A DNA stretch of 39,638 nt from a virus. Under the pieces are notes generated by a model. That model saw nothing but the letters and a program-made list of their open reading frames with translations. It was not told where the DNA came from and made no database searches. The position numbers and the translations under genes were made by a program. This document shows positions 1 through 39,638 of the stretch, one piece after another (the stretch's first letter is position 1; each line of letters opens with the position of its first letter). The stretch lies in IMG/VR virus record IMGVR_UViG_3300046838_000284, positions 1 to 39,638 of that record; one strand, given 5' to 3'.

Positions 1-182
1 CCTAGCAGCTTCCACTCCATCCAGCACGTAGGGCAGCGGGTTCCCTCGTAGTGGTCGATCTTGTGGGGGTCGCGCTGGACGTAGCGCCCAATCCCGGCGA
101 CAAGGACGCCGCAGAGAGAAGTCGCCGCCTTACCCCGCGACAAATGCCACAGTCCGGTTTGGCGTGGTTCCCAGCCAATCAT
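1..182 (-). CDS. Partial small Cys-containing protein, runs off left edge
   Basis: Reading leftwards from an ATG at 182-180, the frame stays open for 60 codons to the window edge, so the C-terminus is missing. A purine-rich ribosome site (AGGAGG) lies about ten bases upstream. The peptide has one Cys near residue 24 and a CPTC pair near residue 50, followed by WMEW. Short phage proteins with this Trp/His/Cys pattern are often zinc-ribbon proteins, but no function can be given. It would be the most distal gene of the leftward early operon seen here. Confidence 0.5.
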   Translation of the reverse strand, partial: MIGWEPRQTGLWHLSRGKAATSLCGVLVAGIGRYVQRDPHKIDHYEGTRCPTCWMEWKLL

Positions 183-219
183 TGCCCCACCGCCTCCTCT
201 CTTGTTCGGTTGGGGGTCA

Positions 220-444
220 TCATTCCTTCCGGATGTCGCCTTCGACCTTGCTTAGGGCGCTGACGATTGCGAGTAGGCCGTGGGCTTGGCGGCTACGCCA
301 CTCGGGCAGACCGGCTAGGTAGTCACCGGCCAGCGCGAACAGGAGGGCGCGGGCATCCTCGCGGGATTCGAAGACGACGGTGAACGGCTCCTCCAAGCTG
401 CGGAAGTCCGCCTCCAGACGCTCAACAACATCGCGTCCGCTCAC
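220..444 (-). CDS. Hypothetical protein, 74 aa
   Basis: A small acidic, mostly helical protein with no Cys and no membrane segment. Its ATG overlaps the stop of the gene before it (ATGA), the usual sign of translational coupling in this operon. I do not recognise the family. High-GC codon choice and the tight junction support that it is real. Confidence 0.6.
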   Translation of the reverse strand: MSGRDVVERLEADFRSLEEPFTVVFESREDARALLFALAGDYLAGLPEWRSRQAHGLLAIVSALSKVEGDIRKE

Positions 445-824
445 CGTCCCACCCCCTCCCGCTCAGACACTTCGGGAGTCGCAGTCATCTCGCCACCGAA
501 CTCGGCGGGGTAGAAAATGGTTCGGTCGGTTGGTAGGTCGGGGATGCAGCACGACGGGCCAGCCGTACCGTCTCTCTCGCTCAATTGTCCGGTCTTCTCG
601 ACCGCCCACCGCAGATTGCGAGACTGATGCTCGGCGATGTTGGCGGCAACCTCGTGGGTGTGGCGGCCTTCCCGCACTCCTTCGACTAGCTCGCCATCGA
701 CGTATCGCAGATGGGTGGCGACCGCCTCGCGAAGCGCGACAAGCTCGGCAAGAAAGCGAGAGGACATATCCCGCGAATTAGCTAGCTCCCGCAGCAACTC
801 GGCCTTTGTTGGAGATTTAGCCAT
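441..824 (-). CDS. Hypothetical protein, 127 aa
   Basis: Starts at an ATG whose first bases overlap the end of the preceding HNH-like gene. The first 85 residues are helical and charged, with long Ala/Glu/Arg heptad-like runs. The C-terminal third is looser, with a CC pair and many Gly/Pro/Thr. No known motif is visible. Its place among small early genes suggests an accessory role, but this is only inference. Confidence 0.6.
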   Translation of the reverse strand: MAKSPTKAELLRELANSRDMSSRFLAELVALREAVATHLRYVDGELVEGVREGRHTHEVAANIAEHQSRNLRWAVEKTGQLSERDGTAGPSCCIPDLPTDRTIFYPAEFGGEMTATPEVSEREGVGR

Positions 825-1395
825 GCGTCACCCGCTCAGACACTTCCTCCCACTCGGTGCCGCGCTCGGGGCATTCCAGTTTCAGGCGGGTAAGCATTGA
901 GGGGCGGGTGAAGATGCGGCGGCCCGTCAGGGATTCGACACTATGGCGGTGCCGCTTATCGACTTCGGCGCAGAACTCTTTGCACTCCTCGCTTACCTCG
1001 TCCCAGTAGATCCGCTCCTTCTTGATGTTGTCGTGGGCGGCGCGGCAGAGAGGGGCACCGATGCGGAGATCAAACAGGATCGCCAGCAGCTCATCTTCGG
1101 GGAGATCGGAGAAGTTGCGGCGAATCCATTGCTTCTCGACCAAGTGGTGGGCGTCAAGAACCCCATCGCAGTAGTGGATGCGCCGGTGGTAGCGGCCAAG
1201 CTGCTCGTAGTCCTGCGCCAGCCGCATATGTGTCGGCCCGAAGAAGCAGCCCCAGTCGGTGACGACCTCGTTGAACCGCTCCCGGGCCTTCTTCGCAGCG
1301 GCAGTCTCAGGCTTCCGGCCCCTCTTGAGTCCCTTCCGGGCTTTGGGGGTGCTGCTGGGTAGGGATAGCGGGTGGGGTTTGATCTGGTGGCTCAC
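817..1395 (-). CDS. HNH-endonuclease-like protein
   Basis: The frame is open further upstream, but the likely start is GTG at 1395-1393, which overlaps the TGA of the mIHF gene (GTGA). That gives 192 residues. The N-terminus is basic (residues 15-40, many Lys/Arg). The core DAHHLVEKQ at about 81-89 followed by PLCRAAHDN at about 115-123 resembles the beta-beta-alpha metal finger of HNH nucleases: a His pair, then a Cys and a His on the second strand/helix. The usual CxxC zinc pairs are not complete, so activity is uncertain. HNH proteins in phages act in DNA packaging, homing or recombination; here the gene sits in the early operon beside a DNA-bending protein. Alternative: a non-nuclease treble-clef protein. 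Confidence 0.6.
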   Translation of the reverse strand: MSHQIKPHPLSLPSSTPKARKGLKRGRKPETAAAKKARERFNEVVTDWGCFFGPTHMRLAQDYEQLGRYHRRIHYCDGVLDAHHLVEKQWIRRNFSDLPEDELLAILFDLRIGAPLCRAAHDNIKKERIYWDEVSEECKEFCAEVDKRHRHSVESLTGRRIFTRPSMLTRLKLECPERGTEWEEVSERVTHG

Positions 1396-1727
1396 GCGGC
1401 CACCGACGTCAGTTGCGGGAAGTTGAGCCGCAGGTAGGCCAGGACATCTTCGCGGCGCCCGATCGACACCGACTCCATCTGCACATCGGAGGGTAGTTTC
1501 AGCTTGGCGAAGACCCGGCGGGCCTTGGTCGACCCGATCCCGGGTGTGGCGAGTAGCAGGTCCATGAGTTTCATCGTCTGCAAGTAGGCCTCGTCTTCGA
1601 TCAGAACCTCGGCGAGGATCGCCGAGCCCTCGCGCAGTTCTTCCTTCAAGACAGAGCGGCGGTGGCGGATCTCGTTGGCGCAGTCGAGCGCCTTGCGGCG
1701 GCTTGCTTCGAGGACGGCGGGGTTCAT
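1392..1727 (-). CDS. Integration host factor of the actinobacterial mIHF type
   Basis: 111 residues, about the size of mIHF. The N-terminal half is a basic helix region; residues 59-76 hold LATPGIGSTKARRVFAKL, the helix-hairpin-helix (PGIG...A) that mIHF proteins use to bind DNA. Actinobacterial mIHF bends DNA and supports integration of mycobacteriophage L5. Its presence in a phage genome points to an actinobacterial host and to compaction, recombination or integration of phage DNA. No integrase is visible in the window. The start codon overlaps the preceding stop by ATGA. Confidence 0.8.
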   Translation of the reverse strand: MNPAVLEASRRKALDCANEIRHRRSVLKEELREGSAILAEVLIEDEAYLQTMKLMDLLLATPGIGSTKARRVFAKLKLPSDVQMESVSIGRREDVLAYLRLNFPQLTSVAA

Positions 1728-1999
1728 GTGGCCTCCTTTGCGTAGAAGCGCTCGTTTTCCCGGGTGAGCTTCTTGGCCTCGGCGCGAACCCGGTCCGGCA
1801 TCGGCTCCTCCTCGCTGGCAAGTACGACTAGGCAGGCGTTGAAGGCGAAGGGTTCGCGGAGCGAGGTCGCGGCAGCTCGAGCCCGCTGCTTGTCCTCATC
1901 GGAAGCGTGAACCGAGCAGGCAATGGCGTAATCGACGTATTCGCGGTTACTCATCCGCCCGGGGCTGCGGTACTTCGACCTCCAGGTCCTCTCCCTCAT
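1724..1999 (-). CDS. Hypothetical protein, 91 aa (or 76 aa from an inner start)
   Basis: Likely the first gene after the promoter candidate at about 2.1 kb. The first 15 residues are Arg-rich; a second in-frame ATG at 1954 would give 76 residues beginning MSNREYVDYA. The first ATG lies only a few bases downstream of a seven-base C/G hairpin that occupies the normal ribosome-site position, so the inner start may be the original one. The rest is helical with a charged C-terminus. Family not recognised. It is coupled to the mIHF gene by an ATGA overlap. Confidence 0.55.
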   Translation of the reverse strand: MRERTWRSKYRSPGRMSNREYVDYAIACSVHASDEDKQRARAAATSLREPFAFNACLVVLASEEEPMPDRVRAEAKKLTRENERFYAKEAT

Positions 2000-2002
2000 G
2001 AC

Positions 2003-2042
2003 TTCCCCCCCTTTTCGAAGGGGGGGTAAGGGGGGGTTCTAG
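2003..2042. repeat. C7/G7 palindromic element in the 5' leader
   Basis: Seven Cs (2005-2011), an eight-base spacer, seven Gs (2020-2026), then TAA and a second run of seven Gs (2030-2036). The first two runs form a strong hairpin on either strand. The layout resembles the C-rich dispersed repeats common in many bacterial genomes, which when mistranslated give PPYPP-type peptides. It sits just upstream of the ATG at 1999 and is unlike its surroundings in composition. Confidence 0.6.
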
Positions 2043-2100
2043 AGACACTACGGTTTGAACAACAGCAGCTAGGGTTCAAGCGGTAGCGTCGCGCTGGCGC

Positions 2101-2129
2101 GCAATAACACCGTCGTCCCCGTCTGTCAA
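2101..2129 (-). promoter_or_regulatory. Sigma-70-type promoter candidate for the leftward early genes
   Basis: On the minus strand a perfect TTGACA (2129-2124) is followed after 17 bases by TATTGC (2106-2101). Transcription would start near 2094, about 95 bases before the gene starting at 1999. The surrounding 277-base stretch (2000-2276) has no convincing gene. The -10 match is only partial. Confidence 0.45.
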
Positions 2130-2276
2130 CCTTCACTTGCTTACGCGTCTGTCGCTCCTCTGTCGAGCCGTACGTGTAGGCGACCGCTTTCGACCTTCCT
2201 TCCGATTGGCTACGGTGCGGGAGGTCGTTGGCGGGTGTGAAGATGGGCCAGCGGGGAGGTCGGGGGCGGGGGCGTT

Positions 2277-3014
2277 TCATGCAACTTCCGCGTCCCTAAT
2301 CGCACTACGGGACGGGAGCGGGAAGAGGCGAGGGTCCGAATCGGCGCTGGCGAGTGGATGGGACCTTTCAGCAGAACCCCGGTCCGCTGCCGCCTCCGCA
2401 GGCGACTCACTTCCAGCGCCGACTCCGACGCTCACGATGATGTTGGGTTCGCTGGCCGCGAAAAACCCACCGCCAGCCTCCCGCTGCTTCCACAGATCCC
2501 GCGCTACCTGCTTGCCCCGCTCCGTGGCTCTCCAGACATAGGAGGCCCGCCCGTGGGAGGCCAGACTCGATCCCCTGCGGTGCTCGACCTCCCCGCGGCG
2601 GTTGAACTTCTCCAGAAGCTGGGCTTTGGCGAGGGCGTTGACCGCGGCGCCGATCAGGTTCGGCTGCTCAAGCTCCCAGTCGGCGCAGTCATCGGCATGG
2701 AACTCGCCGGCCTCCGCAGCATGGAGGAGGATGTGCGCCCGCACCCAGCCATATTCACGGGAGCGCCAGGAGGCGAAGAGGGATTGGACGTCGGCGAGGC
2801 TCAGTGGGGGTAGGTGGCCGCCACGTGAACCGGTGCGAGACGCGTTCTCCCGCTTGCTCTGGCCCGTTATCCGGATAGACGTAGAGGGCTGTGGGTCGCG
2901 GTGCAAGTAGTGCCAGCGGGCTCTACAGCCTTCGCCGCAGAAGCGAGCGTCAGATCGATAGATGGTCAGCGGCTTGCCGCATTGGTCGCATCGGCGGGTT
3001 CCTTCCAATTTCAC
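2277..3014 (-). CDS. Zinc-knuckle plus winged-helix-like DNA-binding protein
   Basis: The open frame is longer, but the start is best placed at GTG 3014-3012, overlapping the stop of the upstream gene (GTGA), giving 245 residues. Residues 9-30 form a zinc-ribbon: CDQC, then FCGEGC (Cys at 9, 12, 26 and 30), followed by RARWHYLHRD. Residues about 75-190 look like a winged helix: an acidic helix pair, a helix with ALAKAQLLEKF, then a basic wing ending WRATERGKQVARDL. This suggests a DNA-binding regulator or a replication accessory factor. The C-terminal 45 residues are low-complexity. Target unknown. Confidence 0.55.
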   Translation of the reverse strand: MKLEGTRRCDQCGKPLTIYRSDARFCGEGCRARWHYLHRDPQPSTSIRITGQSKRENASRTGSRGGHLPPLSLADVQSLFASWRSREYGWVRAHILLHAAEAGEFHADDCADWELEQPNLIGAAVNALAKAQLLEKFNRRGEVEHRRGSSLASHGRASYVWRATERGKQVARDLWKQREAGGGFFAASEPNIIVSVGVGAGSESPAEAAADRGSAERSHPLASADSDPRLFPLPSRSAIRDAEVA

Positions 3015-3190
3015 CGCTCCATCGGCTCCTCGAATTCTTCGGGCCGTTCTTCCATGCGGTCCTGAATTGCGCTCCAGCGGCCCTCGAACTGGTCGTCTGG
3101 GTAGGAGATCGGGAGGAACTCGGGCTCTTGTGGAAGGTCGCGGGAGAGGTGAGGGGTGCCGAGCTCGTCTTCGAAGCGGGAGCGGTTCAC
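3011..3190 (-). CDS. Hypothetical acidic protein, 59 aa
   Basis: Begins at GTG 3190-3188, which overlaps the TGA of the Mom-like gene, and ends overlapping the next GTG. This double coupling supports it, although the start is not ATG. The protein is acidic with many Glu, Pro and Arg and no motif I know. Confidence 0.5.
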   Translation of the reverse strand: MNRSRFEDELGTPHLSRDLPQEPEFLPISYPDDQFEGRWSAIQDRMEERPEEFEEPMER

Positions 3191-3696
3191 GCTGGAGCCA
3201 ACTCCCTCGCTCGGCCGTCCTTGACGCGCAAGATCTCGGCGCGGGCCCGGTCGGGCCGCAATTCGAACACCCAGCGATCCTTGACCGCCTGCTGGGGAGA
3301 GGTGGGCGCCCAACTGCCATTGCCGCTCGGCGGCGGGAAGAGCCGGTGCCAGGTCGGCGCGTGCCGCCAATTACAGGCTTTATAGAGCGCTCCGGTGTGT
3401 CCCTGCGAGGGGTCTGAGTAGCTGACGACTGTTGTGATCTCGGGCCGTTCCGCCCTCAGCCACTTGGCGATCCGCGACCATTGCCGCGAGCCGCCATTCG
3501 GGACGCCAACCAGACACCAGCGGATCAGCTCGAGCCAACGGTCGTGCGGCAGGTAGCGGGAGCTGGGGTTGGCGAATACCGCGACTCCGAACTCATCGGA
3601 CCATGCGAAGCCACGCTGGGCCCGCCCTAGATAATGGTTCGCGTCAAGGAAGGCGGCGACTTCGGAGGTCCGGCAGGTTGGATCGAGCAGGCTCAC
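3187..3696 (-). CDS. Mom-like DNA modification protein (GNAT-type fold)
   Basis: 169 residues. The N-terminal NHYLGR (20-25), a strand with FGVAVF (36-41), LELIRWCLV (55-63) and above all SYSDPSQGHTGALYKA (92-107) match the pattern of phage proteins related to Mom of phage Mu. The Mom family uses an acetyltransferase-like fold to modify adenine in phage DNA, protecting it from restriction enzymes. It lies directly downstream of the SSB-like gene and starts one base into that gene's last codon, within an early operon of DNA-handling genes. The match is from remembered family features, so the modification itself is inferred. Confidence 0.6.
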   Translation of the reverse strand: MSLLDPTCRTSEVAAFLDANHYLGRAQRGFAWSDEFGVAVFANPSSRYLPHDRWLELIRWCLVGVPNGGSRQWSRIAKWLRAERPEITTVVSYSDPSQGHTGALYKACNWRHAPTWHRLFPPPSGNGSWAPTSPQQAVKDRWVFELRPDRARAEILRVKDGRARELAPA

Positions 3697-4463
3697 TAGA
3701 ACGGAATTTGGTCGTCGGCGGTCGGCCTCGGCAACGGTTCCCCGGTCGCCTTCACGGTCCGCTCGCTGAGCCGCTTCACCGCCGCCGCCCTGCGGGTCTC
3801 GTTTTCAAGCAGTTCGATCGCAGCGTCCTGTTCCTCTGCCGTGAATGCGGTGAGGACGTGATCGCTGATCGTCCGAGCTGCGACGTCGTTGACCCCGGCT
3901 GCTTCAAGTAGGACGGCGAGGCGTTCGTGGGTGGCCTGGCCGTTGTTCTGCGAGGAAGACGGAGGCGATGAACGAGACGCCTCGGGTTGCGCGTCGCGAC
4001 CCCCGCCTTCCGTCGCAGCTTGTGAGACCGCGGCCGTCTGCCTGTCGAGCGCATCGGCCATGAACTTCAAGAGCGCCATCCGGTTCGTGAGCGCCTCCGT
4101 GTCGGCGTCAGCCGGGAGCCGCTCGAGGTTCTCGGAGGCGACAAGGAGGTTGTGGGCGTGGCGGGCGCCGGCGATTTCCTCTGGGGGCCGAGGCTTGTAG
4201 TTGCCGCCACCGCCGGAGCTTGTGCCTTCCCGTGGCTTGCTCGCCTTGCGGAACCGCCACTTGCCGTCTTTCTGGAAGAACTCGCCCTCGATCGACTCCC
4301 CGACAACCGGGTCGCCGGTCCCCTGCTGCTTGCCCCAGTTGGCCTCGAAGTCCGCGCCGTTGCGGTCGAACACGCAGTCGTAGAAGGTCAGCTTGACCTT
4401 GCCGTCATCGCTGTTCCAGTCCCGGCCCTCGCCGAAGCTCTTGACGGAGGTTGTCTCGCTCAC
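3696..4463 (-). CDS. Single-stranded DNA-binding-like protein
   Basis: 255 residues ending in TADDQIPF, which closely matches the acidic, Phe-ending tail that SSB proteins use to recruit repair and replication partners. The first 85 residues are beta-rich with a basic, aromatic pattern (KVKLTFYDCVF, GEFFQKDGKWRF), consistent with an OB-fold. A Gly/Ser linker and a helical, Ala/Glu-rich middle precede the tail. It likely coats phage single-stranded DNA. It is not a standard SSB in length or core sequence, so it may be an analogue. It is coupled to the genes on both sides. Confidence 0.55.
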   Translation of the reverse strand: MSETTSVKSFGEGRDWNSDDGKVKLTFYDCVFDRNGADFEANWGKQQGTGDPVVGESIEGEFFQKDGKWRFRKASKPREGTSSGGGGNYKPRPPEEIAGARHAHNLLVASENLERLPADADTEALTNRMALLKFMADALDRQTAAVSQAATEGGGRDAQPEASRSSPPSSSQNNGQATHERLAVLLEAAGVNDVAARTISDHVLTAFTAEEQDAAIELLENETRRAAAVKRLSERTVKATGEPLPRPTADDQIPF

Positions 4464-4711
4464 ACCGCACCCCCAAGCTCCGCCAGCAGGTCGGCCAGCG
4501 AGGCCCTCTGCTTGACGATCTTCAGGTGAAGGTCAGAGCGCTCGTAGTGGGTGGCGACCTTTCCGGCATCGCGGAGGATTTCGTCGGCTTCTGAGACATA
4601 TCCGGCGATGAAGTCCTCGGGCTCGGCGCCGAGCTCCTCTCGCATCCTTGTGATCCGGTCGTTGATCGGGTCGGGGACGGGGCGAAGGTGTTTGAGTTTG
4701 AAGGCGCTCAT
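4460..4711 (-). CDS. Hypothetical helical protein, 83 aa
   Basis: Predicted mostly helical and charged, without Cys or membrane segments; the N-terminus is basic and the C-terminus ends in an amphipathic Leu-rich helix. ATGA overlaps on both ends place it in the early operon between a membrane protein and the SSB-like gene. Family unknown. Confidence 0.6.
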   Translation of the reverse strand: MSAFKLKHLRPVPDPINDRITRMREELGAEPEDFIAGYVSEADEILRDAGKVATHYERSDLHLKIVKQRASLADLLAELGGAV

Positions 4712-4932
4712 CGCCAGCCCACCTTCGTCTTGCCGGTGTGGTTCTCAGCCGGTCCCCTGCTGCCCCCCAAAACCCGGTAGGGCTTCTCTTCTTCGCGCTG
4801 TAGTTCCTCGGCCAGTCTGCGGGCCTTGCGCTCCAGCTCGCGCTGGTCGCGGCGGATGATGGCGTGGTAGCGGAGCCAGCCCCAGCCATAGAGGACTACG
4901 AGGATGCCGCCGCTGACATAGAGGATGGTCAC
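4708..4932 (-). CDS. Small membrane-anchored coiled-coil protein, 74 aa
   Basis: Residues 3-20 (ILYVSGGILVVLYGWGW) are one membrane helix; residues 25-50 are a charged coiled-coil-like helix rich in Arg and Glu; the tail is short and polar. Likely a single-pass inner-membrane protein with its helix in the cytoplasm. Function unknown. Confidence 0.6.
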   Translation of the reverse strand: MTILYVSGGILVVLYGWGWLRYHAIIRRDQRELERKARRLAEELQREEEKPYRVLGGSRGPAENHTGKTKVGWR

Positions 4933-5123
4933 GGGGAGGCCTCCTCCGCCACGACCTCACGGAAGCGCCGCGACTGCATCCGCGCTTTCGGATGCATTTC
5001 CCCAACGCGCCCACGGCAGAGCGATTTCCCCGACCACGACTCGGTGGGCAGTTTGCCGACCCTTCGACAATGGGGACAAACGTCGAGCCGAACCTCAAGG
5101 GGCTTGGTGGCGACCGGAGGCAT
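4929..5123 (-). CDS. Small zinc-ribbon-like protein, 64 aa
   Basis: Residues 16-19 are CPHC, and a third Cys follows at about 36 within SLCRGR, with a His at about 44 as a possible fourth ligand. The C-terminus is basic, then acidic. Likely a zinc-binding small phage protein. The ATG at 5123 shares a base with the stop of the ParB-like gene upstream. Confidence 0.5.
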   Translation of the reverse strand: MPPVATKPLEVRLDVCPHCRRVGKLPTESWSGKSLCRGRVGEMHPKARMQSRRFREVVAEEASP

Positions 5124-5872
5124 TAGACCTTCGCCAACACCTTGAATGCTGCGCGAAGGGATGCGGCCTTCGACTTACCAGTATCGAAATGTATCTCCTC
5201 GGCTTTGCGGAACAACGCACTCGGGGTTGTTTTCTCCAGCTTGCGGGTGAGAGCGGTGCGAGAGAACCCGCCATTGCTCGTCTTCTCCTCGATGACATCC
5301 GCAAGAGCCCTGATCGAACTAGCGGTCAGGGCCTTCTTGTCGTTCGGCCATGCCTGATGCACCACCGTGAGCAGTTGAACAAGGCCCTGCTCCCCAAGCG
5401 CGTTGTAGGCGTAATAGAGCGCAGCAGGCGCTCCGATCGCACGTGAAGACTCAGAGTCCGAGATCGAGAAACCCGCCGCCTCGGTCGCACGCTCAATGGC
5501 GAGGGCCGCAGGCTCCTTCGCACATCTCTTTCCTTCATGCTTCTCTAGTGGAGTGAGTTGCTTGCGGAACTCGTTGATCCGAACAAAGATCGCGGCCTCG
5601 TCTTCGATCTTTGGCACGGTGAAGACGACCGCCGGGACCCTGCTGGGTGGAGTCTCAGAGGAAAGGACGCCCCGAAGCCGCTGCTGCCCGTCGGCGCAGT
5701 AATACAGCTCAGCTTCGCTGCGCCTGAAGAGAACTAGCGCCCCAAACAACTCCCAGCGCGGGTCCGATGCGATAGCCCCAATCAGCGCGGCCTTCTCGGG
5801 ACGCTGGTATCTATGGTCAACCACTACCCTGCGCGGGTCAACCATGGTTTGCTTCCCAGTGAAATCCTCCAT
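5123..5872 (-). CDS. ParB/Srx-superfamily protein (DUF6551-like)
   Basis: 249 residues. It opens with a short beta region ending in RVVVDHRYQRP, then YCADGQQRLRGV (58-69) and VPAVVF, the arrangement of ParB-fold nucleotide/DNA-processing domains in phage proteins. Residues 85-110 (AIFVRINEFRKQLTPLEK) match the segment that follows in this family. The C-terminal two thirds are helical. Such phage ParB-like proteins are thought to act in DNA replication or segregation or as nucleases; the exact role here is unknown. Its start overlaps the previous ParB-like gene's stop by one base (TAATG), so the two are probably made together. Confidence 0.6.
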   Translation of the reverse strand: MEDFTGKQTMVDPRRVVVDHRYQRPEKAALIGAIASDPRWELFGALVLFRRSEAELYYCADGQQRLRGVLSSETPPSRVPAVVFTVPKIEDEAAIFVRINEFRKQLTPLEKHEGKRCAKEPAALAIERATEAAGFSISDSESSRAIGAPAALYYAYNALGEQGLVQLLTVVHQAWPNDKKALTASSIRALADVIEEKTSNGGFSRTALTRKLEKTTPSALFRKAEEIHFDTGKSKAASLRAAFKVLAKV

Positions 5873-6744
5873 TATTGATCCTTCCTATAGGTCAGGGTCA
5901 GTTTTGCTTTCTGGCTGCGAGGTTCAAGGTCGGCGCGGGCTGCCTCAAGACCCGCGATCAAGCTGTCGATCCGCTTTAGGCGGTTGGTCGCCTCACGCGG
6001 GTTGAGATGTGCGAACTCGTAGTCGCGTTTCTTCCATGCGGCGAGGTAGCGCGTTAGGGGCTCAGTGGACTCCTGCCACTTGTCCCCCTTGCCGAAGTGA
6101 GTTACTGGCTGCTCGCGGCCCGACTCGTCAGTCTTGGTCGGAAGTCCATTGGACGGCTTCGGGAACACCTTGCGGTGGGCTGTGTTGACCTTCCCCGTCC
6201 GATCCATCTCCTTCACGGCCTCCTGCGCGACGGAATCGCCAGCCTCAGCGGCTTCGACTACCTGCTTCGCGTGCAAATAAGTAAAGCCTGAGATTCCCAG
6301 AGCGTCCCCGACTTTCTCCCGAGTGCCGCCATGGGACGCTTTGGTAGATTCTCCGGAAGCGTTTCGGCCCGGTGCAGTTTTGCCGTGAGCTTGCCGGTCC
6401 CGCGCCTTCGGCCTCTCCAGCTCTTCAAGCTTTCTCCCGAGCGCGACGTACTCAGTTGGCTTGAACGGCTCCCGGCAGATGTTCTCGTCGCGCTCCGCGA
6501 TCAGCTTCTCGACTGCGCCATCGAAGTCATCGCGGATATAGACCTCGATCTCTTTGCGGCCTAGCTGCTTGTATGCGGCGAGCCGGCGAGCCCCAGCGAG
6601 GAGTGTCCCGTCCGAGCGGATCAGAATCGGCTCCAGAAGTCCGTCGTTCTCCTCAATGCTCTTAACCAGAGCATCGAGGCCGTTCATGTTCTTGCGTGCA
6701 CGAATGCCGACCTTGATCTCATCGACAGGCCGAGTTGCGGTCAC
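5872..6744 (-). CDS. ParB/RepB/Spo0J-family protein
   Basis: 290 residues. The N-terminal ParB domain shows LVKSIEENDGLLEPILIR (27-44), LLAGARRLAAYKQLG (48-62) and ERDENICREPFKPTEY (84-99): the dimerisation/CTPase-type core and the start of the helix-turn-helix region. A basic linker (about 110-140, AHGKTAPGRN) precedes a helix-turn-helix (REKVGDALGISGFTYLHAKQ). It lacks a neighbouring ParA, so plasmid-type partition is not implied. It could be a DNA-binding regulator, recombination factor or partition-like protein of the phage. Confidence 0.75.
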   Translation of the reverse strand: MTATRPVDEIKVGIRARKNMNGLDALVKSIEENDGLLEPILIRSDGTLLAGARRLAAYKQLGRKEIEVYIRDDFDGAVEKLIAERDENICREPFKPTEYVALGRKLEELERPKARDRQAHGKTAPGRNASGESTKASHGGTREKVGDALGISGFTYLHAKQVVEAAEAGDSVAQEAVKEMDRTGKVNTAHRKVFPKPSNGLPTKTDESGREQPVTHFGKGDKWQESTEPLTRYLAAWKKRDYEFAHLNPREATNRLKRIDSLIAGLEAARADLEPRSQKAKLTLTYRKDQ

Positions 6745-7139
6745 GCCAGCCCCCGCTTCTCACGCCCCGGCTTCATCCAAGGGTTCCGAGCAAGCGCCTG
6801 CCGATAGCGCTCGCCCGCTTCGGCCTCGGCGTCTTTCAGCGCGGCCATCAGGTCGCGGTCTGCCTTGGTCCCGGCTTTACTCAGGGCGCCGATCAGGGCA
6901 TTGAGTTGGCCGCTATCGAGCGTTACGGCCTCGATGATGTTGCCGCGGGTGCTGACGATTGCCAGTTGCACCGCTTCCCCGTGGGGGCAGACGCGAACGC
7001 GGACCTTGCGGCCCTCAGTTGTCGGGACCTCCCACCCCTTGTCCTCTGCCACGTGGGGAGAGCATCCGTCTGGGAGGAGCTTCAGGGGAACGGGCTCGGC
7101 GGATGGGTGACGAACGGGGGCGAGAAGTGCTGAGGTCAT
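6741..7139 (-). CDS. Hypothetical protein, 132 aa
   Basis: Beta-rich middle (residues 35-80, VRVRVCPHGEAVQLAIVS) followed by helices with Ala/Glu/Arg and ending WMKPGREKRG. No catalytic motif seen. It is coupled to the neighbouring genes by ATGA overlaps. Family unknown. Confidence 0.6.
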   Translation of the reverse strand: MTSALLAPVRHPSAEPVPLKLLPDGCSPHVAEDKGWEVPTTEGRKVRVRVCPHGEAVQLAIVSTRGNIIEAVTLDSGQLNALIGALSKAGTKADRDLMAALKDAEAEAGERYRQALARNPWMKPGREKRGLA

Positions 7140-7387
7140 GCGGCTGCCCCGCCATTCCGGTCAATCTTCCGAATCGTGATCTGGGTTGTGCCGGTAGTCG
7201 GATAGGCGTTGGTCTTCGCTTCGTAGTCGGGTCCGAGTTGCGGGCAGTAGTCGCCTTGCGGCCCGAGGTGGAATGCATTGCGCTCACCGTTCTCCAAGTT
7301 GACCGTCGAGATCAGCAGCCCCTCGCCTAGCTCCCGTTTCTCAGCTTCGAAGCGGTCGAGAATCGCGTTACGTTCTGCGGTGTTCAT
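7136..7387 (-). CDS. Hypothetical protein, 83 aa; its 5' end is duplicated at the window's right end
   Basis: Starts at ATG 7387-7385, overlapping the stop of the gene upstream. The N-terminal 20 residues form a charged helix, the rest is beta-like with Gly and Tyr. Bases 7326-7387 of this gene recur exactly at 39512-39573, where the reading frame then leaves the homologous sequence. Function unknown. Confidence 0.6.
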   Translation of the reverse strand: MNTAERNAILDRFEAEKRELGEGLLISTVNLENGERNAFHLGPQGDYCPQLGPDYEAKTNAYPTTGTTQITIRKIDRNGGAAA

Positions 7388-7578
7388 GCGGTTGCCCTCT
7401 CGAACTCGCGGTCCTCGGCTGTCTCGCGCCAAGTCAGCCAGCGCCAGGCATAGGCGAGGTTCATGGCGAGGTGGGCGAGGTAGCCGCAGTCGTAGTGGCA
7501 CTCGTTCTCGTAGAAGCGGGAAGGGAGCAGGCCATATTTCACGGCGTTCCCAATCGCCCGCGCCCTCACCAGCCGCAC
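7384..7578 (-). CDS. Hypothetical protein, 64 aa
   Basis: Helical, with aromatic residues and a CHYDC stretch in the middle and a Trp-rich turn (YAWRWLTWRE). The 3' part (7384-7452) is repeated exactly at the right end of the window. It overlaps both neighbours: its start lies within the gene above, and its end overlaps the next ATG. Family unknown. Confidence 0.5.
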   Translation of the reverse strand: MRLVRARAIGNAVKYGLLPSRFYENECHYDCGYLAHLAMNLAYAWRWLTWRETAEDREFERATA

Positions 7579-7784
7579 CTTTCACAGAACGGCGCTGGCG
7601 GCACAAAGGCGGGAGCTTCTTGCGCCTCGCCCCAGCCCTCGAGAGGAATGATCCGCCCGCACTTGGTACGGACGAAGTCATGGCCACCGTTGGCCACGTC
7701 ACCCCTGCGGGTGCGGTGCCAAGTGCCAGCGCTTGACCGAATCAGGTAGGGCCAGTGGGGCGAGCGGATGGGCGTGCCGATCAC
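7566..7784 (-). CDS. Small zinc-knuckle-like protein, 72 aa
   Basis: Contains TWHRTRRG, a single Cys in VRTKCGRII and a C-terminal CERCGW. This His/Cys spacing is frequent in small actinophage proteins that probably bind zinc. It is the first coding gene after the operator-rich control region at 7.80-7.96 kb, so it is probably the first gene of the leftward transcript controlled there. Confidence 0.5.
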   Translation of the reverse strand: MIGTPIRSPHWPYLIRSSAGTWHRTRRGDVANGGHDFVRTKCGRIIPLEGWGEAQEAPAFVPPAPFCERCGW

Positions 7785-7803
7785 GCCGCCACCCCCAGGT
7801 TGA

Positions 7804-7961
7804 CATAACCACCAGCCTGTACTCTGAGAACTTCGCTTAAATTAGTGCGTGATTTGCAGGACTTCTCCGCATAACACTGGTGGTTATGACTACCCCGGGG
7901 ACAAAAAAAAGCGGCGACTAGCGGCGATTCTTCGCCATTAGGACAGATAATGGTGGTTATC
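7804..7961. promoter_or_regulatory. Control region with three related operator-like repeats
   Basis: A palindrome CATAAC-N7-GTTATG lies at 7870-7888. A second palindrome GATAA-N6-TTATC lies at 7946-7961. A half-site CATAACCACCAG lies at 7804-7815. All share the core ATAACCACCA. The minus strand can be read as a 64-codon GTG frame here, but the repeats and a T-run argue for control DNA. The obvious candidate binder is the ribbon-helix-helix protein encoded just upstream. Confidence 0.55.
7908..7938 (-). terminator. Weak terminator candidate after the regulator gene
   Basis: On the minus strand GGCGA-AGAA-TCGCC (7937-7924) is followed by a second CGCC copy and then a run of eight Ts at about 7910. 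The stem is short, so termination may be partial. It lies between the ribbon-helix-helix gene and the genes to its left. Confidence 0.35.
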
Positions 7962-7971
7962 GTGCGTTGGG

Positions 7972-8148
7972 TCACGACTTCGCCCCCTCGGCCTCGACCT
8001 TGGCGAGATGGGCCTCGATCGCCACGTTGGCCTCGGCGGTCATCGTCCGGTGTTCGCGCTTCGCCAACTCTTGAAGGCGGCGGTGCGTCGAATGTGGAAG
8101 CCGGACCAAGACTGCCTGCCGCTCCCCGTTGTCGGTCTGCTTCGCCAC
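7972..8148 (-). CDS. Ribbon-helix-helix (Arc/CopG-like) regulator
   Basis: About 58 residues. After a short polar N-terminus comes RQAVLVRLPHSTHRRLQELAKREHRTMTAEANVAIEAHL-type sequence: a DNA-contacting strand (AVLVRLP), helix, turn and second helix typical of Arc/CopG/MetJ dimers. It probably represses promoters nearby, perhaps via the ATAACCACCA repeats next to it. Possible starts are GTG at 8154 or 8148. The -10 element of a strong promoter ends at 8156, so the second GTG lies where transcription should start, which suggests a leaderless message, common in actinobacteria. A TTG at 8157 is inside the -10 and can be excluded if this promoter is used. Confidence 0.7.
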   Translation of the reverse strand: MAKQTDNGERQAVLVRLPHSTHRRLQELAKREHRTMTAEANVAIEAHLAKVEAEGAKS

Positions 8149-8155
8149 TAGCACC

Positions 8156-8183
8156 AAGATATACGGTCACGCAGATATGTCAA
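8156..8183 (-). promoter_or_regulatory. Promoter of the ribbon-helix-helix gene
   Basis: Minus strand: TTGACA (8183-8178), 16-base spacer, TATCTT (8161-8156). TATCT occurs twice in the region as a direct repeat, possibly for self-regulation. Seven bases after the -10 is GTG. Confidence 0.6.
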
Positions 8184-8232
8184 GGGCGGAAAGGTAAGTC
8201 GCGCTACAGCATTCCCCGGACGTTGCGGCAAC

Positions 8233-8271
8233 AAAAAACGCCCCCGCTCCGAAAGGAACGAGGGCGTTCTT
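8233..8271 (-). terminator. Intrinsic terminator after the lysozyme-like gene
   Basis: Minus strand: a GC-rich stem (AACGCCC..CGTTCC paired with GG.GCGGGGGCGTT) with a TTTC loop, directly followed by six Ts. It lies about 30 bases beyond the stop at 8303 and separates the late/lysis transcript from the regulator gene. Confidence 0.85.
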
Positions 8272-8302
8272 GTAATTCCTGCGTCGGCAGGGTGACCACC
8301 TC

Positions 8303-8836
8303 CTAAGAGCAGACCCACTCCCCGGATCTGCCCTGCCGCCACATCCAGGCGGCGGCGAGGCTCTGCCATTTGGCCGAGTAGATGTCCCGGCCGCCGTAGG
8401 GCGTGGTCGCCCAGGTCGATGGGATGAACTGAAATAGCCCCGTCGACCCCGATGAGCCGTTGACCGCAAAGCGATTCCAGGTCGACTCGCACATCGAGAC
8501 GCTGAGCATCCAGCCTTCATCGGCCCCATAGGTCAGAGCCGCCCCGTGGATGCAATCGGGGATCGGACCGGCGTCGGAGCAATTCCCCCAGCGCAGCTTG
8601 TAGGCCCGGTGCTCGTAGAAGTGGCGCTGGTCTCGGCGCCACCTCGCCCGCAGCTTGCCGCGATAGCCGCAGCCCCGGGCTCGATTCAGTTGCCTGCGCT
8701 TCGCCGCCAGAACCTTGGTTGAGGGTGATCCCCTGCGCCAATGAGAAGGCGCCCACGTTCTAGCTGAGAATTGGCGAAACGATGCTGCTCCGTCGCATTG
8801 CCTTGCGGCGGTATTTGGGTGGCTCGGCGCGATCAA
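8303..8836 (-). CDS. Lysozyme/transglycosylase-like cell wall hydrolase, start uncertain
   Basis: The C-terminal 75 residues read as a lysozyme/transglycosylase-like fold: CESTWNRFAVNGSSGSTGLF, then FIPSTWATTPYGG and WQSLAAAWMW. The Glu of ESTWN is the likely catalytic acid, as in soluble lytic transglycosylases and Rpf-like enzymes. Residues 35-90 are basic. The first in-frame start is TTG at 8836, but the frame stays open to 8905. That 23-codon stretch encodes an N-terminal basic patch and a hydrophobic run (SNRKAWITPALLPIALVAAL) that looks like a signal peptide, without an ATG, GTG or TTG. A rare start or a one-base error may be involved. It would cut peptidoglycan during lysis or entry. 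Confidence 0.65.
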   Translation of the reverse strand: MIAPSHPNTAARQCDGAASFRQFSARTWAPSHWRRGSPSTKVLAAKRRQLNRARGCGYRGKLRARWRRDQRHFYEHRAYKLRWGNCSDAGPIPDCIHGAALTYGADEGWMLSVSMCESTWNRFAVNGSSGSTGLFQFIPSTWATTPYGGRDIYSAKWQSLAAAWMWRQGRSGEWVCS

Positions 8837-8978
8837 GGCAGCGACGAGCGCTATCGGCAGTAGGGCTGGAGTGATCCAAGCCTTTCTGTTGCTTGCAAGG
8901 TCGGCCTATTGCCAGGCCTTCCAGGAAGGGGGGTTGCTACGGTGGGCGCTCAACCACTACTCGGAGGGAGAACCCGAG

Positions 8979-9185
8979 ATGGACGACGACACGTTTATTA
9001 CCTGGGGCCAGCTAAAGCGAGCTGTCGAACGGGCGTCGCAAACAGCGGAAGGCTATTCCGAAAGCCGCGATCCACATGAAGAGATCGCGCAGGTCACAGC
9101 ATCAATGGCTTTGGCGCATTTGGAGTCAGCGCTCGATGAAGAGCGGCAGAGTGCCGAGCTGGCCGAGGAATTGAAAGAGACTTAG
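8979..9185 (+). CDS. Small acidic plus-strand protein, 68 aa
   Basis: A frame against the general direction. The best start is ATG at 8979, preceded by GGAGGGAG eight bases upstream; the frame itself extends further left without support. The protein is acidic and helical (WGQLKRAVERA, MALAHLESALDEE). It diverges from the lysozyme-like gene and converges on the next minus-strand gene. No family recognised. Confidence 0.5.
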   Translation: MDDDTFITWGQLKRAVERASQTAEGYSESRDPHEEIAQVTASMALAHLESALDEERQSAELAEELKET

Positions 9186-9322
9186 CGGGCCAGTTCTCCA
9201 ACCTTGCCCGCGAGCGGCAGCGGCCCTTCGGGGTCGCTTGTCGTTGAAGAGGAGGGGCGCAAACGCTCAGCGACTTTCTCGTCAGATGGGTCTCGCGGCG
9301 CTGCGCCCCACGTTCAAGCGAT

Positions 9323-9375
9323 CCTGATCTGGACCCCAATGGTGGAGGGGTCGCCGAATCGCTTTGAAGATCAGG
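9323..9375. terminator. Compound inverted repeat between converging genes
   Basis: CCTGATCT (9323-9330) pairs with AGATCAGG (9368-9375). Inside it GACCCC (9332-9337) pairs with GGGGTC (9347-9352). It lies between the plus-strand gene ending at 9185 and the minus-strand gene ending at 9371, so it could stop transcription from both sides. There is no long T-run. The rest of 9186-9370 shows no gene. Confidence 0.4.
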
Positions 9376-9559
9376 CTGCTTCTTCGGCGAGATCCTGAGC
9401 GGCGGTCGTCATCGCCGCCTCAAGCTCGGCCTTGGCCCTGCGTATCCGCTCGTTGAAATCGGGGTCGTGACGGGAACCTCTTTCGATCATCGCCAGTTCC
9501 TCGCGGATCTCCCTCATCTTGCGCTGTAGCCCCTGCTGCCGCAGGCTTGACTTACTCAT
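9371..9559 (-). CDS. Small coiled-coil protein, 62 aa
   Basis: Start taken at ATG 9559-9557 (MSKSSLRQQG); an in-frame TTG lies four codons earlier. The protein is nearly all helix with heptad-like spacing (LQRKMREIREELAMIERG, KAELEAAM) and an acidic end. The start codon lies at the centre of a seven-base inverted repeat. No function can be assigned. Confidence 0.55.
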   Translation of the reverse strand: MSKSSLRQQGLQRKMREIREELAMIERGSRHDPDFNERIRRAKAELEAAMTTAAQDLAEEAA

Positions 9560-9566
9560 AGTAAGT
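9550..9566. promoter_or_regulatory. Inverted repeat centred on a start codon
   Basis: ACTTACT and AGTAAGT flank the three bases that form the start codon at 9557-9559. It could be an operator or an RNA hairpin that hides the start. Confidence 0.4.
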
Positions 9567-9597
9567 AGCAAGGTAGAGGTCAGCTAGGACGCAGCGG

Positions 9598-10521
9598 CTA
9601 CGCGGTGAAGTCAACGGCCCGAGCGACTTTCCAGCATGCCCGGCAACGCCTGTAGGCAGGCTTGCTGGTCTGCTTACCGCAATCCTCGCAATGCCCCACA
9701 GCAGCAGCTTTGGCTCGATGTTTCGCCCGGAAGCTCTTTGTCCGACACTCCGGGGAGCAAAGCTTGCGGTACTTGTTCTCGGGCATGAAGGTTTTCCCGC
9801 AATGGGCGCATTGCTTCTCGCGCAGCTTCGCTCGGGCTGCGCCGCTGCATTTCCGGCTGCAATATTTGGCGCCAAAATAGGACCCCTTGAATCGCTTCCC
9901 GCAGATCCCGCAAGTGGAGAGGGCGCGATCCCCACGGAGCATCGTAGATTCGTGTTCAGCGAAAACGACGACAGTTCGCGGTCGCTCCGGGTCAAACTCG
10001 ACGGCGGCCATCACTGCGGTGACTTGAGAGTCGTCGTCCCATACCACTCCGGTCGCTGCGTCGAGGACGAGCTTGAGCATGTTGTCGGCATCGATCCGCT
10101 GGCGGTTCGGGCGGAAGAAGATGCATCCCACTGCCACATTGCTTTGGAAGGGCTTGATTTTGGCGCGGAACCGCCACGCAAGAGCTTCCTGGGCTGTCTG
10201 GGTGGCCTTGGGCGTGTAGCTGTGGCCGTTTCGGGTGAACCTCGCTCGCGCCTTGGAGGCCGGGTCGCCTTCTATGACCGCCACATCCATGCGGTTCGTT
10301 TGAGCATGGAGAGCGCTCACCATTAGCTCTGCGCGGGCTATGTCGCTCAGCTCAGCCACGGGGGTCATTTTCCCATCGCCCTCGGCCGTGACTTCCTCCT
10401 TCGGCGCAGGCGTTCCCGGTACTCGGAAGGAGACTCGGGCTGCCTCCCCCTGCTCCAAGGACGCGAGTGGCAGGGGAGAAGCCAGTCCATCGTCTCTTTG
10501 AGCGTGCAAGTGGGTTCCCAC
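9598..10521 (-). CDS. rusA: RusA-type Holliday junction resolvase with three C-terminal zinc knuckles
   Basis: 307 residues if GTG 10521 is used; TTG at 10509 or ATG at 10368 are alternatives, and no start has a clearly better ribosome site. Residues 80-185 are the RusA fold: IEGDPASKARARF, the catalytic stretch RIDADNMLKLVLDA (142-155) with the key acidic residues, and WDDDSQV (161-167). RusA cuts four-way junctions during phage recombination, repair or packaging. Residues 204-296 add three zinc knuckles with Cys at 204/207/221/225, 238/241/255/259 and 278/281/293/296, presumably for DNA binding. RusA proteins are usually about 120-140 residues, so this is about twice normal. A second RusA-like start (SFRVPGTPAPK, 31-41) lies near the N-terminus. 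Confidence 0.75.
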   Translation of the reverse strand: MGTHLHAQRDDGLASPLPLASLEQGEAARVSFRVPGTPAPKEEVTAEGDGKMTPVAELSDIARAELMVSALHAQTNRMDVAVIEGDPASKARARFTRNGHSYTPKATQTAQEALAWRFRAKIKPFQSNVAVGCIFFRPNRQRIDADNMLKLVLDAATGVVWDDDSQVTAVMAAVEFDPERPRTVVVFAEHESTMLRGDRALSTCGICGKRFKGSYFGAKYCSRKCSGAARAKLREKQCAHCGKTFMPENKYRKLCSPECRTKSFRAKHRAKAAAVGHCEDCGKQTSKPAYRRCRACWKVARAVDFTA

Positions 10522-10528
10522 TCCTTCA

Positions 10529-11011
10529 TCAGCCTTTGGCGATCAGCGCGACCACGATCCCGCCGAAGCTGAGTAGCGCGGCGGCGGCGGCGATGTAGAG
10601 GCCGATGGCCTGATTGCCTGCCGTGCGCTGGATCTGCTGCTCGCCTTCGGCTTCGGAGGAGCCGATCTTTCGCTCGGTGATCCGGTCGATGCCCTGCTTC
10701 AGTTCACCGACTTCCTGGCGCAGGTTGTCGACCGCTTTCTCAAAGGCCGTTTCCAGCTTCGAGACGGACTCCTTCTGCGCGGTCAGCGCAGCGTCGAGCT
10801 CGACCTTGGTGTCCTGCTTCTGCTCGACGCGCCGCTCCTCCACGACCCTCATCCGGTCGGTGATGAGCTGTTCCAGGGAGTTGATCCGCAGGTCGAGTTC
10901 GCGCTTGAGCGCCGTGATTTCCCGGTCGAGCGCCGCTGTCGTGAGCAAGGTCGGGTCTGGGACCGGCCTCGAGCCGCCCCCCCAGTCCCTGCTCATCTCT
11001 CCCTCGGCCAT
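10529..11011 (-). CDS. Coiled-coil protein with C-terminal membrane anchor, 160 aa
   Basis: Residues 28-130 form long charged helices with heptad-like repeats (LKRELDLRINSLEQLITDRM, VSKLETAFEKAVDNLRQEV). Residues 137-156 (IGLYIAAAAALLSFGGIVV) are one membrane helix followed by a short basic end. The protein is tail-anchored in the inner membrane with its coil in the cytoplasm, or is a tail/lysis accessory. It lies in the lysis cluster beside the holin-like gene. An inner ATG at 10996 has a GA-rich ribosome site and may be the true start. Confidence 0.65.
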   Translation of the reverse strand: MAEGEMSRDWGGGSRPVPDPTLLTTAALDREITALKRELDLRINSLEQLITDRMRVVEERRVEQKQDTKVELDAALTAQKESVSKLETAFEKAVDNLRQEVGELKQGIDRITERKIGSSEAEGEQQIQRTAGNQAIGLYIAAAAALLSFGGIVVALIAKG

Positions 11012-11013
11012 GC

Positions 11014-11082
11014 TCAGAGGTGGCGGATCAACCAGATCCCGCAGAGGACCAGGACGACCAGAATCACCAGGCCGAGGGTCAC
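11014..11082 (-). CDS. 22-residue single-pass membrane peptide
   Basis: A tiny frame from GTG 11082-11080, overlapping the TGA of the holin-like gene (GTGA), to TGA 11014. It encodes about 17 hydrophobic residues (LGLVILVVLVLCGIWLI) ending RHL. Position, coupling and composition suggest a lysis-cluster membrane peptide. It is too short for routine gene finding and could be chance. Confidence 0.45.
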   Translation of the reverse strand: MTLGLVILVVLVLCGIWLIRHL

Positions 11083-11276
11083 TTGACGCCGCGCCCCGCG
11101 CCGTTGCGGGCTACGCCGAGCTGCCCGGCTCCGATGCCGACGATGCCGACTGCGGCGAGGGCCTGAAAGACGGACAGGTCGTGGTTGAGGTAGGCGATCA
11201 GGGCGATGACGATGCCGCCGATGTGGGTGACGGTGGCGGCGGGGATCTTGTCGAGGAAGGCGGTGAGAACTTTCAT
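11079..11276 (-). CDS. Holin-like protein, 65 aa
   Basis: The frame is open further upstream but an AAAGGAG ribosome site with six-to-seven-base spacing selects ATG 11276. Two membrane helices are predicted, about 14-30 (ATVTHIGGIVIALIAYL) and 36-54 (VFQALAAVGIVGIGAG), with a Gly/Arg basic end. Size, two helices and position directly after the amidase endolysin are typical of actinophage holins, which open the inner membrane for the endolysin. Confidence 0.7.
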   Translation of the reverse strand: MKVLTAFLDKIPAATVTHIGGIVIALIAYLNHDLSVFQALAAVGIVGIGAGQLGVARNGAGRGVK

Positions 11277-11309
11277 TTCAGGACTCCTTTTGTAGTGACT
11301 GGGTCTCAT

Positions 11310-11924
11310 TCACTTCAGGACGTCGACCCCATAGACCTTGCGGATCGCGTTGATCTCTTTGACGAGCCGCTTCGTGTAGGGCGAGGTCGGGTGCAGCTTG
11401 TGGGCGATGAAGAAGCGGGCAAGCAGGGTCACGTAGCCCTCCGGGTAGCCATCGCCGCAGTCGCTATGGCCTGAGCCTGAGATCCCCAGATCCTTGTGCT
11501 GGAAGATCCCTGCCCGAGTGATCGCCCCGTTTGAGCAGGCGCCCTTGTGCAGCGGCACCCCGTAGTGGGTGTGGCCGTAGGCGAGGAATTCGGCGGCGCC
11601 GTGGAGCTGGTCGTGGCGCTTGAACCAGTGCTCCTTGGTGAAGGCAGCGAAGCCGATCTGCTCAAGGCTGAGCGTCACCTGGTTGAAGTTGCAGACCGCC
11701 CAGGCCTTCGCTGAGTCCTCGACATAGCGGCCGAACTTGCCGTCGACGTTGACGCCGATGTGCGCGGAGGCTTCCTCGCCATCGAAGATCTCACCGAGCG
11801 TCTTTAGGTCGGCGAGGCCGCTCGGATGGTCTGAGCCCTCCGTTGTGTGCAACACCAAAGCATGAATCCGCGCCCCTTCCCGCGAGGACTGGTGCGGCGT
11901 TATATGGGTGTAGTCGATCTTCAT
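11310..11924 (-). CDS. Endolysin, N-acetylmuramoyl-L-alanine amidase (Amidase_2/PGRP)
   Basis: 204 residues. Zinc ligands appear as His26 (ALVLHTTEG), His143 (FQHKDL) and Cys156 in GHSDCGDGYP, the usual order for amidase_2 enzymes; SLEQIGF (86-92) matches the conserved glutamate region. It cleaves the bond between muramic acid and the stem peptide. No wall-binding domain is obvious; the C-terminal 40 residues are basic. No signal peptide, so it needs a holin. AAGGAG precedes the ATG by seven bases. It is followed by the holin-like gene. Confidence 0.9.
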   Translation of the reverse strand: MKIDYTHITPHQSSREGARIHALVLHTTEGSDHPSGLADLKTLGEIFDGEEASAHIGVNVDGKFGRYVEDSAKAWAVCNFNQVTLSLEQIGFAAFTKEHWFKRHDQLHGAAEFLAYGHTHYGVPLHKGACSNGAITRAGIFQHKDLGISGSGHSDCGDGYPEGYVTLLARFFIAHKLHPTSPYTKRLVKEINAIRKVYGVDVLK

Positions 11925-11942
11925 CGCGTCTCCTTATTGGGT

Positions 11943-12185
11943 TCAGCAGTTGGCCGGAGCGAGTTCATCCAGGGCCTTGCGGTAGTAGGCGCGGATCTCG
12001 GCTTCTTTGAAATCCGGCTGCGGGTGTTCGAGGCTGAGCGTCTCCGAGCGGCGCAGGATGCGGCTCAGAATCGCCCGGTCGCTGTTGATCCGTTCGCAGT
12101 TGTCGTGGCCGGATTCGGCCCGCAGGTAGGCCGCCACGCCGATCACCGCCATCAGCAGGACCAGGCTGGCGCCAAGGGCCAGCAC
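11943..12185 (-). CDS. Single-pass membrane protein of the lysis cluster, 80 aa
   Basis: Starts at GTG 12185 with no clear ribosome site. Residues 2-20 (LALGASLVLLMAVIGVAAYL) form a membrane helix; the rest is a charged extracytoplasmic or periplasmic helical part ending in LAPANC. A well-placed ATGATGG overlaps the stop of the gene above, but in another frame: it gives MMAEKIAAVRRF, the basic cytoplasmic end one expects before this helix. A +1 shift near the CGTTTTCC run would join the two. See findings. Confidence 0.55.
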   Translation of the reverse strand: MLALGASLVLLMAVIGVAAYLRAESGHDNCERINSDRAILSRILRRSETLSLEHPQPDFKEAEIRAYYRKALDELAPANC

Positions 12186-12227
12186 TCCCGAGCGGAAAAC
12201 GGCGGACCGCGGCGATCTTCTCGGCCA

Positions 12228-12497
12228 TCATGGGTGCCCCGCGATCAGTCCCGCCACCCCCAGAGCGAACATCAGGAAGGTCGCCGCCGCCGCCCAGAGG
12301 CCGCGCAGCACCCACTTGAGCTGTCCCTTGATCTCGCGGACGTCTTCATGGATGTCCTCGAGGTCCGCTGCGATAACCGCGAGCTTGACGTCGTGATCGC
12401 CGACCCTGCCACGTATCGACTTGATCGAATCGTGGTTGGCCTCGATGCGCGTCTCGTAGCCCCGCAGGCGCTCTTGGAGCGCCGCCAAGGCCTCCAT
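12228..12497 (-). CDS. XhlA-like coiled-coil/membrane protein, 89 aa
   Basis: Residues 1-62 are a coiled coil (ALAALQERLRGYETRIEANH, ADLEDIHEDVREIKGQLKW), and 66-86 (LWAAAATFLMFALGVAGLIAG) are a membrane helix. This is the layout of XhlA/hemolysin-type lysis accessory proteins near phage endolysin genes. The ATG shares its A with the stop of an 18-codon frame upstream. Confidence 0.65.
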   Translation of the reverse strand: MEALAALQERLRGYETRIEANHDSIKSIRGRVGDHDVKLAVIAADLEDIHEDVREIKGQLKWVLRGLWAAAATFLMFALGVAGLIAGHP

Positions 12498-12553
12498 CAG
12501 CCGTCCAGACGCTTGATTCTGTTCGGGCGGCGGTTATACGGTTTCCCTGGCAT
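12497..12553 (-). CDS. 18-residue basic leader peptide (possible)
   Basis: From ATG 12553 to TGA 12497, with an AGGAG sequence eleven bases upstream. The peptide is strongly basic (NRRPNRIKRLDG). Its stop overlaps the start of the XhlA-like gene (TGATG), so its main role could be translational coupling. Confidence 0.4.
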   Translation of the reverse strand: MPGKPYNRRPNRIKRLDG

Positions 12554-12575
12554 AGGAGCTATATCTCCTCTGTCG

Positions 12576-12603
12576 GCCCCGGCGCTGTTCGCGGCGTCGG
12601 GGC
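12576..12603. terminator. GC-rich hairpin after the tail gene
   Basis: GCCCCG (12576-12581) pairs with CGGGGC (12598-12603), and inner GCGC/GCG bases extend the stem. There is no T-run, so it may be an attenuator or RNA-stability element between the tail-tip gene and the lysis cluster. Confidence 0.35.
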
Positions 12604-12611
12604 GTTGTGCG

Positions 12612-15600
12612 CTAAGACAGTCCTGCGGCTTCTCGGGCGAGAGATTGGCGGGCGATGATCGCGTCGAGGATCATGCTCGGCGCATCGACGGTGATCTCCA
12701 GGGTTTTTGCTTCTTCGTCCCAGGTCGTCCCGGTTATCAACCGTGGTTCGTCGGCGGGGTGGTCCATGATTCCGAGCGTCTCGGAGTTGCGGACTTTCCA
12801 GCCCTGGTGCCAGTGCCCGGCGAAGTCCTGGATGTAGCCACCCGCGATCCTGAACGTCCCGGGTCTCTTTGGCCGGTTGTACTCGGCCAGGTAGGTGCGC
12901 CCGAACTGCAGCGCTTCGCCTTCGATCGTCGGCCACGGCACTTCCACCTCGGTCCAGAGCTCTTCGCCGTGGCGGTTGGCCGGGTTGGCTTCGTTTTCGT
13001 CGCGCAGCTCTTCGTGGTCGGGCGGGTAGAGGACGCGCTGCACCCCGGCGAAGTCGGTGTAGGTGGTGATTACGCCGTTGGCGAAGTTTTCGATCGAGTC
13101 GCCCTGGAAGACGACCGTCACCCCCGGATCGTCGGTGCGAATCTGCCAGTCGTTCTTGGTCAGGTCCGCGGCTTCGAAGTGGAATTCGCGGTTCTCCCAG
13201 ACGTTGGTCTCCCAGAGGACGAGGTTGTTGAGCTGCTGGATGATGTCGTAGGGAAAGGCCGGTGAGTCCTGCCAGGCCGCCTGCTGGACCGGGAAGGTGT
13301 TCTGCTGCCCGGCCCAGACCAGCTTCGGCGCGTAGGTGGCGAGGACGTATTCGATGATGTCGGAGACGTAGAAGCCGATTTCCGGCCAGGTTCCCCGTTC
13401 GGTGAGACCGTGGTTGCCGAGCACCGCGAGATTCACCCAGCGGTGAATCAGGTTGACGTCGCCGGTCGTGGCGCCGAGGTAGGAGGTTTCGATGAAGGCG
13501 TACTTGCGGCCCGCTGCCGTGGCCGTCACCGACTGGTTCAGGGCACTCGCTTTCGCGTCGTGGTCGGTTCCCAGATCATTGACCGTGCCCAGGTCATCGG
13601 TCGAGAGGTATGCCCGGTCTTCCCATTCGACATCTTCGCCATGCCCGTAGAAGTCATAACGAAGCGCGCCGATGGCCTCGCCTCCCCCATAGAACCATTG
13701 CTCGCCGCGCTCGGCATAGGTGGCGATCAACCGCTGAATGGCGAAGGAGATCCCTGAGGCTAAGGTCGTGCCTGCATCCTGAAAGCCGACCGAGGCCGTG
13801 AACTGTTTAGCCGCGACCGAAGCCGCTCGCAGGACAGCCTCCCGTTCCATCGACATTTCCCCCCAGCCCGAGAGCCTGCGGTCGATTATCAGCGGCGCCG
13901 CTTTGCGGTTCTTCAGGTAGCTCATCCAGCCGACCAGCTGGACCTGGATCTGCTCGGAGGGGTCGTTGGTGCGGGGGTCCGATTGCAGCCGTCCCTCGTA
14001 GGCCACCTCGCCGTTCCGCCCGATCGCCCGCCAGGTATCGAGCAGGCCGATGTCAGGGTAGTCGCGGAAGATTTGGCGGTTGAGCAGCAGCGAGCCGATC
14101 CCGAAACCGTCACCCCGCTGGGTCGAGAAGTTCCCGTTGCTCGGCCGGTTCCTTGCTTTGGATGAGTCCGAGGGCAACCGGAAGGTGCCGTTCGGGGTTT
14201 CGACCTCCCAGTCAAGTGCAAGGGGGGGTTTGCGTCGCAGGCCGGGCGGCGCGGGCGGCCAGGCCGGCACCGTGGCAAGGTCGGACAGCAGATTCGCGAC
14301 CGGCCCCCGGAAATAGGGATCGGCTACGGCTTTTGCGTAGGCCGCCGTCGCGGATTCGGAGGTCTCGATCGGCCAGTCGAGCCGCACTCCGGGTTCCTTT
14401 TCGATGTTCCAGTTGAAGTAGGCGGCTGCCCGGATCGCCGGGAAGCTCGCCTTCAAGGTGGCGAAAAGGGAGGTCAGCCATTCGGCCTTCGCGGGCGGTG
14501 CCGGGGCCGCCGTGGTCAGGTACTCCGAGCAGGCGAACTCGCCGAGCAGCATCGGCTTGCTCGGGGCGATTTCGAGGATCCGCTGGTAGGTTGGGCGGAT
14601 CAGCGCGAGCGGGGTGCGCCAGCCGTGCAGCGCTTTCGGGTTTTCGCCGTTGTAGCCGTCGATCCCGGTCCAGTGGACATATTCGTCGCCGGGGTAGAAG
14701 GCTTCGGGATCGAAGGCGCCAAGCAGGATATTCGGGCACCATGCGAAGGTCGCGTTCGGGGCGATCGGATGCACTTTGTTGTAGACGTAGCGCCAGGCTT
14801 CGACGTACTGGGTCGCGTTTTCGGCGAAGCCGAAGCCACTGACCGCGTTCGCCTCCCACCACAGCCGCAGGAAGAAGGGGTGTTTGAAGGCCGCCGCCGC
14901 TTCGGCCCAGGTTTTGATCGCGGCGTCTTCTTTGCCTTCGAGGACTTTTTTGCAGATCCCCGCACCGCCGCCGATCGACTTGTAGGGGATCGCGCCGCGT
15001 TCGTGGCAGCGTTCGCTCTCATCGGTCCCGTTGTCCCAGGTCAGCCAGGTATCGGCGAACTGGACGAGGCTCTGCTTCTTCCCGGCGTGGGCCTCGAAGC
15101 GATCCCAGGTGACGATCCCCGAACCGCTGAGGGGCGCGTCGGCGCGGACCGATTCGCTTTCCAGGATCGCCACATCGCCGTCCATCGTCGCGCCCAGGTA
15201 GCAGCCGATCGAGGGAACGCTCGGCACTTCGGGGTAGCTGGCACCGAAGTAGGAGTTATTCGCCGTGCCGGTGCTGTCGTTGATCCCGACGTCGGCAACG
15301 TAGACCGTCGTCGCCAGGGTGCCGACTTTCCCGGCCTGTAGGAGGGTCGGCGTCGCGACTCCGGTCGTATGCGCTGCGTCGCTCTGTTCGGAGCGAAAGA
15401 CGCTGCCATCGGTGTTGAGGACGCGCCAGGCGATCGTCCCGTTGCCCGCCGCAGGGACCAGCAGTTTGACCTCGACCACATACCAGGTTTCTTCGGCGGC
15501 GACTCCCGATGCACTGCCGATGTTGACCGAGGCTTTCGGGTTCCAGCAAGTGAGCGTCCCGTCGGCGTGAAGCGAGATTTCGGTGATCGTTTCGAAGCCG

Positions 15601-15839
15601 TGGCCGACCCGCAGCAGGGCCAGGTTCGAGGCCGGTTTGGTCGCGTAGCGAACCGCGGCCCGGTGGAAGTAGGTCGTGCCGAGCGCCCCGGTGTAGGCCC
15701 CGCGCAGGTAGCTTTCCCCGGCCCCGGCGCATTTGGCGCAGGCGATGTTCCGTGCGTGGGCGGTGTCTTCGGTGACGGTGCCGGTCAGCCCCACGCTTTG
15801 CAGCGCCCAATCGTCGCAGCGCTCGGTCAGGATTCTCAA
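12612..15839 (-). CDS. Tail-tip protein with embedded GH26-like glycoside hydrolase
   Basis: 1075 residues from a TTG with GAGGAG five to six bases upstream. Three parts are visible. Residues 1-205 are beta-rich and resemble a LamG/concanavalin-type sugar-binding or adhesion module. Residues about 210-510 read as glycoside hydrolase family 26: WDRFEAHAGKKQSLVQFADTW-type entry, FFLRLWWEANAV with candidate acid/base Glu329, and MLLGEFACSEY with candidate nucleophile Glu434, plus YVHWTGIDGYN. Residues 530-1075 look like a siphovirus tail-tip/baseplate protein. GH26 enzymes mainly cut beta-mannans or beta-1,3-xylan/glucan. The likely role is degrading a host capsule or wall polysaccharide during adsorption. 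The whole reads in one frame between tail genes. Confidence 0.8.
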   Translation of the reverse strand: MRILTERCDDWALQSVGLTGTVTEDTAHARNIACAKCAGAGESYLRGAYTGALGTTYFHRAAVRYATKPASNLALLRVGHGFETITEISLHADGTLTCWNPKASVNIGSASGVAAEETWYVVEVKLLVPAAGNGTIAWRVLNTDGSVFRSEQSDAAHTTGVATPTLLQAGKVGTLATTVYVADVGINDSTGTANNSYFGASYPEVPSVPSIGCYLGATMDGDVAILESESVRADAPLSGSGIVTWDRFEAHAGKKQSLVQFADTWLTWDNGTDESERCHERGAIPYKSIGGGAGICKKVLEGKEDAAIKTWAEAAAAFKHPFFLRLWWEANAVSGFGFAENATQYVEAWRYVYNKVHPIAPNATFAWCPNILLGAFDPEAFYPGDEYVHWTGIDGYNGENPKALHGWRTPLALIRPTYQRILEIAPSKPMLLGEFACSEYLTTAAPAPPAKAEWLTSLFATLKASFPAIRAAAYFNWNIEKEPGVRLDWPIETSESATAAYAKAVADPYFRGPVANLLSDLATVPAWPPAPPGLRRKPPLALDWEVETPNGTFRLPSDSSKARNRPSNGNFSTQRGDGFGIGSLLLNRQIFRDYPDIGLLDTWRAIGRNGEVAYEGRLQSDPRTNDPSEQIQVQLVGWMSYLKNRKAAPLIIDRRLSGWGEMSMEREAVLRAASVAAKQFTASVGFQDAGTTLASGISFAIQRLIATYAERGEQWFYGGGEAIGALRYDFYGHGEDVEWEDRAYLSTDDLGTVNDLGTDHDAKASALNQSVTATAAGRKYAFIETSYLGATTGDVNLIHRWVNLAVLGNHGLTERGTWPEIGFYVSDIIEYVLATYAPKLVWAGQQNTFPVQQAAWQDSPAFPYDIIQQLNNLVLWETNVWENREFHFEAADLTKNDWQIRTDDPGVTVVFQGDSIENFANGVITTYTDFAGVQRVLYPPDHEELRDENEANPANRHGEELWTEVEVPWPTIEGEALQFGRTYLAEYNRPKRPGTFRIAGGYIQDFAGHWHQGWKVRNSETLGIMDHPADEPRLITGTTWDEEAKTLEITVDAPSMILDAIIARQSLAREAAGLS

Positions 15840-15978
15840 TGGATCTCCTCAAGGGGACGACAGAATCGGGTAGGACATTCGGCAGCGACGGCGAGGAAGC
15901 GCTAGGGTGGCCTTGACCACGTAAACGGGGCCGCGACGCTCGAACGCCCGGCCCCCGGCCATCGAAAGGTTCGTTCCG

Positions 15979-16296
15979 ATGACAGGCAGAATCCTAGCGG
16001 CAGTCGTCCTCATTTTTGCGGCATTCTTAGTCGCCGGTTGCGGCGGAGGCGGTGAAGCCAAAACCGCCTGCGAAAGGTCCAACTATGGTCCGAGCAAGGG
16101 CTGCAGGAAAGAAACGCTCAGGCTCGAAAAGGAAAACGAAGCGGCGTTGAACGGCGGGGCGGCGGCGCCATCCGAACCCAGCCAGCAGGAATACGAAGAA
16201 GTCGAAGAAGGCTACGAAAGCGCTGCCGCCGAAGAGCAGCGCGAACGAGAAGAAAACCCCAGCGGAGAAAGCAAATGGGAAGAACTCGCGCATTAG
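15979..16296 (+). CDS. Plus-strand lipoprotein, 105 aa
   Basis: ATG with AAAGG eight bases upstream. Residues 1-20 are a signal peptide ending in lipobox LVAG before Cys21, so the mature protein is lipid-anchored at the outer face of the membrane. The rest is charged and Glu-rich with four Gly after the Cys and two further Cys pairs around 31-42. No enzyme motif. It lies between two minus-strand tail genes and is read the other way, which is how lysogenic-conversion (moron) genes are often placed. It could act in superinfection exclusion, but that is a guess. Confidence 0.7.
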   Translation: MTGRILAAVVLIFAAFLVAGCGGGGEAKTACERSNYGPSKGCRKETLRLEKENEAALNGGAAAPSEPSQQEYEEVEEGYESAAAEEQREREENPSGESKWEELAH

Positions 16297-16601
16297 CACT
16301 GATCGCGGCAGCGCTGCTGGTGTTGGGGGCGTCGGGGGCGCAGGCTTCGCCGCTTCTCACTGGTCCTGACGCCCGAGTGGCTCTAGTGGATTGGTCGCTC
16401 GCGCATGGGATGGAACGGGCGGAACTGCGGCGGTGCTGGCGGCTCTCGCGGAACCGCGTGCGCTGTGTGCTGGCTGAGTGGGGAGCTTGGGGGAGTGAAG
16501 GATTGCGGGCCGAAGGGACACCATCGAAGTACGAAGCCCGTCGCACCTCGCAGCGAGTCGTAATAACCTGGATCGACCTTGCGTTTGGATCGCTGCCCTA
16601 G
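16275..16601 (+). CDS. Plus-strand secreted protein, 108 aa
   Basis: Starts at ATG 16275 inside the end of the lipoprotein gene, with GGAGAAAG upstream. Residues 1-24 form a signal peptide (ALALIAAALLVLGASGAQA) with a likely cut before Ser25. The mature part is small and basic, with one Cys pair near 58 and 68 (RCWRLSRNRVRCV), which could form a disulphide. Not recognised as any enzyme or toxin. The pair is probably a co-transcribed cassette. Confidence 0.65.
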   Translation: MGRTRALALIAAALLVLGASGAQASPLLTGPDARVALVDWSLAHGMERAELRRCWRLSRNRVRCVLAEWGAWGSEGLRAEGTPSKYEARRTSQRVVITWIDLAFGSLP

Positions 16602-16610
16602 CGCGGCAGC

Positions 16611-18644
16611 TCACCGCGGCACCAAGAATCGTTCCTTTACCAGCACTTCGGTTTTGTGTTTGTCGGTGACGTTAGGCGAGGCCTCAGCCTCGGCGTCGTT
16701 CCGCCGCATCGAGATCACGATCCGGTTATAGAGCCCGTCTTTGCCTCCCGGGGGTAGGTAGAGGTTGGCGCCGCGGAACTCGGAGGCTGTCCCTTCGTAG
16801 GCGCCCGTGGAGTCCTGGCGGGTGAAGCCCTCGCTGGTGGCGCGGCAGGTGCGGGTCGAGTAGCAGACCCGGCCCGCAGCATCCCCGGTGAGCAGGCTGA
16901 AGCTGTCGTAATTGCGGGTGCAGGCTGAGGCGAGCAACCAGGCATCGTAGAAGCCGCCCTTCCCTTTGGCGAGTGTCCCCCCGGTTGCCAACACCGAGTC
17001 TTGGCCTTCAAGCATCGGACTGGGCTCGGCACTCCCGCTGAGATACATCGATGCCTGCCAAGTCCCGTTGGCATCTACGGTAAGCGACACCACCATTTTT
17101 TCTTCCTGCACTCCAACCCCGCCGGCGAGGAAGAAGTCATCGAGCACGGTGGTGGTTCCGGCCACCCGCTTAGCTACGGCAAGTTTGGAACGTACTGTTT
17201 CGGAGTTATGAAAGTACGCCATCAGCCAGTTTTCGGGGTTGGTGTACCGAAGGAAAACCCCTCGCCTGAATTCGGTAGCCGATGAAAACGCGACGGTCGG
17301 CGACCAAACAACGACGCTCACCTTCGAGGTCGTCGGTTCTTCGGTGCCAGCGATCGCATAGCAGCCAGCAACGGCACTGGCATCGCTGACTTCCACCCGT
17401 TGCACCAGGTCTTCCGCCGCAATCACCTTGAACCCCGCCGCTCCGGTTTTGGTCGCCTCGGCCCAGTTCCCACCGAGCGGCAGGGCCTTAGGCGCATCGA
17501 GGTTGCCTTCGGTCTGCAGGAAAGTGTCGTAGGCGAGCAGCTTGGTCGGAGCGCTACTCGCCAGCCCCCGCGCCTTGCCGTAGCCCTTGGTGGTCGGGAC
17601 CAGCTCGAGGTAGTTCAAGTCGAGTTCGAGCGGCTCGCCTGCGGTCTTCACTTCGACCCTGATTTCCGAGTGCTGTTCTCCGGTACTCGCTTCATCGAAG
17701 GTGACCTCGCCGAAGTCGATGTCGGAGAAGTCGCCGACGATCGGCGGCGCCTTGCCTTCCAGGGCGACCAGCGGCCCATCGCCGTTGCGGTAGGAGATCC
17801 GGTAGCGGGCATCTTCTGAGGCGGCATAGACATGCCCGAAGATGCGGAAGGAACCGACGTGTTTGATCGCCCCGGTCCCGCACATCGTCGTCCACTGCGA
17901 GACTGCCGTGGCCCGTTTGACTTTTTCTTCGGAGTAGGCCCCGGTCCGCGTTTTGGCTTCGCCCGAGAAGCCGGTCGTGACAAGGCTTCCGGCGGTAACC
18001 AGGGTCGGCGGGTTTCCCGTTTCTGAGGCGACGAGATCCTGCCCGTAGCGGAAGTAGCGGCGGTCCTGGGTGGCTTTGTCGGTGACGATCAGCTTCACCA
18101 GCGCGGGAAAGTCCCCACCGGGTTTGAGGTAGAGCACCTGCTGCGGTGCGGCTCCCGATTCGACTGCGGCCAGCAGCGTTCGCTCTTCGGTCTCCCCCGC
18201 TGCCGTGCAGGTCAGTTTGATTTTCTGCACCGGGGAGTTCAGGAAGTAACCGGCGGTGTCTCCTGAGACCACGGTCGGCATTTCGGGCATCTCGCCCAGC
18301 AGCACTGACCATGTGTAGGTGGTCGACGTCCCCGCCGGGGTCCATTCCAGCGGCGCCCCACCTTCGGTTCGAGTGCAGGAATGCAGGGCATCGAGGAATT
18401 CGCCCACCTTCGCCCGAGCGCTTTCCGCGTCTTCCTGCCGCTCGACACGCAGCATGAATTCGAAGTAGGCCGAGGTGTATTTCGGCTCATCGACCAGGGC
18501 GTCCTCATCGGCTGCCGCATTGCTCGCCCAGAGCGGCTTCGCGGCGGCGGGGGTGAAGGTGAAGCTGTCGCCTTCGATGCCGAAGTTCGTGCCGTCATTG
18601 AGATCGAGGCCATTGAGGACGAGGCCCTCCAGAACGGAGGTCAT
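16611..18644 (-). CDS. Tail-tip (distal-tail-like) protein with C-terminal lectin-like module
   Basis: 677 residues, directly downstream of the tape measure gene (start and stop share the same base region). The N-terminal 220 residues (GLVLNGLDLNDGTNFGIEGD, then strands) fit a distal tail/Dit-like tail protein. The C-terminal 300 residues (about 370-650) have the Gly/Trp/Thr-rich beta pattern of LamG/concanavalin-like modules. Expected to attach to the tail end and contact the host surface. Exact family not certain. Confidence 0.7.
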   Translation of the reverse strand: MTSVLEGLVLNGLDLNDGTNFGIEGDSFTFTPAAAKPLWASNAAADEDALVDEPKYTSAYFEFMLRVERQEDAESARAKVGEFLDALHSCTRTEGGAPLEWTPAGTSTTYTWSVLLGEMPEMPTVVSGDTAGYFLNSPVQKIKLTCTAAGETEERTLLAAVESGAAPQQVLYLKPGGDFPALVKLIVTDKATQDRRYFRYGQDLVASETGNPPTLVTAGSLVTTGFSGEAKTRTGAYSEEKVKRATAVSQWTTMCGTGAIKHVGSFRIFGHVYAASEDARYRISYRNGDGPLVALEGKAPPIVGDFSDIDFGEVTFDEASTGEQHSEIRVEVKTAGEPLELDLNYLELVPTTKGYGKARGLASSAPTKLLAYDTFLQTEGNLDAPKALPLGGNWAEATKTGAAGFKVIAAEDLVQRVEVSDASAVAGCYAIAGTEEPTTSKVSVVVWSPTVAFSSATEFRRGVFLRYTNPENWLMAYFHNSETVRSKLAVAKRVAGTTTVLDDFFLAGGVGVQEEKMVVSLTVDANGTWQASMYLSGSAEPSPMLEGQDSVLATGGTLAKGKGGFYDAWLLASACTRNYDSFSLLTGDAAGRVCYSTRTCRATSEGFTRQDSTGAYEGTASEFRGANLYLPPGGKDGLYNRIVISMRRNDAEAEASPNVTDKHKTEVLVKERFLVPR

Positions 18645-21600
18645 CAGAGCGTCCCCACCGAGCCGTTGCCCGCCAAGGCCGAGCGGTGAATCGTTTTGGC
18701 CCCGAGCTGCCCAGCAATGAGATCGGCGAGCGCTCGTTTCGCCGTGACCAGCCCGACCGCCATCTCCGATTCACCGATCTTGTTGCTCTGTTCGATCGCT
18801 TCCGTGAGGGCCTTGATTGCCTGGGTCTGTTCTTCGGCTGCCGCTTTCTGTTCTTCGATTGCTTTTTTGGTTTCTTCTTCTTCGGCTTCCTGCAACCCCT
18901 GCAGGCTGCCTTCGGTGCCCCAGAGTTCGCCCGCCAGTTCTTCTCGTTTGGCGAGGATTTTGTTGCGAGCTTTTTCGGTGAGCCCACCTTTGCGCAGTTT
19001 CGCATTGAGGCTGGCGATCCGTTGCGCCAGTTGGGCTTTGTGGCCGGTGAACAGTTCGCGCTGGAAGGCTCGCGCCGCTTTGTCGTCTACCGTGCCTTCG
19101 GTGCCAGCGGCGACTTCCGCAGCCCGTTCGGCGATCGCAACTTTTCCTTCGTAACTGAGTCCGGGTGCCGAGAGCGCGGCCTGGATCGCGCCGGGAAGTC
19201 CCGCGGCCGAGGGGAGCAGCGCCGAAGGGGCGAGGCCTCCAACCGTCAGCGCTTTGTTGTTGGCGATCTGAGCGGCGATCGTGGCCTTGGCGATCCCGAT
19301 GTGGGGGGTGAATTTGCTGTGTTTGCTGCCCCCGCTCCTCGCCCCGGCAGTACCTATCCCGCTTTTCGCTCCGGCAAGACTCGCGCCGAGATCCAGCGCG
19401 GTCCCATAGGAGTCGGTCGGGAAGGCGGCGGGGTTTATCCCCATCTTGCGGGCGCCAGCTCCGGTCACGTCGATCACGCGGCCGGTCCAGGGCGCAGGCC
19501 CGATGTCAGTCTGCTTCAACAGCGCCGAGTGCGTACCGATCTTGACCTTGAACCAATCCCCAAGCGTGCTCTGGTTGTAGATGGCAATCCCCGGCAGTGA
19601 GGACGAGACACCCGAAGCCGTCGTCCCTGCACCCTCACCCGGTGGGCCGAAGGTCGAAACCTTGCCGCTGACTAGGCCCCCCTTGGCGAACCGGCCCAGA
19701 ATGCCGCCGAAGCGGTAACCCAGAGCGCTCTTCATCGCCGCTCCGGACCCCATCGGACCGGGGGGATAGAAACCGATCTCGAGGTGCGGGCCGGTGGAGA
19801 TGCCGACGATGCCTGACCCGACTTCACCGATCTGCTGACCGGCGCGGAAATGCGTCCCCACCGGGAGAAGATGTCCCGGCCCGGCGTGGCCGTAGTAGGC
19901 CTTTACGCCGCCGCCGAGGCCGATGATCGGCGCACTGGGACCGAAGCCCGAGATGCCGTGGCCGAGCATGGTGCCAGAGCCCAGCGCCAACAGCGGGGTG
20001 CCGCCAGGAGCAGCGAGGTCCCAGCCCTGGTCCACCGCACCGGGGACCCAGCTACCGGCCGGGAGCGGGAAGGTGAACCTGCCGTGGCGGAAGGCTGCGC
20101 CGGAGACGCCGCCAGGAGCCTTCTGGCTGCCGATCAGGTGCTTGACTCCTTCCAGCACCCGCGTCAGCGCGGTGCCCCCGATCTTCCCCGCCAACCCTGC
20201 GCCGCTTCCCGAGAGACTCGCGGCACCGCCCTTGACGAAGCCAGGGATGCCGAGCCAGCGCCCGGCCTCCATCCAGTGCCCGATGTTCTTCCTCCGATAG
20301 GCGGGGTTGGAGGCAATCACCATCTCAGGATGTGCGGGGGCCTCCTCGCCGACCATGACCATCGGACGGGTGACCGAGCCACCACGGGCGCGGTGCCCGG
20401 CGTGTTTTGCGCCTTCTTCCTTCGCTTGCCCCTGCGGGGTGAACTTCGGGCCGAATTCCCCGGCCTGAAAGCGGACCAGCGCCTTGAACTGGGCGATGTT
20501 CCGCAGTCCGAGCAATTTCAGCATCTGGGAGGTGTTGGTGCCAATGCTTTCCAGCGCCCCGCCGACCCCGTGGGCAGCTTCCTGGAAGGCTTTGGCGATC
20601 GGTCCCGTGGCGCCTTTCTGCACCCCTTCGCGGAGCTGCTGGTTGGTGGCTCCGAAGCGGTTCAGCAGGTGTTCGGTGAGCTTCTGCACCTGAGCTTCAA
20701 TCTTGGGGTGTCCGTCGGCCCAGGCCTTCATCATCCCCAGCGTTGCGTTGATGCTCTGTTCGCGCACGCCCTTGGTGAGGCCCGCGAATTTGACGATCAG
20801 CTTGGAGATTCCTGCATCGGTGATCCCGCCGGCCCGCTTCCAGACCCCCTCCATCCCCTGGGCGACCAGATCACCCATCCGCTTCATCTGCGCCCGCAGC
20901 GGCGCGAGGGTGGAGCTTGAAGCTCCGCTTTCGAGCCCGATCTTCATCATGTGCTGGATCTGACCGGAGAGCTCGGGGAATTTCCCGAGGCGCTTGGCCT
21001 TCAGGGCGAGGTCGATTTCAGGTCCGACCTTGGAGCCGAAGTGCTTGGCGAACTTTTCCGCGGCGCTTTCACCCGATTCACCGAATAGCGCGCTGATCTC
21101 CCCGCCGATGTCGGGGTTGAGTTTCTGCTGGAGTTCCTTCAGGAACCCGGAGTGCTTTTCGCCGAGTTTCTGGGCGACGATCGCCGCTGCGGTGACGCCA
21201 ACCGGGGGGATAAGAGCCGAGGCCCCGACCCCCGCCACAGCACCACCCGCCTCGGCGCCGCCCGTGGCGGCTCCCGCCGCTCCGAGGCCTCCGAGTGCAG
21301 TTGCCGCCGTACCGGCCATCTTGATGATCGTCCCCAGCGCGCCGATGATCGGCCCGAAGGCGATGGCCGCGATGCCGAGTTTGATGATCCAGCTCTGGGT
21401 CCATTTCGGCAGCTTGTTGAAGGCGCCGATGACTGAGCGGATGCCAGCGCCGATTTCGGTAAGCAGCGGGATCACGACCGGCAGCAGTTTTTCCCCGAGT
21501 TCGATCATCACCGCTTTGAGCTGGGCGAGATCGGCATGCATTTTGAAGGCGGGGGTTTCCTGCGTTTCTTTCCATTTCTTGCCGAAGTCGCCGGTCGATT

Positions 21601-22588
21601 TGGTGATCTCCCCCACTTTCGTATGGAGTTCGCCCACGTTGTCGACCAGCGTGCGAATCGCCTTTGACGATTTGACGCTGAAGGCTTCGGTGAGGACCTG
21701 GTTGGCTTTGGTCTTCCCCAGCGTCGAGAGTTTGTCGGCCAGCACACCCACCGCCGCCGGTAGGCCTTCGGCGCGCATTACCTTCGCCATTTTTTCGGAG
21801 CTGATCCCGATCGTGGCGAGCACTTTGGCCGCGGTGGAGGTCGGCGTCGCCATCCGCAACAGGCCCTGATTCAGCGCAGTGGTGGCATTCTGAGCTTTGA
21901 CCCCTCGGGAGGTCATCACGTCGAGCGCCGCACCGACATCAGTGAGGCTGAGGCCGAGCTGTTTGGCGGTGACAAGGATGCCGCTGGAGAAGCTCTGGGT
22001 GAGTTCTTCCATGCGGATGTCGCCGTGGCCGACGATCGCGTTCAGGGTCCCCATCGCCTGTCCGAGATTTTGGGTTCCCTTGATCCCGGTCTTCTGGGCG
22101 GAGATCAGCGCATAGGTGGTTTCCTCGAGTTCTGAGCCACCGACCGCAGCGAGTTTGGTGGCGCCGCGCAGCTCCTTCATTGCTTTGGCGCCGCGGAAGC
22201 CGACCGACTCGATGTGGAAGGCGGCTTTGGAGAGTTCCTGTGGGTCGAAGGCACTCTTGCCCGACTGGGCGAATTTGAGGATCGACTTGGACAGCCGCTC
22301 CATCTCATTTCGCGAAGCACCCGCCTGAGTGCTAATCAGGGTCATCGATTTGTTGAATTCGACCGCGGACTTCACGGCCAGCGCCCCCACCGCGGCGATC
22401 GGTAGCGAGACGTGGGTCGTCCAGCTCCGCCCGAAGCTCTGCATCGAAGAGCCGATCTTCTTCATCCGCAGGCCCGCGGCCTCCATGCCCGTAGCGGCAG
22501 CCGCGGTGGATTTGGTGGCCCGGGCCATCGCCGCTTCCAGGGCAACTGAGTCCCCGGTGATATGTACCTCAAGTACGCGGCTCGGCAC
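18644..22588 (-). CDS. Tape measure protein with M23-like and RlpA-like wall-active domains
   Basis: 1314 residues from GTG 22588. Residues 1-350 match the TP901-type tape measure core (ATKSTAAAATGMEAAG, MEELTQSFSSGI, LNQGLLRMATP). Hydrophobic stretches around 395-460 are typical of tape measures. Residues 833-945 resemble an M23 peptidase, but the first zinc His is replaced (DQGWDLAAPGG) and the HLH signature reads GPHLEIGF, so catalysis may be altered. Residues 973-1070 look like a double-psi beta-barrel (RlpA/3D) domain: TASG, IAIYNQSTLG, TDIGPAPWTGRVIDVT. The C-terminal 130 residues form a coiled coil. These modules probably open peptidoglycan during DNA entry. Confidence 0.9.
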   Translation of the reverse strand: MPSRVLEVHITGDSVALEAAMARATKSTAAAATGMEAAGLRMKKIGSSMQSFGRSWTTHVSLPIAAVGALAVKSAVEFNKSMTLISTQAGASRNEMERLSKSILKFAQSGKSAFDPQELSKAAFHIESVGFRGAKAMKELRGATKLAAVGGSELEETTYALISAQKTGIKGTQNLGQAMGTLNAIVGHGDIRMEELTQSFSSGILVTAKQLGLSLTDVGAALDVMTSRGVKAQNATTALNQGLLRMATPTSTAAKVLATIGISSEKMAKVMRAEGLPAAVGVLADKLSTLGKTKANQVLTEAFSVKSSKAIRTLVDNVGELHTKVGEITKSTGDFGKKWKETQETPAFKMHADLAQLKAVMIELGEKLLPVVIPLLTEIGAGIRSVIGAFNKLPKWTQSWIIKLGIAAIAFGPIIGALGTIIKMAGTAATALGGLGAAGAATGGAEAGGAVAGVGASALIPPVGVTAAAIVAQKLGEKHSGFLKELQQKLNPDIGGEISALFGESGESAAEKFAKHFGSKVGPEIDLALKAKRLGKFPELSGQIQHMMKIGLESGASSSTLAPLRAQMKRMGDLVAQGMEGVWKRAGGITDAGISKLIVKFAGLTKGVREQSINATLGMMKAWADGHPKIEAQVQKLTEHLLNRFGATNQQLREGVQKGATGPIAKAFQEAAHGVGGALESIGTNTSQMLKLLGLRNIAQFKALVRFQAGEFGPKFTPQGQAKEEGAKHAGHRARGGSVTRPMVMVGEEAPAHPEMVIASNPAYRRKNIGHWMEAGRWLGIPGFVKGGAASLSGSGAGLAGKIGGTALTRVLEGVKHLIGSQKAPGGVSGAAFRHGRFTFPLPAGSWVPGAVDQGWDLAAPGGTPLLALGSGTMLGHGISGFGPSAPIIGLGGGVKAYYGHAGPGHLLPVGTHFRAGQQIGEVGSGIVGISTGPHLEIGFYPPGPMGSGAAMKSALGYRFGGILGRFAKGGLVSGKVSTFGPPGEGAGTTASGVSSSLPGIAIYNQSTLGDWFKVKIGTHSALLKQTDIGPAPWTGRVIDVTGAGARKMGINPAAFPTDSYGTALDLGASLAGAKSGIGTAGARSGGSKHSKFTPHIGIAKATIAAQIANNKALTVGGLAPSALLPSAAGLPGAIQAALSAPGLSYEGKVAIAERAAEVAAGTEGTVDDKAARAFQRELFTGHKAQLAQRIASLNAKLRKGGLTEKARNKILAKREELAGELWGTEGSLQGLQEAEEEETKKAIEEQKAAAEEQTQAIKALTEAIEQSNKIGESEMAVGLVTAKRALADLIAGQLGAKTIHRSALAGNGSVGTL

Positions 22589-22735
22589 CTAGCTCTCCTT
22601 CGCTTTCAGCTCTTCGGTAATCCCCCGGATCAGCACCTCGACCTCCCAGCTCGGGACCTCGGTCATCACCTGACGCGCCGAGAGGCCGCAGTAGCGGCGC
22701 AGTAGGTAGATCGCTCGCTCCTCGTCACGCCCTAT
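22589..22735 (-). CDS. C-terminal extension of the tail assembly chaperone (probable -1 frameshift product)
   Basis: Frame -1 to the preceding gene stays open across that gene's stop and ends at TAG 22589. It encodes IGRDEERAIYLLRRYCGLSA, then ARQVMTEVPSWEVEVL, the typical second half of siphovirus tail assembly chaperones (G/GT type). It has no good start of its own, so it is probably made by ribosomal frameshifting near the end of the first gene. No classic slippery heptamer is evident. The next gene's GTG begins right after its stop. Confidence 0.7.
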   Translation of the reverse strand: MGRDEERAIYLLRRYCGLSARQVMTEVPSWEVEVLIRGITEELKAKES

Positions 22736-23082
22736 GTAGGGCGTTCGTTGGCGACCTCGACCAGCCGCTCGGAAAGGGCCAGAACATGAGAAAGGCCGAT
22801 CTTGTCGGCCTTGTATTCACGCACGATGACGGTCTTGGCGCTGACCTTTTTGCTGCCCTCCTCCGGCACCGGCTCGAGCAGGATGTCGAGCAGCGCGGCG
22901 ATCGGGGCGATTGCATCCTCCGGAGGGGTGTCCTCGGGCAGTCCCTCGAACTCCTTTTGCTTGGCGATCACCTTCTCTTCGATCGAGCGGGTACGGGGGC
23001 GCAACCTGAACTTCGAGTCGCCCCAGAGGTTGATCTCCACGTCATCGAAGAGATCGGCTACGGATATGGTCTTGCGGGCCAT
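22732..23082 (-). CDS. Tail assembly chaperone, first (short) product
   Basis: 116 residues, acidic and helical; position between tail tube and tape measure genes identifies it. It starts ARKTISVADLFDDVEI and contains a conserved Arg/Lys-rich segment (RLRPRTRSIEEKVIAKQ). It should work with the longer frameshift product to assemble tail tube protein on the tape measure. Confidence 0.8.
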   Translation of the reverse strand: MARKTISVADLFDDVEINLWGDSKFRLRPRTRSIEEKVIAKQKEFEGLPEDTPPEDAIAPIAALLDILLEPVPEEGSKKVSAKTVIVREYKADKIGLSHVLALSERLVEVANERPT

Positions 23083-23165
23083 CTAGGCCTCCTTAACTGG
23101 ACGGGTTTTCGGACGGGTTCGTGGCCCCAACTCGCCACCCGTCCGGAAGACGAGCGGGGCCACGT

Positions 23166-23570
23166 TCAGTAATGGAAGCCGTAACGAACTGCGGTGAGGT
23201 CAAGCAGGACGGCCATTTCCTCGGTGATCCGAGGCGTCGCCTTGGTGGCCGGTCCGTAGACGAAGAGCGTCTTGCGGATTTTGATCGGCGTCCCCTTCGG
23301 GCTGATCGTGCCACCCCAGTGCTGAACGTTGGCATAGGGTTCCCGCGAGTAGAGGCTGAGCGAGCCGCCGCGGACGCTGGTCCTCACCGAGCTGCGCAGC
23401 CGCCCCGATTTATACGGCGGGGCATCGGAGCTGCGGATCTCATCGCGCAGCTTGTCGCCGCTGTTGCGGATCTCTTTTATCAACGCGGCGCGCAGCGATT
23501 TGTCGATCAGCCCGAAGTCACGCGCCAGGTTCCGAATCCCGGCGACATCGATCATCCCGGCGCCGGGCAT
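23166..23570 (-). CDS. HK97 gp10-like tail completion/head-tail joining protein
   Basis: 134 residues. GDKLRDEIRSSDAPPYKSGRLR then SVRTSVRGGS and YANVQHWGGTI are the gp10-type pattern: helix, then PPYKSGRLRSS and a strand pair with the HWG turn. Its place just upstream of the tail assembly chaperone is somewhat unusual, as gp10 is normally closer to the capsid, but order varies. Start ATG 23570; a second ATG five codons later is possible. The short stretch 23083-23165 holds no gene. Confidence 0.65.
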   Translation of the reverse strand: MPGAGMIDVAGIRNLARDFGLIDKSLRAALIKEIRNSGDKLRDEIRSSDAPPYKSGRLRSSVRTSVRGGSLSLYSREPYANVQHWGGTISPKGTPIKIRKTLFVYGPATKATPRITEEMAVLLDLTAVRYGFHY

Positions 23571-23574
23571 CGGC

Positions 23575-24570
23575 CTACAGGGCGGTGTCTTCGGAGACGA
23601 TCGTCACTTCGATCGGCGCTTTGGTGCCTCCGTCGAGAGCTTTGAACTCCAGCGATTCGGACACGATGTCCGGTCCCGCCAAGCTCGGGGCCGAGGAAAT
23701 CTGCTTGGCGGCGCTGAGCAGGACTTCCACTTTCGCGGGGTTTTTTTCCGCGTCGATGTCCGCACCTATGCCGACCAGCAGCAGTTCGACCACTTCCTCT
23801 TCGAGGTAGCGTTTGTGAGATTCCATGCTGGAGAAGTCAGCGGTGGCCGTGGCGCTGCCCTCCATCGCTGCGTTGATGATCGGCTCCGAGGTGAGCCCTT
23901 CGTTGCCGAGCCGGTAGCGTTCGGGCTGGGGGACCGTGATCGCGATCGTGCAGTCGGCGACGTCGGCCAGCTTTACGCCTTTCGCTTTGAGTTCCATCTG
24001 CTGGAAGGTGAACGGCAGGGCGCCGGCGGTGTAGCTGGCGGTCTCCAGGGGATCGGTGACCTCCTCGTCACGGCCCATCACCGTGATCGCCAGCTTGGCG
24101 ATGTCACCCGTGGCTGCCGAGATGGTCAGTGAGGGGATCTTGCAGCCCAGGTAGTTGAAGACCTCCACGGTGCCTTCATTCAGCTCGGGCCGGCCGACCT
24201 GAGCGGTGAGGCTCTTGCCGAACGGTTCGGAGGTGCCGATTTTGTGGACCTGTTTGTAGGCTTTGCCTTCTTCGACTTTTGCCGGTTTGACTTCTTCGCC
24301 GTGCAGCATGTTGAAGAAGGTGCCCATGCCGCCTTTGTCGAAGAAGGGCAGGTTGATGTCACCGCCGACGATGCGCGAAACGGCACGGTGGCCGCTCTCG
24401 GGCATGAAGGCCTGGTTGGAGGCGATCAGCAGGGTTTCGATGTAGTTCTTGGTGAGCGCCAGCGACTCGGATTCGATTTCGAGAAAGCGCGTGGTCGGTT
24501 TGGTGTATTTGCCGTATTCGCTCTCGCTCGCAACGCCCAACTGGCCGCCTATGCCGCTTCTGAATGCCAT
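23575..24570 (-). CDS. Major tail tube protein
   Basis: 331 residues with an AAGGAG site before ATG 24570. Beta-rich, beginning AFRSGIGGQLGVASESEYG and containing Gly-rich strands; the opening (GIGGQLGVA.E..YG, then FLEIESESL) matches actinophage major tail proteins. It forms the tail tube around the tape measure. The C-terminal 60 residues look like an added domain. Confidence 0.85.
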   Translation of the reverse strand: MAFRSGIGGQLGVASESEYGKYTKPTTRFLEIESESLALTKNYIETLLIASNQAFMPESGHRAVSRIVGGDINLPFFDKGGMGTFFNMLHGEEVKPAKVEEGKAYKQVHKIGTSEPFGKSLTAQVGRPELNEGTVEVFNYLGCKIPSLTISAATGDIAKLAITVMGRDEEVTDPLETASYTAGALPFTFQQMELKAKGVKLADVADCTIAITVPQPERYRLGNEGLTSEPIINAAMEGSATATADFSSMESHKRYLEEEVVELLLVGIGADIDAEKNPAKVEVLLSAAKQISSAPSLAGPDIVSESLEFKALDGGTKAPIEVTIVSEDTAL

Positions 24571-24573
24571 TGT

Positions 24574-24732
24574 CTACTCCTTGCCCTTCGTGTCGGTCTT
24601 GACCTCTTTCCACTGCGGTCGCTTGACCAGACTGCGGGCGACCTCTGCAGGTACCTCCAGCTCTTGCCCCGGCTCAACGGTGCCCAGTGAGGGAATGCGA
24701 ACTGCCTGGGGTCCATGAAATCTGAGCTTCAT
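24574..24732 (-). CDS. Small protein between tail terminator and tube, 52 aa
   Basis: Start at ATG 24732, overlapping the previous stop by ATGA. Beta-strand rich with a VEPGQELEVPAEVARSL pattern that is common in small phage structural proteins. It may be a head or tail joining factor. Ends in a Lys/Glu-rich tail. Confidence 0.55.
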   Translation of the reverse strand: MKLRFHGPQAVRIPSLGTVEPGQELEVPAEVARSLVKRPQWKEVKTDTKGKE

Positions 24733-25151
24733 TTGATTCTCGCTTTCGCCGTCAGGGTCAGTTGGATGCGGAAGCCCTGTTTGTTGTCGTAGCTGATTCG
24801 ATGGCCCTCGCCTTTGGTGACCCGACACCAGAGCGCAGTCCCGCCCAGCGAGCCGTCCGCGTAGAGGGCGTCTTCCATCGCTTCGCGAATGGCCCTCGCG
24901 TTTTCCTTGGAGCTCCCAGCCTGCCCGGTCACCGCCACCACATCGAGGGTGAAGCTGATCTGCTGGTTTAGGGCCGGGCCTTCGCCGAGGGTGGCGAATT
25001 CCTCCGTGTCCTCGTCTTTCCAGAGCCAGATGAACTCGCTGGAGCGCTGCGGTTCCTCATCGAAGCTGATCGTTACCTCTTCGAGACCTTCGGAGGCTTC
25101 GAGGATGGCAAGGATTCCCGCTTCCACGGCTTCGGTCGCTGAGTGAGCCAT
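24729..25151 (-). CDS. Tail terminator-like protein
   Basis: 140 residues, alternating helix and strands (AGILAILEASEGLEEVTISF, then ISFTLDVVAVTG). This is the layout of phage tail terminators that cap the tube and join it to the head. Location between connector and tail tube supports the call. Confidence 0.65.
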   Translation of the reverse strand: MAHSATEAVEAGILAILEASEGLEEVTISFDEEPQRSSEFIWLWKDEDTEEFATLGEGPALNQQISFTLDVVAVTGQAGSSKENARAIREAMEDALYADGSLGGTALWCRVTKGEGHRISYDNKQGFRIQLTLTAKARIK

Positions 25152-25985
25152 CTAACCAACCAGTGCCGTGGCGTGGCGGTCGCAGAAGGCGTTGACGCTC
25201 GGCAGCGGGAAGCTGGCGCCCCGCACGCCCGGCGTTACCAGCGAGTAGGTGGTGCCGATCTCGTTGGTGAAGGAGGTCGCCCGTCCCTGCCAGTCCGAGG
25301 GGGTTTCGGTGAGCAGGTAGGCAGCGTAGTCGCGCACCGGAAACCTTGCGTCGGGATATTCGGGCTTGCCGTGGGCATAGACGAGCCGGATGTTGGAGCG
25401 CTTCGTCATCGGCCAGCGCCCTTCGTCGCGGATCAATACGTTAGGCGGGGCAATCACGATCGCGGCGATTTCTTCGGCCGTGAGGATTTGCCCGTCGACT
25501 TCGACTTCGAGCAGCCGCAGGATTTCGGTGCGCTGAAGGATCAGCCGTTCCCCGCCGCTCCCATCGGCCAGCTCTGTGCCGTAACGAGCGCGGAAGGCGA
25601 GCCCGCAGGCACCTTCGATCTCGCTGGTGGCTACTTCCCGTATCGCTTCGAGCTTGGCGACGTCGACCGATTCGCCGAACTTTTCCTCGATCGCGCTAAG
25701 GGAGACAGCGAAGCCGCCGACCACCTCGGCGTGGGTTGTGTAGGTGGCTGCTGGTTCCGTAGAGGTCCAGGTGGCGGTGAGCAGGTCGACCTCGGCCTGA
25801 GCGGGGACTTCGACCGTCCAGTATTTCTTCGCGTCTTCGGTGGCTTCGCTGACTTTGAGTTCTTTGCCCACTTCTTCCCCCGCGGCGTTGGTGATAACCA
25901 CCGCAGGGGCTTCCGTGAGTTCCACCCAGTCGCTGCCCTGCTCGGGGAAGCGGAGCGTGCCCGGGCTGCCGAGCAGCAGCTCCAC
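25152..25985 (-). CDS. Head-tail connector-like protein
   Basis: 277 residues. The first 100 are beta-rich and Glu-rich (Ig-like); residues about 100-270 contain helical segments (LEAIREVATSEIEGACG, DARFPVRDYAAYLL) typical of head-tail adaptors. The gene follows the capsid and a short gene. Presumed to sit between portal and tail. Confidence 0.6.
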   Translation of the reverse strand: MELLLGSPGTLRFPEQGSDWVELTEAPAVVITNAAGEEVGKELKVSEATEDAKKYWTVEVPAQAEVDLLTATWTSTEPAATYTTHAEVVGGFAVSLSAIEEKFGESVDVAKLEAIREVATSEIEGACGLAFRARYGTELADGSGGERLILQRTEILRLLEVEVDGQILTAEEIAAIVIAPPNVLIRDEGRWPMTKRSNIRLVYAHGKPEYPDARFPVRDYAAYLLTETPSDWQGRATSFTNEIGTTYSLVTPGVRGASFPLPSVNAFCDRHATALVG

Positions 25986-25988
25986 CGC

Positions 25989-26207
25989 CTACCCCTTCGA
26001 TTTGAGCTTGCGCTTCTCGGCGGGGGCGGCGGTGGCCTGCTCGGCTACGGAGTCGAAGTCGGGTTCGAAGGGCTTGAAGTTCGCCTTCAGGGCATCCTTT
26101 GAGACGCCCTTCAGGCGAGGCGAACCCTCGCGAAACGTCATTCCCTTGCGAACCACGGCTCCGCTTTCGGTGACGAAGCTCTCCGTAGCGACGATGATCT
26201 CGGCCAC
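25989..26207 (-). CDS. Small capsid-proximal protein, 72 aa
   Basis: Start GTG 26207 shares its last base with the stop TAG of the capsid gene. It begins AEIIVATESFVTESGAVV and ends in a Lys-rich tail (AEKRKLKSKG). The phage family of such short proteins after the capsid often holds head-joining or decoration factors. Function not shown. Confidence 0.55.
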   Translation of the reverse strand: MAEIIVATESFVTESGAVVRKGMTFREGSPRLKGVSKDALKANFKPFEPDFDSVAEQATAAPAEKRKLKSKG

Positions 26208-27649
26208 TATTTGACTTTCAGCTTCGAGAAGGCCTTTTTGGTCATCACCTTGGCGCCGGTCCTCCACCAGAAGTAGAGACCCGACTGACCCGTGGGCCGC
26301 CCTTCTGCTCCGGGAATGTCGGGGATCGGTTTGGCGAACATCCCGATCCGGTCGGCAACCACGTAGTAGTTGAAGTCACCGAAGAGCAGGATGTATTTGC
26401 TCTGGGTGACCGTCGACTGGGCGCTCGAGAGCCGGTAGGCCGGGTATTCGAGCAACGGCCGCGGTACCCGTCCGTCCCTGGTCGCGCCCGGACCGTACTG
26501 GAGTGAGTCGAGCGTGTTCCAGAGCGGCTGACCGCCTTCGGCTTCGAACTGGGAGATCAGCGTGTAGATGGCGCGGTGACCGAGCCAGCTCGCCCGTGCG
26601 GTGTAGCGGTCGGGCAGTTTCGCTTCGGTCGCGTAGACATCTTTGGACCCGAACGCTTTTTCGACCGCCGTTTCGACAATTTCTTCGGCGCCCGTGTAGA
26701 CGCCGAAGGGCTCTTTTTCGCCGCTGCCCGTTGCCAGTTTGGTCGCCTCGAGGACGTCTTTGGCTTCGCCGGCGAGCATCGCCAGGTCGTTGGCGATCGA
26801 GCCGTAGTCCTGGCCGAACTCATACGTCCACTGGCCGAAGGCATCCGCCGCGTGGCAGGTGATTTCGGGCTGGACAAATTTCGGGCTGTCGTCGGTCGTT
26901 TCTTCGGCTTCGGCTTCCCGGTAGGCGGCGGTCATCCCGGTCGAGGTGACGCCCTTCCAGAGGTTCGTGGTGGTCTGGACCTTTTTTGCCAGGGCACGAA
27001 TCGGGTTGATCGCCACTTCGGAGATCGGGATGATCGTCGGGTCCAGCGTGTAGGGCAGCAGGAAGCCGCCTTCTTCGCCGGTCAGGTTGAGCGCCCGCTG
27101 CTCCTCGGGGCTCGGGACCTGCCCGCCGATCGCCTTCACCCAGCCCTCGCGGTAGTTCGGGCTGCCGGTCATCAGCAGATGGCGCGAGAAGGCGCCGTTT
27201 TTGCCGTCGAGGCGCGCCTGGAGCCGCTCGAGGTGGCTCTGTACGTCCTCGCGGTTGACGCCCTCGTGGGCGGGGACGGTGCGCTCGATCGCCCGCTTGG
27301 CACCGTCTGCCATCTTGCGGACCGACGCCTGTGGGTTGAAGGCATCGCCGCTGTAGTTGGTGAGGTCCCAGATCTCCTCGCCCTGGAGGGCGTCGGGTTT
27401 GCGGGTCTGGAAGTTCGGCCGTTCTTCGTCGCGGTGGGCCGGGTCCTCGGCGAGCTCCTCGACCCGCGCAAGCACGGCACGGCGCTCTTTGAGGCTCTCC
27501 TTGTCGGACTCGATCTGCTCGTTGAGCGTGTTCCACTCGCCGCGCTCTTCCTCGTTGAGGTCGCGGCTCTCTTTGGTGATCAGCGAGCCGAGCTCCTGCA
27601 GACGGCCTTTGGCCTCTGAGATCCGGGCTTCGAGTTCCTCGATGTTCAT
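26207..27649 (-). CDS. Major capsid protein (HK97 fold) with N-terminal scaffolding helix
   Basis: 480 residues from ATG 27649, with AAGGAG five bases upstream; an in-frame GTG lies two codons earlier. Residues 1-70 are a coiled coil acting as the delta/scaffold domain, which the prohead protease should remove. The rest is the HK97-type capsid: FLLPYTLDPTIIPISEV, YEFGQDYGSIANDLAMLAG-type spine helix, LEYPAYRLSS, LLFGDFNYYVVADR near the C-terminus. The gene follows the protease. Confidence 0.95.
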   Translation of the reverse strand: MNIEELEARISEAKGRLQELGSLITKESRDLNEEERGEWNTLNEQIESDKESLKERRAVLARVEELAEDPAHRDEERPNFQTRKPDALQGEEIWDLTNYSGDAFNPQASVRKMADGAKRAIERTVPAHEGVNREDVQSHLERLQARLDGKNGAFSRHLLMTGSPNYREGWVKAIGGQVPSPEEQRALNLTGEEGGFLLPYTLDPTIIPISEVAINPIRALAKKVQTTTNLWKGVTSTGMTAAYREAEAEETTDDSPKFVQPEITCHAADAFGQWTYEFGQDYGSIANDLAMLAGEAKDVLEATKLATGSGEKEPFGVYTGAEEIVETAVEKAFGSKDVYATEAKLPDRYTARASWLGHRAIYTLISQFEAEGGQPLWNTLDSLQYGPGATRDGRVPRPLLEYPAYRLSSAQSTVTQSKYILLFGDFNYYVVADRIGMFAKPIPDIPGAEGRPTGQSGLYFWWRTGAKVMTKKAFSKLKVK

Positions 27650-27651
27650 CC

Positions 27652-28791
27652 TCACTCCTTGGTCGGCAGCCGCCAGGTGGGCTGATTTGCCTTGACGCCG
27701 TAGAGCGTCTGATCCTTCTTTCGGCGGCGCCCCGTGGAGTGAGAGGGCTTCTCGGCGCCTGGGGAGTGCATATCGGAAGAACTACCACGATCATCGGACG
27801 GACTTTCTGAGCGAAGCGCCTCGGGGACTTCCTCGCCCAACTGCCCGTAGGCAGCCCGCAGCTTTGCTTTCGCCGCGTTCTTGGCCTCCGTGCAGGCTTC
27901 GGTCTGGTTGAAGCGAGCCGCGGCGGCGTGAACACCGTTGCGGTTCAGCTCGCCGTCGGGCTCGAGGATGCGCAAGCTGCAGCGCGTCTTCGGTGGCTTA
28001 TCGGCCCATTCGCCGCCGCAGGCTTTGCGATCGAGGACACAGGCCTTTTCGTATTGCGCATCGCTGTAGTCGGAGTCCGCGAAGTTGCCCCAGGGCTCAT
28101 CGGAGACGGCGCGGTCTTCTCCTGACGTCACCTCGGCGCCGAGCACTCCTGCGAGAGCCTTGAACCGCTCGGGGTCCTTGGCCCAGCGCTCGAACAACTC
28201 CTCCATTTCCGCCAGCGTGTAGCGGCGGAAGGCGTCAGTCAGCGAGCGCACCCCGGCCGTGGCGCTCTCATAGGCGGGCCAGACCACAGGCCCGGTCTCG
28301 AAGAGGCGCATTTCGGTGACCTTGCGCTCCGGGATGCCGTCCGGGTTTTCCTCGGAGGGCTTCGGGCTTTCGTCCCAGTCTTCGCGGGTGACGTTGAATT
28401 TGAAGCTCGAGCCCAATTCCCCGTCGCGCAGGCGGGGAATCAGCCCGCGGGTAAAGGGTTCGTCATAGAGTTCCGGTTCGTCGTAGCGGACCCCGCGTTC
28501 GTCGGCGATCAGGGCGGAGGGTGCGATCGGCATTTCGCCGATCTGAGAGTCGCCGTGGTTGAAGATGATCTTCGGCTTGTTCTCCTTCAGCGTCCTGGTC
28601 ACCGCTCCGGGCGTGACCATCTCGCGGAAGTGCCCCTCCGTGAGGCTGTGGATGGTGGTCCATTCGTTGAAACGGATCGGGTAGCCCGTCAGCTTCGGCA
28701 TCCCGCCGTCCTCGGCGGCACGGAGCTCCGGGCCAGGTTTGCAGCCTCGGATGAGCTGGTCCTGTAGCGGCATCGCGTTTTTCTCCTTCAT
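27652..28791 (-). CDS. HK97-family prohead protease with long C-terminal extension
   Basis: 379 residues. The serine protease core (30-180) shows GYPIRFNEWT, catalytic His79 in IIFNHGD and candidate Ser128/129 in GELGSSFKF, then VTEMRLFETGPVVWPAYESA. Residues 180-379 are an extension with SDYSDAQYEKACVLD and LNRNGVHAAAARF, a Cys-containing helical part seen in related actinophage proteases. It matures the capsid by cleaving its N-terminal scaffold. A second ATG at 28773 has AAGGAG at a better distance and may be the actual start. Confidence 0.9.
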   Translation of the reverse strand: MKEKNAMPLQDQLIRGCKPGPELRAAEDGGMPKLTGYPIRFNEWTTIHSLTEGHFREMVTPGAVTRTLKENKPKIIFNHGDSQIGEMPIAPSALIADERGVRYDEPELYDEPFTRGLIPRLRDGELGSSFKFNVTREDWDESPKPSEENPDGIPERKVTEMRLFETGPVVWPAYESATAGVRSLTDAFRRYTLAEMEELFERWAKDPERFKALAGVLGAEVTSGEDRAVSDEPWGNFADSDYSDAQYEKACVLDRKACGGEWADKPPKTRCSLRILEPDGELNRNGVHAAAARFNQTEACTEAKNAAKAKLRAAYGQLGEEVPEALRSESPSDDRGSSSDMHSPGAEKPSHSTGRRRKKDQTLYGVKANQPTWRLPTKE

Positions 28792-30200
28792 GCGGGGGGC
28801 GACGGGGTTTTGGGCTGGGGTACGGCTTCGGGATCACCCTTGCCGTTGGTCGGTTTTTCGGGGCTGTTTTTTTCCGGCGTCGGGTTGTCCGGCAGCACGC
28901 CTTTGTAGGTCTGAAGCTGGACCGAGGGAAGGCCGCTGTGCTCCAGCAGCGAGATGTCGTTGGCGACGATCGCCTGAGTGATCGAGTCGGGCTCGAAGCC
29001 CGCTTCGAAGAGCATTTTGGCCGCCGAGGCCTTCTCTTTCAGGACTTCGGCGCGGTCCTTCTCATCCTCCTGCAGATAGGGGACCGCGCCCTCGTCGTAC
29101 CAGAGCTCGGCGCCGCCGGGCATCTCATCCTTGTGGACCAGCGTTTCCAGGGCGGCGAAAGCCGAGCGCCAGAGATTCCGCATCGTGCCCTCGGCGAACT
29201 GGCGTTTGGCGGCGGGAAAGTTCGCATACGTCGCGGCTTCGAGGCCTTCGGTGACCCCGGCGATGATCGCCGGCACCCCGGCCGCCACGGCGATCCGGTT
29301 CTCACCGCCCGCCTGCACGGCCTTGAAGTCGACCTCTTTGAGGTTGGAGCCGATCACTTCGATGTCCGAGCCGCCGCCGAGGAAGATGGTCGAGAACTGT
29401 TTGCCGACCCCGGCGTGTTTTTCGAGGAAAATCTCCTTGAAGGCCTGAAATTCCTCCGGCGAGAGGCGCGGATCGGGCTTCACCACCCGATTCGGGACCG
29501 CGCCGTCTTCGAGATAGCCGAGCTTGTAGTCGGTCGAGGCCTGGTCGGCCCGCGCCTCTTTGATGATCGGCTGCATCCAGGACATCCCGCGGTAGGTGAA
29601 CAGCGGGTCCTCGATCGGGGCGAAGTGGGCGACTTCGTTGGCCCCGAAGGTGATCGGTTTCGTGCCCGCGCCCTTGCCGCCCGGGAAATAGACGTAGCCG
29701 ACCGGCACCGCCTTCGGGTCGCCGTAGCCTTCGCCGCCCAGCACGATCACCGTCCAGTCGGGCTTCAGCCGCAGGATCTGCCCTTCCTTGCGGACCCCGA
29801 ACCAGTTACCTGCCAGGTCGGCGTCCTGCATCATTCGCGAGAGCAGGTCCCCGGTGGACCCGTTCGGCCACGGTTCTTCGAAGAGCCTGAGCGCTTGGGT
29901 GCCGAACAGCTTGCCCTTCTGCCGATCGCGCCAGGTCAGCGGCGCTTCGCTGAACAGCGAACGGCGCCGCTCGCAGCAGGCGAAGACGATCGGGTTGGAC
30001 TTGAACAGGCGCAGCGCAAAGGAGTCGAAGGTCGGGTCGATTTCCTCCTGCTTTTGGCCGAGGGTCATCGCCGGAGCGCCCCAGACCGCCATCCCCTGCC
30101 CGGCCTGGTTCAACCATTCGATGTAGTTGCTGAGGGTGGCGCTTCGTTCCTCGGCCTGCGGCCAACCGAAGACCCTCTTGATTTCATTCAAGCGGCTCAT
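28788..30200 (-). CDS. Portal protein (HK97 type)
   Basis: 470 residues. The frame is open further upstream; the ATG at 30200 overlaps the terminase stop (ATGA) and gives MSRLNEIKRVFGW. Typical portal features are FACCERRRSLFSEAPLTWR, MMQDADLAGNWF, the loop LTYRGMSWMQPI-like segment, and ENRIAVAAGVPAIIAGV with the GVP turn. Forms the dodecamer through which DNA is packaged. The proline-rich end is outside the core. Confidence 0.95.
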   Translation of the reverse strand: MSRLNEIKRVFGWPQAEERSATLSNYIEWLNQAGQGMAVWGAPAMTLGQKQEEIDPTFDSFALRLFKSNPIVFACCERRRSLFSEAPLTWRDRQKGKLFGTQALRLFEEPWPNGSTGDLLSRMMQDADLAGNWFGVRKEGQILRLKPDWTVIVLGGEGYGDPKAVPVGYVYFPGGKGAGTKPITFGANEVAHFAPIEDPLFTYRGMSWMQPIIKEARADQASTDYKLGYLEDGAVPNRVVKPDPRLSPEEFQAFKEIFLEKHAGVGKQFSTIFLGGGSDIEVIGSNLKEVDFKAVQAGGENRIAVAAGVPAIIAGVTEGLEAATYANFPAAKRQFAEGTMRNLWRSAFAALETLVHKDEMPGGAELWYDEGAVPYLQEDEKDRAEVLKEKASAAKMLFEAGFEPDSITQAIVANDISLLEHSGLPSVQLQTYKGVLPDNPTPEKNSPEKPTNGKGDPEAVPQPKTPSPPA

Positions 30201-31672
30201 GAGAAATCTACCCAGACCTCCGTCGCTTTCGGTTTCTGTGAGAGTCCCCAGAGCGCCATCGTCACCGCATACAGAGGCGAGATATCGACGGTCGAGGATT
30301 TCCGCGACCACGCCCAGGCCTCACCGAGCGGTCGCTTCACGGCCCCTTTGATCGCCGCGTTTAGCTCCGGGGTGCTGAGGTGGCGAAGCGCCTCCTGCAC
30401 ACAGGCGTCGAAGAAGATCCCGCAGGCCTGGGCCTGCTCCTTGGCGGTGACGGTGACGGGTTCGATCCCGCGCTCCTGTAGAGGGCTGAGCAGCGAGGCG
30501 GCGGGGCCGGCGCCATCGCAGATCGTCTCCAGCGGCCGGTGTTTGGCGATCAGCTCCTCAAGGCGCTCGGGCAGCCAGCCCGTCCCGCGTTTGCGCTCGA
30601 TCACCTCGACGTGGGGAAAGCCGTCCTTGCGGTGCCCGGCTACCGCGATCGAGGCATAGGAACGGTCCGGAGTGACGTCGAAGGCGAAGCAGAGCGGGTC
30701 TTTCGGTTTGGATTTCATATCCGCGCAGGCCGCCCAGCTCTCGGCCGGAATCACCGGCTCATGCTCGCCATCGGTACTCGGCCAGTCCCCGACTCCCAAC
30801 CGCTCCACCGCGAAGGTGCGCGGGTCCATCGAACGCTGCTCATGGGCGACGTGCTCGGCCGAGATCCTGATTCCGAGGCCGGGGTTCGCCTGCGCCCAGG
30901 CCGTCTCGTCTGTCGCCTCCTCACCGACCGCTTCGGGGTTGGCGTGCTCGAGCGCCCACTCGAAGTAGGCCAGCGACGGGTCCTCGCCCTTCAGCCCCCG
31001 CTCCCTGATCCGAGCGAAGACGACGCCGTGCTCATACACCCACTGGTCGACGGCCGAGCCGCAATACCAAATCTGAGGATTGCCGGTAATCGAGCGGGCC
31101 GAGAGCGTCGGCAGCAGCGCTCCGTGCATCGCCTCGGGCAGCTCCATCGCCTCATCGAGGATCACGCAGTCGCCGGTGAAGCCGCGGGCGCCGCCCTTGG
31201 TCCGGGTGCGGAAGCGAATCCGCTGGCCGCCCTTTAGCTCGATGCCCTCTTCGCCGTGGGAGTTCTTGATCCCGTTCTTCTTCACCCGGCGGGAGAACTC
31301 GGGCGTGTTTTCGACCAGCTCTTTGAGCCGGCGGAAGTGCTCGAGCGAGGTGGCGAACTCGTGCGCGGAGTGGATGATCAGCTTCTCGCCGAGCAGGAAG
31401 AGCCCGGCCAGCTCGCGAGCCTCGAGGATCGCGCCCTTGCCGTTCTGCCGGGAGACCATCAGGGCAACCTCGAAGGCGGCCCATTTCCCGGGCGAGCGCT
31501 CGCCCAGCGCCTCGCTGAGCACGAACGCCTCCCACGGATCGAGTACGAGGCCCGCCAGCGCCGCCAACTCGACCGCTTCCTCGCCCGTCGAGGAGACGTA
31601 GGGCGGAACGTGGCTAACCCGTGGCTGCTGCTCCCCGATCAAGACGGGCGCTGCGGCGAGTGCGGAGCTCAT
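30197..31672 (-). CDS. Terminase large subunit
   Basis: 491 residues. Walker A SRQNGKG (74-80), Walker B CVILDEAM (169-176) with Asp173/Glu174, and a nuclease part with CFAFDVTPDRSYAS (Asp332) and TICDGAGP (Asp387). It drives DNA packaging into proheads. It begins inside the end of the small terminase gene by 59 bases in a different frame, and its stop overlaps the portal start. Confidence 0.95.
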   Translation of the reverse strand: MSSALAAAPVLIGEQQPRVSHVPPYVSSTGEEAVELAALAGLVLDPWEAFVLSEALGERSPGKWAAFEVALMVSRQNGKGAILEARELAGLFLLGEKLIIHSAHEFATSLEHFRRLKELVENTPEFSRRVKKNGIKNSHGEEGIELKGGQRIRFRTRTKGGARGFTGDCVILDEAMELPEAMHGALLPTLSARSITGNPQIWYCGSAVDQWVYEHGVVFARIRERGLKGEDPSLAYFEWALEHANPEAVGEEATDETAWAQANPGLGIRISAEHVAHEQRSMDPRTFAVERLGVGDWPSTDGEHEPVIPAESWAACADMKSKPKDPLCFAFDVTPDRSYASIAVAGHRKDGFPHVEVIERKRGTGWLPERLEELIAKHRPLETICDGAGPAASLLSPLQERGIEPVTVTAKEQAQACGIFFDACVQEALRHLSTPELNAAIKGAVKRPLGEAWAWSRKSSTVDISPLYAVTMALWGLSQKPKATEVWVDFS

Positions 31673-31919
31673 CTATCCCGTCGTTCTCCTTCTTCTCCGG
31701 CGCCAGGTCGCGCAGCCGGTCAAGGGTGTCGAGTAGGGCCTTCGCGCACATCGATTTCGAGGTCGCGGAGTTGCCCGGGTGATCAAGTGTGGCGGCGAGG
31801 GCGAGGGCAGAGGCAGCAAGGCCCGACTCGGCCAGTTCGGCGTCACGTTCGGCCAGTACGGCAAGGTCGCGCTCGACCGCAGCGCTGACGGTCAGCGGTT
31901 TTGGCTTCTTGGCGCTCAC
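31614..31919 (-). CDS. Small terminase-like protein, 101 aa
   Basis: Located directly upstream of the large subunit, helical with a basic N-terminus ([21 protein letters not shown]) and a Ala-rich helix pair ([34 protein letters not shown]), the usual look of actinophage small terminases. Ends in an Arg-rich tail that overlaps the large-subunit gene. Confidence 0.75.
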
Positions 31920-32149
31920 CAGATCCTCGATTTCCGCCGCTTTCGCCCCGAAGTGGCCCGGTTGCAGCGCGCATGCTCGGGTCCGGCATATCGAGAGCGG
32001 TCGCCGTCGACGTGACCGAGATCCCAGGGTTCCCCGGCGAGGATCGGTTTGCCGCAGCGGGCGCAGCTCGCATAGCCAGCGGCGACCTTTGGAGCGATTC
32101 GTTCGCGCAGGCGCCGATGGTGGTAGCCATAGGCAAATTGGCCGGGCAT
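31916..32149 (-). CDS. HNH endonuclease of the packaging module
   Basis: 77 residues. CARC (29-32), [10 protein letters not shown] (42-51) and [15 protein letters not shown] (57-71) form the ...H...N...metal finger with its zinc pair, matching actinophage HNH nucleases beside terminases. These assist terminase in cutting DNA. The start ATG 32149 lacks a strong ribosome site; no operator or promoter is convincing in the 91 bases upstream. Confidence 0.85.
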
Positions 32150-32240
32150 GGCGGCTTATTTCGAAAGGGAGGGAAAAGTGACTGAAGCGGGGTGAACGAT
32201 GCTCAACGCTTTTGCGCGAGCCTGGGTACCCCCCCTACGC

Positions 32241-32369
32241 TCAGTAGCCACGATGCCAATACCCTTCCCAGGTTTTGGGTGCGGGCTGCTTGACCTCGAA
32301 GACCACTTCGCTGCTGGGTTGCCCGTTGCTCAACAGGCGCAGCAACAGCCTGATCAGAAGTCGTCTCAT
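32241..32369 (-). CDS. Small basic protein, 42 aa
   Basis: Start ATG 32369 overlaps the stop of the Ig-like gene (ATGA). The N-terminus is a basic Leu-rich helix (RRLLIRLLLRLLSNG), then a polar stretch ending WEGYWHRGY. It may be membrane-active or an assembly factor; family unknown. Confidence 0.5.
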   Translation of the reverse strand: MRRLLIRLLLRLLSNGQPSSEVVFEVKQPAPKTWEGYWHRGY

Positions 32370-32650
32370 CTCGGCACTTTCTGCTCTCGCACCTTGAAGC
32401 TCCTCTCTGCCGATGCTTTGTAGCCACCTGATCCGTCGAAGGCGTAATGCCAATAGCCCGCTGCGTTTATGCCAACGCTGACCGAATAGATGCCTTTCGT
32501 ATTCGTTACTTCAGGCGTCAGCGTCTCGTTCTTGCCGTCGAGCACCGTGCAGATCACTGAGGCCGGTTCGACTAGGGCTTTGGTTTTCGGGTCTGTGAAG
32601 GTGGCTTCAATCTCGACCTGATCACCGATGTCGTAGGTGTTGGGCTTCAT
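32366..32650 (-). CDS. Ig-like/beta-sandwich phage protein, 94 aa
   Basis: Begins KPNTYDIGDQVEIEATF, then VICTVLDG, GIYSVSVGINAAGYWHYAF and a final strand pair: an Ig-like fold seen in small phage structural or surface proteins. Likely a decoration protein on head or fibre. It lies between a fibre gene and the 42-residue gene. Confidence 0.65.
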   Translation of the reverse strand: MKPNTYDIGDQVEIEATFTDPKTKALVEPASVICTVLDGKNETLTPEVTNTKGIYSVSVGINAAGYWHYAFDGSGGYKASAERSFKVREQKVPR

Positions 32651-32663
32651 CTCCTGGTCTCCT

Positions 32664-34049
32664 CTAAAGCGAGTGGTCTGAGAGATGGGTCTGAGTGGCG
32701 CTATCGAATAGGTCGACGGTCGTGATGGCGCGGTCTCTGAGCGTCACCTTGATCGCTGATTCGGTGAGCGTGGCTTCGGCTTCCGTATCCCCGATCGCGC
32801 CGATGGCTTCCAGGGTTCCAAGGCCGCTGATCGTCGCCTGTCCTATCCAGACCCGGCCACCATTGGTGCTGATCGCTCCCGTGCCGAGCACAGTGGCTTT
32901 GCCCGAAGTCGTCCTCGTCGCTTTGGGTGCCAATGCACCCGTACCGAGGATCGATGCTTTGCCGGTGCCGATGCGAAGGGCTTCGGTGGTGAAGGAACTG
33001 CTGCCCGTAACGGTGGCTTTGCCTTCGACGGTTTTCCCCGCCGGATGTTCAGCGACGCCCGCAGGGGTAATGGCGCCCGTGCCGAGAATCGACGCCTTGT
33101 CGAGGTAAGTGGCGATCGCCCTCGGAACCAGCGTCCCGCTTCCCGATATGAGCCCTTTGCCGATCCCCGTATGGAGGCCTTTGGGCGAGACAGAGCCCGT
33201 TCCTGTGACCGAAGCTTTGCCTTCAAAGACCTTCGTGCCTTTGGGGCTGAGCGAGCCGGTACTGCCGATCGTGGCTTTGCCGAGGTGGGTGGGCGTGCCC
33301 GCTGCGGTAATAGATCCGGTGGCGGGAACCGAGGTTTTGCCGGTGGCTGTCCGGGCGCCTTTGGGTTCGATGGCACCCGTTCCGGCAATCGTCGCTTTTC
33401 CTTCGACGGTTTTGCCTTCTGCCGCCGGCGTGAACGTGGCGCCGGCATTGACCCATGTGTTGGCTGCACCCCAGGTGCCGCCGACTTTCCCCGAGGCTTC
33501 CCCGGTGATTTTGAACGACAGCGAGTAGGTGGCCGGTGAGGCGGACACCGCCACATCTGCGCTCTCTGTGGTGCCAGATTCAGGGGTGTTGCTGGAGCTT
33601 TTGTTATTGAGCCGGCAAGCCTCGATGCAGAGGTCGCCAGTTGAGCCTGTCGGGGAAGACGAGTGTTCTTTGGTTTCGCCGCTGGATTCGGCCGTGGCGT
33701 GAGTTGTCGCACCTTCGCCGCCGCCTTTGAACGAGGCGCCCATAATGCCCCGGGAGGTCGTGTTCCCCGAGAGCGTGGCTGTGATTTCGGTTTCTTTCGC
33801 CAGCCCTGCCGGGGCATAGGCTTTGACGATCGCCGAGCGGTTGTTGCTTTTGTTCGCGGCCTTGACGATTTCCCAAGTCAGCCCGCCGCCTTCGACTTTG
33901 CTCAGCGTCGTTTCGCCGAACCACTCGACCGCGACGATGACCCAGGCGCCAGATGCCACCGCGGCGGTGGTTTTGAAGGCGATCGTGGCTTTGCCTTCTT
34001 CTCGGACGCATTTGTTGCCGAGGGTGGTCTGATCTACTGCCCAGGCCAT
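32664..34049 (-). CDS. Tail-fibre-like protein with ten 20-residue repeats
   Basis: 461 residues. The first 205 are a beta-rich head (VDQTTLGNKCVREEGK, ATLSGNTTSRGIM). Residues 213-419 consist of ten near-perfect 20-residue repeats with a five-residue gap after the sixth: each carries G-K-A-T/S-x-x-G-T-G-x-x-x-P-x-G (GKATIAGTGAIEPKG, GKASVTGTGSVSPKG). Repeat starts fall at 217, 237, 257, 277, 297, 317, 343, 363, 383 and 403. The last 40 residues are different. This fits a trimeric beta-stalk of a fibre. Such repeats can change number by recombination. Confidence 0.8.
   Translation of the reverse strand: MAWAVDQTTLGNKCVREEGKATIAFKTTAAVASGAWVIVAVEWFGETTLSKVEGGGLTWEIVKAANKSNNRSAIVKAYAPAGLAKETEITATLSGNTTSRGIMGASFKGGGEGATTHATAESSGETKEHSSSPTGSTGDLCIEACRLNNKSSSNTPESGTTESADVAVSASPATYSLSFKITGEASGKVGGTWGAANTWVNAGATFTPAAEGKTVEGKATIAGTGAIEPKGARTATGKTSVPATGSITAAGTPTHLGKATIGSTGSLSPKGTKVFEGKASVTGTGSVSPKGLHTGIGKGLISGSGTLVPRAIATYLDKASILGTGAITPAGVAEHPAGKTVEGKATVTGSSSFTTEALRIGTGKASILGTGALAPKATRTTSGKATVLGTGAISTNGGRVWIGQATISGLGTLEAIGAIGDTEAEATLTESAIKVTLRDRAITTVDLFDSATQTHLSDHSL
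32793..33413 (-). repeat. Tandem 60-base coding repeats of the fibre gene
   Basis: Ten copies of a 60-base unit (one of them offset by 15 bases) encode the 20-residue repeats of the fibre. Copies differ at DNA level, so this is an old array rather than a recent slip. Confidence 0.75.
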
Positions 34050-34065
34050 CTGGCCCTCCTCCTAG

Positions 34066-35307
34066 CTAGGGCGAGATTGCGGCTAGGTTGTCGTCCCACA
34101 CGTTGCCCGTCCAGGTGCCCGGGTAGGTGTTGGCTTTCAGGCCGTAGTAGCCCGAGAGCGGGTAATAGCCGTTTGAGTCCGAGCCGCCATTGCAGACCGT
34201 TCCAGATTCATGGGTGGTCGGGCCGAGACAGCGGGCGAAGTGGGTGTTCTTGACGACGAAGGAACTCGAGCCGACCGCAGTGCCGTGGGCACACTCATAG
34301 ATCGAATAGCCGCCCCCCGCGAACAGGCTGTCTTCGATCGTCAGCTTGTTTTCGCAGGTGCCGCCGAAGCCGGTGTTGACGTTGCCGAAGGTGACGGCCG
34401 TCTGCCCGATCGGGTTGAGCAGCGTCGAGTGCAGGACGTTCAGCGTCGAGTTGTCGAAGTAGACGTTCTCGATGTGGTCGCCGGGGATCGCTTCCTTGGC
34501 AATCCCGTAGCTGTCGCGGATCGTCGCCGTGGCACCATCGGCCGAGTAGAGGTTGCCGTCGCAGCCGTGGAAGTAGACCCGTTCGAGGACGATGATCCCG
34601 GCGCTCGTATTGCGGACGTCGTCGGAGCAGGTGATTCCCGCGGCCGCTCGGAACTCGACATCGCGGATCGTCGTCCCGGTTACCCCCTGAGCAATGCGGA
34701 TCTCGTAGTTGCCGCAGGGAGTCGTTCCGCAGCTTCCGCTGTTCAGCGTGACCCGGCTGTTCTGGATCGTGACGTTGCTTGCAGTAACTTCGATGGTGCC
34801 GCTCACGTCCTTGCCGCTGATCGTCTGCCCGGCCGTGGAAGCGTTGATCGAGCCCGATGGGGTCAGCGTGGTCCCCGCAGGAACGCCAGTTGTCGATGGC
34901 GCGGGATAGCCGCAAGCTGCGGGCGAGGCGAAGCAGTGGGCGGTCTGGGCGGGCGGTGGTTCTTCTGCCGGCGGTTCTTCTTCGGCGGGCGGTTCTTCCA
35001 CGGGCGGCGGTTCGCTTCCGCCTTCGGGTCCAGGTGGTCCTTCGGGGCCTTCTGGTCCGGTCGGCCCCGTGGGTCCGATGGGGCCAGCCGGTCCCGTCGC
35101 TCCCATAGGCCCCATGGCGCCGGTCGGTCCGGTTGGCCCGGTCGGCCCCGGGATCTTGGCCGTAACTTCCAGCGCTGCGACCTTGGTTTCGAGCCGGACG
35201 ACCCGTTCCTTGAGCAGGTTGAATTCGGCGCGGGTCGGGCCGGCACCGAGAGCTGAACTCGGCAGGAACAGCACCGCCAGCGCGCTCAGGATCGCCAGAT
35301 GGCGCAT
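34066..35307 (-). CDS. Secreted collagen-like protein with right-handed beta-helix
   Basis: 413 residues. Residues 1-22 form a signal peptide ([20 protein letters not shown]); 26-50 are a short coiled coil ([18 protein letters not shown]); 54-96 are 14 Gly-X-Y triplets ([19 protein letters not shown]) as in collagen stalks; 98-120 are Pro/Glu-rich; 130-410 show a parallel beta-helix with repeated Gly/Asn/Thr turns ([28 protein letters not shown]). Beta-helices are common in phage tail spikes that bind or cut surface sugars. Phage tail parts normally assemble in the cytoplasm, so a signal peptide is odd. It may instead be exported by the infected cell or lysogen. Confidence 0.8.
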
Positions 35308-35315
35308 CAGCGGGC

Positions 35316-35690
35316 CTATTCGCTCGAAACTTTGCAGCCGGTCAGCTTGAAGTTGTCGCCAACCGCGACAGTTTTTTCAGTTTCCAGAGTCCCGGCGCCG
35401 AGGCAGGTTCCTTCCGTTGCCGCAGACCAAACGCTGATCGCTTTGTAGGTCTCGGCGGTGGAGACGTTTGTCCATTCGGGCGTGTTGGAGAGTTCGATGA
35501 AGGACGGGTCGCCTTCGGTGATCGCCCCCCAGGTCGCTTCCTTGCGGGTTGTTTCGCCCGCCGCTTCCGCGGTGCCGTTGTCAGTCGGAGCGCCTTTATG
35601 GAGCTTGACCCAGGTTTTTTCGTATTTAGCTGGGCTTTCGTTCTTCCACGCTTTCAGGCATTCCTTCGTGAAGGCTTTGGAGAAGGCCAT
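35316..35690 (-). CDS. Fibre-type phage tail protein, 124 aa
   Basis: ATG with AAGGAG nearby. Its layout, [13 protein letters not shown] at the start, then [37 protein letters not shown] and a Cys-ended strand, matches small phage tail-fibre proteins I know from actinophages. Two Cys near residues 96 and 119. Confidence 0.65.
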
Positions 35691-35710
35691 CGAGTCTCCT
35701 TACGTATAGA

Positions 35711-35725
35711 CCCGCTCGAAGCGGG
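35711..35725. terminator. Short perfect hairpin in the gene gap
   Basis: CCCGCT-CGA-AGCGGG between the small 34-residue frame and the fibre-type gene. The stem is six bases and there is no T-run. It may stabilise RNA rather than end transcription. Confidence 0.35.
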
Positions 35726-35732
35726 AGAGGAA

Positions 35733-35837
35733 TCAGGGCGCAGAGGTAGCGGCGACCGTGCCGCGCCCATAGTGGGGCCAAGGCTGGCTCTTCGGAAGCC
35801 TAGACGCACCCATCGGACGGAACGGCCGCAGCATCAT
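35733..35837 (-). CDS. Small basic protein, 34 aa (possible)
   Basis: ATGATG at 35837 overlaps the stop of the 201-residue gene, then 34 codons to TGA 35733. Basic and Pro/Gly/Tyr rich (LRPFRPMGASRLPKSQPWP). The overlap is typical of real genes in this operon, but the length is short. A 15-base palindrome (GCAGCAT-C-ATGCTGC) lies over its start. Confidence 0.45.
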   Translation of the reverse strand: MMLRPFRPMGASRLPKSQPWPHYGRGTVAATSAP

Positions 35838-36439
35838 GCTGCCTCGCCCCGCACCTTGCGTTCCATTGCTCCGACTCGGCGCTCGATCACTCGGATCTCA
35901 GGGCTGATATCGATGTGGCGCTGCCGTGCCTGGATGTGGATGCGCTGAATACGCTCCGACAATGGCGCCTGCGCCTCCGCTCGCCGCACTTCCGCCCGTT
36001 GTAGCTCATAACGCTGGCGGGCCTCGAGGCTGGTGGGAAGGTCGGCGACGTCCTCCGGTGCTATGCCCTCTGGCTCGGGGGGCTCGCCCGCGTTGCGGTG
36101 GGCGTCGCTGCGGTCGTCCTGGTCGATCGCGTCTATGGTCCCGGCGCGCTCCAAGTCGTCCTGCGCCCTGACCGCGAAGCGGTGATCGGTGGTGATCCCT
36201 GATTTGCTCAGCAGATAGGGCTTGTCGGAGCAGCGGCGGTAGCGGATGAAGTCGGCCCGCCATACCCACTTGCCGTCCTTGCGGGTGCGTTCCTTGCGGG
36301 TGATCTCGATCCCGCAGGAGCGCAGGGAGTAGAGCTCGCCGACGTCGACGGGGCAACCTTGCCCGTGGTCGGGCCAGAAGAGCGGCGAGCAACTGCCGTT
36401 GTTGATCGCCTGGCGTCGGCCTTTCAGCGGATCGGCCAC
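35834..36439 (-). CDS. Hypothetical protein, 201 aa
   Basis: Start GTG 36439, three bases before the stop of the 45-residue gene. Residues 15-90 hold several Cys and basic/aromatic residues (CSPLFWPDHGQGCPVDVGE, WRADFIRYRRCS) and look beta-rich. Residues 100-130 are acidic. Residues 130-195 are a coiled-coil-like Arg/Glu helix (RYELQRAEVRRAEAQAP). Could be a structural or DNA/RNA-binding accessory protein. Not recognised. Confidence 0.55.
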   Translation of the reverse strand: MADPLKGRRQAINNGSCSPLFWPDHGQGCPVDVGELYSLRSCGIEITRKERTRKDGKWVWRADFIRYRRCSDKPYLLSKSGITTDHRFAVRAQDDLERAGTIDAIDQDDRSDAHRNAGEPPEPEGIAPEDVADLPTSLEARQRYELQRAEVRRAEAQAPLSERIQRIHIQARQRHIDISPEIRVIERRVGAMERKVRGEAA

Positions 36440-36577
36440 CTAGTCCCCCTCGCTCCGCTCGGCCCCGGAAGGTCTGCCCTTGTCCGCAAAGCTCAGGTAG
36501 GGGTAGCTCGTCGGCTTGCCGCCCATGCGCCCGGGGTTCGTGACGATCCCCTTTGAGATTTCGCGGTCTTTCCTCAC
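36440..36577 (-). CDS. Small protein, 45 aa
   Basis: GTG 36577 overlaps the TGA of the gene above (GTGA) and follows a GAGGAGGGGG ribosome site. Basic N-terminal half (RKDREISKGIV), then Gly/Pro and aromatic residues (GGKPTSYPYLSFADKG). Not recognised. Confidence 0.55.
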   Translation of the reverse strand: MRKDREISKGIVTNPGRMGGKPTSYPYLSFADKGRPSGAERSEGD

Positions 36578-36753
36578 CGCTCCCCCTCCTCGAAGGGCTG
36601 GACCATCGCCGCAAGATGAAGAAGAAGTTGCTCGAAGTGATACAGGTCGCGTTCGGCGTCCCGCAGCTCCCGCTCTTTCTCGGTAAGGACCGACCTGGCG
36701 CGGGGCAGCTTCGCCTTGATGTCGGCCTTATTTGCCAGGTCGATGCCGCTCAT
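36574..36753 (-). CDS. Small coiled-coil protein, 59 aa
   Basis: ATG 36753 overlaps the stop of the gene above (ATGA). Residues 10-50 are a continuous charged helix (RSVLTEKERELRDAERDLYH). It ends MVQPFEEGER, nearly the same as the end of the next gene upstream (LQPFEEGK), and the same DNA stretch, coding for PFEEG, occurs twice. Confidence 0.6.
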   Translation of the reverse strand: MSGIDLANKADIKAKLPRARSVLTEKERELRDAERDLYHFEQLLLHLAAMVQPFEEGER

Positions 36754-36983
36754 TTGCCCTCCTCGAAGGGCTGGAGGGCTGCCTCAGCTACTTGCTTTGC
36801 GGGCAGATGGCCTTCCATTCCCGCTACGTCATCGCCTCGGATGTAGCGCAGCGCATCGATAAGAGGCCCAATGTCCTCGGCATCTATAGCCTGCCGGTGC
36901 TCACCCTCGCAGCCCATCGCGGTCAGGTCGTGGGCCGATGGTGCCGCCCTCCAACATTTGGGGCAATAGACGAAGCGCCTCAT
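36750..36983 (-). CDS. Zinc-knuckle-like protein, 77 aa
   Basis: Opens with RRFVYCPKCWRAA (Cys 7 and 10), a His/Cys pair near 18-30 (SAHDLTAMGCEGEHRQ), and a helical acidic C-terminus. A small zinc-binding protein at the start of the leftward operon. Coupled to its neighbours by ATGA. Confidence 0.55.
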   Translation of the reverse strand: MRRFVYCPKCWRAAPSAHDLTAMGCEGEHRQAIDAEDIGPLIDALRYIRGDDVAGMEGHLPAKQVAEAALQPFEEGK

Positions 36984-37075
36984 CGCCCCTCCTGATCGGA
37001 GTTGAGGATGGCGGTTAGGAGAGATTGGCGAAACTCCTCAGGCCCCGCGCAGAGCCGATTCTCGCGGGCGATCAC
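36980..37075 (-). CDS. 31-residue small protein (possible)
   Basis: GTG 37075 with GGGGTGAG upstream; the frame ends in TGA overlapping the ATG at 36983 (ATGA). Polar and helical (IARENRLCAGPEEFRQSLL). It would be the first coding frame of the leftward operon. Confidence 0.35.
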   Translation of the reverse strand: MIARENRLCAGPEEFRQSLLTAILNSDQEGR

Positions 37076-37185
37076 GCTGGCTCACCCCGTAGATTTCCCC
37101 GATCTACCCCTAAACCGACTCCTTCACTCCCGTTCCGCCTCACTCGCGGATAGACTGGGAACCAACCCAAGTGGAGGTTGGCCAG
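37076..37185. promoter_or_regulatory. Divergent control region between late operon and regulator gene
   Basis: The 110-base gap between the leftward operon and the plus-strand winged-helix gene. It holds the inverted repeat GTAGAT-N7-ATCTAC (37089-37107), an operator-like site. A possible rightward -10 (TAGACT) lies near 37155, without a good -35. No other gene. Confidence 0.45.
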
Positions 37186-37677
37186 ATGAAGGTAGACATC
37201 GCCCAGATCATCAAGACGCTGAAAGCCAGCAAAAACGATCCTGCGGCAGCGATCAAGAAGGTTGAGCAGGAAGCCGACGACCGGGAACGCGAAGCTGCGG
37301 CATTGCGGGGTCTGGCTAAAACAATTCGGCTGTTGCCCGATGTTGATCTGCCAGAACCCGAACCGGCGACGCCCGAGCCTGCGCCTGCCTCGCCGCCCGA
37401 TAACGGCCGAGACGCGGTGCCTCAGGGCATCGACGCCGTTCGTCGCGTGATGCGGGAAGGCGGCGTCTGGAACGCCAAGGACATGTTGGCGGAGCTGACC
37501 CGACGCGGTTGGGAGCCGAAAGGGGCCAAACATCCCGTGCCGACGGTCGAAGCGGCTATGAATCGGCTGTTCCGCGTGAAAGGCGAGATCGAGCGCGTAG
37601 GCCGGGGCGAGTACACCTACAAAGGCTTTCCTGGCACCCCGACGCTTGAGACGCTGAGTGGGGGGGCAGAGCCTTGA
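37186..37677 (+). CDS. Winged-helix DNA-binding protein, divergent regulator candidate
   Basis: Start ATG 37186 with GGAGG nine bases upstream; an in-frame ATG five codons earlier has no ribosome site. 163 residues. N-terminal 50: helical coil (IAQIIKTLKASKNDPAAAIK, EADDREREAAAL). Residues 60-80: Pro/Glu/Ala linker. Residues 90-155 are a winged helix: IDAVRRVMREGGVWNAKDML, AELTRRGWEPKG, AAMNRLFRVKGEIERVGRGEY. The only sizeable plus-strand gene at the head of the leftward operon, so a repressor or activator of it is likely but not shown. Confidence 0.65.
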   Translation: MKVDIAQIIKTLKASKNDPAAAIKKVEQEADDREREAAALRGLAKTIRLLPDVDLPEPEPATPEPAPASPPDNGRDAVPQGIDAVRRVMREGGVWNAKDMLAELTRRGWEPKGAKHPVPTVEAAMNRLFRVKGEIERVGRGEYTYKGFPGTPTLETLSGGAEP

Positions 37678-37687
37678 GATAGGTAGC

Positions 37688-37725
37688 GGCTCCGGGTATC
37701 TCCCTTGACCAGGACACCCGGAGCC
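37688..37725 (+). terminator. Ten-base-stem hairpin after the regulator gene
   Basis: GGCTCCGGGT (37688-37697) pairs perfectly with ACCCGGAGCC (37716-37725) across an 18-base loop, ten bases after the stop at 37677. There is no T-run, so termination may need Rho. The rest of 37726-37872 holds smaller GACCCCG/CGGGGTC repeats and no gene. Confidence 0.5.
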
Positions 37726-37872
37726 ACCGACCCCGATAACAACGGCTCGGATGGCCCCTACGGGGTCGTCCGGGCCTTCATAACGACTTGCCGCATCGTA
37801 TCGAACGACGCGGCGAGAAACGGCCGAACCAGATGCCTTGCAACCGCTCTGGCCCGGCCGTCTCATCACCTT

Positions 37873-37958
37873 GCGGTCGTGGCGAAATTGGCAAACGCGG
37901 CGGACTTTCATCCCGCTGCGCGGTATCGCGCTTCCGGGTTCGAATCCCGGCGACCGCA
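37873..37958 (+). tRNA. Type II (Leu-like) tRNA with predicted UUC anticodon
   Basis: 86 bases. Acceptor GCGGTCG/CGACCGC (perfect seven pairs), TpsiC arm CCGGG-TTCGAAT-CCCGG, a long variable arm GCGCG/CGCGC with a GTAT loop, A at position 73, D-loop with GG: together a leucine-like type II scaffold. By position the anticodon is TTC (37907-37909), which reads GAA (Glu), not Leu. The anticodon stem has an A-C mismatch at 31-39. No CCA is encoded. It may be a degenerate tRNA or a miscoding/recoding tRNA. Confidence 0.65.
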
Positions 37959-38027
37959 CTTCCTTGTATAGCAGCCAATCACAAGCGGATGTGCCTGGAA
38001 TCGGCTTCTGCAAGCCAATTCCTGCTC

Positions 38028-38050
38028 CCTTTCCGTCCGACGGGAAGGGT
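38028..38050 (+). terminator. Long tight hairpin upstream of the transposase gene
   Basis: CCCTTTCCGTC and GACGGGAAGGG pair over 11 positions with one G-U and almost no loop. An AGCCAATC/GATTGGCT pair flanks it at about 37974 and 38053. It may shield the transposase gene from outside transcription. Confidence 0.35.
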
Positions 38051-38079
38051 AGGATTGGCTCAGTTGGTTTAAGAAAAGC

Positions 38080-38110
38080 GAGGCCCGCGACGCGCAAACG
38101 CCCGGGCCTC
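38080..38110. other. Hairpin in the transposase leader
   Basis: GAGGCCCG (38080-38087) pairs with CGGGCCTC (38103-38110) around 15 bases. It lies 24 bases before the GTG of the transposase gene and could limit its expression. Confidence 0.4.
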
Positions 38111-38133
38111 AGGACCACAGAGGTGATAGCTCG

Positions 38134-39261
38134 GTGGCCAGTTCCAAAGTACCAAGCCGCTCGGCAGTCTCCGAGCTTGCAGCCCTTCTCGACTCGCCTG
38201 AGATTTCGAGCCTGATTGGGGAACTTGAGGAAACCCGGTGGACTGGTCGCCCCGGTTATCCGATCCGCTCGATGGTCGGCATGGCCCTTGTGAAGGCGAT
38301 GTACGCCGTCCCGACATGGACCCGGACGGTGGCACTGGTCAGTGAGCATCCGGGGCTTTGCGCCGCTCTGGGATGCACTGACGGGGTGCCGAGTATCTAT
38401 GCCTGCTACCGCTTCACCGCGAAGCTCAGGCGATATGTCGATCTTCTTGCCTCCTGCATTGAGCGCGTAACCGTCGCCCTGCATGAGAAGCATCCCGATA
38501 TGGGCCGCGACCTTTCGGTGGACGCCTCCGACCTTCCCGCTTACGCCAACGGCCAGCGGTTTGTCAGCCACAACGGCCCCGAACGTGAGCGGTTCAGCGA
38601 CCCGGACGCATCCTGGGGCCACCGCTCCGCTGTCTCGACGCGCAAAGGGGGCGGCTTTTATGGCTACCGGGTCCACGCAGCGGTCTGCTCGCGCACCGGA
38701 CTGCCGGTCGCGTGGACGGTCGAGACGGCAAAGGCCAATGAATCCCGATACGCCGTTCGCCTGATCGACACCGCAAGGGCCCGTGGCTTCGCTGCCGAGA
38801 CTTGCGCGCTGGACAAGGGATACGACCTCACCGTCGTTTACGACGCCCTTGAGGACCGCGATTGTCGACCGATCATGCCTTTGCGCCAGACGCCGGGGGT
38901 GAAGCGGGGCGACCATCGGCCACCTCAATGCGAGCATGGCGAGTGGCGATTCGCCGGGAGCGATTATGGGCGCAAGGCGTCCAAGTGGCGCTGTCCTACT
39001 GGCGAGTGCAAGCCTGCAAGCCGGTGGGTCAAAGCTGACCGGCTGCACCCTTTGATTCCCCGCGAGACTTCGCGTTGGTCGAAGCTCTACAAGGGCCGCG
39101 CTTCGGTCGAGCGGGAGTTCGGACGGCTCAAGAACGAATGGGCGCTCTTGCCGTTGCGCGTTCGCGGGCTTGATCGGGTGGCTCTCCACGCTGACTTGAC
39201 GATCCTCGCGAAGCTCGCTTGCGCTCTCGCAAGGGCGCGAGCTGCGCCACTCACGGCTTAG
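38134..39261 (+). CDS. IS5/IS1182-like DDE transposase
   Basis: 375 residues from GTG 38134 with AGAGG about ten bases upstream. The N-terminal part (10-115) is the DUF772-like region (RWTGRPGYPIRSMVGMALVK). The catalytic triad appears as Asp130 (SVDASDLPAYANG), Asp227 (CALDKGYD) and Glu326 (GRASVEREFGRLKNEW). A Cys-rich insert lies between (CEHGEWRF, CPTGECK; about 266-292). The gene looks intact and probably encodes cut-and-paste transposition. It is the only gene of this type in the window. Confidence 0.9.
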   Translation: MASSKVPSRSAVSELAALLDSPEISSLIGELEETRWTGRPGYPIRSMVGMALVKAMYAVPTWTRTVALVSEHPGLCAALGCTDGVPSIYACYRFTAKLRRYVDLLASCIERVTVALHEKHPDMGRDLSVDASDLPAYANGQRFVSHNGPERERFSDPDASWGHRSAVSTRKGGGFYGYRVHAAVCSRTGLPVAWTVETAKANESRYAVRLIDTARARGFAAETCALDKGYDLTVVYDALEDRDCRPIMPLRQTPGVKRGDHRPPQCEHGEWRFAGSDYGRKASKWRCPTGECKPASRWVKADRLHPLIPRETSRWSKLYKGRASVEREFGRLKNEWALLPLRVRGLDRVALHADLTILAKLACALARARAAPLTA

Positions 39262-39282
39262 CCGACTGCCAAACTGCGGGCT

Positions 39283-39516
39283 GTGCTCACCGCCTTCGGG
39301 GCCAGCGCCGTGACGTTCATGATGGTCATGTACGCGCTTGAGCGCCGCCACAGGGGGTTCGTCCTCGCCTTCGCCTTCGGCTGTGCGCTGTCGAGCGCCT
39401 ACGGGTTCCTCGCTGGCACCTGGCCCTTTGGAGTTGTCGAGGCCATATGGGCTGTCATAGCCCTGCACCGATACCGAACGGGGCGTTTCGCTAGTCGTTT
39501 CGCCGAACCCTCCTAG
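39283..39516 (+). CDS. Small membrane protein, 77 aa (DUF6552-like)
   Basis: GTG at 39283 gives the full frame; ATG at 39319, 39322 or 39328 is also possible. Two membrane helices: 35-52 (FVLAFAFGCALSSAYGFL) and 56-70 (TWPFGVVEAIWAVIAL). The MYALERRH start and WPFGVVEAIWA motif resemble a small protein I remember from many actinobacterial chromosomes. It may be host sequence beside the transposase. Its stop TAG lies in the five bases shared by the repeat junction. Confidence 0.6.
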   Translation: MLTAFGASAVTFMMVMYALERRHRGFVLAFAFGCALSSAYGFLAGTWPFGVVEAIWAVIALHRYRTGRFASRFAEPS

Positions 39517-39638
39517 CTCCCGTTTCTCAGCTTCGAAGCGGTCGAGAATCGCGTTACGTTCTGCGGTGTTCATGCGGTTGCCCTCTCGAACTCGCGGTCC
39601 TCGGCTGTCTCGCGCCAAGTCAGCCAGCGCCAGGCATA
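39512..39638. repeat. Exact 127-base repeat of 7326-7452 at the window end
   Basis: From CCTAGCTCCCG to the last base, this matches 7326-7452 without difference; the bases just before differ (T versus G). It carries the 5' part of the 83-residue gene (to 39573) and the 3' part of the 64-residue gene. 127 is a common maximum k-mer size of assemblers. Confidence 0.9.

Follow-up and report, generated by a model that had tools for sequence, protein, structure and literature searches.

Mom is treated in passages of PMC7824862, PMC8281217, PMC11318856 and PMC6483171, so the occurrence of Mom-like genes in phages is already established, and the gene described here is an ordinary new member of the family. 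As stated in parts of PMC7824862, momylation is an acyl transfer to the N6 position of adenine, and the Mom enzymes of jumbo phages are typically fused to endonuclease domains. Passages of PMC8281217 place N6-methylcarbamoyl adenine among the phage modifications countering restriction, a section of PMC11318856 describes Mom-like proteins in Clostridium prophages, and part of PMC6483171 covers Com and mom.

The stretch of DNA analysed here, referred to as the window, comprises an entire IMG/VR virus record (39,638 bases; G+C content 64%; features listed in the table). The original prediction had singled out a Mom-like gene by the motif SYSDPSQGHTGALYKA, which was present exactly within the 169-aa ORF at 3187–3696 on the minus strand. 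Upon hmmscan, this ORF matched a single Pfam family, Mom (PF25680; E = 1.5e-12, 48.1 bits relative to a curated cut-off of 27.1), and a single PHROG family, 1384, "Mom-like DNA modification protein" (E = 4.1e-15); among the NCBIfam models XF1762 alone matched, below threshold. Phage records with a tblastn match numbered 75, every one with less than 60% identity, and the annotated Mom-like proteins among them aligned over residues 11–148 of the window protein. The presence of a Mom-like gene carrying the motif was thus borne out by Pfam, PHROG and close homologues, far beyond chance, and since profile, alignment and predicted structure agree, the assignment of the ORF to the Mom family as a genuine member, made from sequence and a model, is secure. 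Matches were also found in 18 plasmid records, mostly of sphingomonads, of which 11 were predicted to be conjugative; in the 15 of these 18 records listed, the Mom-like proteins were annotated as hypothetical.

Features of the window, with positions, strand and the matches on which the names are based
Feature	Position	Strand	Remarks
Actinobacterial-type integration host factor-like protein	1392–1727	-	NF041260 actino_IHF E 2.1e-13, H2TH_5 E 7.4e-5, both below cut-off
Zinc-ribbon + helical protein, next downstream of Mom	2277–3186	-	weak zinc-ribbon and HNH-type matches; L015 homologue 25% identity
Mom-family DNA modification gene	3187–3696	-	169 aa, GTG start; PF25680, phrog_1384, 8bv8 fold match
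Putative ssDNA-binding-like protein	3696–4463	-	255 aa; C-terminal DDQIPF tip; upstream of Mom
Small operon gene	4460–4711	-	83 aa; ORF with 4-base overlaps with neighbours; no Pfam or PHROG family
Small CxxC protein	4929–5123	-	64 aa; L015 homologue 44% identical
DUF6551 / ParB-like protein, DGQQR motif	5123–5872	-	PF20188 E 1.8e-11; phrog_1033 E 2.9e-20; L015 homologue 69% identical
ParB-like protein	5872–6744	-	phrog_12047 E 5.2e-25; L015 match 53% identical over residues 173–284
tRNA-Glu	37873–37959	+	near right end
DDE transposase	38134–39261	+	PF01609 E 4.2e-22

A model of the Mom protein, built from an alignment of 7 window and locus sequences, was of moderate confidence (mean pLDDT 74.5, pTM 0.74), with weak stretches at residues 1–4, 116–120, 122–128 and 161–169, the last three having pLDDT <50. 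When this model was searched against PDB with Foldseek, the top matches were both chains of Mu Mom (8bv8; E = 2.7e-5 and 3.1e-4), and comparison by VIA-align gave a Z of 14.8 and an rmsd of 4.0 Å over 158 aligned residues; the next structure, a GNAT-type acetyltransferase obtained through DNA shuffling, followed at Z 11.5. In a search of viral models, "Mom" of Salmonella phage FSL SP-031 was second in rank. The acetyltransferase (GNAT) fold that had been anticipated was therefore recovered in the predicted model, and in the structural comparison with Mu Mom that had been proposed, 8bv8 was the best of the solved structures. Because phmmer of the window protein against the 8bv8 sequence alone gave an E of only 0.16, the link to Mu Mom rests on profile and fold.

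When the window protein was aligned with Mu Mom and six further homologues, its S70 fell opposite S124 of Mu Mom, and the title of PDB entry 8bv8 names the inactive mutant S124A, from which title the inactivity is taken. Among the 13 sequences compared, 1) H21, E56, R59, G102, Y105 and A107 were identical in all, 2) D95 was kept in 12, with Ser in Paenibacillus phage Lena, and Y22 also in 12, with Cys in L012, and 3) S70 was kept in 11 and replaced by Thr in L012 and L013, so that Ser or Thr was found at this position in all 13. Residues other than the S124 equivalent are counted here for their conservation alone. The fold and iron binding of Mu Mom were reportedly the subject of a study in 2020.

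Since family profile, fold and conserved serine agree, the gene is best interpreted as one for Mom-like DNA modification that protects against restriction. It is likely that the product is a stand-alone, mobile, GNAT-fold acyltransferase of the Mom family that modifies adenine N6 in phage DNA, an activity predicted by homology to Mu Mom. The enzyme would add a small acyl-derived group, which in Mu is the methylcarbamoyl or momylation product, to adenine N6 of the phage's own DNA, and the DNA thus modified would escape cutting by restriction enzymes of the host. The substrate, the group and the target base may differ from those of Mu.

The same type of Mom was found in three other viral contigs (L009, L010 and L002/L011, the last being one contig fetched twice) and in two bacterial genome contigs, L012 from a Hyphomicrobiaceae MAG and L013 from a bacterial MAG, with 56–67% identity in the full alignment and 58–72% in the best tblastn segments. 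In a tree of the 13 sequences, the window protein and these five close relatives branched apart from the other seven with a support of 0.997. They have a Trp/Pro-rich C-terminal block of their own, APTWHxLxPPPSGxGSW...KDRWV, common to the four viral members and kept in L012 and L013. Across the 15 pairs within the clade, codon positions 1 and 2 were 58–75% identical and position 3 was 30–46% identical, a pattern as expected of a protein under selection; dN/dS was also computed, but with dS of 1.27–3.42, undefined in 4 of the 15 pairs, synonymous changes were saturated and the codon-position identities were therefore used alone. The separate branch and the clade's own block would also suit a protein with the Mom-family fold that transfers another acyl group or acts on another substrate (another base, RNA or protein) and is no N6-adenine momylase, as would the wide range of substrates on which GNAT enzymes generally act, many of them matching the model at Z 9.7–11.5. 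However, Mu Mom was clearly ahead of every other GNAT entry, and the residues conserved in Mom, the S124 equivalent among them, were kept, which makes such a divergent enzyme rather unlikely.

Comparison of 23 window ORF products with the contigs of the five relatives (tblastn, E up to 0.01) gave nothing but Mom matches. In L009 and L012 the flanks of Mom contain a C5 methyltransferase-like gene, in L013 an N6/N4 methyltransferase, and in L010 and L002/L011 lysin-like and integrase-like genes, as read from ORFs by eye; in Phynn, Mom directly follows a DNA methyltransferase-type gene according to the annotation. Because the flanks of the close relatives differ, Mom looks, on sequence comparison, like a single mobile cassette that is exchanged horizontally, and its position near methyltransferase-type genes in L009, L012, L013 and Phynn fits a role in DNA protection. 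In the window, this cassette would have been inserted in a run of genes of replication/recombination type, right after a putative ssDNA-binding gene.

The original prediction had also coupled Mom to this neighbour as an SSB-like gene. The overlap itself was confirmed, the neighbour ending one base into the start of Mom (TAGTG), and Mom would probably be translated by re-initiation at this site; the SSB identity fared less well, since no family, homologue or confident fold was recovered and the tip alone speaks for it. Family searches of the neighbour against Pfam, PHROGs and NCBIfam gave nothing meaningful and no SSB family match, phage tblastn gave no match, no homologue was confirmed in viral contigs, and a sequence search of PDB had a best E of 0.46 with unrelated names. 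A fold search with a single-sequence model of poor quality (pLDDT 47.8) gave nothing below E 0.66. The protein ends in ...TADDQIPF, an acidic tip terminating in PF, and we take its DDQIPF to be an acidic C-terminal tip of the SSB type. The tip pattern fitted 1 of 1550 stop-to-stop segments of at least 60 aa in the window and the loci scanned, L001, which duplicates part of the window, being excluded. Strands were predicted in the N-terminal part and, together with the tip, are compatible with SSB. Since homologue and fold searches gave nothing, "SSB" remains a guess from the C-terminus, and the gene is tentatively termed putative SSB-like.

Mom is located in a run of minus-strand genes of replication/recombination type, with the structural genes on the same strand. 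The start of the gene next downstream is ambiguous, the longest ORF (2277–3320) and another at 3011–3370 running into Mom in other frames. It was also noticed that the DUF6551 protein had sub-threshold NCBIfam matches to a DGQHR domain (E = 2.2e-4) and to DpdB (E = 0.1). Promoter-like and terminator-like matches in positions 1–10000 were no commoner than in shuffled sequences, and thus give no indication of timing; early expression of the operon, as originally proposed, would be a reading of the company of genes in which Mom is found, and the structural genes share that strand. RNA around the Mom start had no greater folding stability than shuffled versions (z +1.0; of 200 shuffles, 170 were at least as stable), and no Com gene was recognised. 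The CxxC protein is unlikely to be a Com-like regulator of Mom, because its homologue occurs in the L015 record, which lacks Mom.

The L015 sequence is part of a 59.9-kb viral contig that shares the ParB/DUF6551/CxxC operon with the window and has an ERF-type recombination gene. The whole L015 record gave no match to Mom at an E cut-off of 0.01 and contained two DNA methyltransferases, a C5 and an N6/N4 enzyme, whereas neither of these methyltransferase families was found in the window record, in which Mom is present. This is consistent with the replacement of one protective modification by another, in a single comparison of two records that are both possibly incomplete. A wider form of the idea, in which Mom and methyltransferases are interchangeable, within this phage lineage, in one replication-linked protection slot and Mom, co-translated with the SSB-like protein, decorates new DNA, possibly with a group or target other than that of Mu, is improbable.

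A match to the SSB-like protein was detectable in 0 of the 5 contigs carrying close Mom relatives, and in the stretches examined from Stickynote, TV54, Phynn, RaK2, Lena and Mu, in which many genes are "hypothetical", no gene adjacent to Mom was named as an SSB. The Mom-SSB pairing was thus seen in the window record alone and is not conserved among these relatives. These absences bear on the possibility that Mom and the SSB-like protein form a replication-linked pair, with modification of the nascent phage DNA taking place at the fork: the one-base overlap and the SSB-type tip would suit such a pair, but short overlaps are common throughout the operon and the neighbour has neither an SSB family match nor a confident fold, and we give this arrangement very little credence. 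That Mom in the window is a decayed or inactive remnant, as its short length and GTG start and the changes tolerated in the clade (Cys at Y22 and Thr at S70 in L012) might suggest, is scarcely credible given the open frame, the presence of all key residues in this copy, the 56–67% identity with relatives of the clade whose flanks are unrelated, and the codon-position constraint. The preferred reading thus remains a mobile Mom-family enzyme predicted to modify adenine in the phage's own DNA.

Based on the integration host factor-like protein, the host of the window virus may well be actinobacterial, although one close Mom relative lies in the Hyphomicrobiaceae MAG contig. The record ends in a stretch of 127 bases (39512–39638) that is an exact direct repeat of 7326–7452. 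A length of 127 bases is typical of an assembler k-mer, and because the repeat is exact and of this length, 7326–7452 is probably an assembly branch point. The join of 1–7325, which contains Mom, to the structural genes via this segment is plausible, not certain, since phage-type genes are present on both sides. The right end (about 37–39.5 kb), with the tRNA and the transposase, may be host or insertion-element DNA and not phage. An 848-aa ORF in the same region (37072–39618, minus strand) was rejected as spurious; it had no Pfam or PHROG match and overlaps the transposase and the tRNA on the other strand.

The chemistry of the Mom family is unusual, and the gene adds to it a small, well-conserved branch made up of the window record, the three other viral contigs and the two bacterial genome contigs, leaving the picture of the family unchanged; one more group of phages is thereby flagged as likely to have modified virion DNA. 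The PHROG 1384 proteins of Enterococcus, Corynebacterium, Klebsiella and Paenibacillus phages belong to the same family, with 25–34% identity across the aligned portion for the 40 records listed out of 75, but differ from the window clade, which has its own C-terminal block and other gene neighbourhoods. Compared with the jumbo-phage fusions of Mom and endonuclease described in parts of PMC7824862, the Mom domain is common to both and the window gene is stand-alone. A 505-aa protein encoded at L014:4002–5519 (plus strand) has a C-terminal Mom domain (PF25680, E = 2.8e-20), preceded by zinc-ribbon and Vsr/DUF559-like nuclease stretches seen by eye; it resembles the fusions in those parts of PMC7824862 and was the only such protein seen here.

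Relative to Mu Mom (NP_050657.1), with which it shares the GNAT-type fold as its best structural match, the window protein is shorter (169 aa versus 241 aa; 20% identity), lacking the N-terminal and part of the C-terminal region, and its S70, D95, R59 and Y105 correspond to S124, D149, R111 and Y159 of Mu Mom (241-aa numbering). A stand-alone Mom of 169 aa could be a convenient enzyme with which to find the regions that Mu Mom requires. Unlike the com-mom pair at the right end of Mu, the window gene has neither a recognised Com gene nor an unusual RNA structure at its start, and it is located in a replication-type operon.

What the first reader, a model, noticed from the sequence alone, without database searches (positions are those of the whole stretch)
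12612..15839. GH26-like glycosidase built into a tail-tip protein
A 300-residue region with the acid/base motif RLWWEAN and nucleophile motif LLGEFAC sits in frame between a lectin-like N-terminus and a siphovirus tail-tip C-terminus. Phage depolymerases are usually lyases, pectinase-like beta-helices or sialidases; I know of few GH26 modules in tail proteins. It suggests a host coat with beta-mannan-like or related sugars.
Basis: partly seen in the sequence, partly recalled or inferred. Interest (0 to 1): 0.75.

Follow-up and report, generated by a model that had tools for sequence, protein, structure and literature searches.

The report
Sugar-cutting enzyme built into phage tail
A soil phage carries a GH26 sugar-chain-cutting enzyme fused to the protein at its tail tip, most likely to clear a path through the sugary coat of its (probably thermoleophilian) host; related phages carry the same enzyme cassette on other tail parts or as a separate neighbouring gene.

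Summary
The finding holds. The ORF at 12612-15839(-) is one 1,075-aa protein: an N-terminal beta-sandwich (about 1-204), a complete GH26 barrel (about 208-518) and a baseplate-hub module (about 535-1075). The GH26 assignment rests on sequence (CtLic26A, E=3e-11; two-sequence profile 6e-24) and fold (Z 33.5, 1.9 A over 270 residues). E329 and E434 align with the CtLic26A acid/base and nucleophile and are invariant in 100 aligned GH26 domains. Comparative anatomy is the strongest evidence for a virion role. Two sister phages have the hub without the cassette; one phage has a GH26 gene 3 nt upstream of a separate hub gene; a contractile phage has the same cassette fused to wedge protein gp25. Twelve phage GH26s form one clade (100/98), whose nearest cellular relatives are secreted Thermoleophilia enzymes, several beside glycosyltransferase or sulfotransferase genes. 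Best explanation: a tail-tip depolymerase cutting host exopolysaccharide. New variant of a known kind; no isolated phage among 50,697 records gave a close match.

The parts
12612..15839 (-). Whole gene: 1,075-aa beta-sandwich / GH26 / tail-hub fusion protein (TTG start)
   Evidence: Open frame with RBS gaggag 5-6 nt before TTG; full-length relative in L002.
15228..15839 (-). N-terminal beta-sandwich domain, residues about 1-204 (LamG/lectin-like, putative sugar binding); first 40 residues modelled with low confidence
   Evidence: AlphaFold2 model strands E44-E187 at mostly 60-80 pLDDT; conserved in L002 (42%) and in L008, where it also precedes GH26 (31%).
14286..15218 (-). GH26 (beta/alpha)8 catalytic domain, residues about 208-518
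14853..14855 (-). E329, predicted catalytic acid/base (RLWWEAN); aligned with CtLic26A E109
   Evidence: Alignments; 100/100 conserved.
14538..14540 (-). E434, predicted nucleophile (LLGEFAC); aligned with CtLic26A E222
   Evidence: Alignments; 100/100 conserved.
12615..14237 (-). Tail/baseplate hub module (Tal/gp27/gpJ-like), residues about 535-1075
   Evidence: A stand-alone gene product in L003 and L004 and L124; Foldseek matches to T1, T5, Chi, lambda tail tips and Mu-type hubs.
16611..18644 (-). Dit-like tail protein upstream of the hub gene; the L002 counterpart carries an inserted CBM_4_9
   Evidence: Conserved between TMP and hub in L002, L003, L004 and Thermoleophilia prophages; 'Dit' is by position.
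18644..22588 (-). Tape measure protein with M23 peptidase domain
11310..11924 (-). Amidase_2 endolysin downstream of the tail module

Best explanation
The protein is a tail-tip hub subunit that carries a virion-borne polysaccharide depolymerase. The C-terminal module builds the hub at the end of the siphophage tail. The N-terminal cassette (beta-sandwich plus GH26) is displayed on it: the sandwich is proposed to hold a surface polysaccharide while the retaining GH26 enzyme (acid/base E329, nucleophile E434) cuts beta-linkages in the chain. This would let the tail reach the cell wall, where the tape-measure M23 peptidase opens peptidoglycan. The substrate is most likely an exopolysaccharide or capsule of the host, probably a member of the Thermoleophilia. 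Shown by computation: domain architecture, GH26 fold, conserved catalytic residues, hub identity by fold and gene order, cassette mobility between hub and gp25 and an unfused form next to the hub gene, clade and nearest cellular relatives. Inferred: virion location, activity, substrate, sugar binding by the sandwich, host, and role in entry.
For: GH26; catalytic Glu invariant 100/100. Hub. L003 and L004 encode the hub alone. L124 has GH26 (7953-8786) 3 nt upstream of a separate hub gene (8790-10517). L008, a contractile phage (sheath phrog_23, E=2e-33), has sandwich+GH26 fused to gp25 (phrog_43, E=2e-9). L122 and L125 have GH26 just after Dit/minor-tail genes. Twelve phage GH26s form one clade, 100/98; sister is a secreted Thermoleophilia enzyme whose gene follows a sulfotransferase gene (98/94). 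Other Thermoleophilia and Actinomycetota relatives lie near GT2/GT4 glycosyltransferases. Hub and Dit homologues occur as prophage genes in 4/399 Thermoleophilia genomes and in 0/394 Actinomycetes genomes. The cassette diverges faster than the hub (42-50% against 62% identity, WIN-L002), as expected of a host-facing part.
Against: No experiment; no virion proteomics. Substrate unknown. The His before the acid/base, typical of GH26 mannanases and present in CtLic26A, is Trp. The hub model is poor overall (pLDDT 37.5), so its identification rests on its better-modelled part (about residues 380-470 of the module) and on gene order. Host link is indirect; 4/399 against 0/394 is suggestive only. 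In L128/L010 a clade member lies among replication genes, so not every phage GH26 of this clade is in a tail module.
Confidence: 0.78

Rival explanations
1. Auxiliary metabolic enzyme: the GH26 degrades environmental or plant polysaccharide to feed the host during infection, as soil-virome papers have read viral GH26 genes.
For: Viral GH26 genes have been listed as auxiliary metabolic genes in mangrove and tundra soils (PMC6460857; PMC10127799). A member in L128/L010 lies outside the tail module.
Against: In the window the enzyme is fused in frame to a tail-hub module and has no evident signal peptide; the same cassette is fused to gp25 in another phage, and GH26 genes abut hub or Dit-region genes in others.
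Confidence: 0.07
2. Binding-only module: the GH26 barrel has lost or never uses catalysis and acts as a receptor-binding domain.
For: Trp in place of the usual His next to the acid/base; phage tail proteins can use enzyme folds for binding.
Against: Both catalytic Glu, R325, D394 and Y396 are kept, and the Glu pair is kept in every clade member read. Trp at this position is shared with the secreted cellular relatives.
Confidence: 0.1
3. Peptidoglycan or cell-wall hydrolase: the module is a tail-associated lysin acting on wall glycan rather than on exopolysaccharide.
For: Tail-tip proteins of phages of Gram-positive hosts often carry muralytic domains (PMC5380687).
Against: No peptidoglycan-active GH26 is known to me; the phage already has an M23 domain in the tape measure and an Amidase_2 endolysin; the nearest relatives sit near polysaccharide-synthesis genes.
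Confidence: 0.04

Closest known systems
CtLic26A (Endoglucanase H, PDB 2bv9/2cip/2cit), GH26 lichenase
   Same: Same fold (Z 33.5, 1.9 A, 270 residues); acid/base and nucleophile align; best sequence match.
   Different: A cellulosomal plant-polysaccharide enzyme, not a phage tail part; has His before the acid/base where the phage has Trp; 26% identity over the structural alignment.
Tail-associated lysins/Tal proteins of siphophages of Gram-positive hosts (such as Tal of Tuc2009, TP901-1)
   Same: An enzyme domain carried by the tail-tip hub protein (PMC5380687).
   Different: Those are peptidoglycan endopeptidases or lysozymes, in my knowledge attached at the C-terminal side of the hub module; here it is a GH26 glycosidase on the N-terminal side.
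Virion-associated polysaccharide depolymerases (tailspikes, fibres)
   Same: Proposed role: cleaving capsule/EPS to reach the cell.
   Different: The classes listed in PMC5380687 are sialidases, rhamnosidases, levanases, xylanases, dextranases and lyases, usually in trimeric tailspikes or fibres; GH26 is not mentioned there, and here the enzyme is part of the hub.
GX15bay mangrove-soil phage endoglucanase (MK557849)
   Same: A phage-encoded GH26.
   Different: A separate gene with a putative membrane anchor among glycosyltransferase genes, not a tail protein, and outside the phage clade.
WpsE of Actinoplanes missouriensis (GH26 in an EPS cluster)
   Same: An actinobacterial GH26 encoded in an exopolysaccharide cluster with a proposed sulfation link (PMC13390465), as for the cellular sister gene next to a sulfotransferase.
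   Different: Cellular; not compared by sequence here; function not determined.

Membership tests
Glycoside hydrolase family 26 | Sequence homology to GH26 | tested here: met
   PF02156 just under cut-off for the window protein alone (20.1 against 20.2 bits), above it for relatives L002, L008 and L010; PDB GH26 enzymes E=3e-11 and profile 6e-24.
Glycoside hydrolase family 26 | (beta/alpha)8 barrel | tested here: met
   Model pLDDT about 90 in the barrel; Z 33.5 to 2bv9, Z 20-26 to other GH26 structures.
Glycoside hydrolase family 26 | Two catalytic glutamates, strands 4 and 7 | tested here: met
   E329 and E434 align with CtLic26A E109/E222 and are invariant in 100 domains.
Glycoside hydrolase family 26 | HE motif (His before the acid/base), once thought of as a family hallmark | tested here: not met
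   W328. PMC6556568 says the motif is not conserved in the GH26 xylanase and unknown-function branches, so this does not exclude membership; it argues against assuming mannanase activity.
Glycoside hydrolase family 26 | Hydrolysis of a beta-linked polysaccharide with retention | not testable with these tools
   Needs enzyme assay.
Siphophage tail hub (Tal/gp27/gpJ-like) | Gene position after tape measure and Dit | tested here: met
   TMP - Dit-like - hub order in window, L002, L003, L004 and Thermoleophilia prophages.
Siphophage tail hub (Tal/gp27/gpJ-like) | gp27-like hub fold | tested here: inconclusive
   Model poor overall, but the top 17 PDB Foldseek matches are all tail-tip, hub or central-spike proteins, best E=2.8e-4. 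No Pfam or PHROG family matched.
Virion-associated depolymerase | Enzyme is a physical part of the virion | not testable with these tools
   Inferred from in-frame fusion to a hub module, and to gp25 in L008.
Virion-associated depolymerase | Degrades host capsule/EPS | not testable with these tools
   Indirect: nearest cellular relatives lie near glycosyltransferase or sulfotransferase genes.

The most novel reading that the evidence does not exclude
A clade of GH26 enzymes derived from the secreted, exopolysaccharide-associated enzymes of the Thermoleophilia/Actinomycetota lineage has become a mobile tail cassette, exchanged among siphophage hubs, myophage gp25 wedges and stand-alone tail genes, and acts on an uncharacterised host exopolysaccharide with a new GH26 specificity. 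Some GH26 genes counted as soil-virus 'auxiliary metabolic genes' would then be entry enzymes.
Probability: 0.5. Interest if true: 0.72.

Novelty: new variant of a known kind. Interest (0 to 1): 0.58.

Why it matters
It adds a glycosidase family not listed among phage depolymerases in the review consulted (PMC5380687), placed on the hub itself and exchanged between unrelated tail architectures. It gives a testable handle on the surface sugar of the Thermoleophilia, a largely uncultured soil class, and it cautions against reading every viral glycoside hydrolase gene as carbon metabolism. If active, the domain could serve as a reagent for an unstudied bacterial polysaccharide.

Tried and rejected
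PHROGs gave no family for the fusion protein or for the hub module, and Pfam none for the hub. A sequence search of solved structures with the N-terminal domain gave only chance matches; the fold list for that model was filled by the GH26 domain, so the sandwich's nearest fold was not determined. The hub structure prediction failed overall because only four sequences were at hand. The grouping WIN+L008a to the exclusion of L002, which would prove a direct swap between hub and gp25, had support 99/85, 90/91 and 94/87 in three trees, but the alternative was not rejected (AU p=0.097) and the sandwich domain is closer between WIN and L002, so I claim only that the cassette is shared between scaffolds. 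Early viral scans with narrow patterns missed most relatives; a broader alignment found them. Scans for the hub in viral contigs gave only known loci or could not be run. Mannanase identity was considered and not adopted. GX15bay's GH26 was considered as precedent and found to be a different arrangement. Literature searches found no GH26 in a phage tail protein, but the library is open-access only.

Full report
What was checked. The window is a 39,638-base IMG/VR virus record whose structural genes run on the minus strand: terminase, portal, protease, major capsid protein, tape measure protein with an M23 peptidase domain, a Dit-like protein, the gene in question, and an Amidase_2 endolysin. 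The gene at 12612-15839 encodes 1,075 aa from a TTG start preceded by gaggag. A 53%-identical full-length relative in another phage (L002) shows that the whole frame is a conserved protein.

The GH26 domain. The window protein alone scores 20.1 bits against Pfam GH26 (cut-off 20.2), but its relatives pass clearly: L002 43 bits, L008 34 bits and L010 28 bits. Against solved structures the best match is CtLic26A, the Clostridium thermocellum GH26 lichenase, at about 3e-11 for the single sequence and 6e-24 for a two-sequence profile, with GH26 mannanases and xylanases behind it. The AlphaFold2 model, built from 44 sequences, has pLDDT around 90 over most of the barrel. It superposes on CtLic26A with Z 33.5, 1.9 A over 270 residues; other GH26 structures follow at Z 20-26 and other barrel glycosidases at about 19. 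E329 aligns with CtLic26A E109 and E434 with E222 (positions counted from the alignments; their roles as acid/base and nucleophile are from my knowledge of that enzyme). Both are invariant in 100 aligned GH26 domains.

Substrate. I do not support the mannan inference. The nearest solved enzyme is a mixed-linkage beta-glucanase. The His before the acid/base, described as a GH26 hallmark but absent from the xylanase and unknown-function branches (PMC6556568), is Trp in the window and in all phage clade members read, and Trp also in the nearest cellular relatives. The specificity is therefore open and may be new.

The hub module. Residues 535-1075 match no Pfam or PHROG family, alone or through eight relatives. 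In L003 and L004 the same module is the entire product of the gene after the Dit-like gene (536 and 543 aa), and homologues occur in that position in Thermoleophilia genomes next to tape-measure and Dit-like genes. The structure prediction is poor overall (pLDDT 37.5) with a better part around residues 380-470. Even so, the top 17 PDB matches are all tail-tip, hub or central-spike proteins: T1, T5, Chi and lambda tail tips, MuSo2 and Mu hubs, and contractile injection systems. I read it as the tail hub; the fold test is formally inconclusive.

Modularity, the strongest evidence for a virion role. (1) The cassette is absent from the hubs of sister phages L003 and L004; L003 instead has a separate downstream tail protein with an SGNH/GDSL hydrolase domain. 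(2) In L124 a GH26 gene (7953-8786) ends 3 nt before the start of a separate hub gene (8790-10517): an unfused version of the window arrangement. (3) L008 is a contractile-tail phage (sheath E=2.4e-33, tube, LysM protein), yet it carries the same sandwich plus GH26 cassette fused to the N-terminus of baseplate wedge protein gp25 (phrog_43, E=2.2e-9 for the last 87 aa). (4) In L122 and L125 the GH26 gene follows Dit and minor-tail genes; in L126 it is the C-terminal part of a protein with repetitive N-terminal sequence next to a tail-fibre-like gene; in L127 it follows two repeats that look like PKD domains (my reading of the sequence). The exception is L128/L010, where a GH26 lies among replication genes.

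Origin. In trees of GH26 domains, twelve phage sequences form one clade (100/98), sister (98/94) to a secreted enzyme from a genome of the same class as Solirubrobacterales MAG MGR_bin420 (L099/L110), and nested with Solirubrobacterales and other Actinomycetota enzymes. The L099 gene directly follows a sulfotransferase gene; other relatives lie near GT2 and GT4 glycosyltransferases. A GH26 in an actinobacterial exopolysaccharide cluster with a proposed sulfation link has been described in Actinoplanes (PMC13390465). Within the clade, whether the window cassette is closer to L008 or to L002 is not settled (AU p=0.097). The cassette is less conserved than the hub between the window and L002 (42-50% against 62%).

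Host. Hub homologues were found in 4 of 399 genomes of that class (Thermoleophilia by the title of its centre genome) and in 0 of 394 Actinomycetes genomes. With the origin of the nearest cellular GH26s, this points to a Thermoleophilia host, but the numbers are small.

Mechanism proposed. Hub subunits at the tail tip present beta-sandwich and GH26 domains. The sandwich holds the host polysaccharide, the GH26 cuts it by the retaining two-glutamate mechanism, the tail advances to the wall, and the tape-measure M23 peptidase opens peptidoglycan. Architecture, fold, catalytic residues and modularity are computed; virion location, activity, substrate, host and role are inferred.

Novelty. The full protein has no match among 50,697 phage records at E 1e-3. 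GH26-domain searches found only the GX15bay mangrove phage (a separate gene annotated endoglucanase, with a putative membrane anchor, among glycosyltransferase genes) and weak matches in unannotated faecal metagenome records and one Rhodococcus phage match at chance level. The review consulted does not mention GH26 among virion-associated depolymerases (PMC5380687). Soil virome studies list viral GH26 as auxiliary metabolic genes (PMC6460857; PMC10127799). An enzyme on the tail hub is a known kind (Tal proteins); a GH26 glycosidase there, on the N-terminal side, shared with gp25 and present as a free neighbour gene, is a new variant.

Noticed in passing
window 15979-16296 and 16275-16601 (+): Two small ORFs on the opposite strand between the Dit-like and hub genes start with a lipoprotein signal (LVAGC) and a secretion-type signal. 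They look like a moron insertion; a superinfection-exclusion lipoprotein is one idea.
   Followed up: no
L008 14858-15871: The contractile phage L008 carries a second GH26 as a separate gene (coil-like N-terminus plus GH26) beyond the baseplate genes, near a putative holin: possibly for release through the host coat.
   Followed up: partly
L126 7038-8870 and L128 7908-8876 (one 91.9-kb contig): One phage has two GH26 genes, one fused to a fibre-like structural protein and one stand-alone among replication genes.
   Followed up: partly
L003 9976-11514: A sister phage lacking GH26 has a separate tail protein with an SGNH/GDSL hydrolase domain after its hub gene, perhaps an alternative sugar-modifying (deacetylase) entry enzyme.
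   Followed up: partly
L002 4812-7409: The Dit-like protein of L002 contains an inserted CBM_4_9 domain, so sugar binding may be spread over two tail proteins.
   Followed up: partly
L110 7835-9340, L112, L113, L114: Thermoleophilia/Actinomycetota genomes carry clusters of 2-5 secreted GH26 genes; one follows a sulfotransferase gene and others lie near glycosyltransferases or a methyltransferase: candidate exopolysaccharide loci.
   Followed up: partly
L130 7767-9074, L131, L132 7512-8924: More distant GH26-like proteins (match E about 1e-18 to 1e-20) in other phage contigs; their place in the family was not tested.
   Followed up: no
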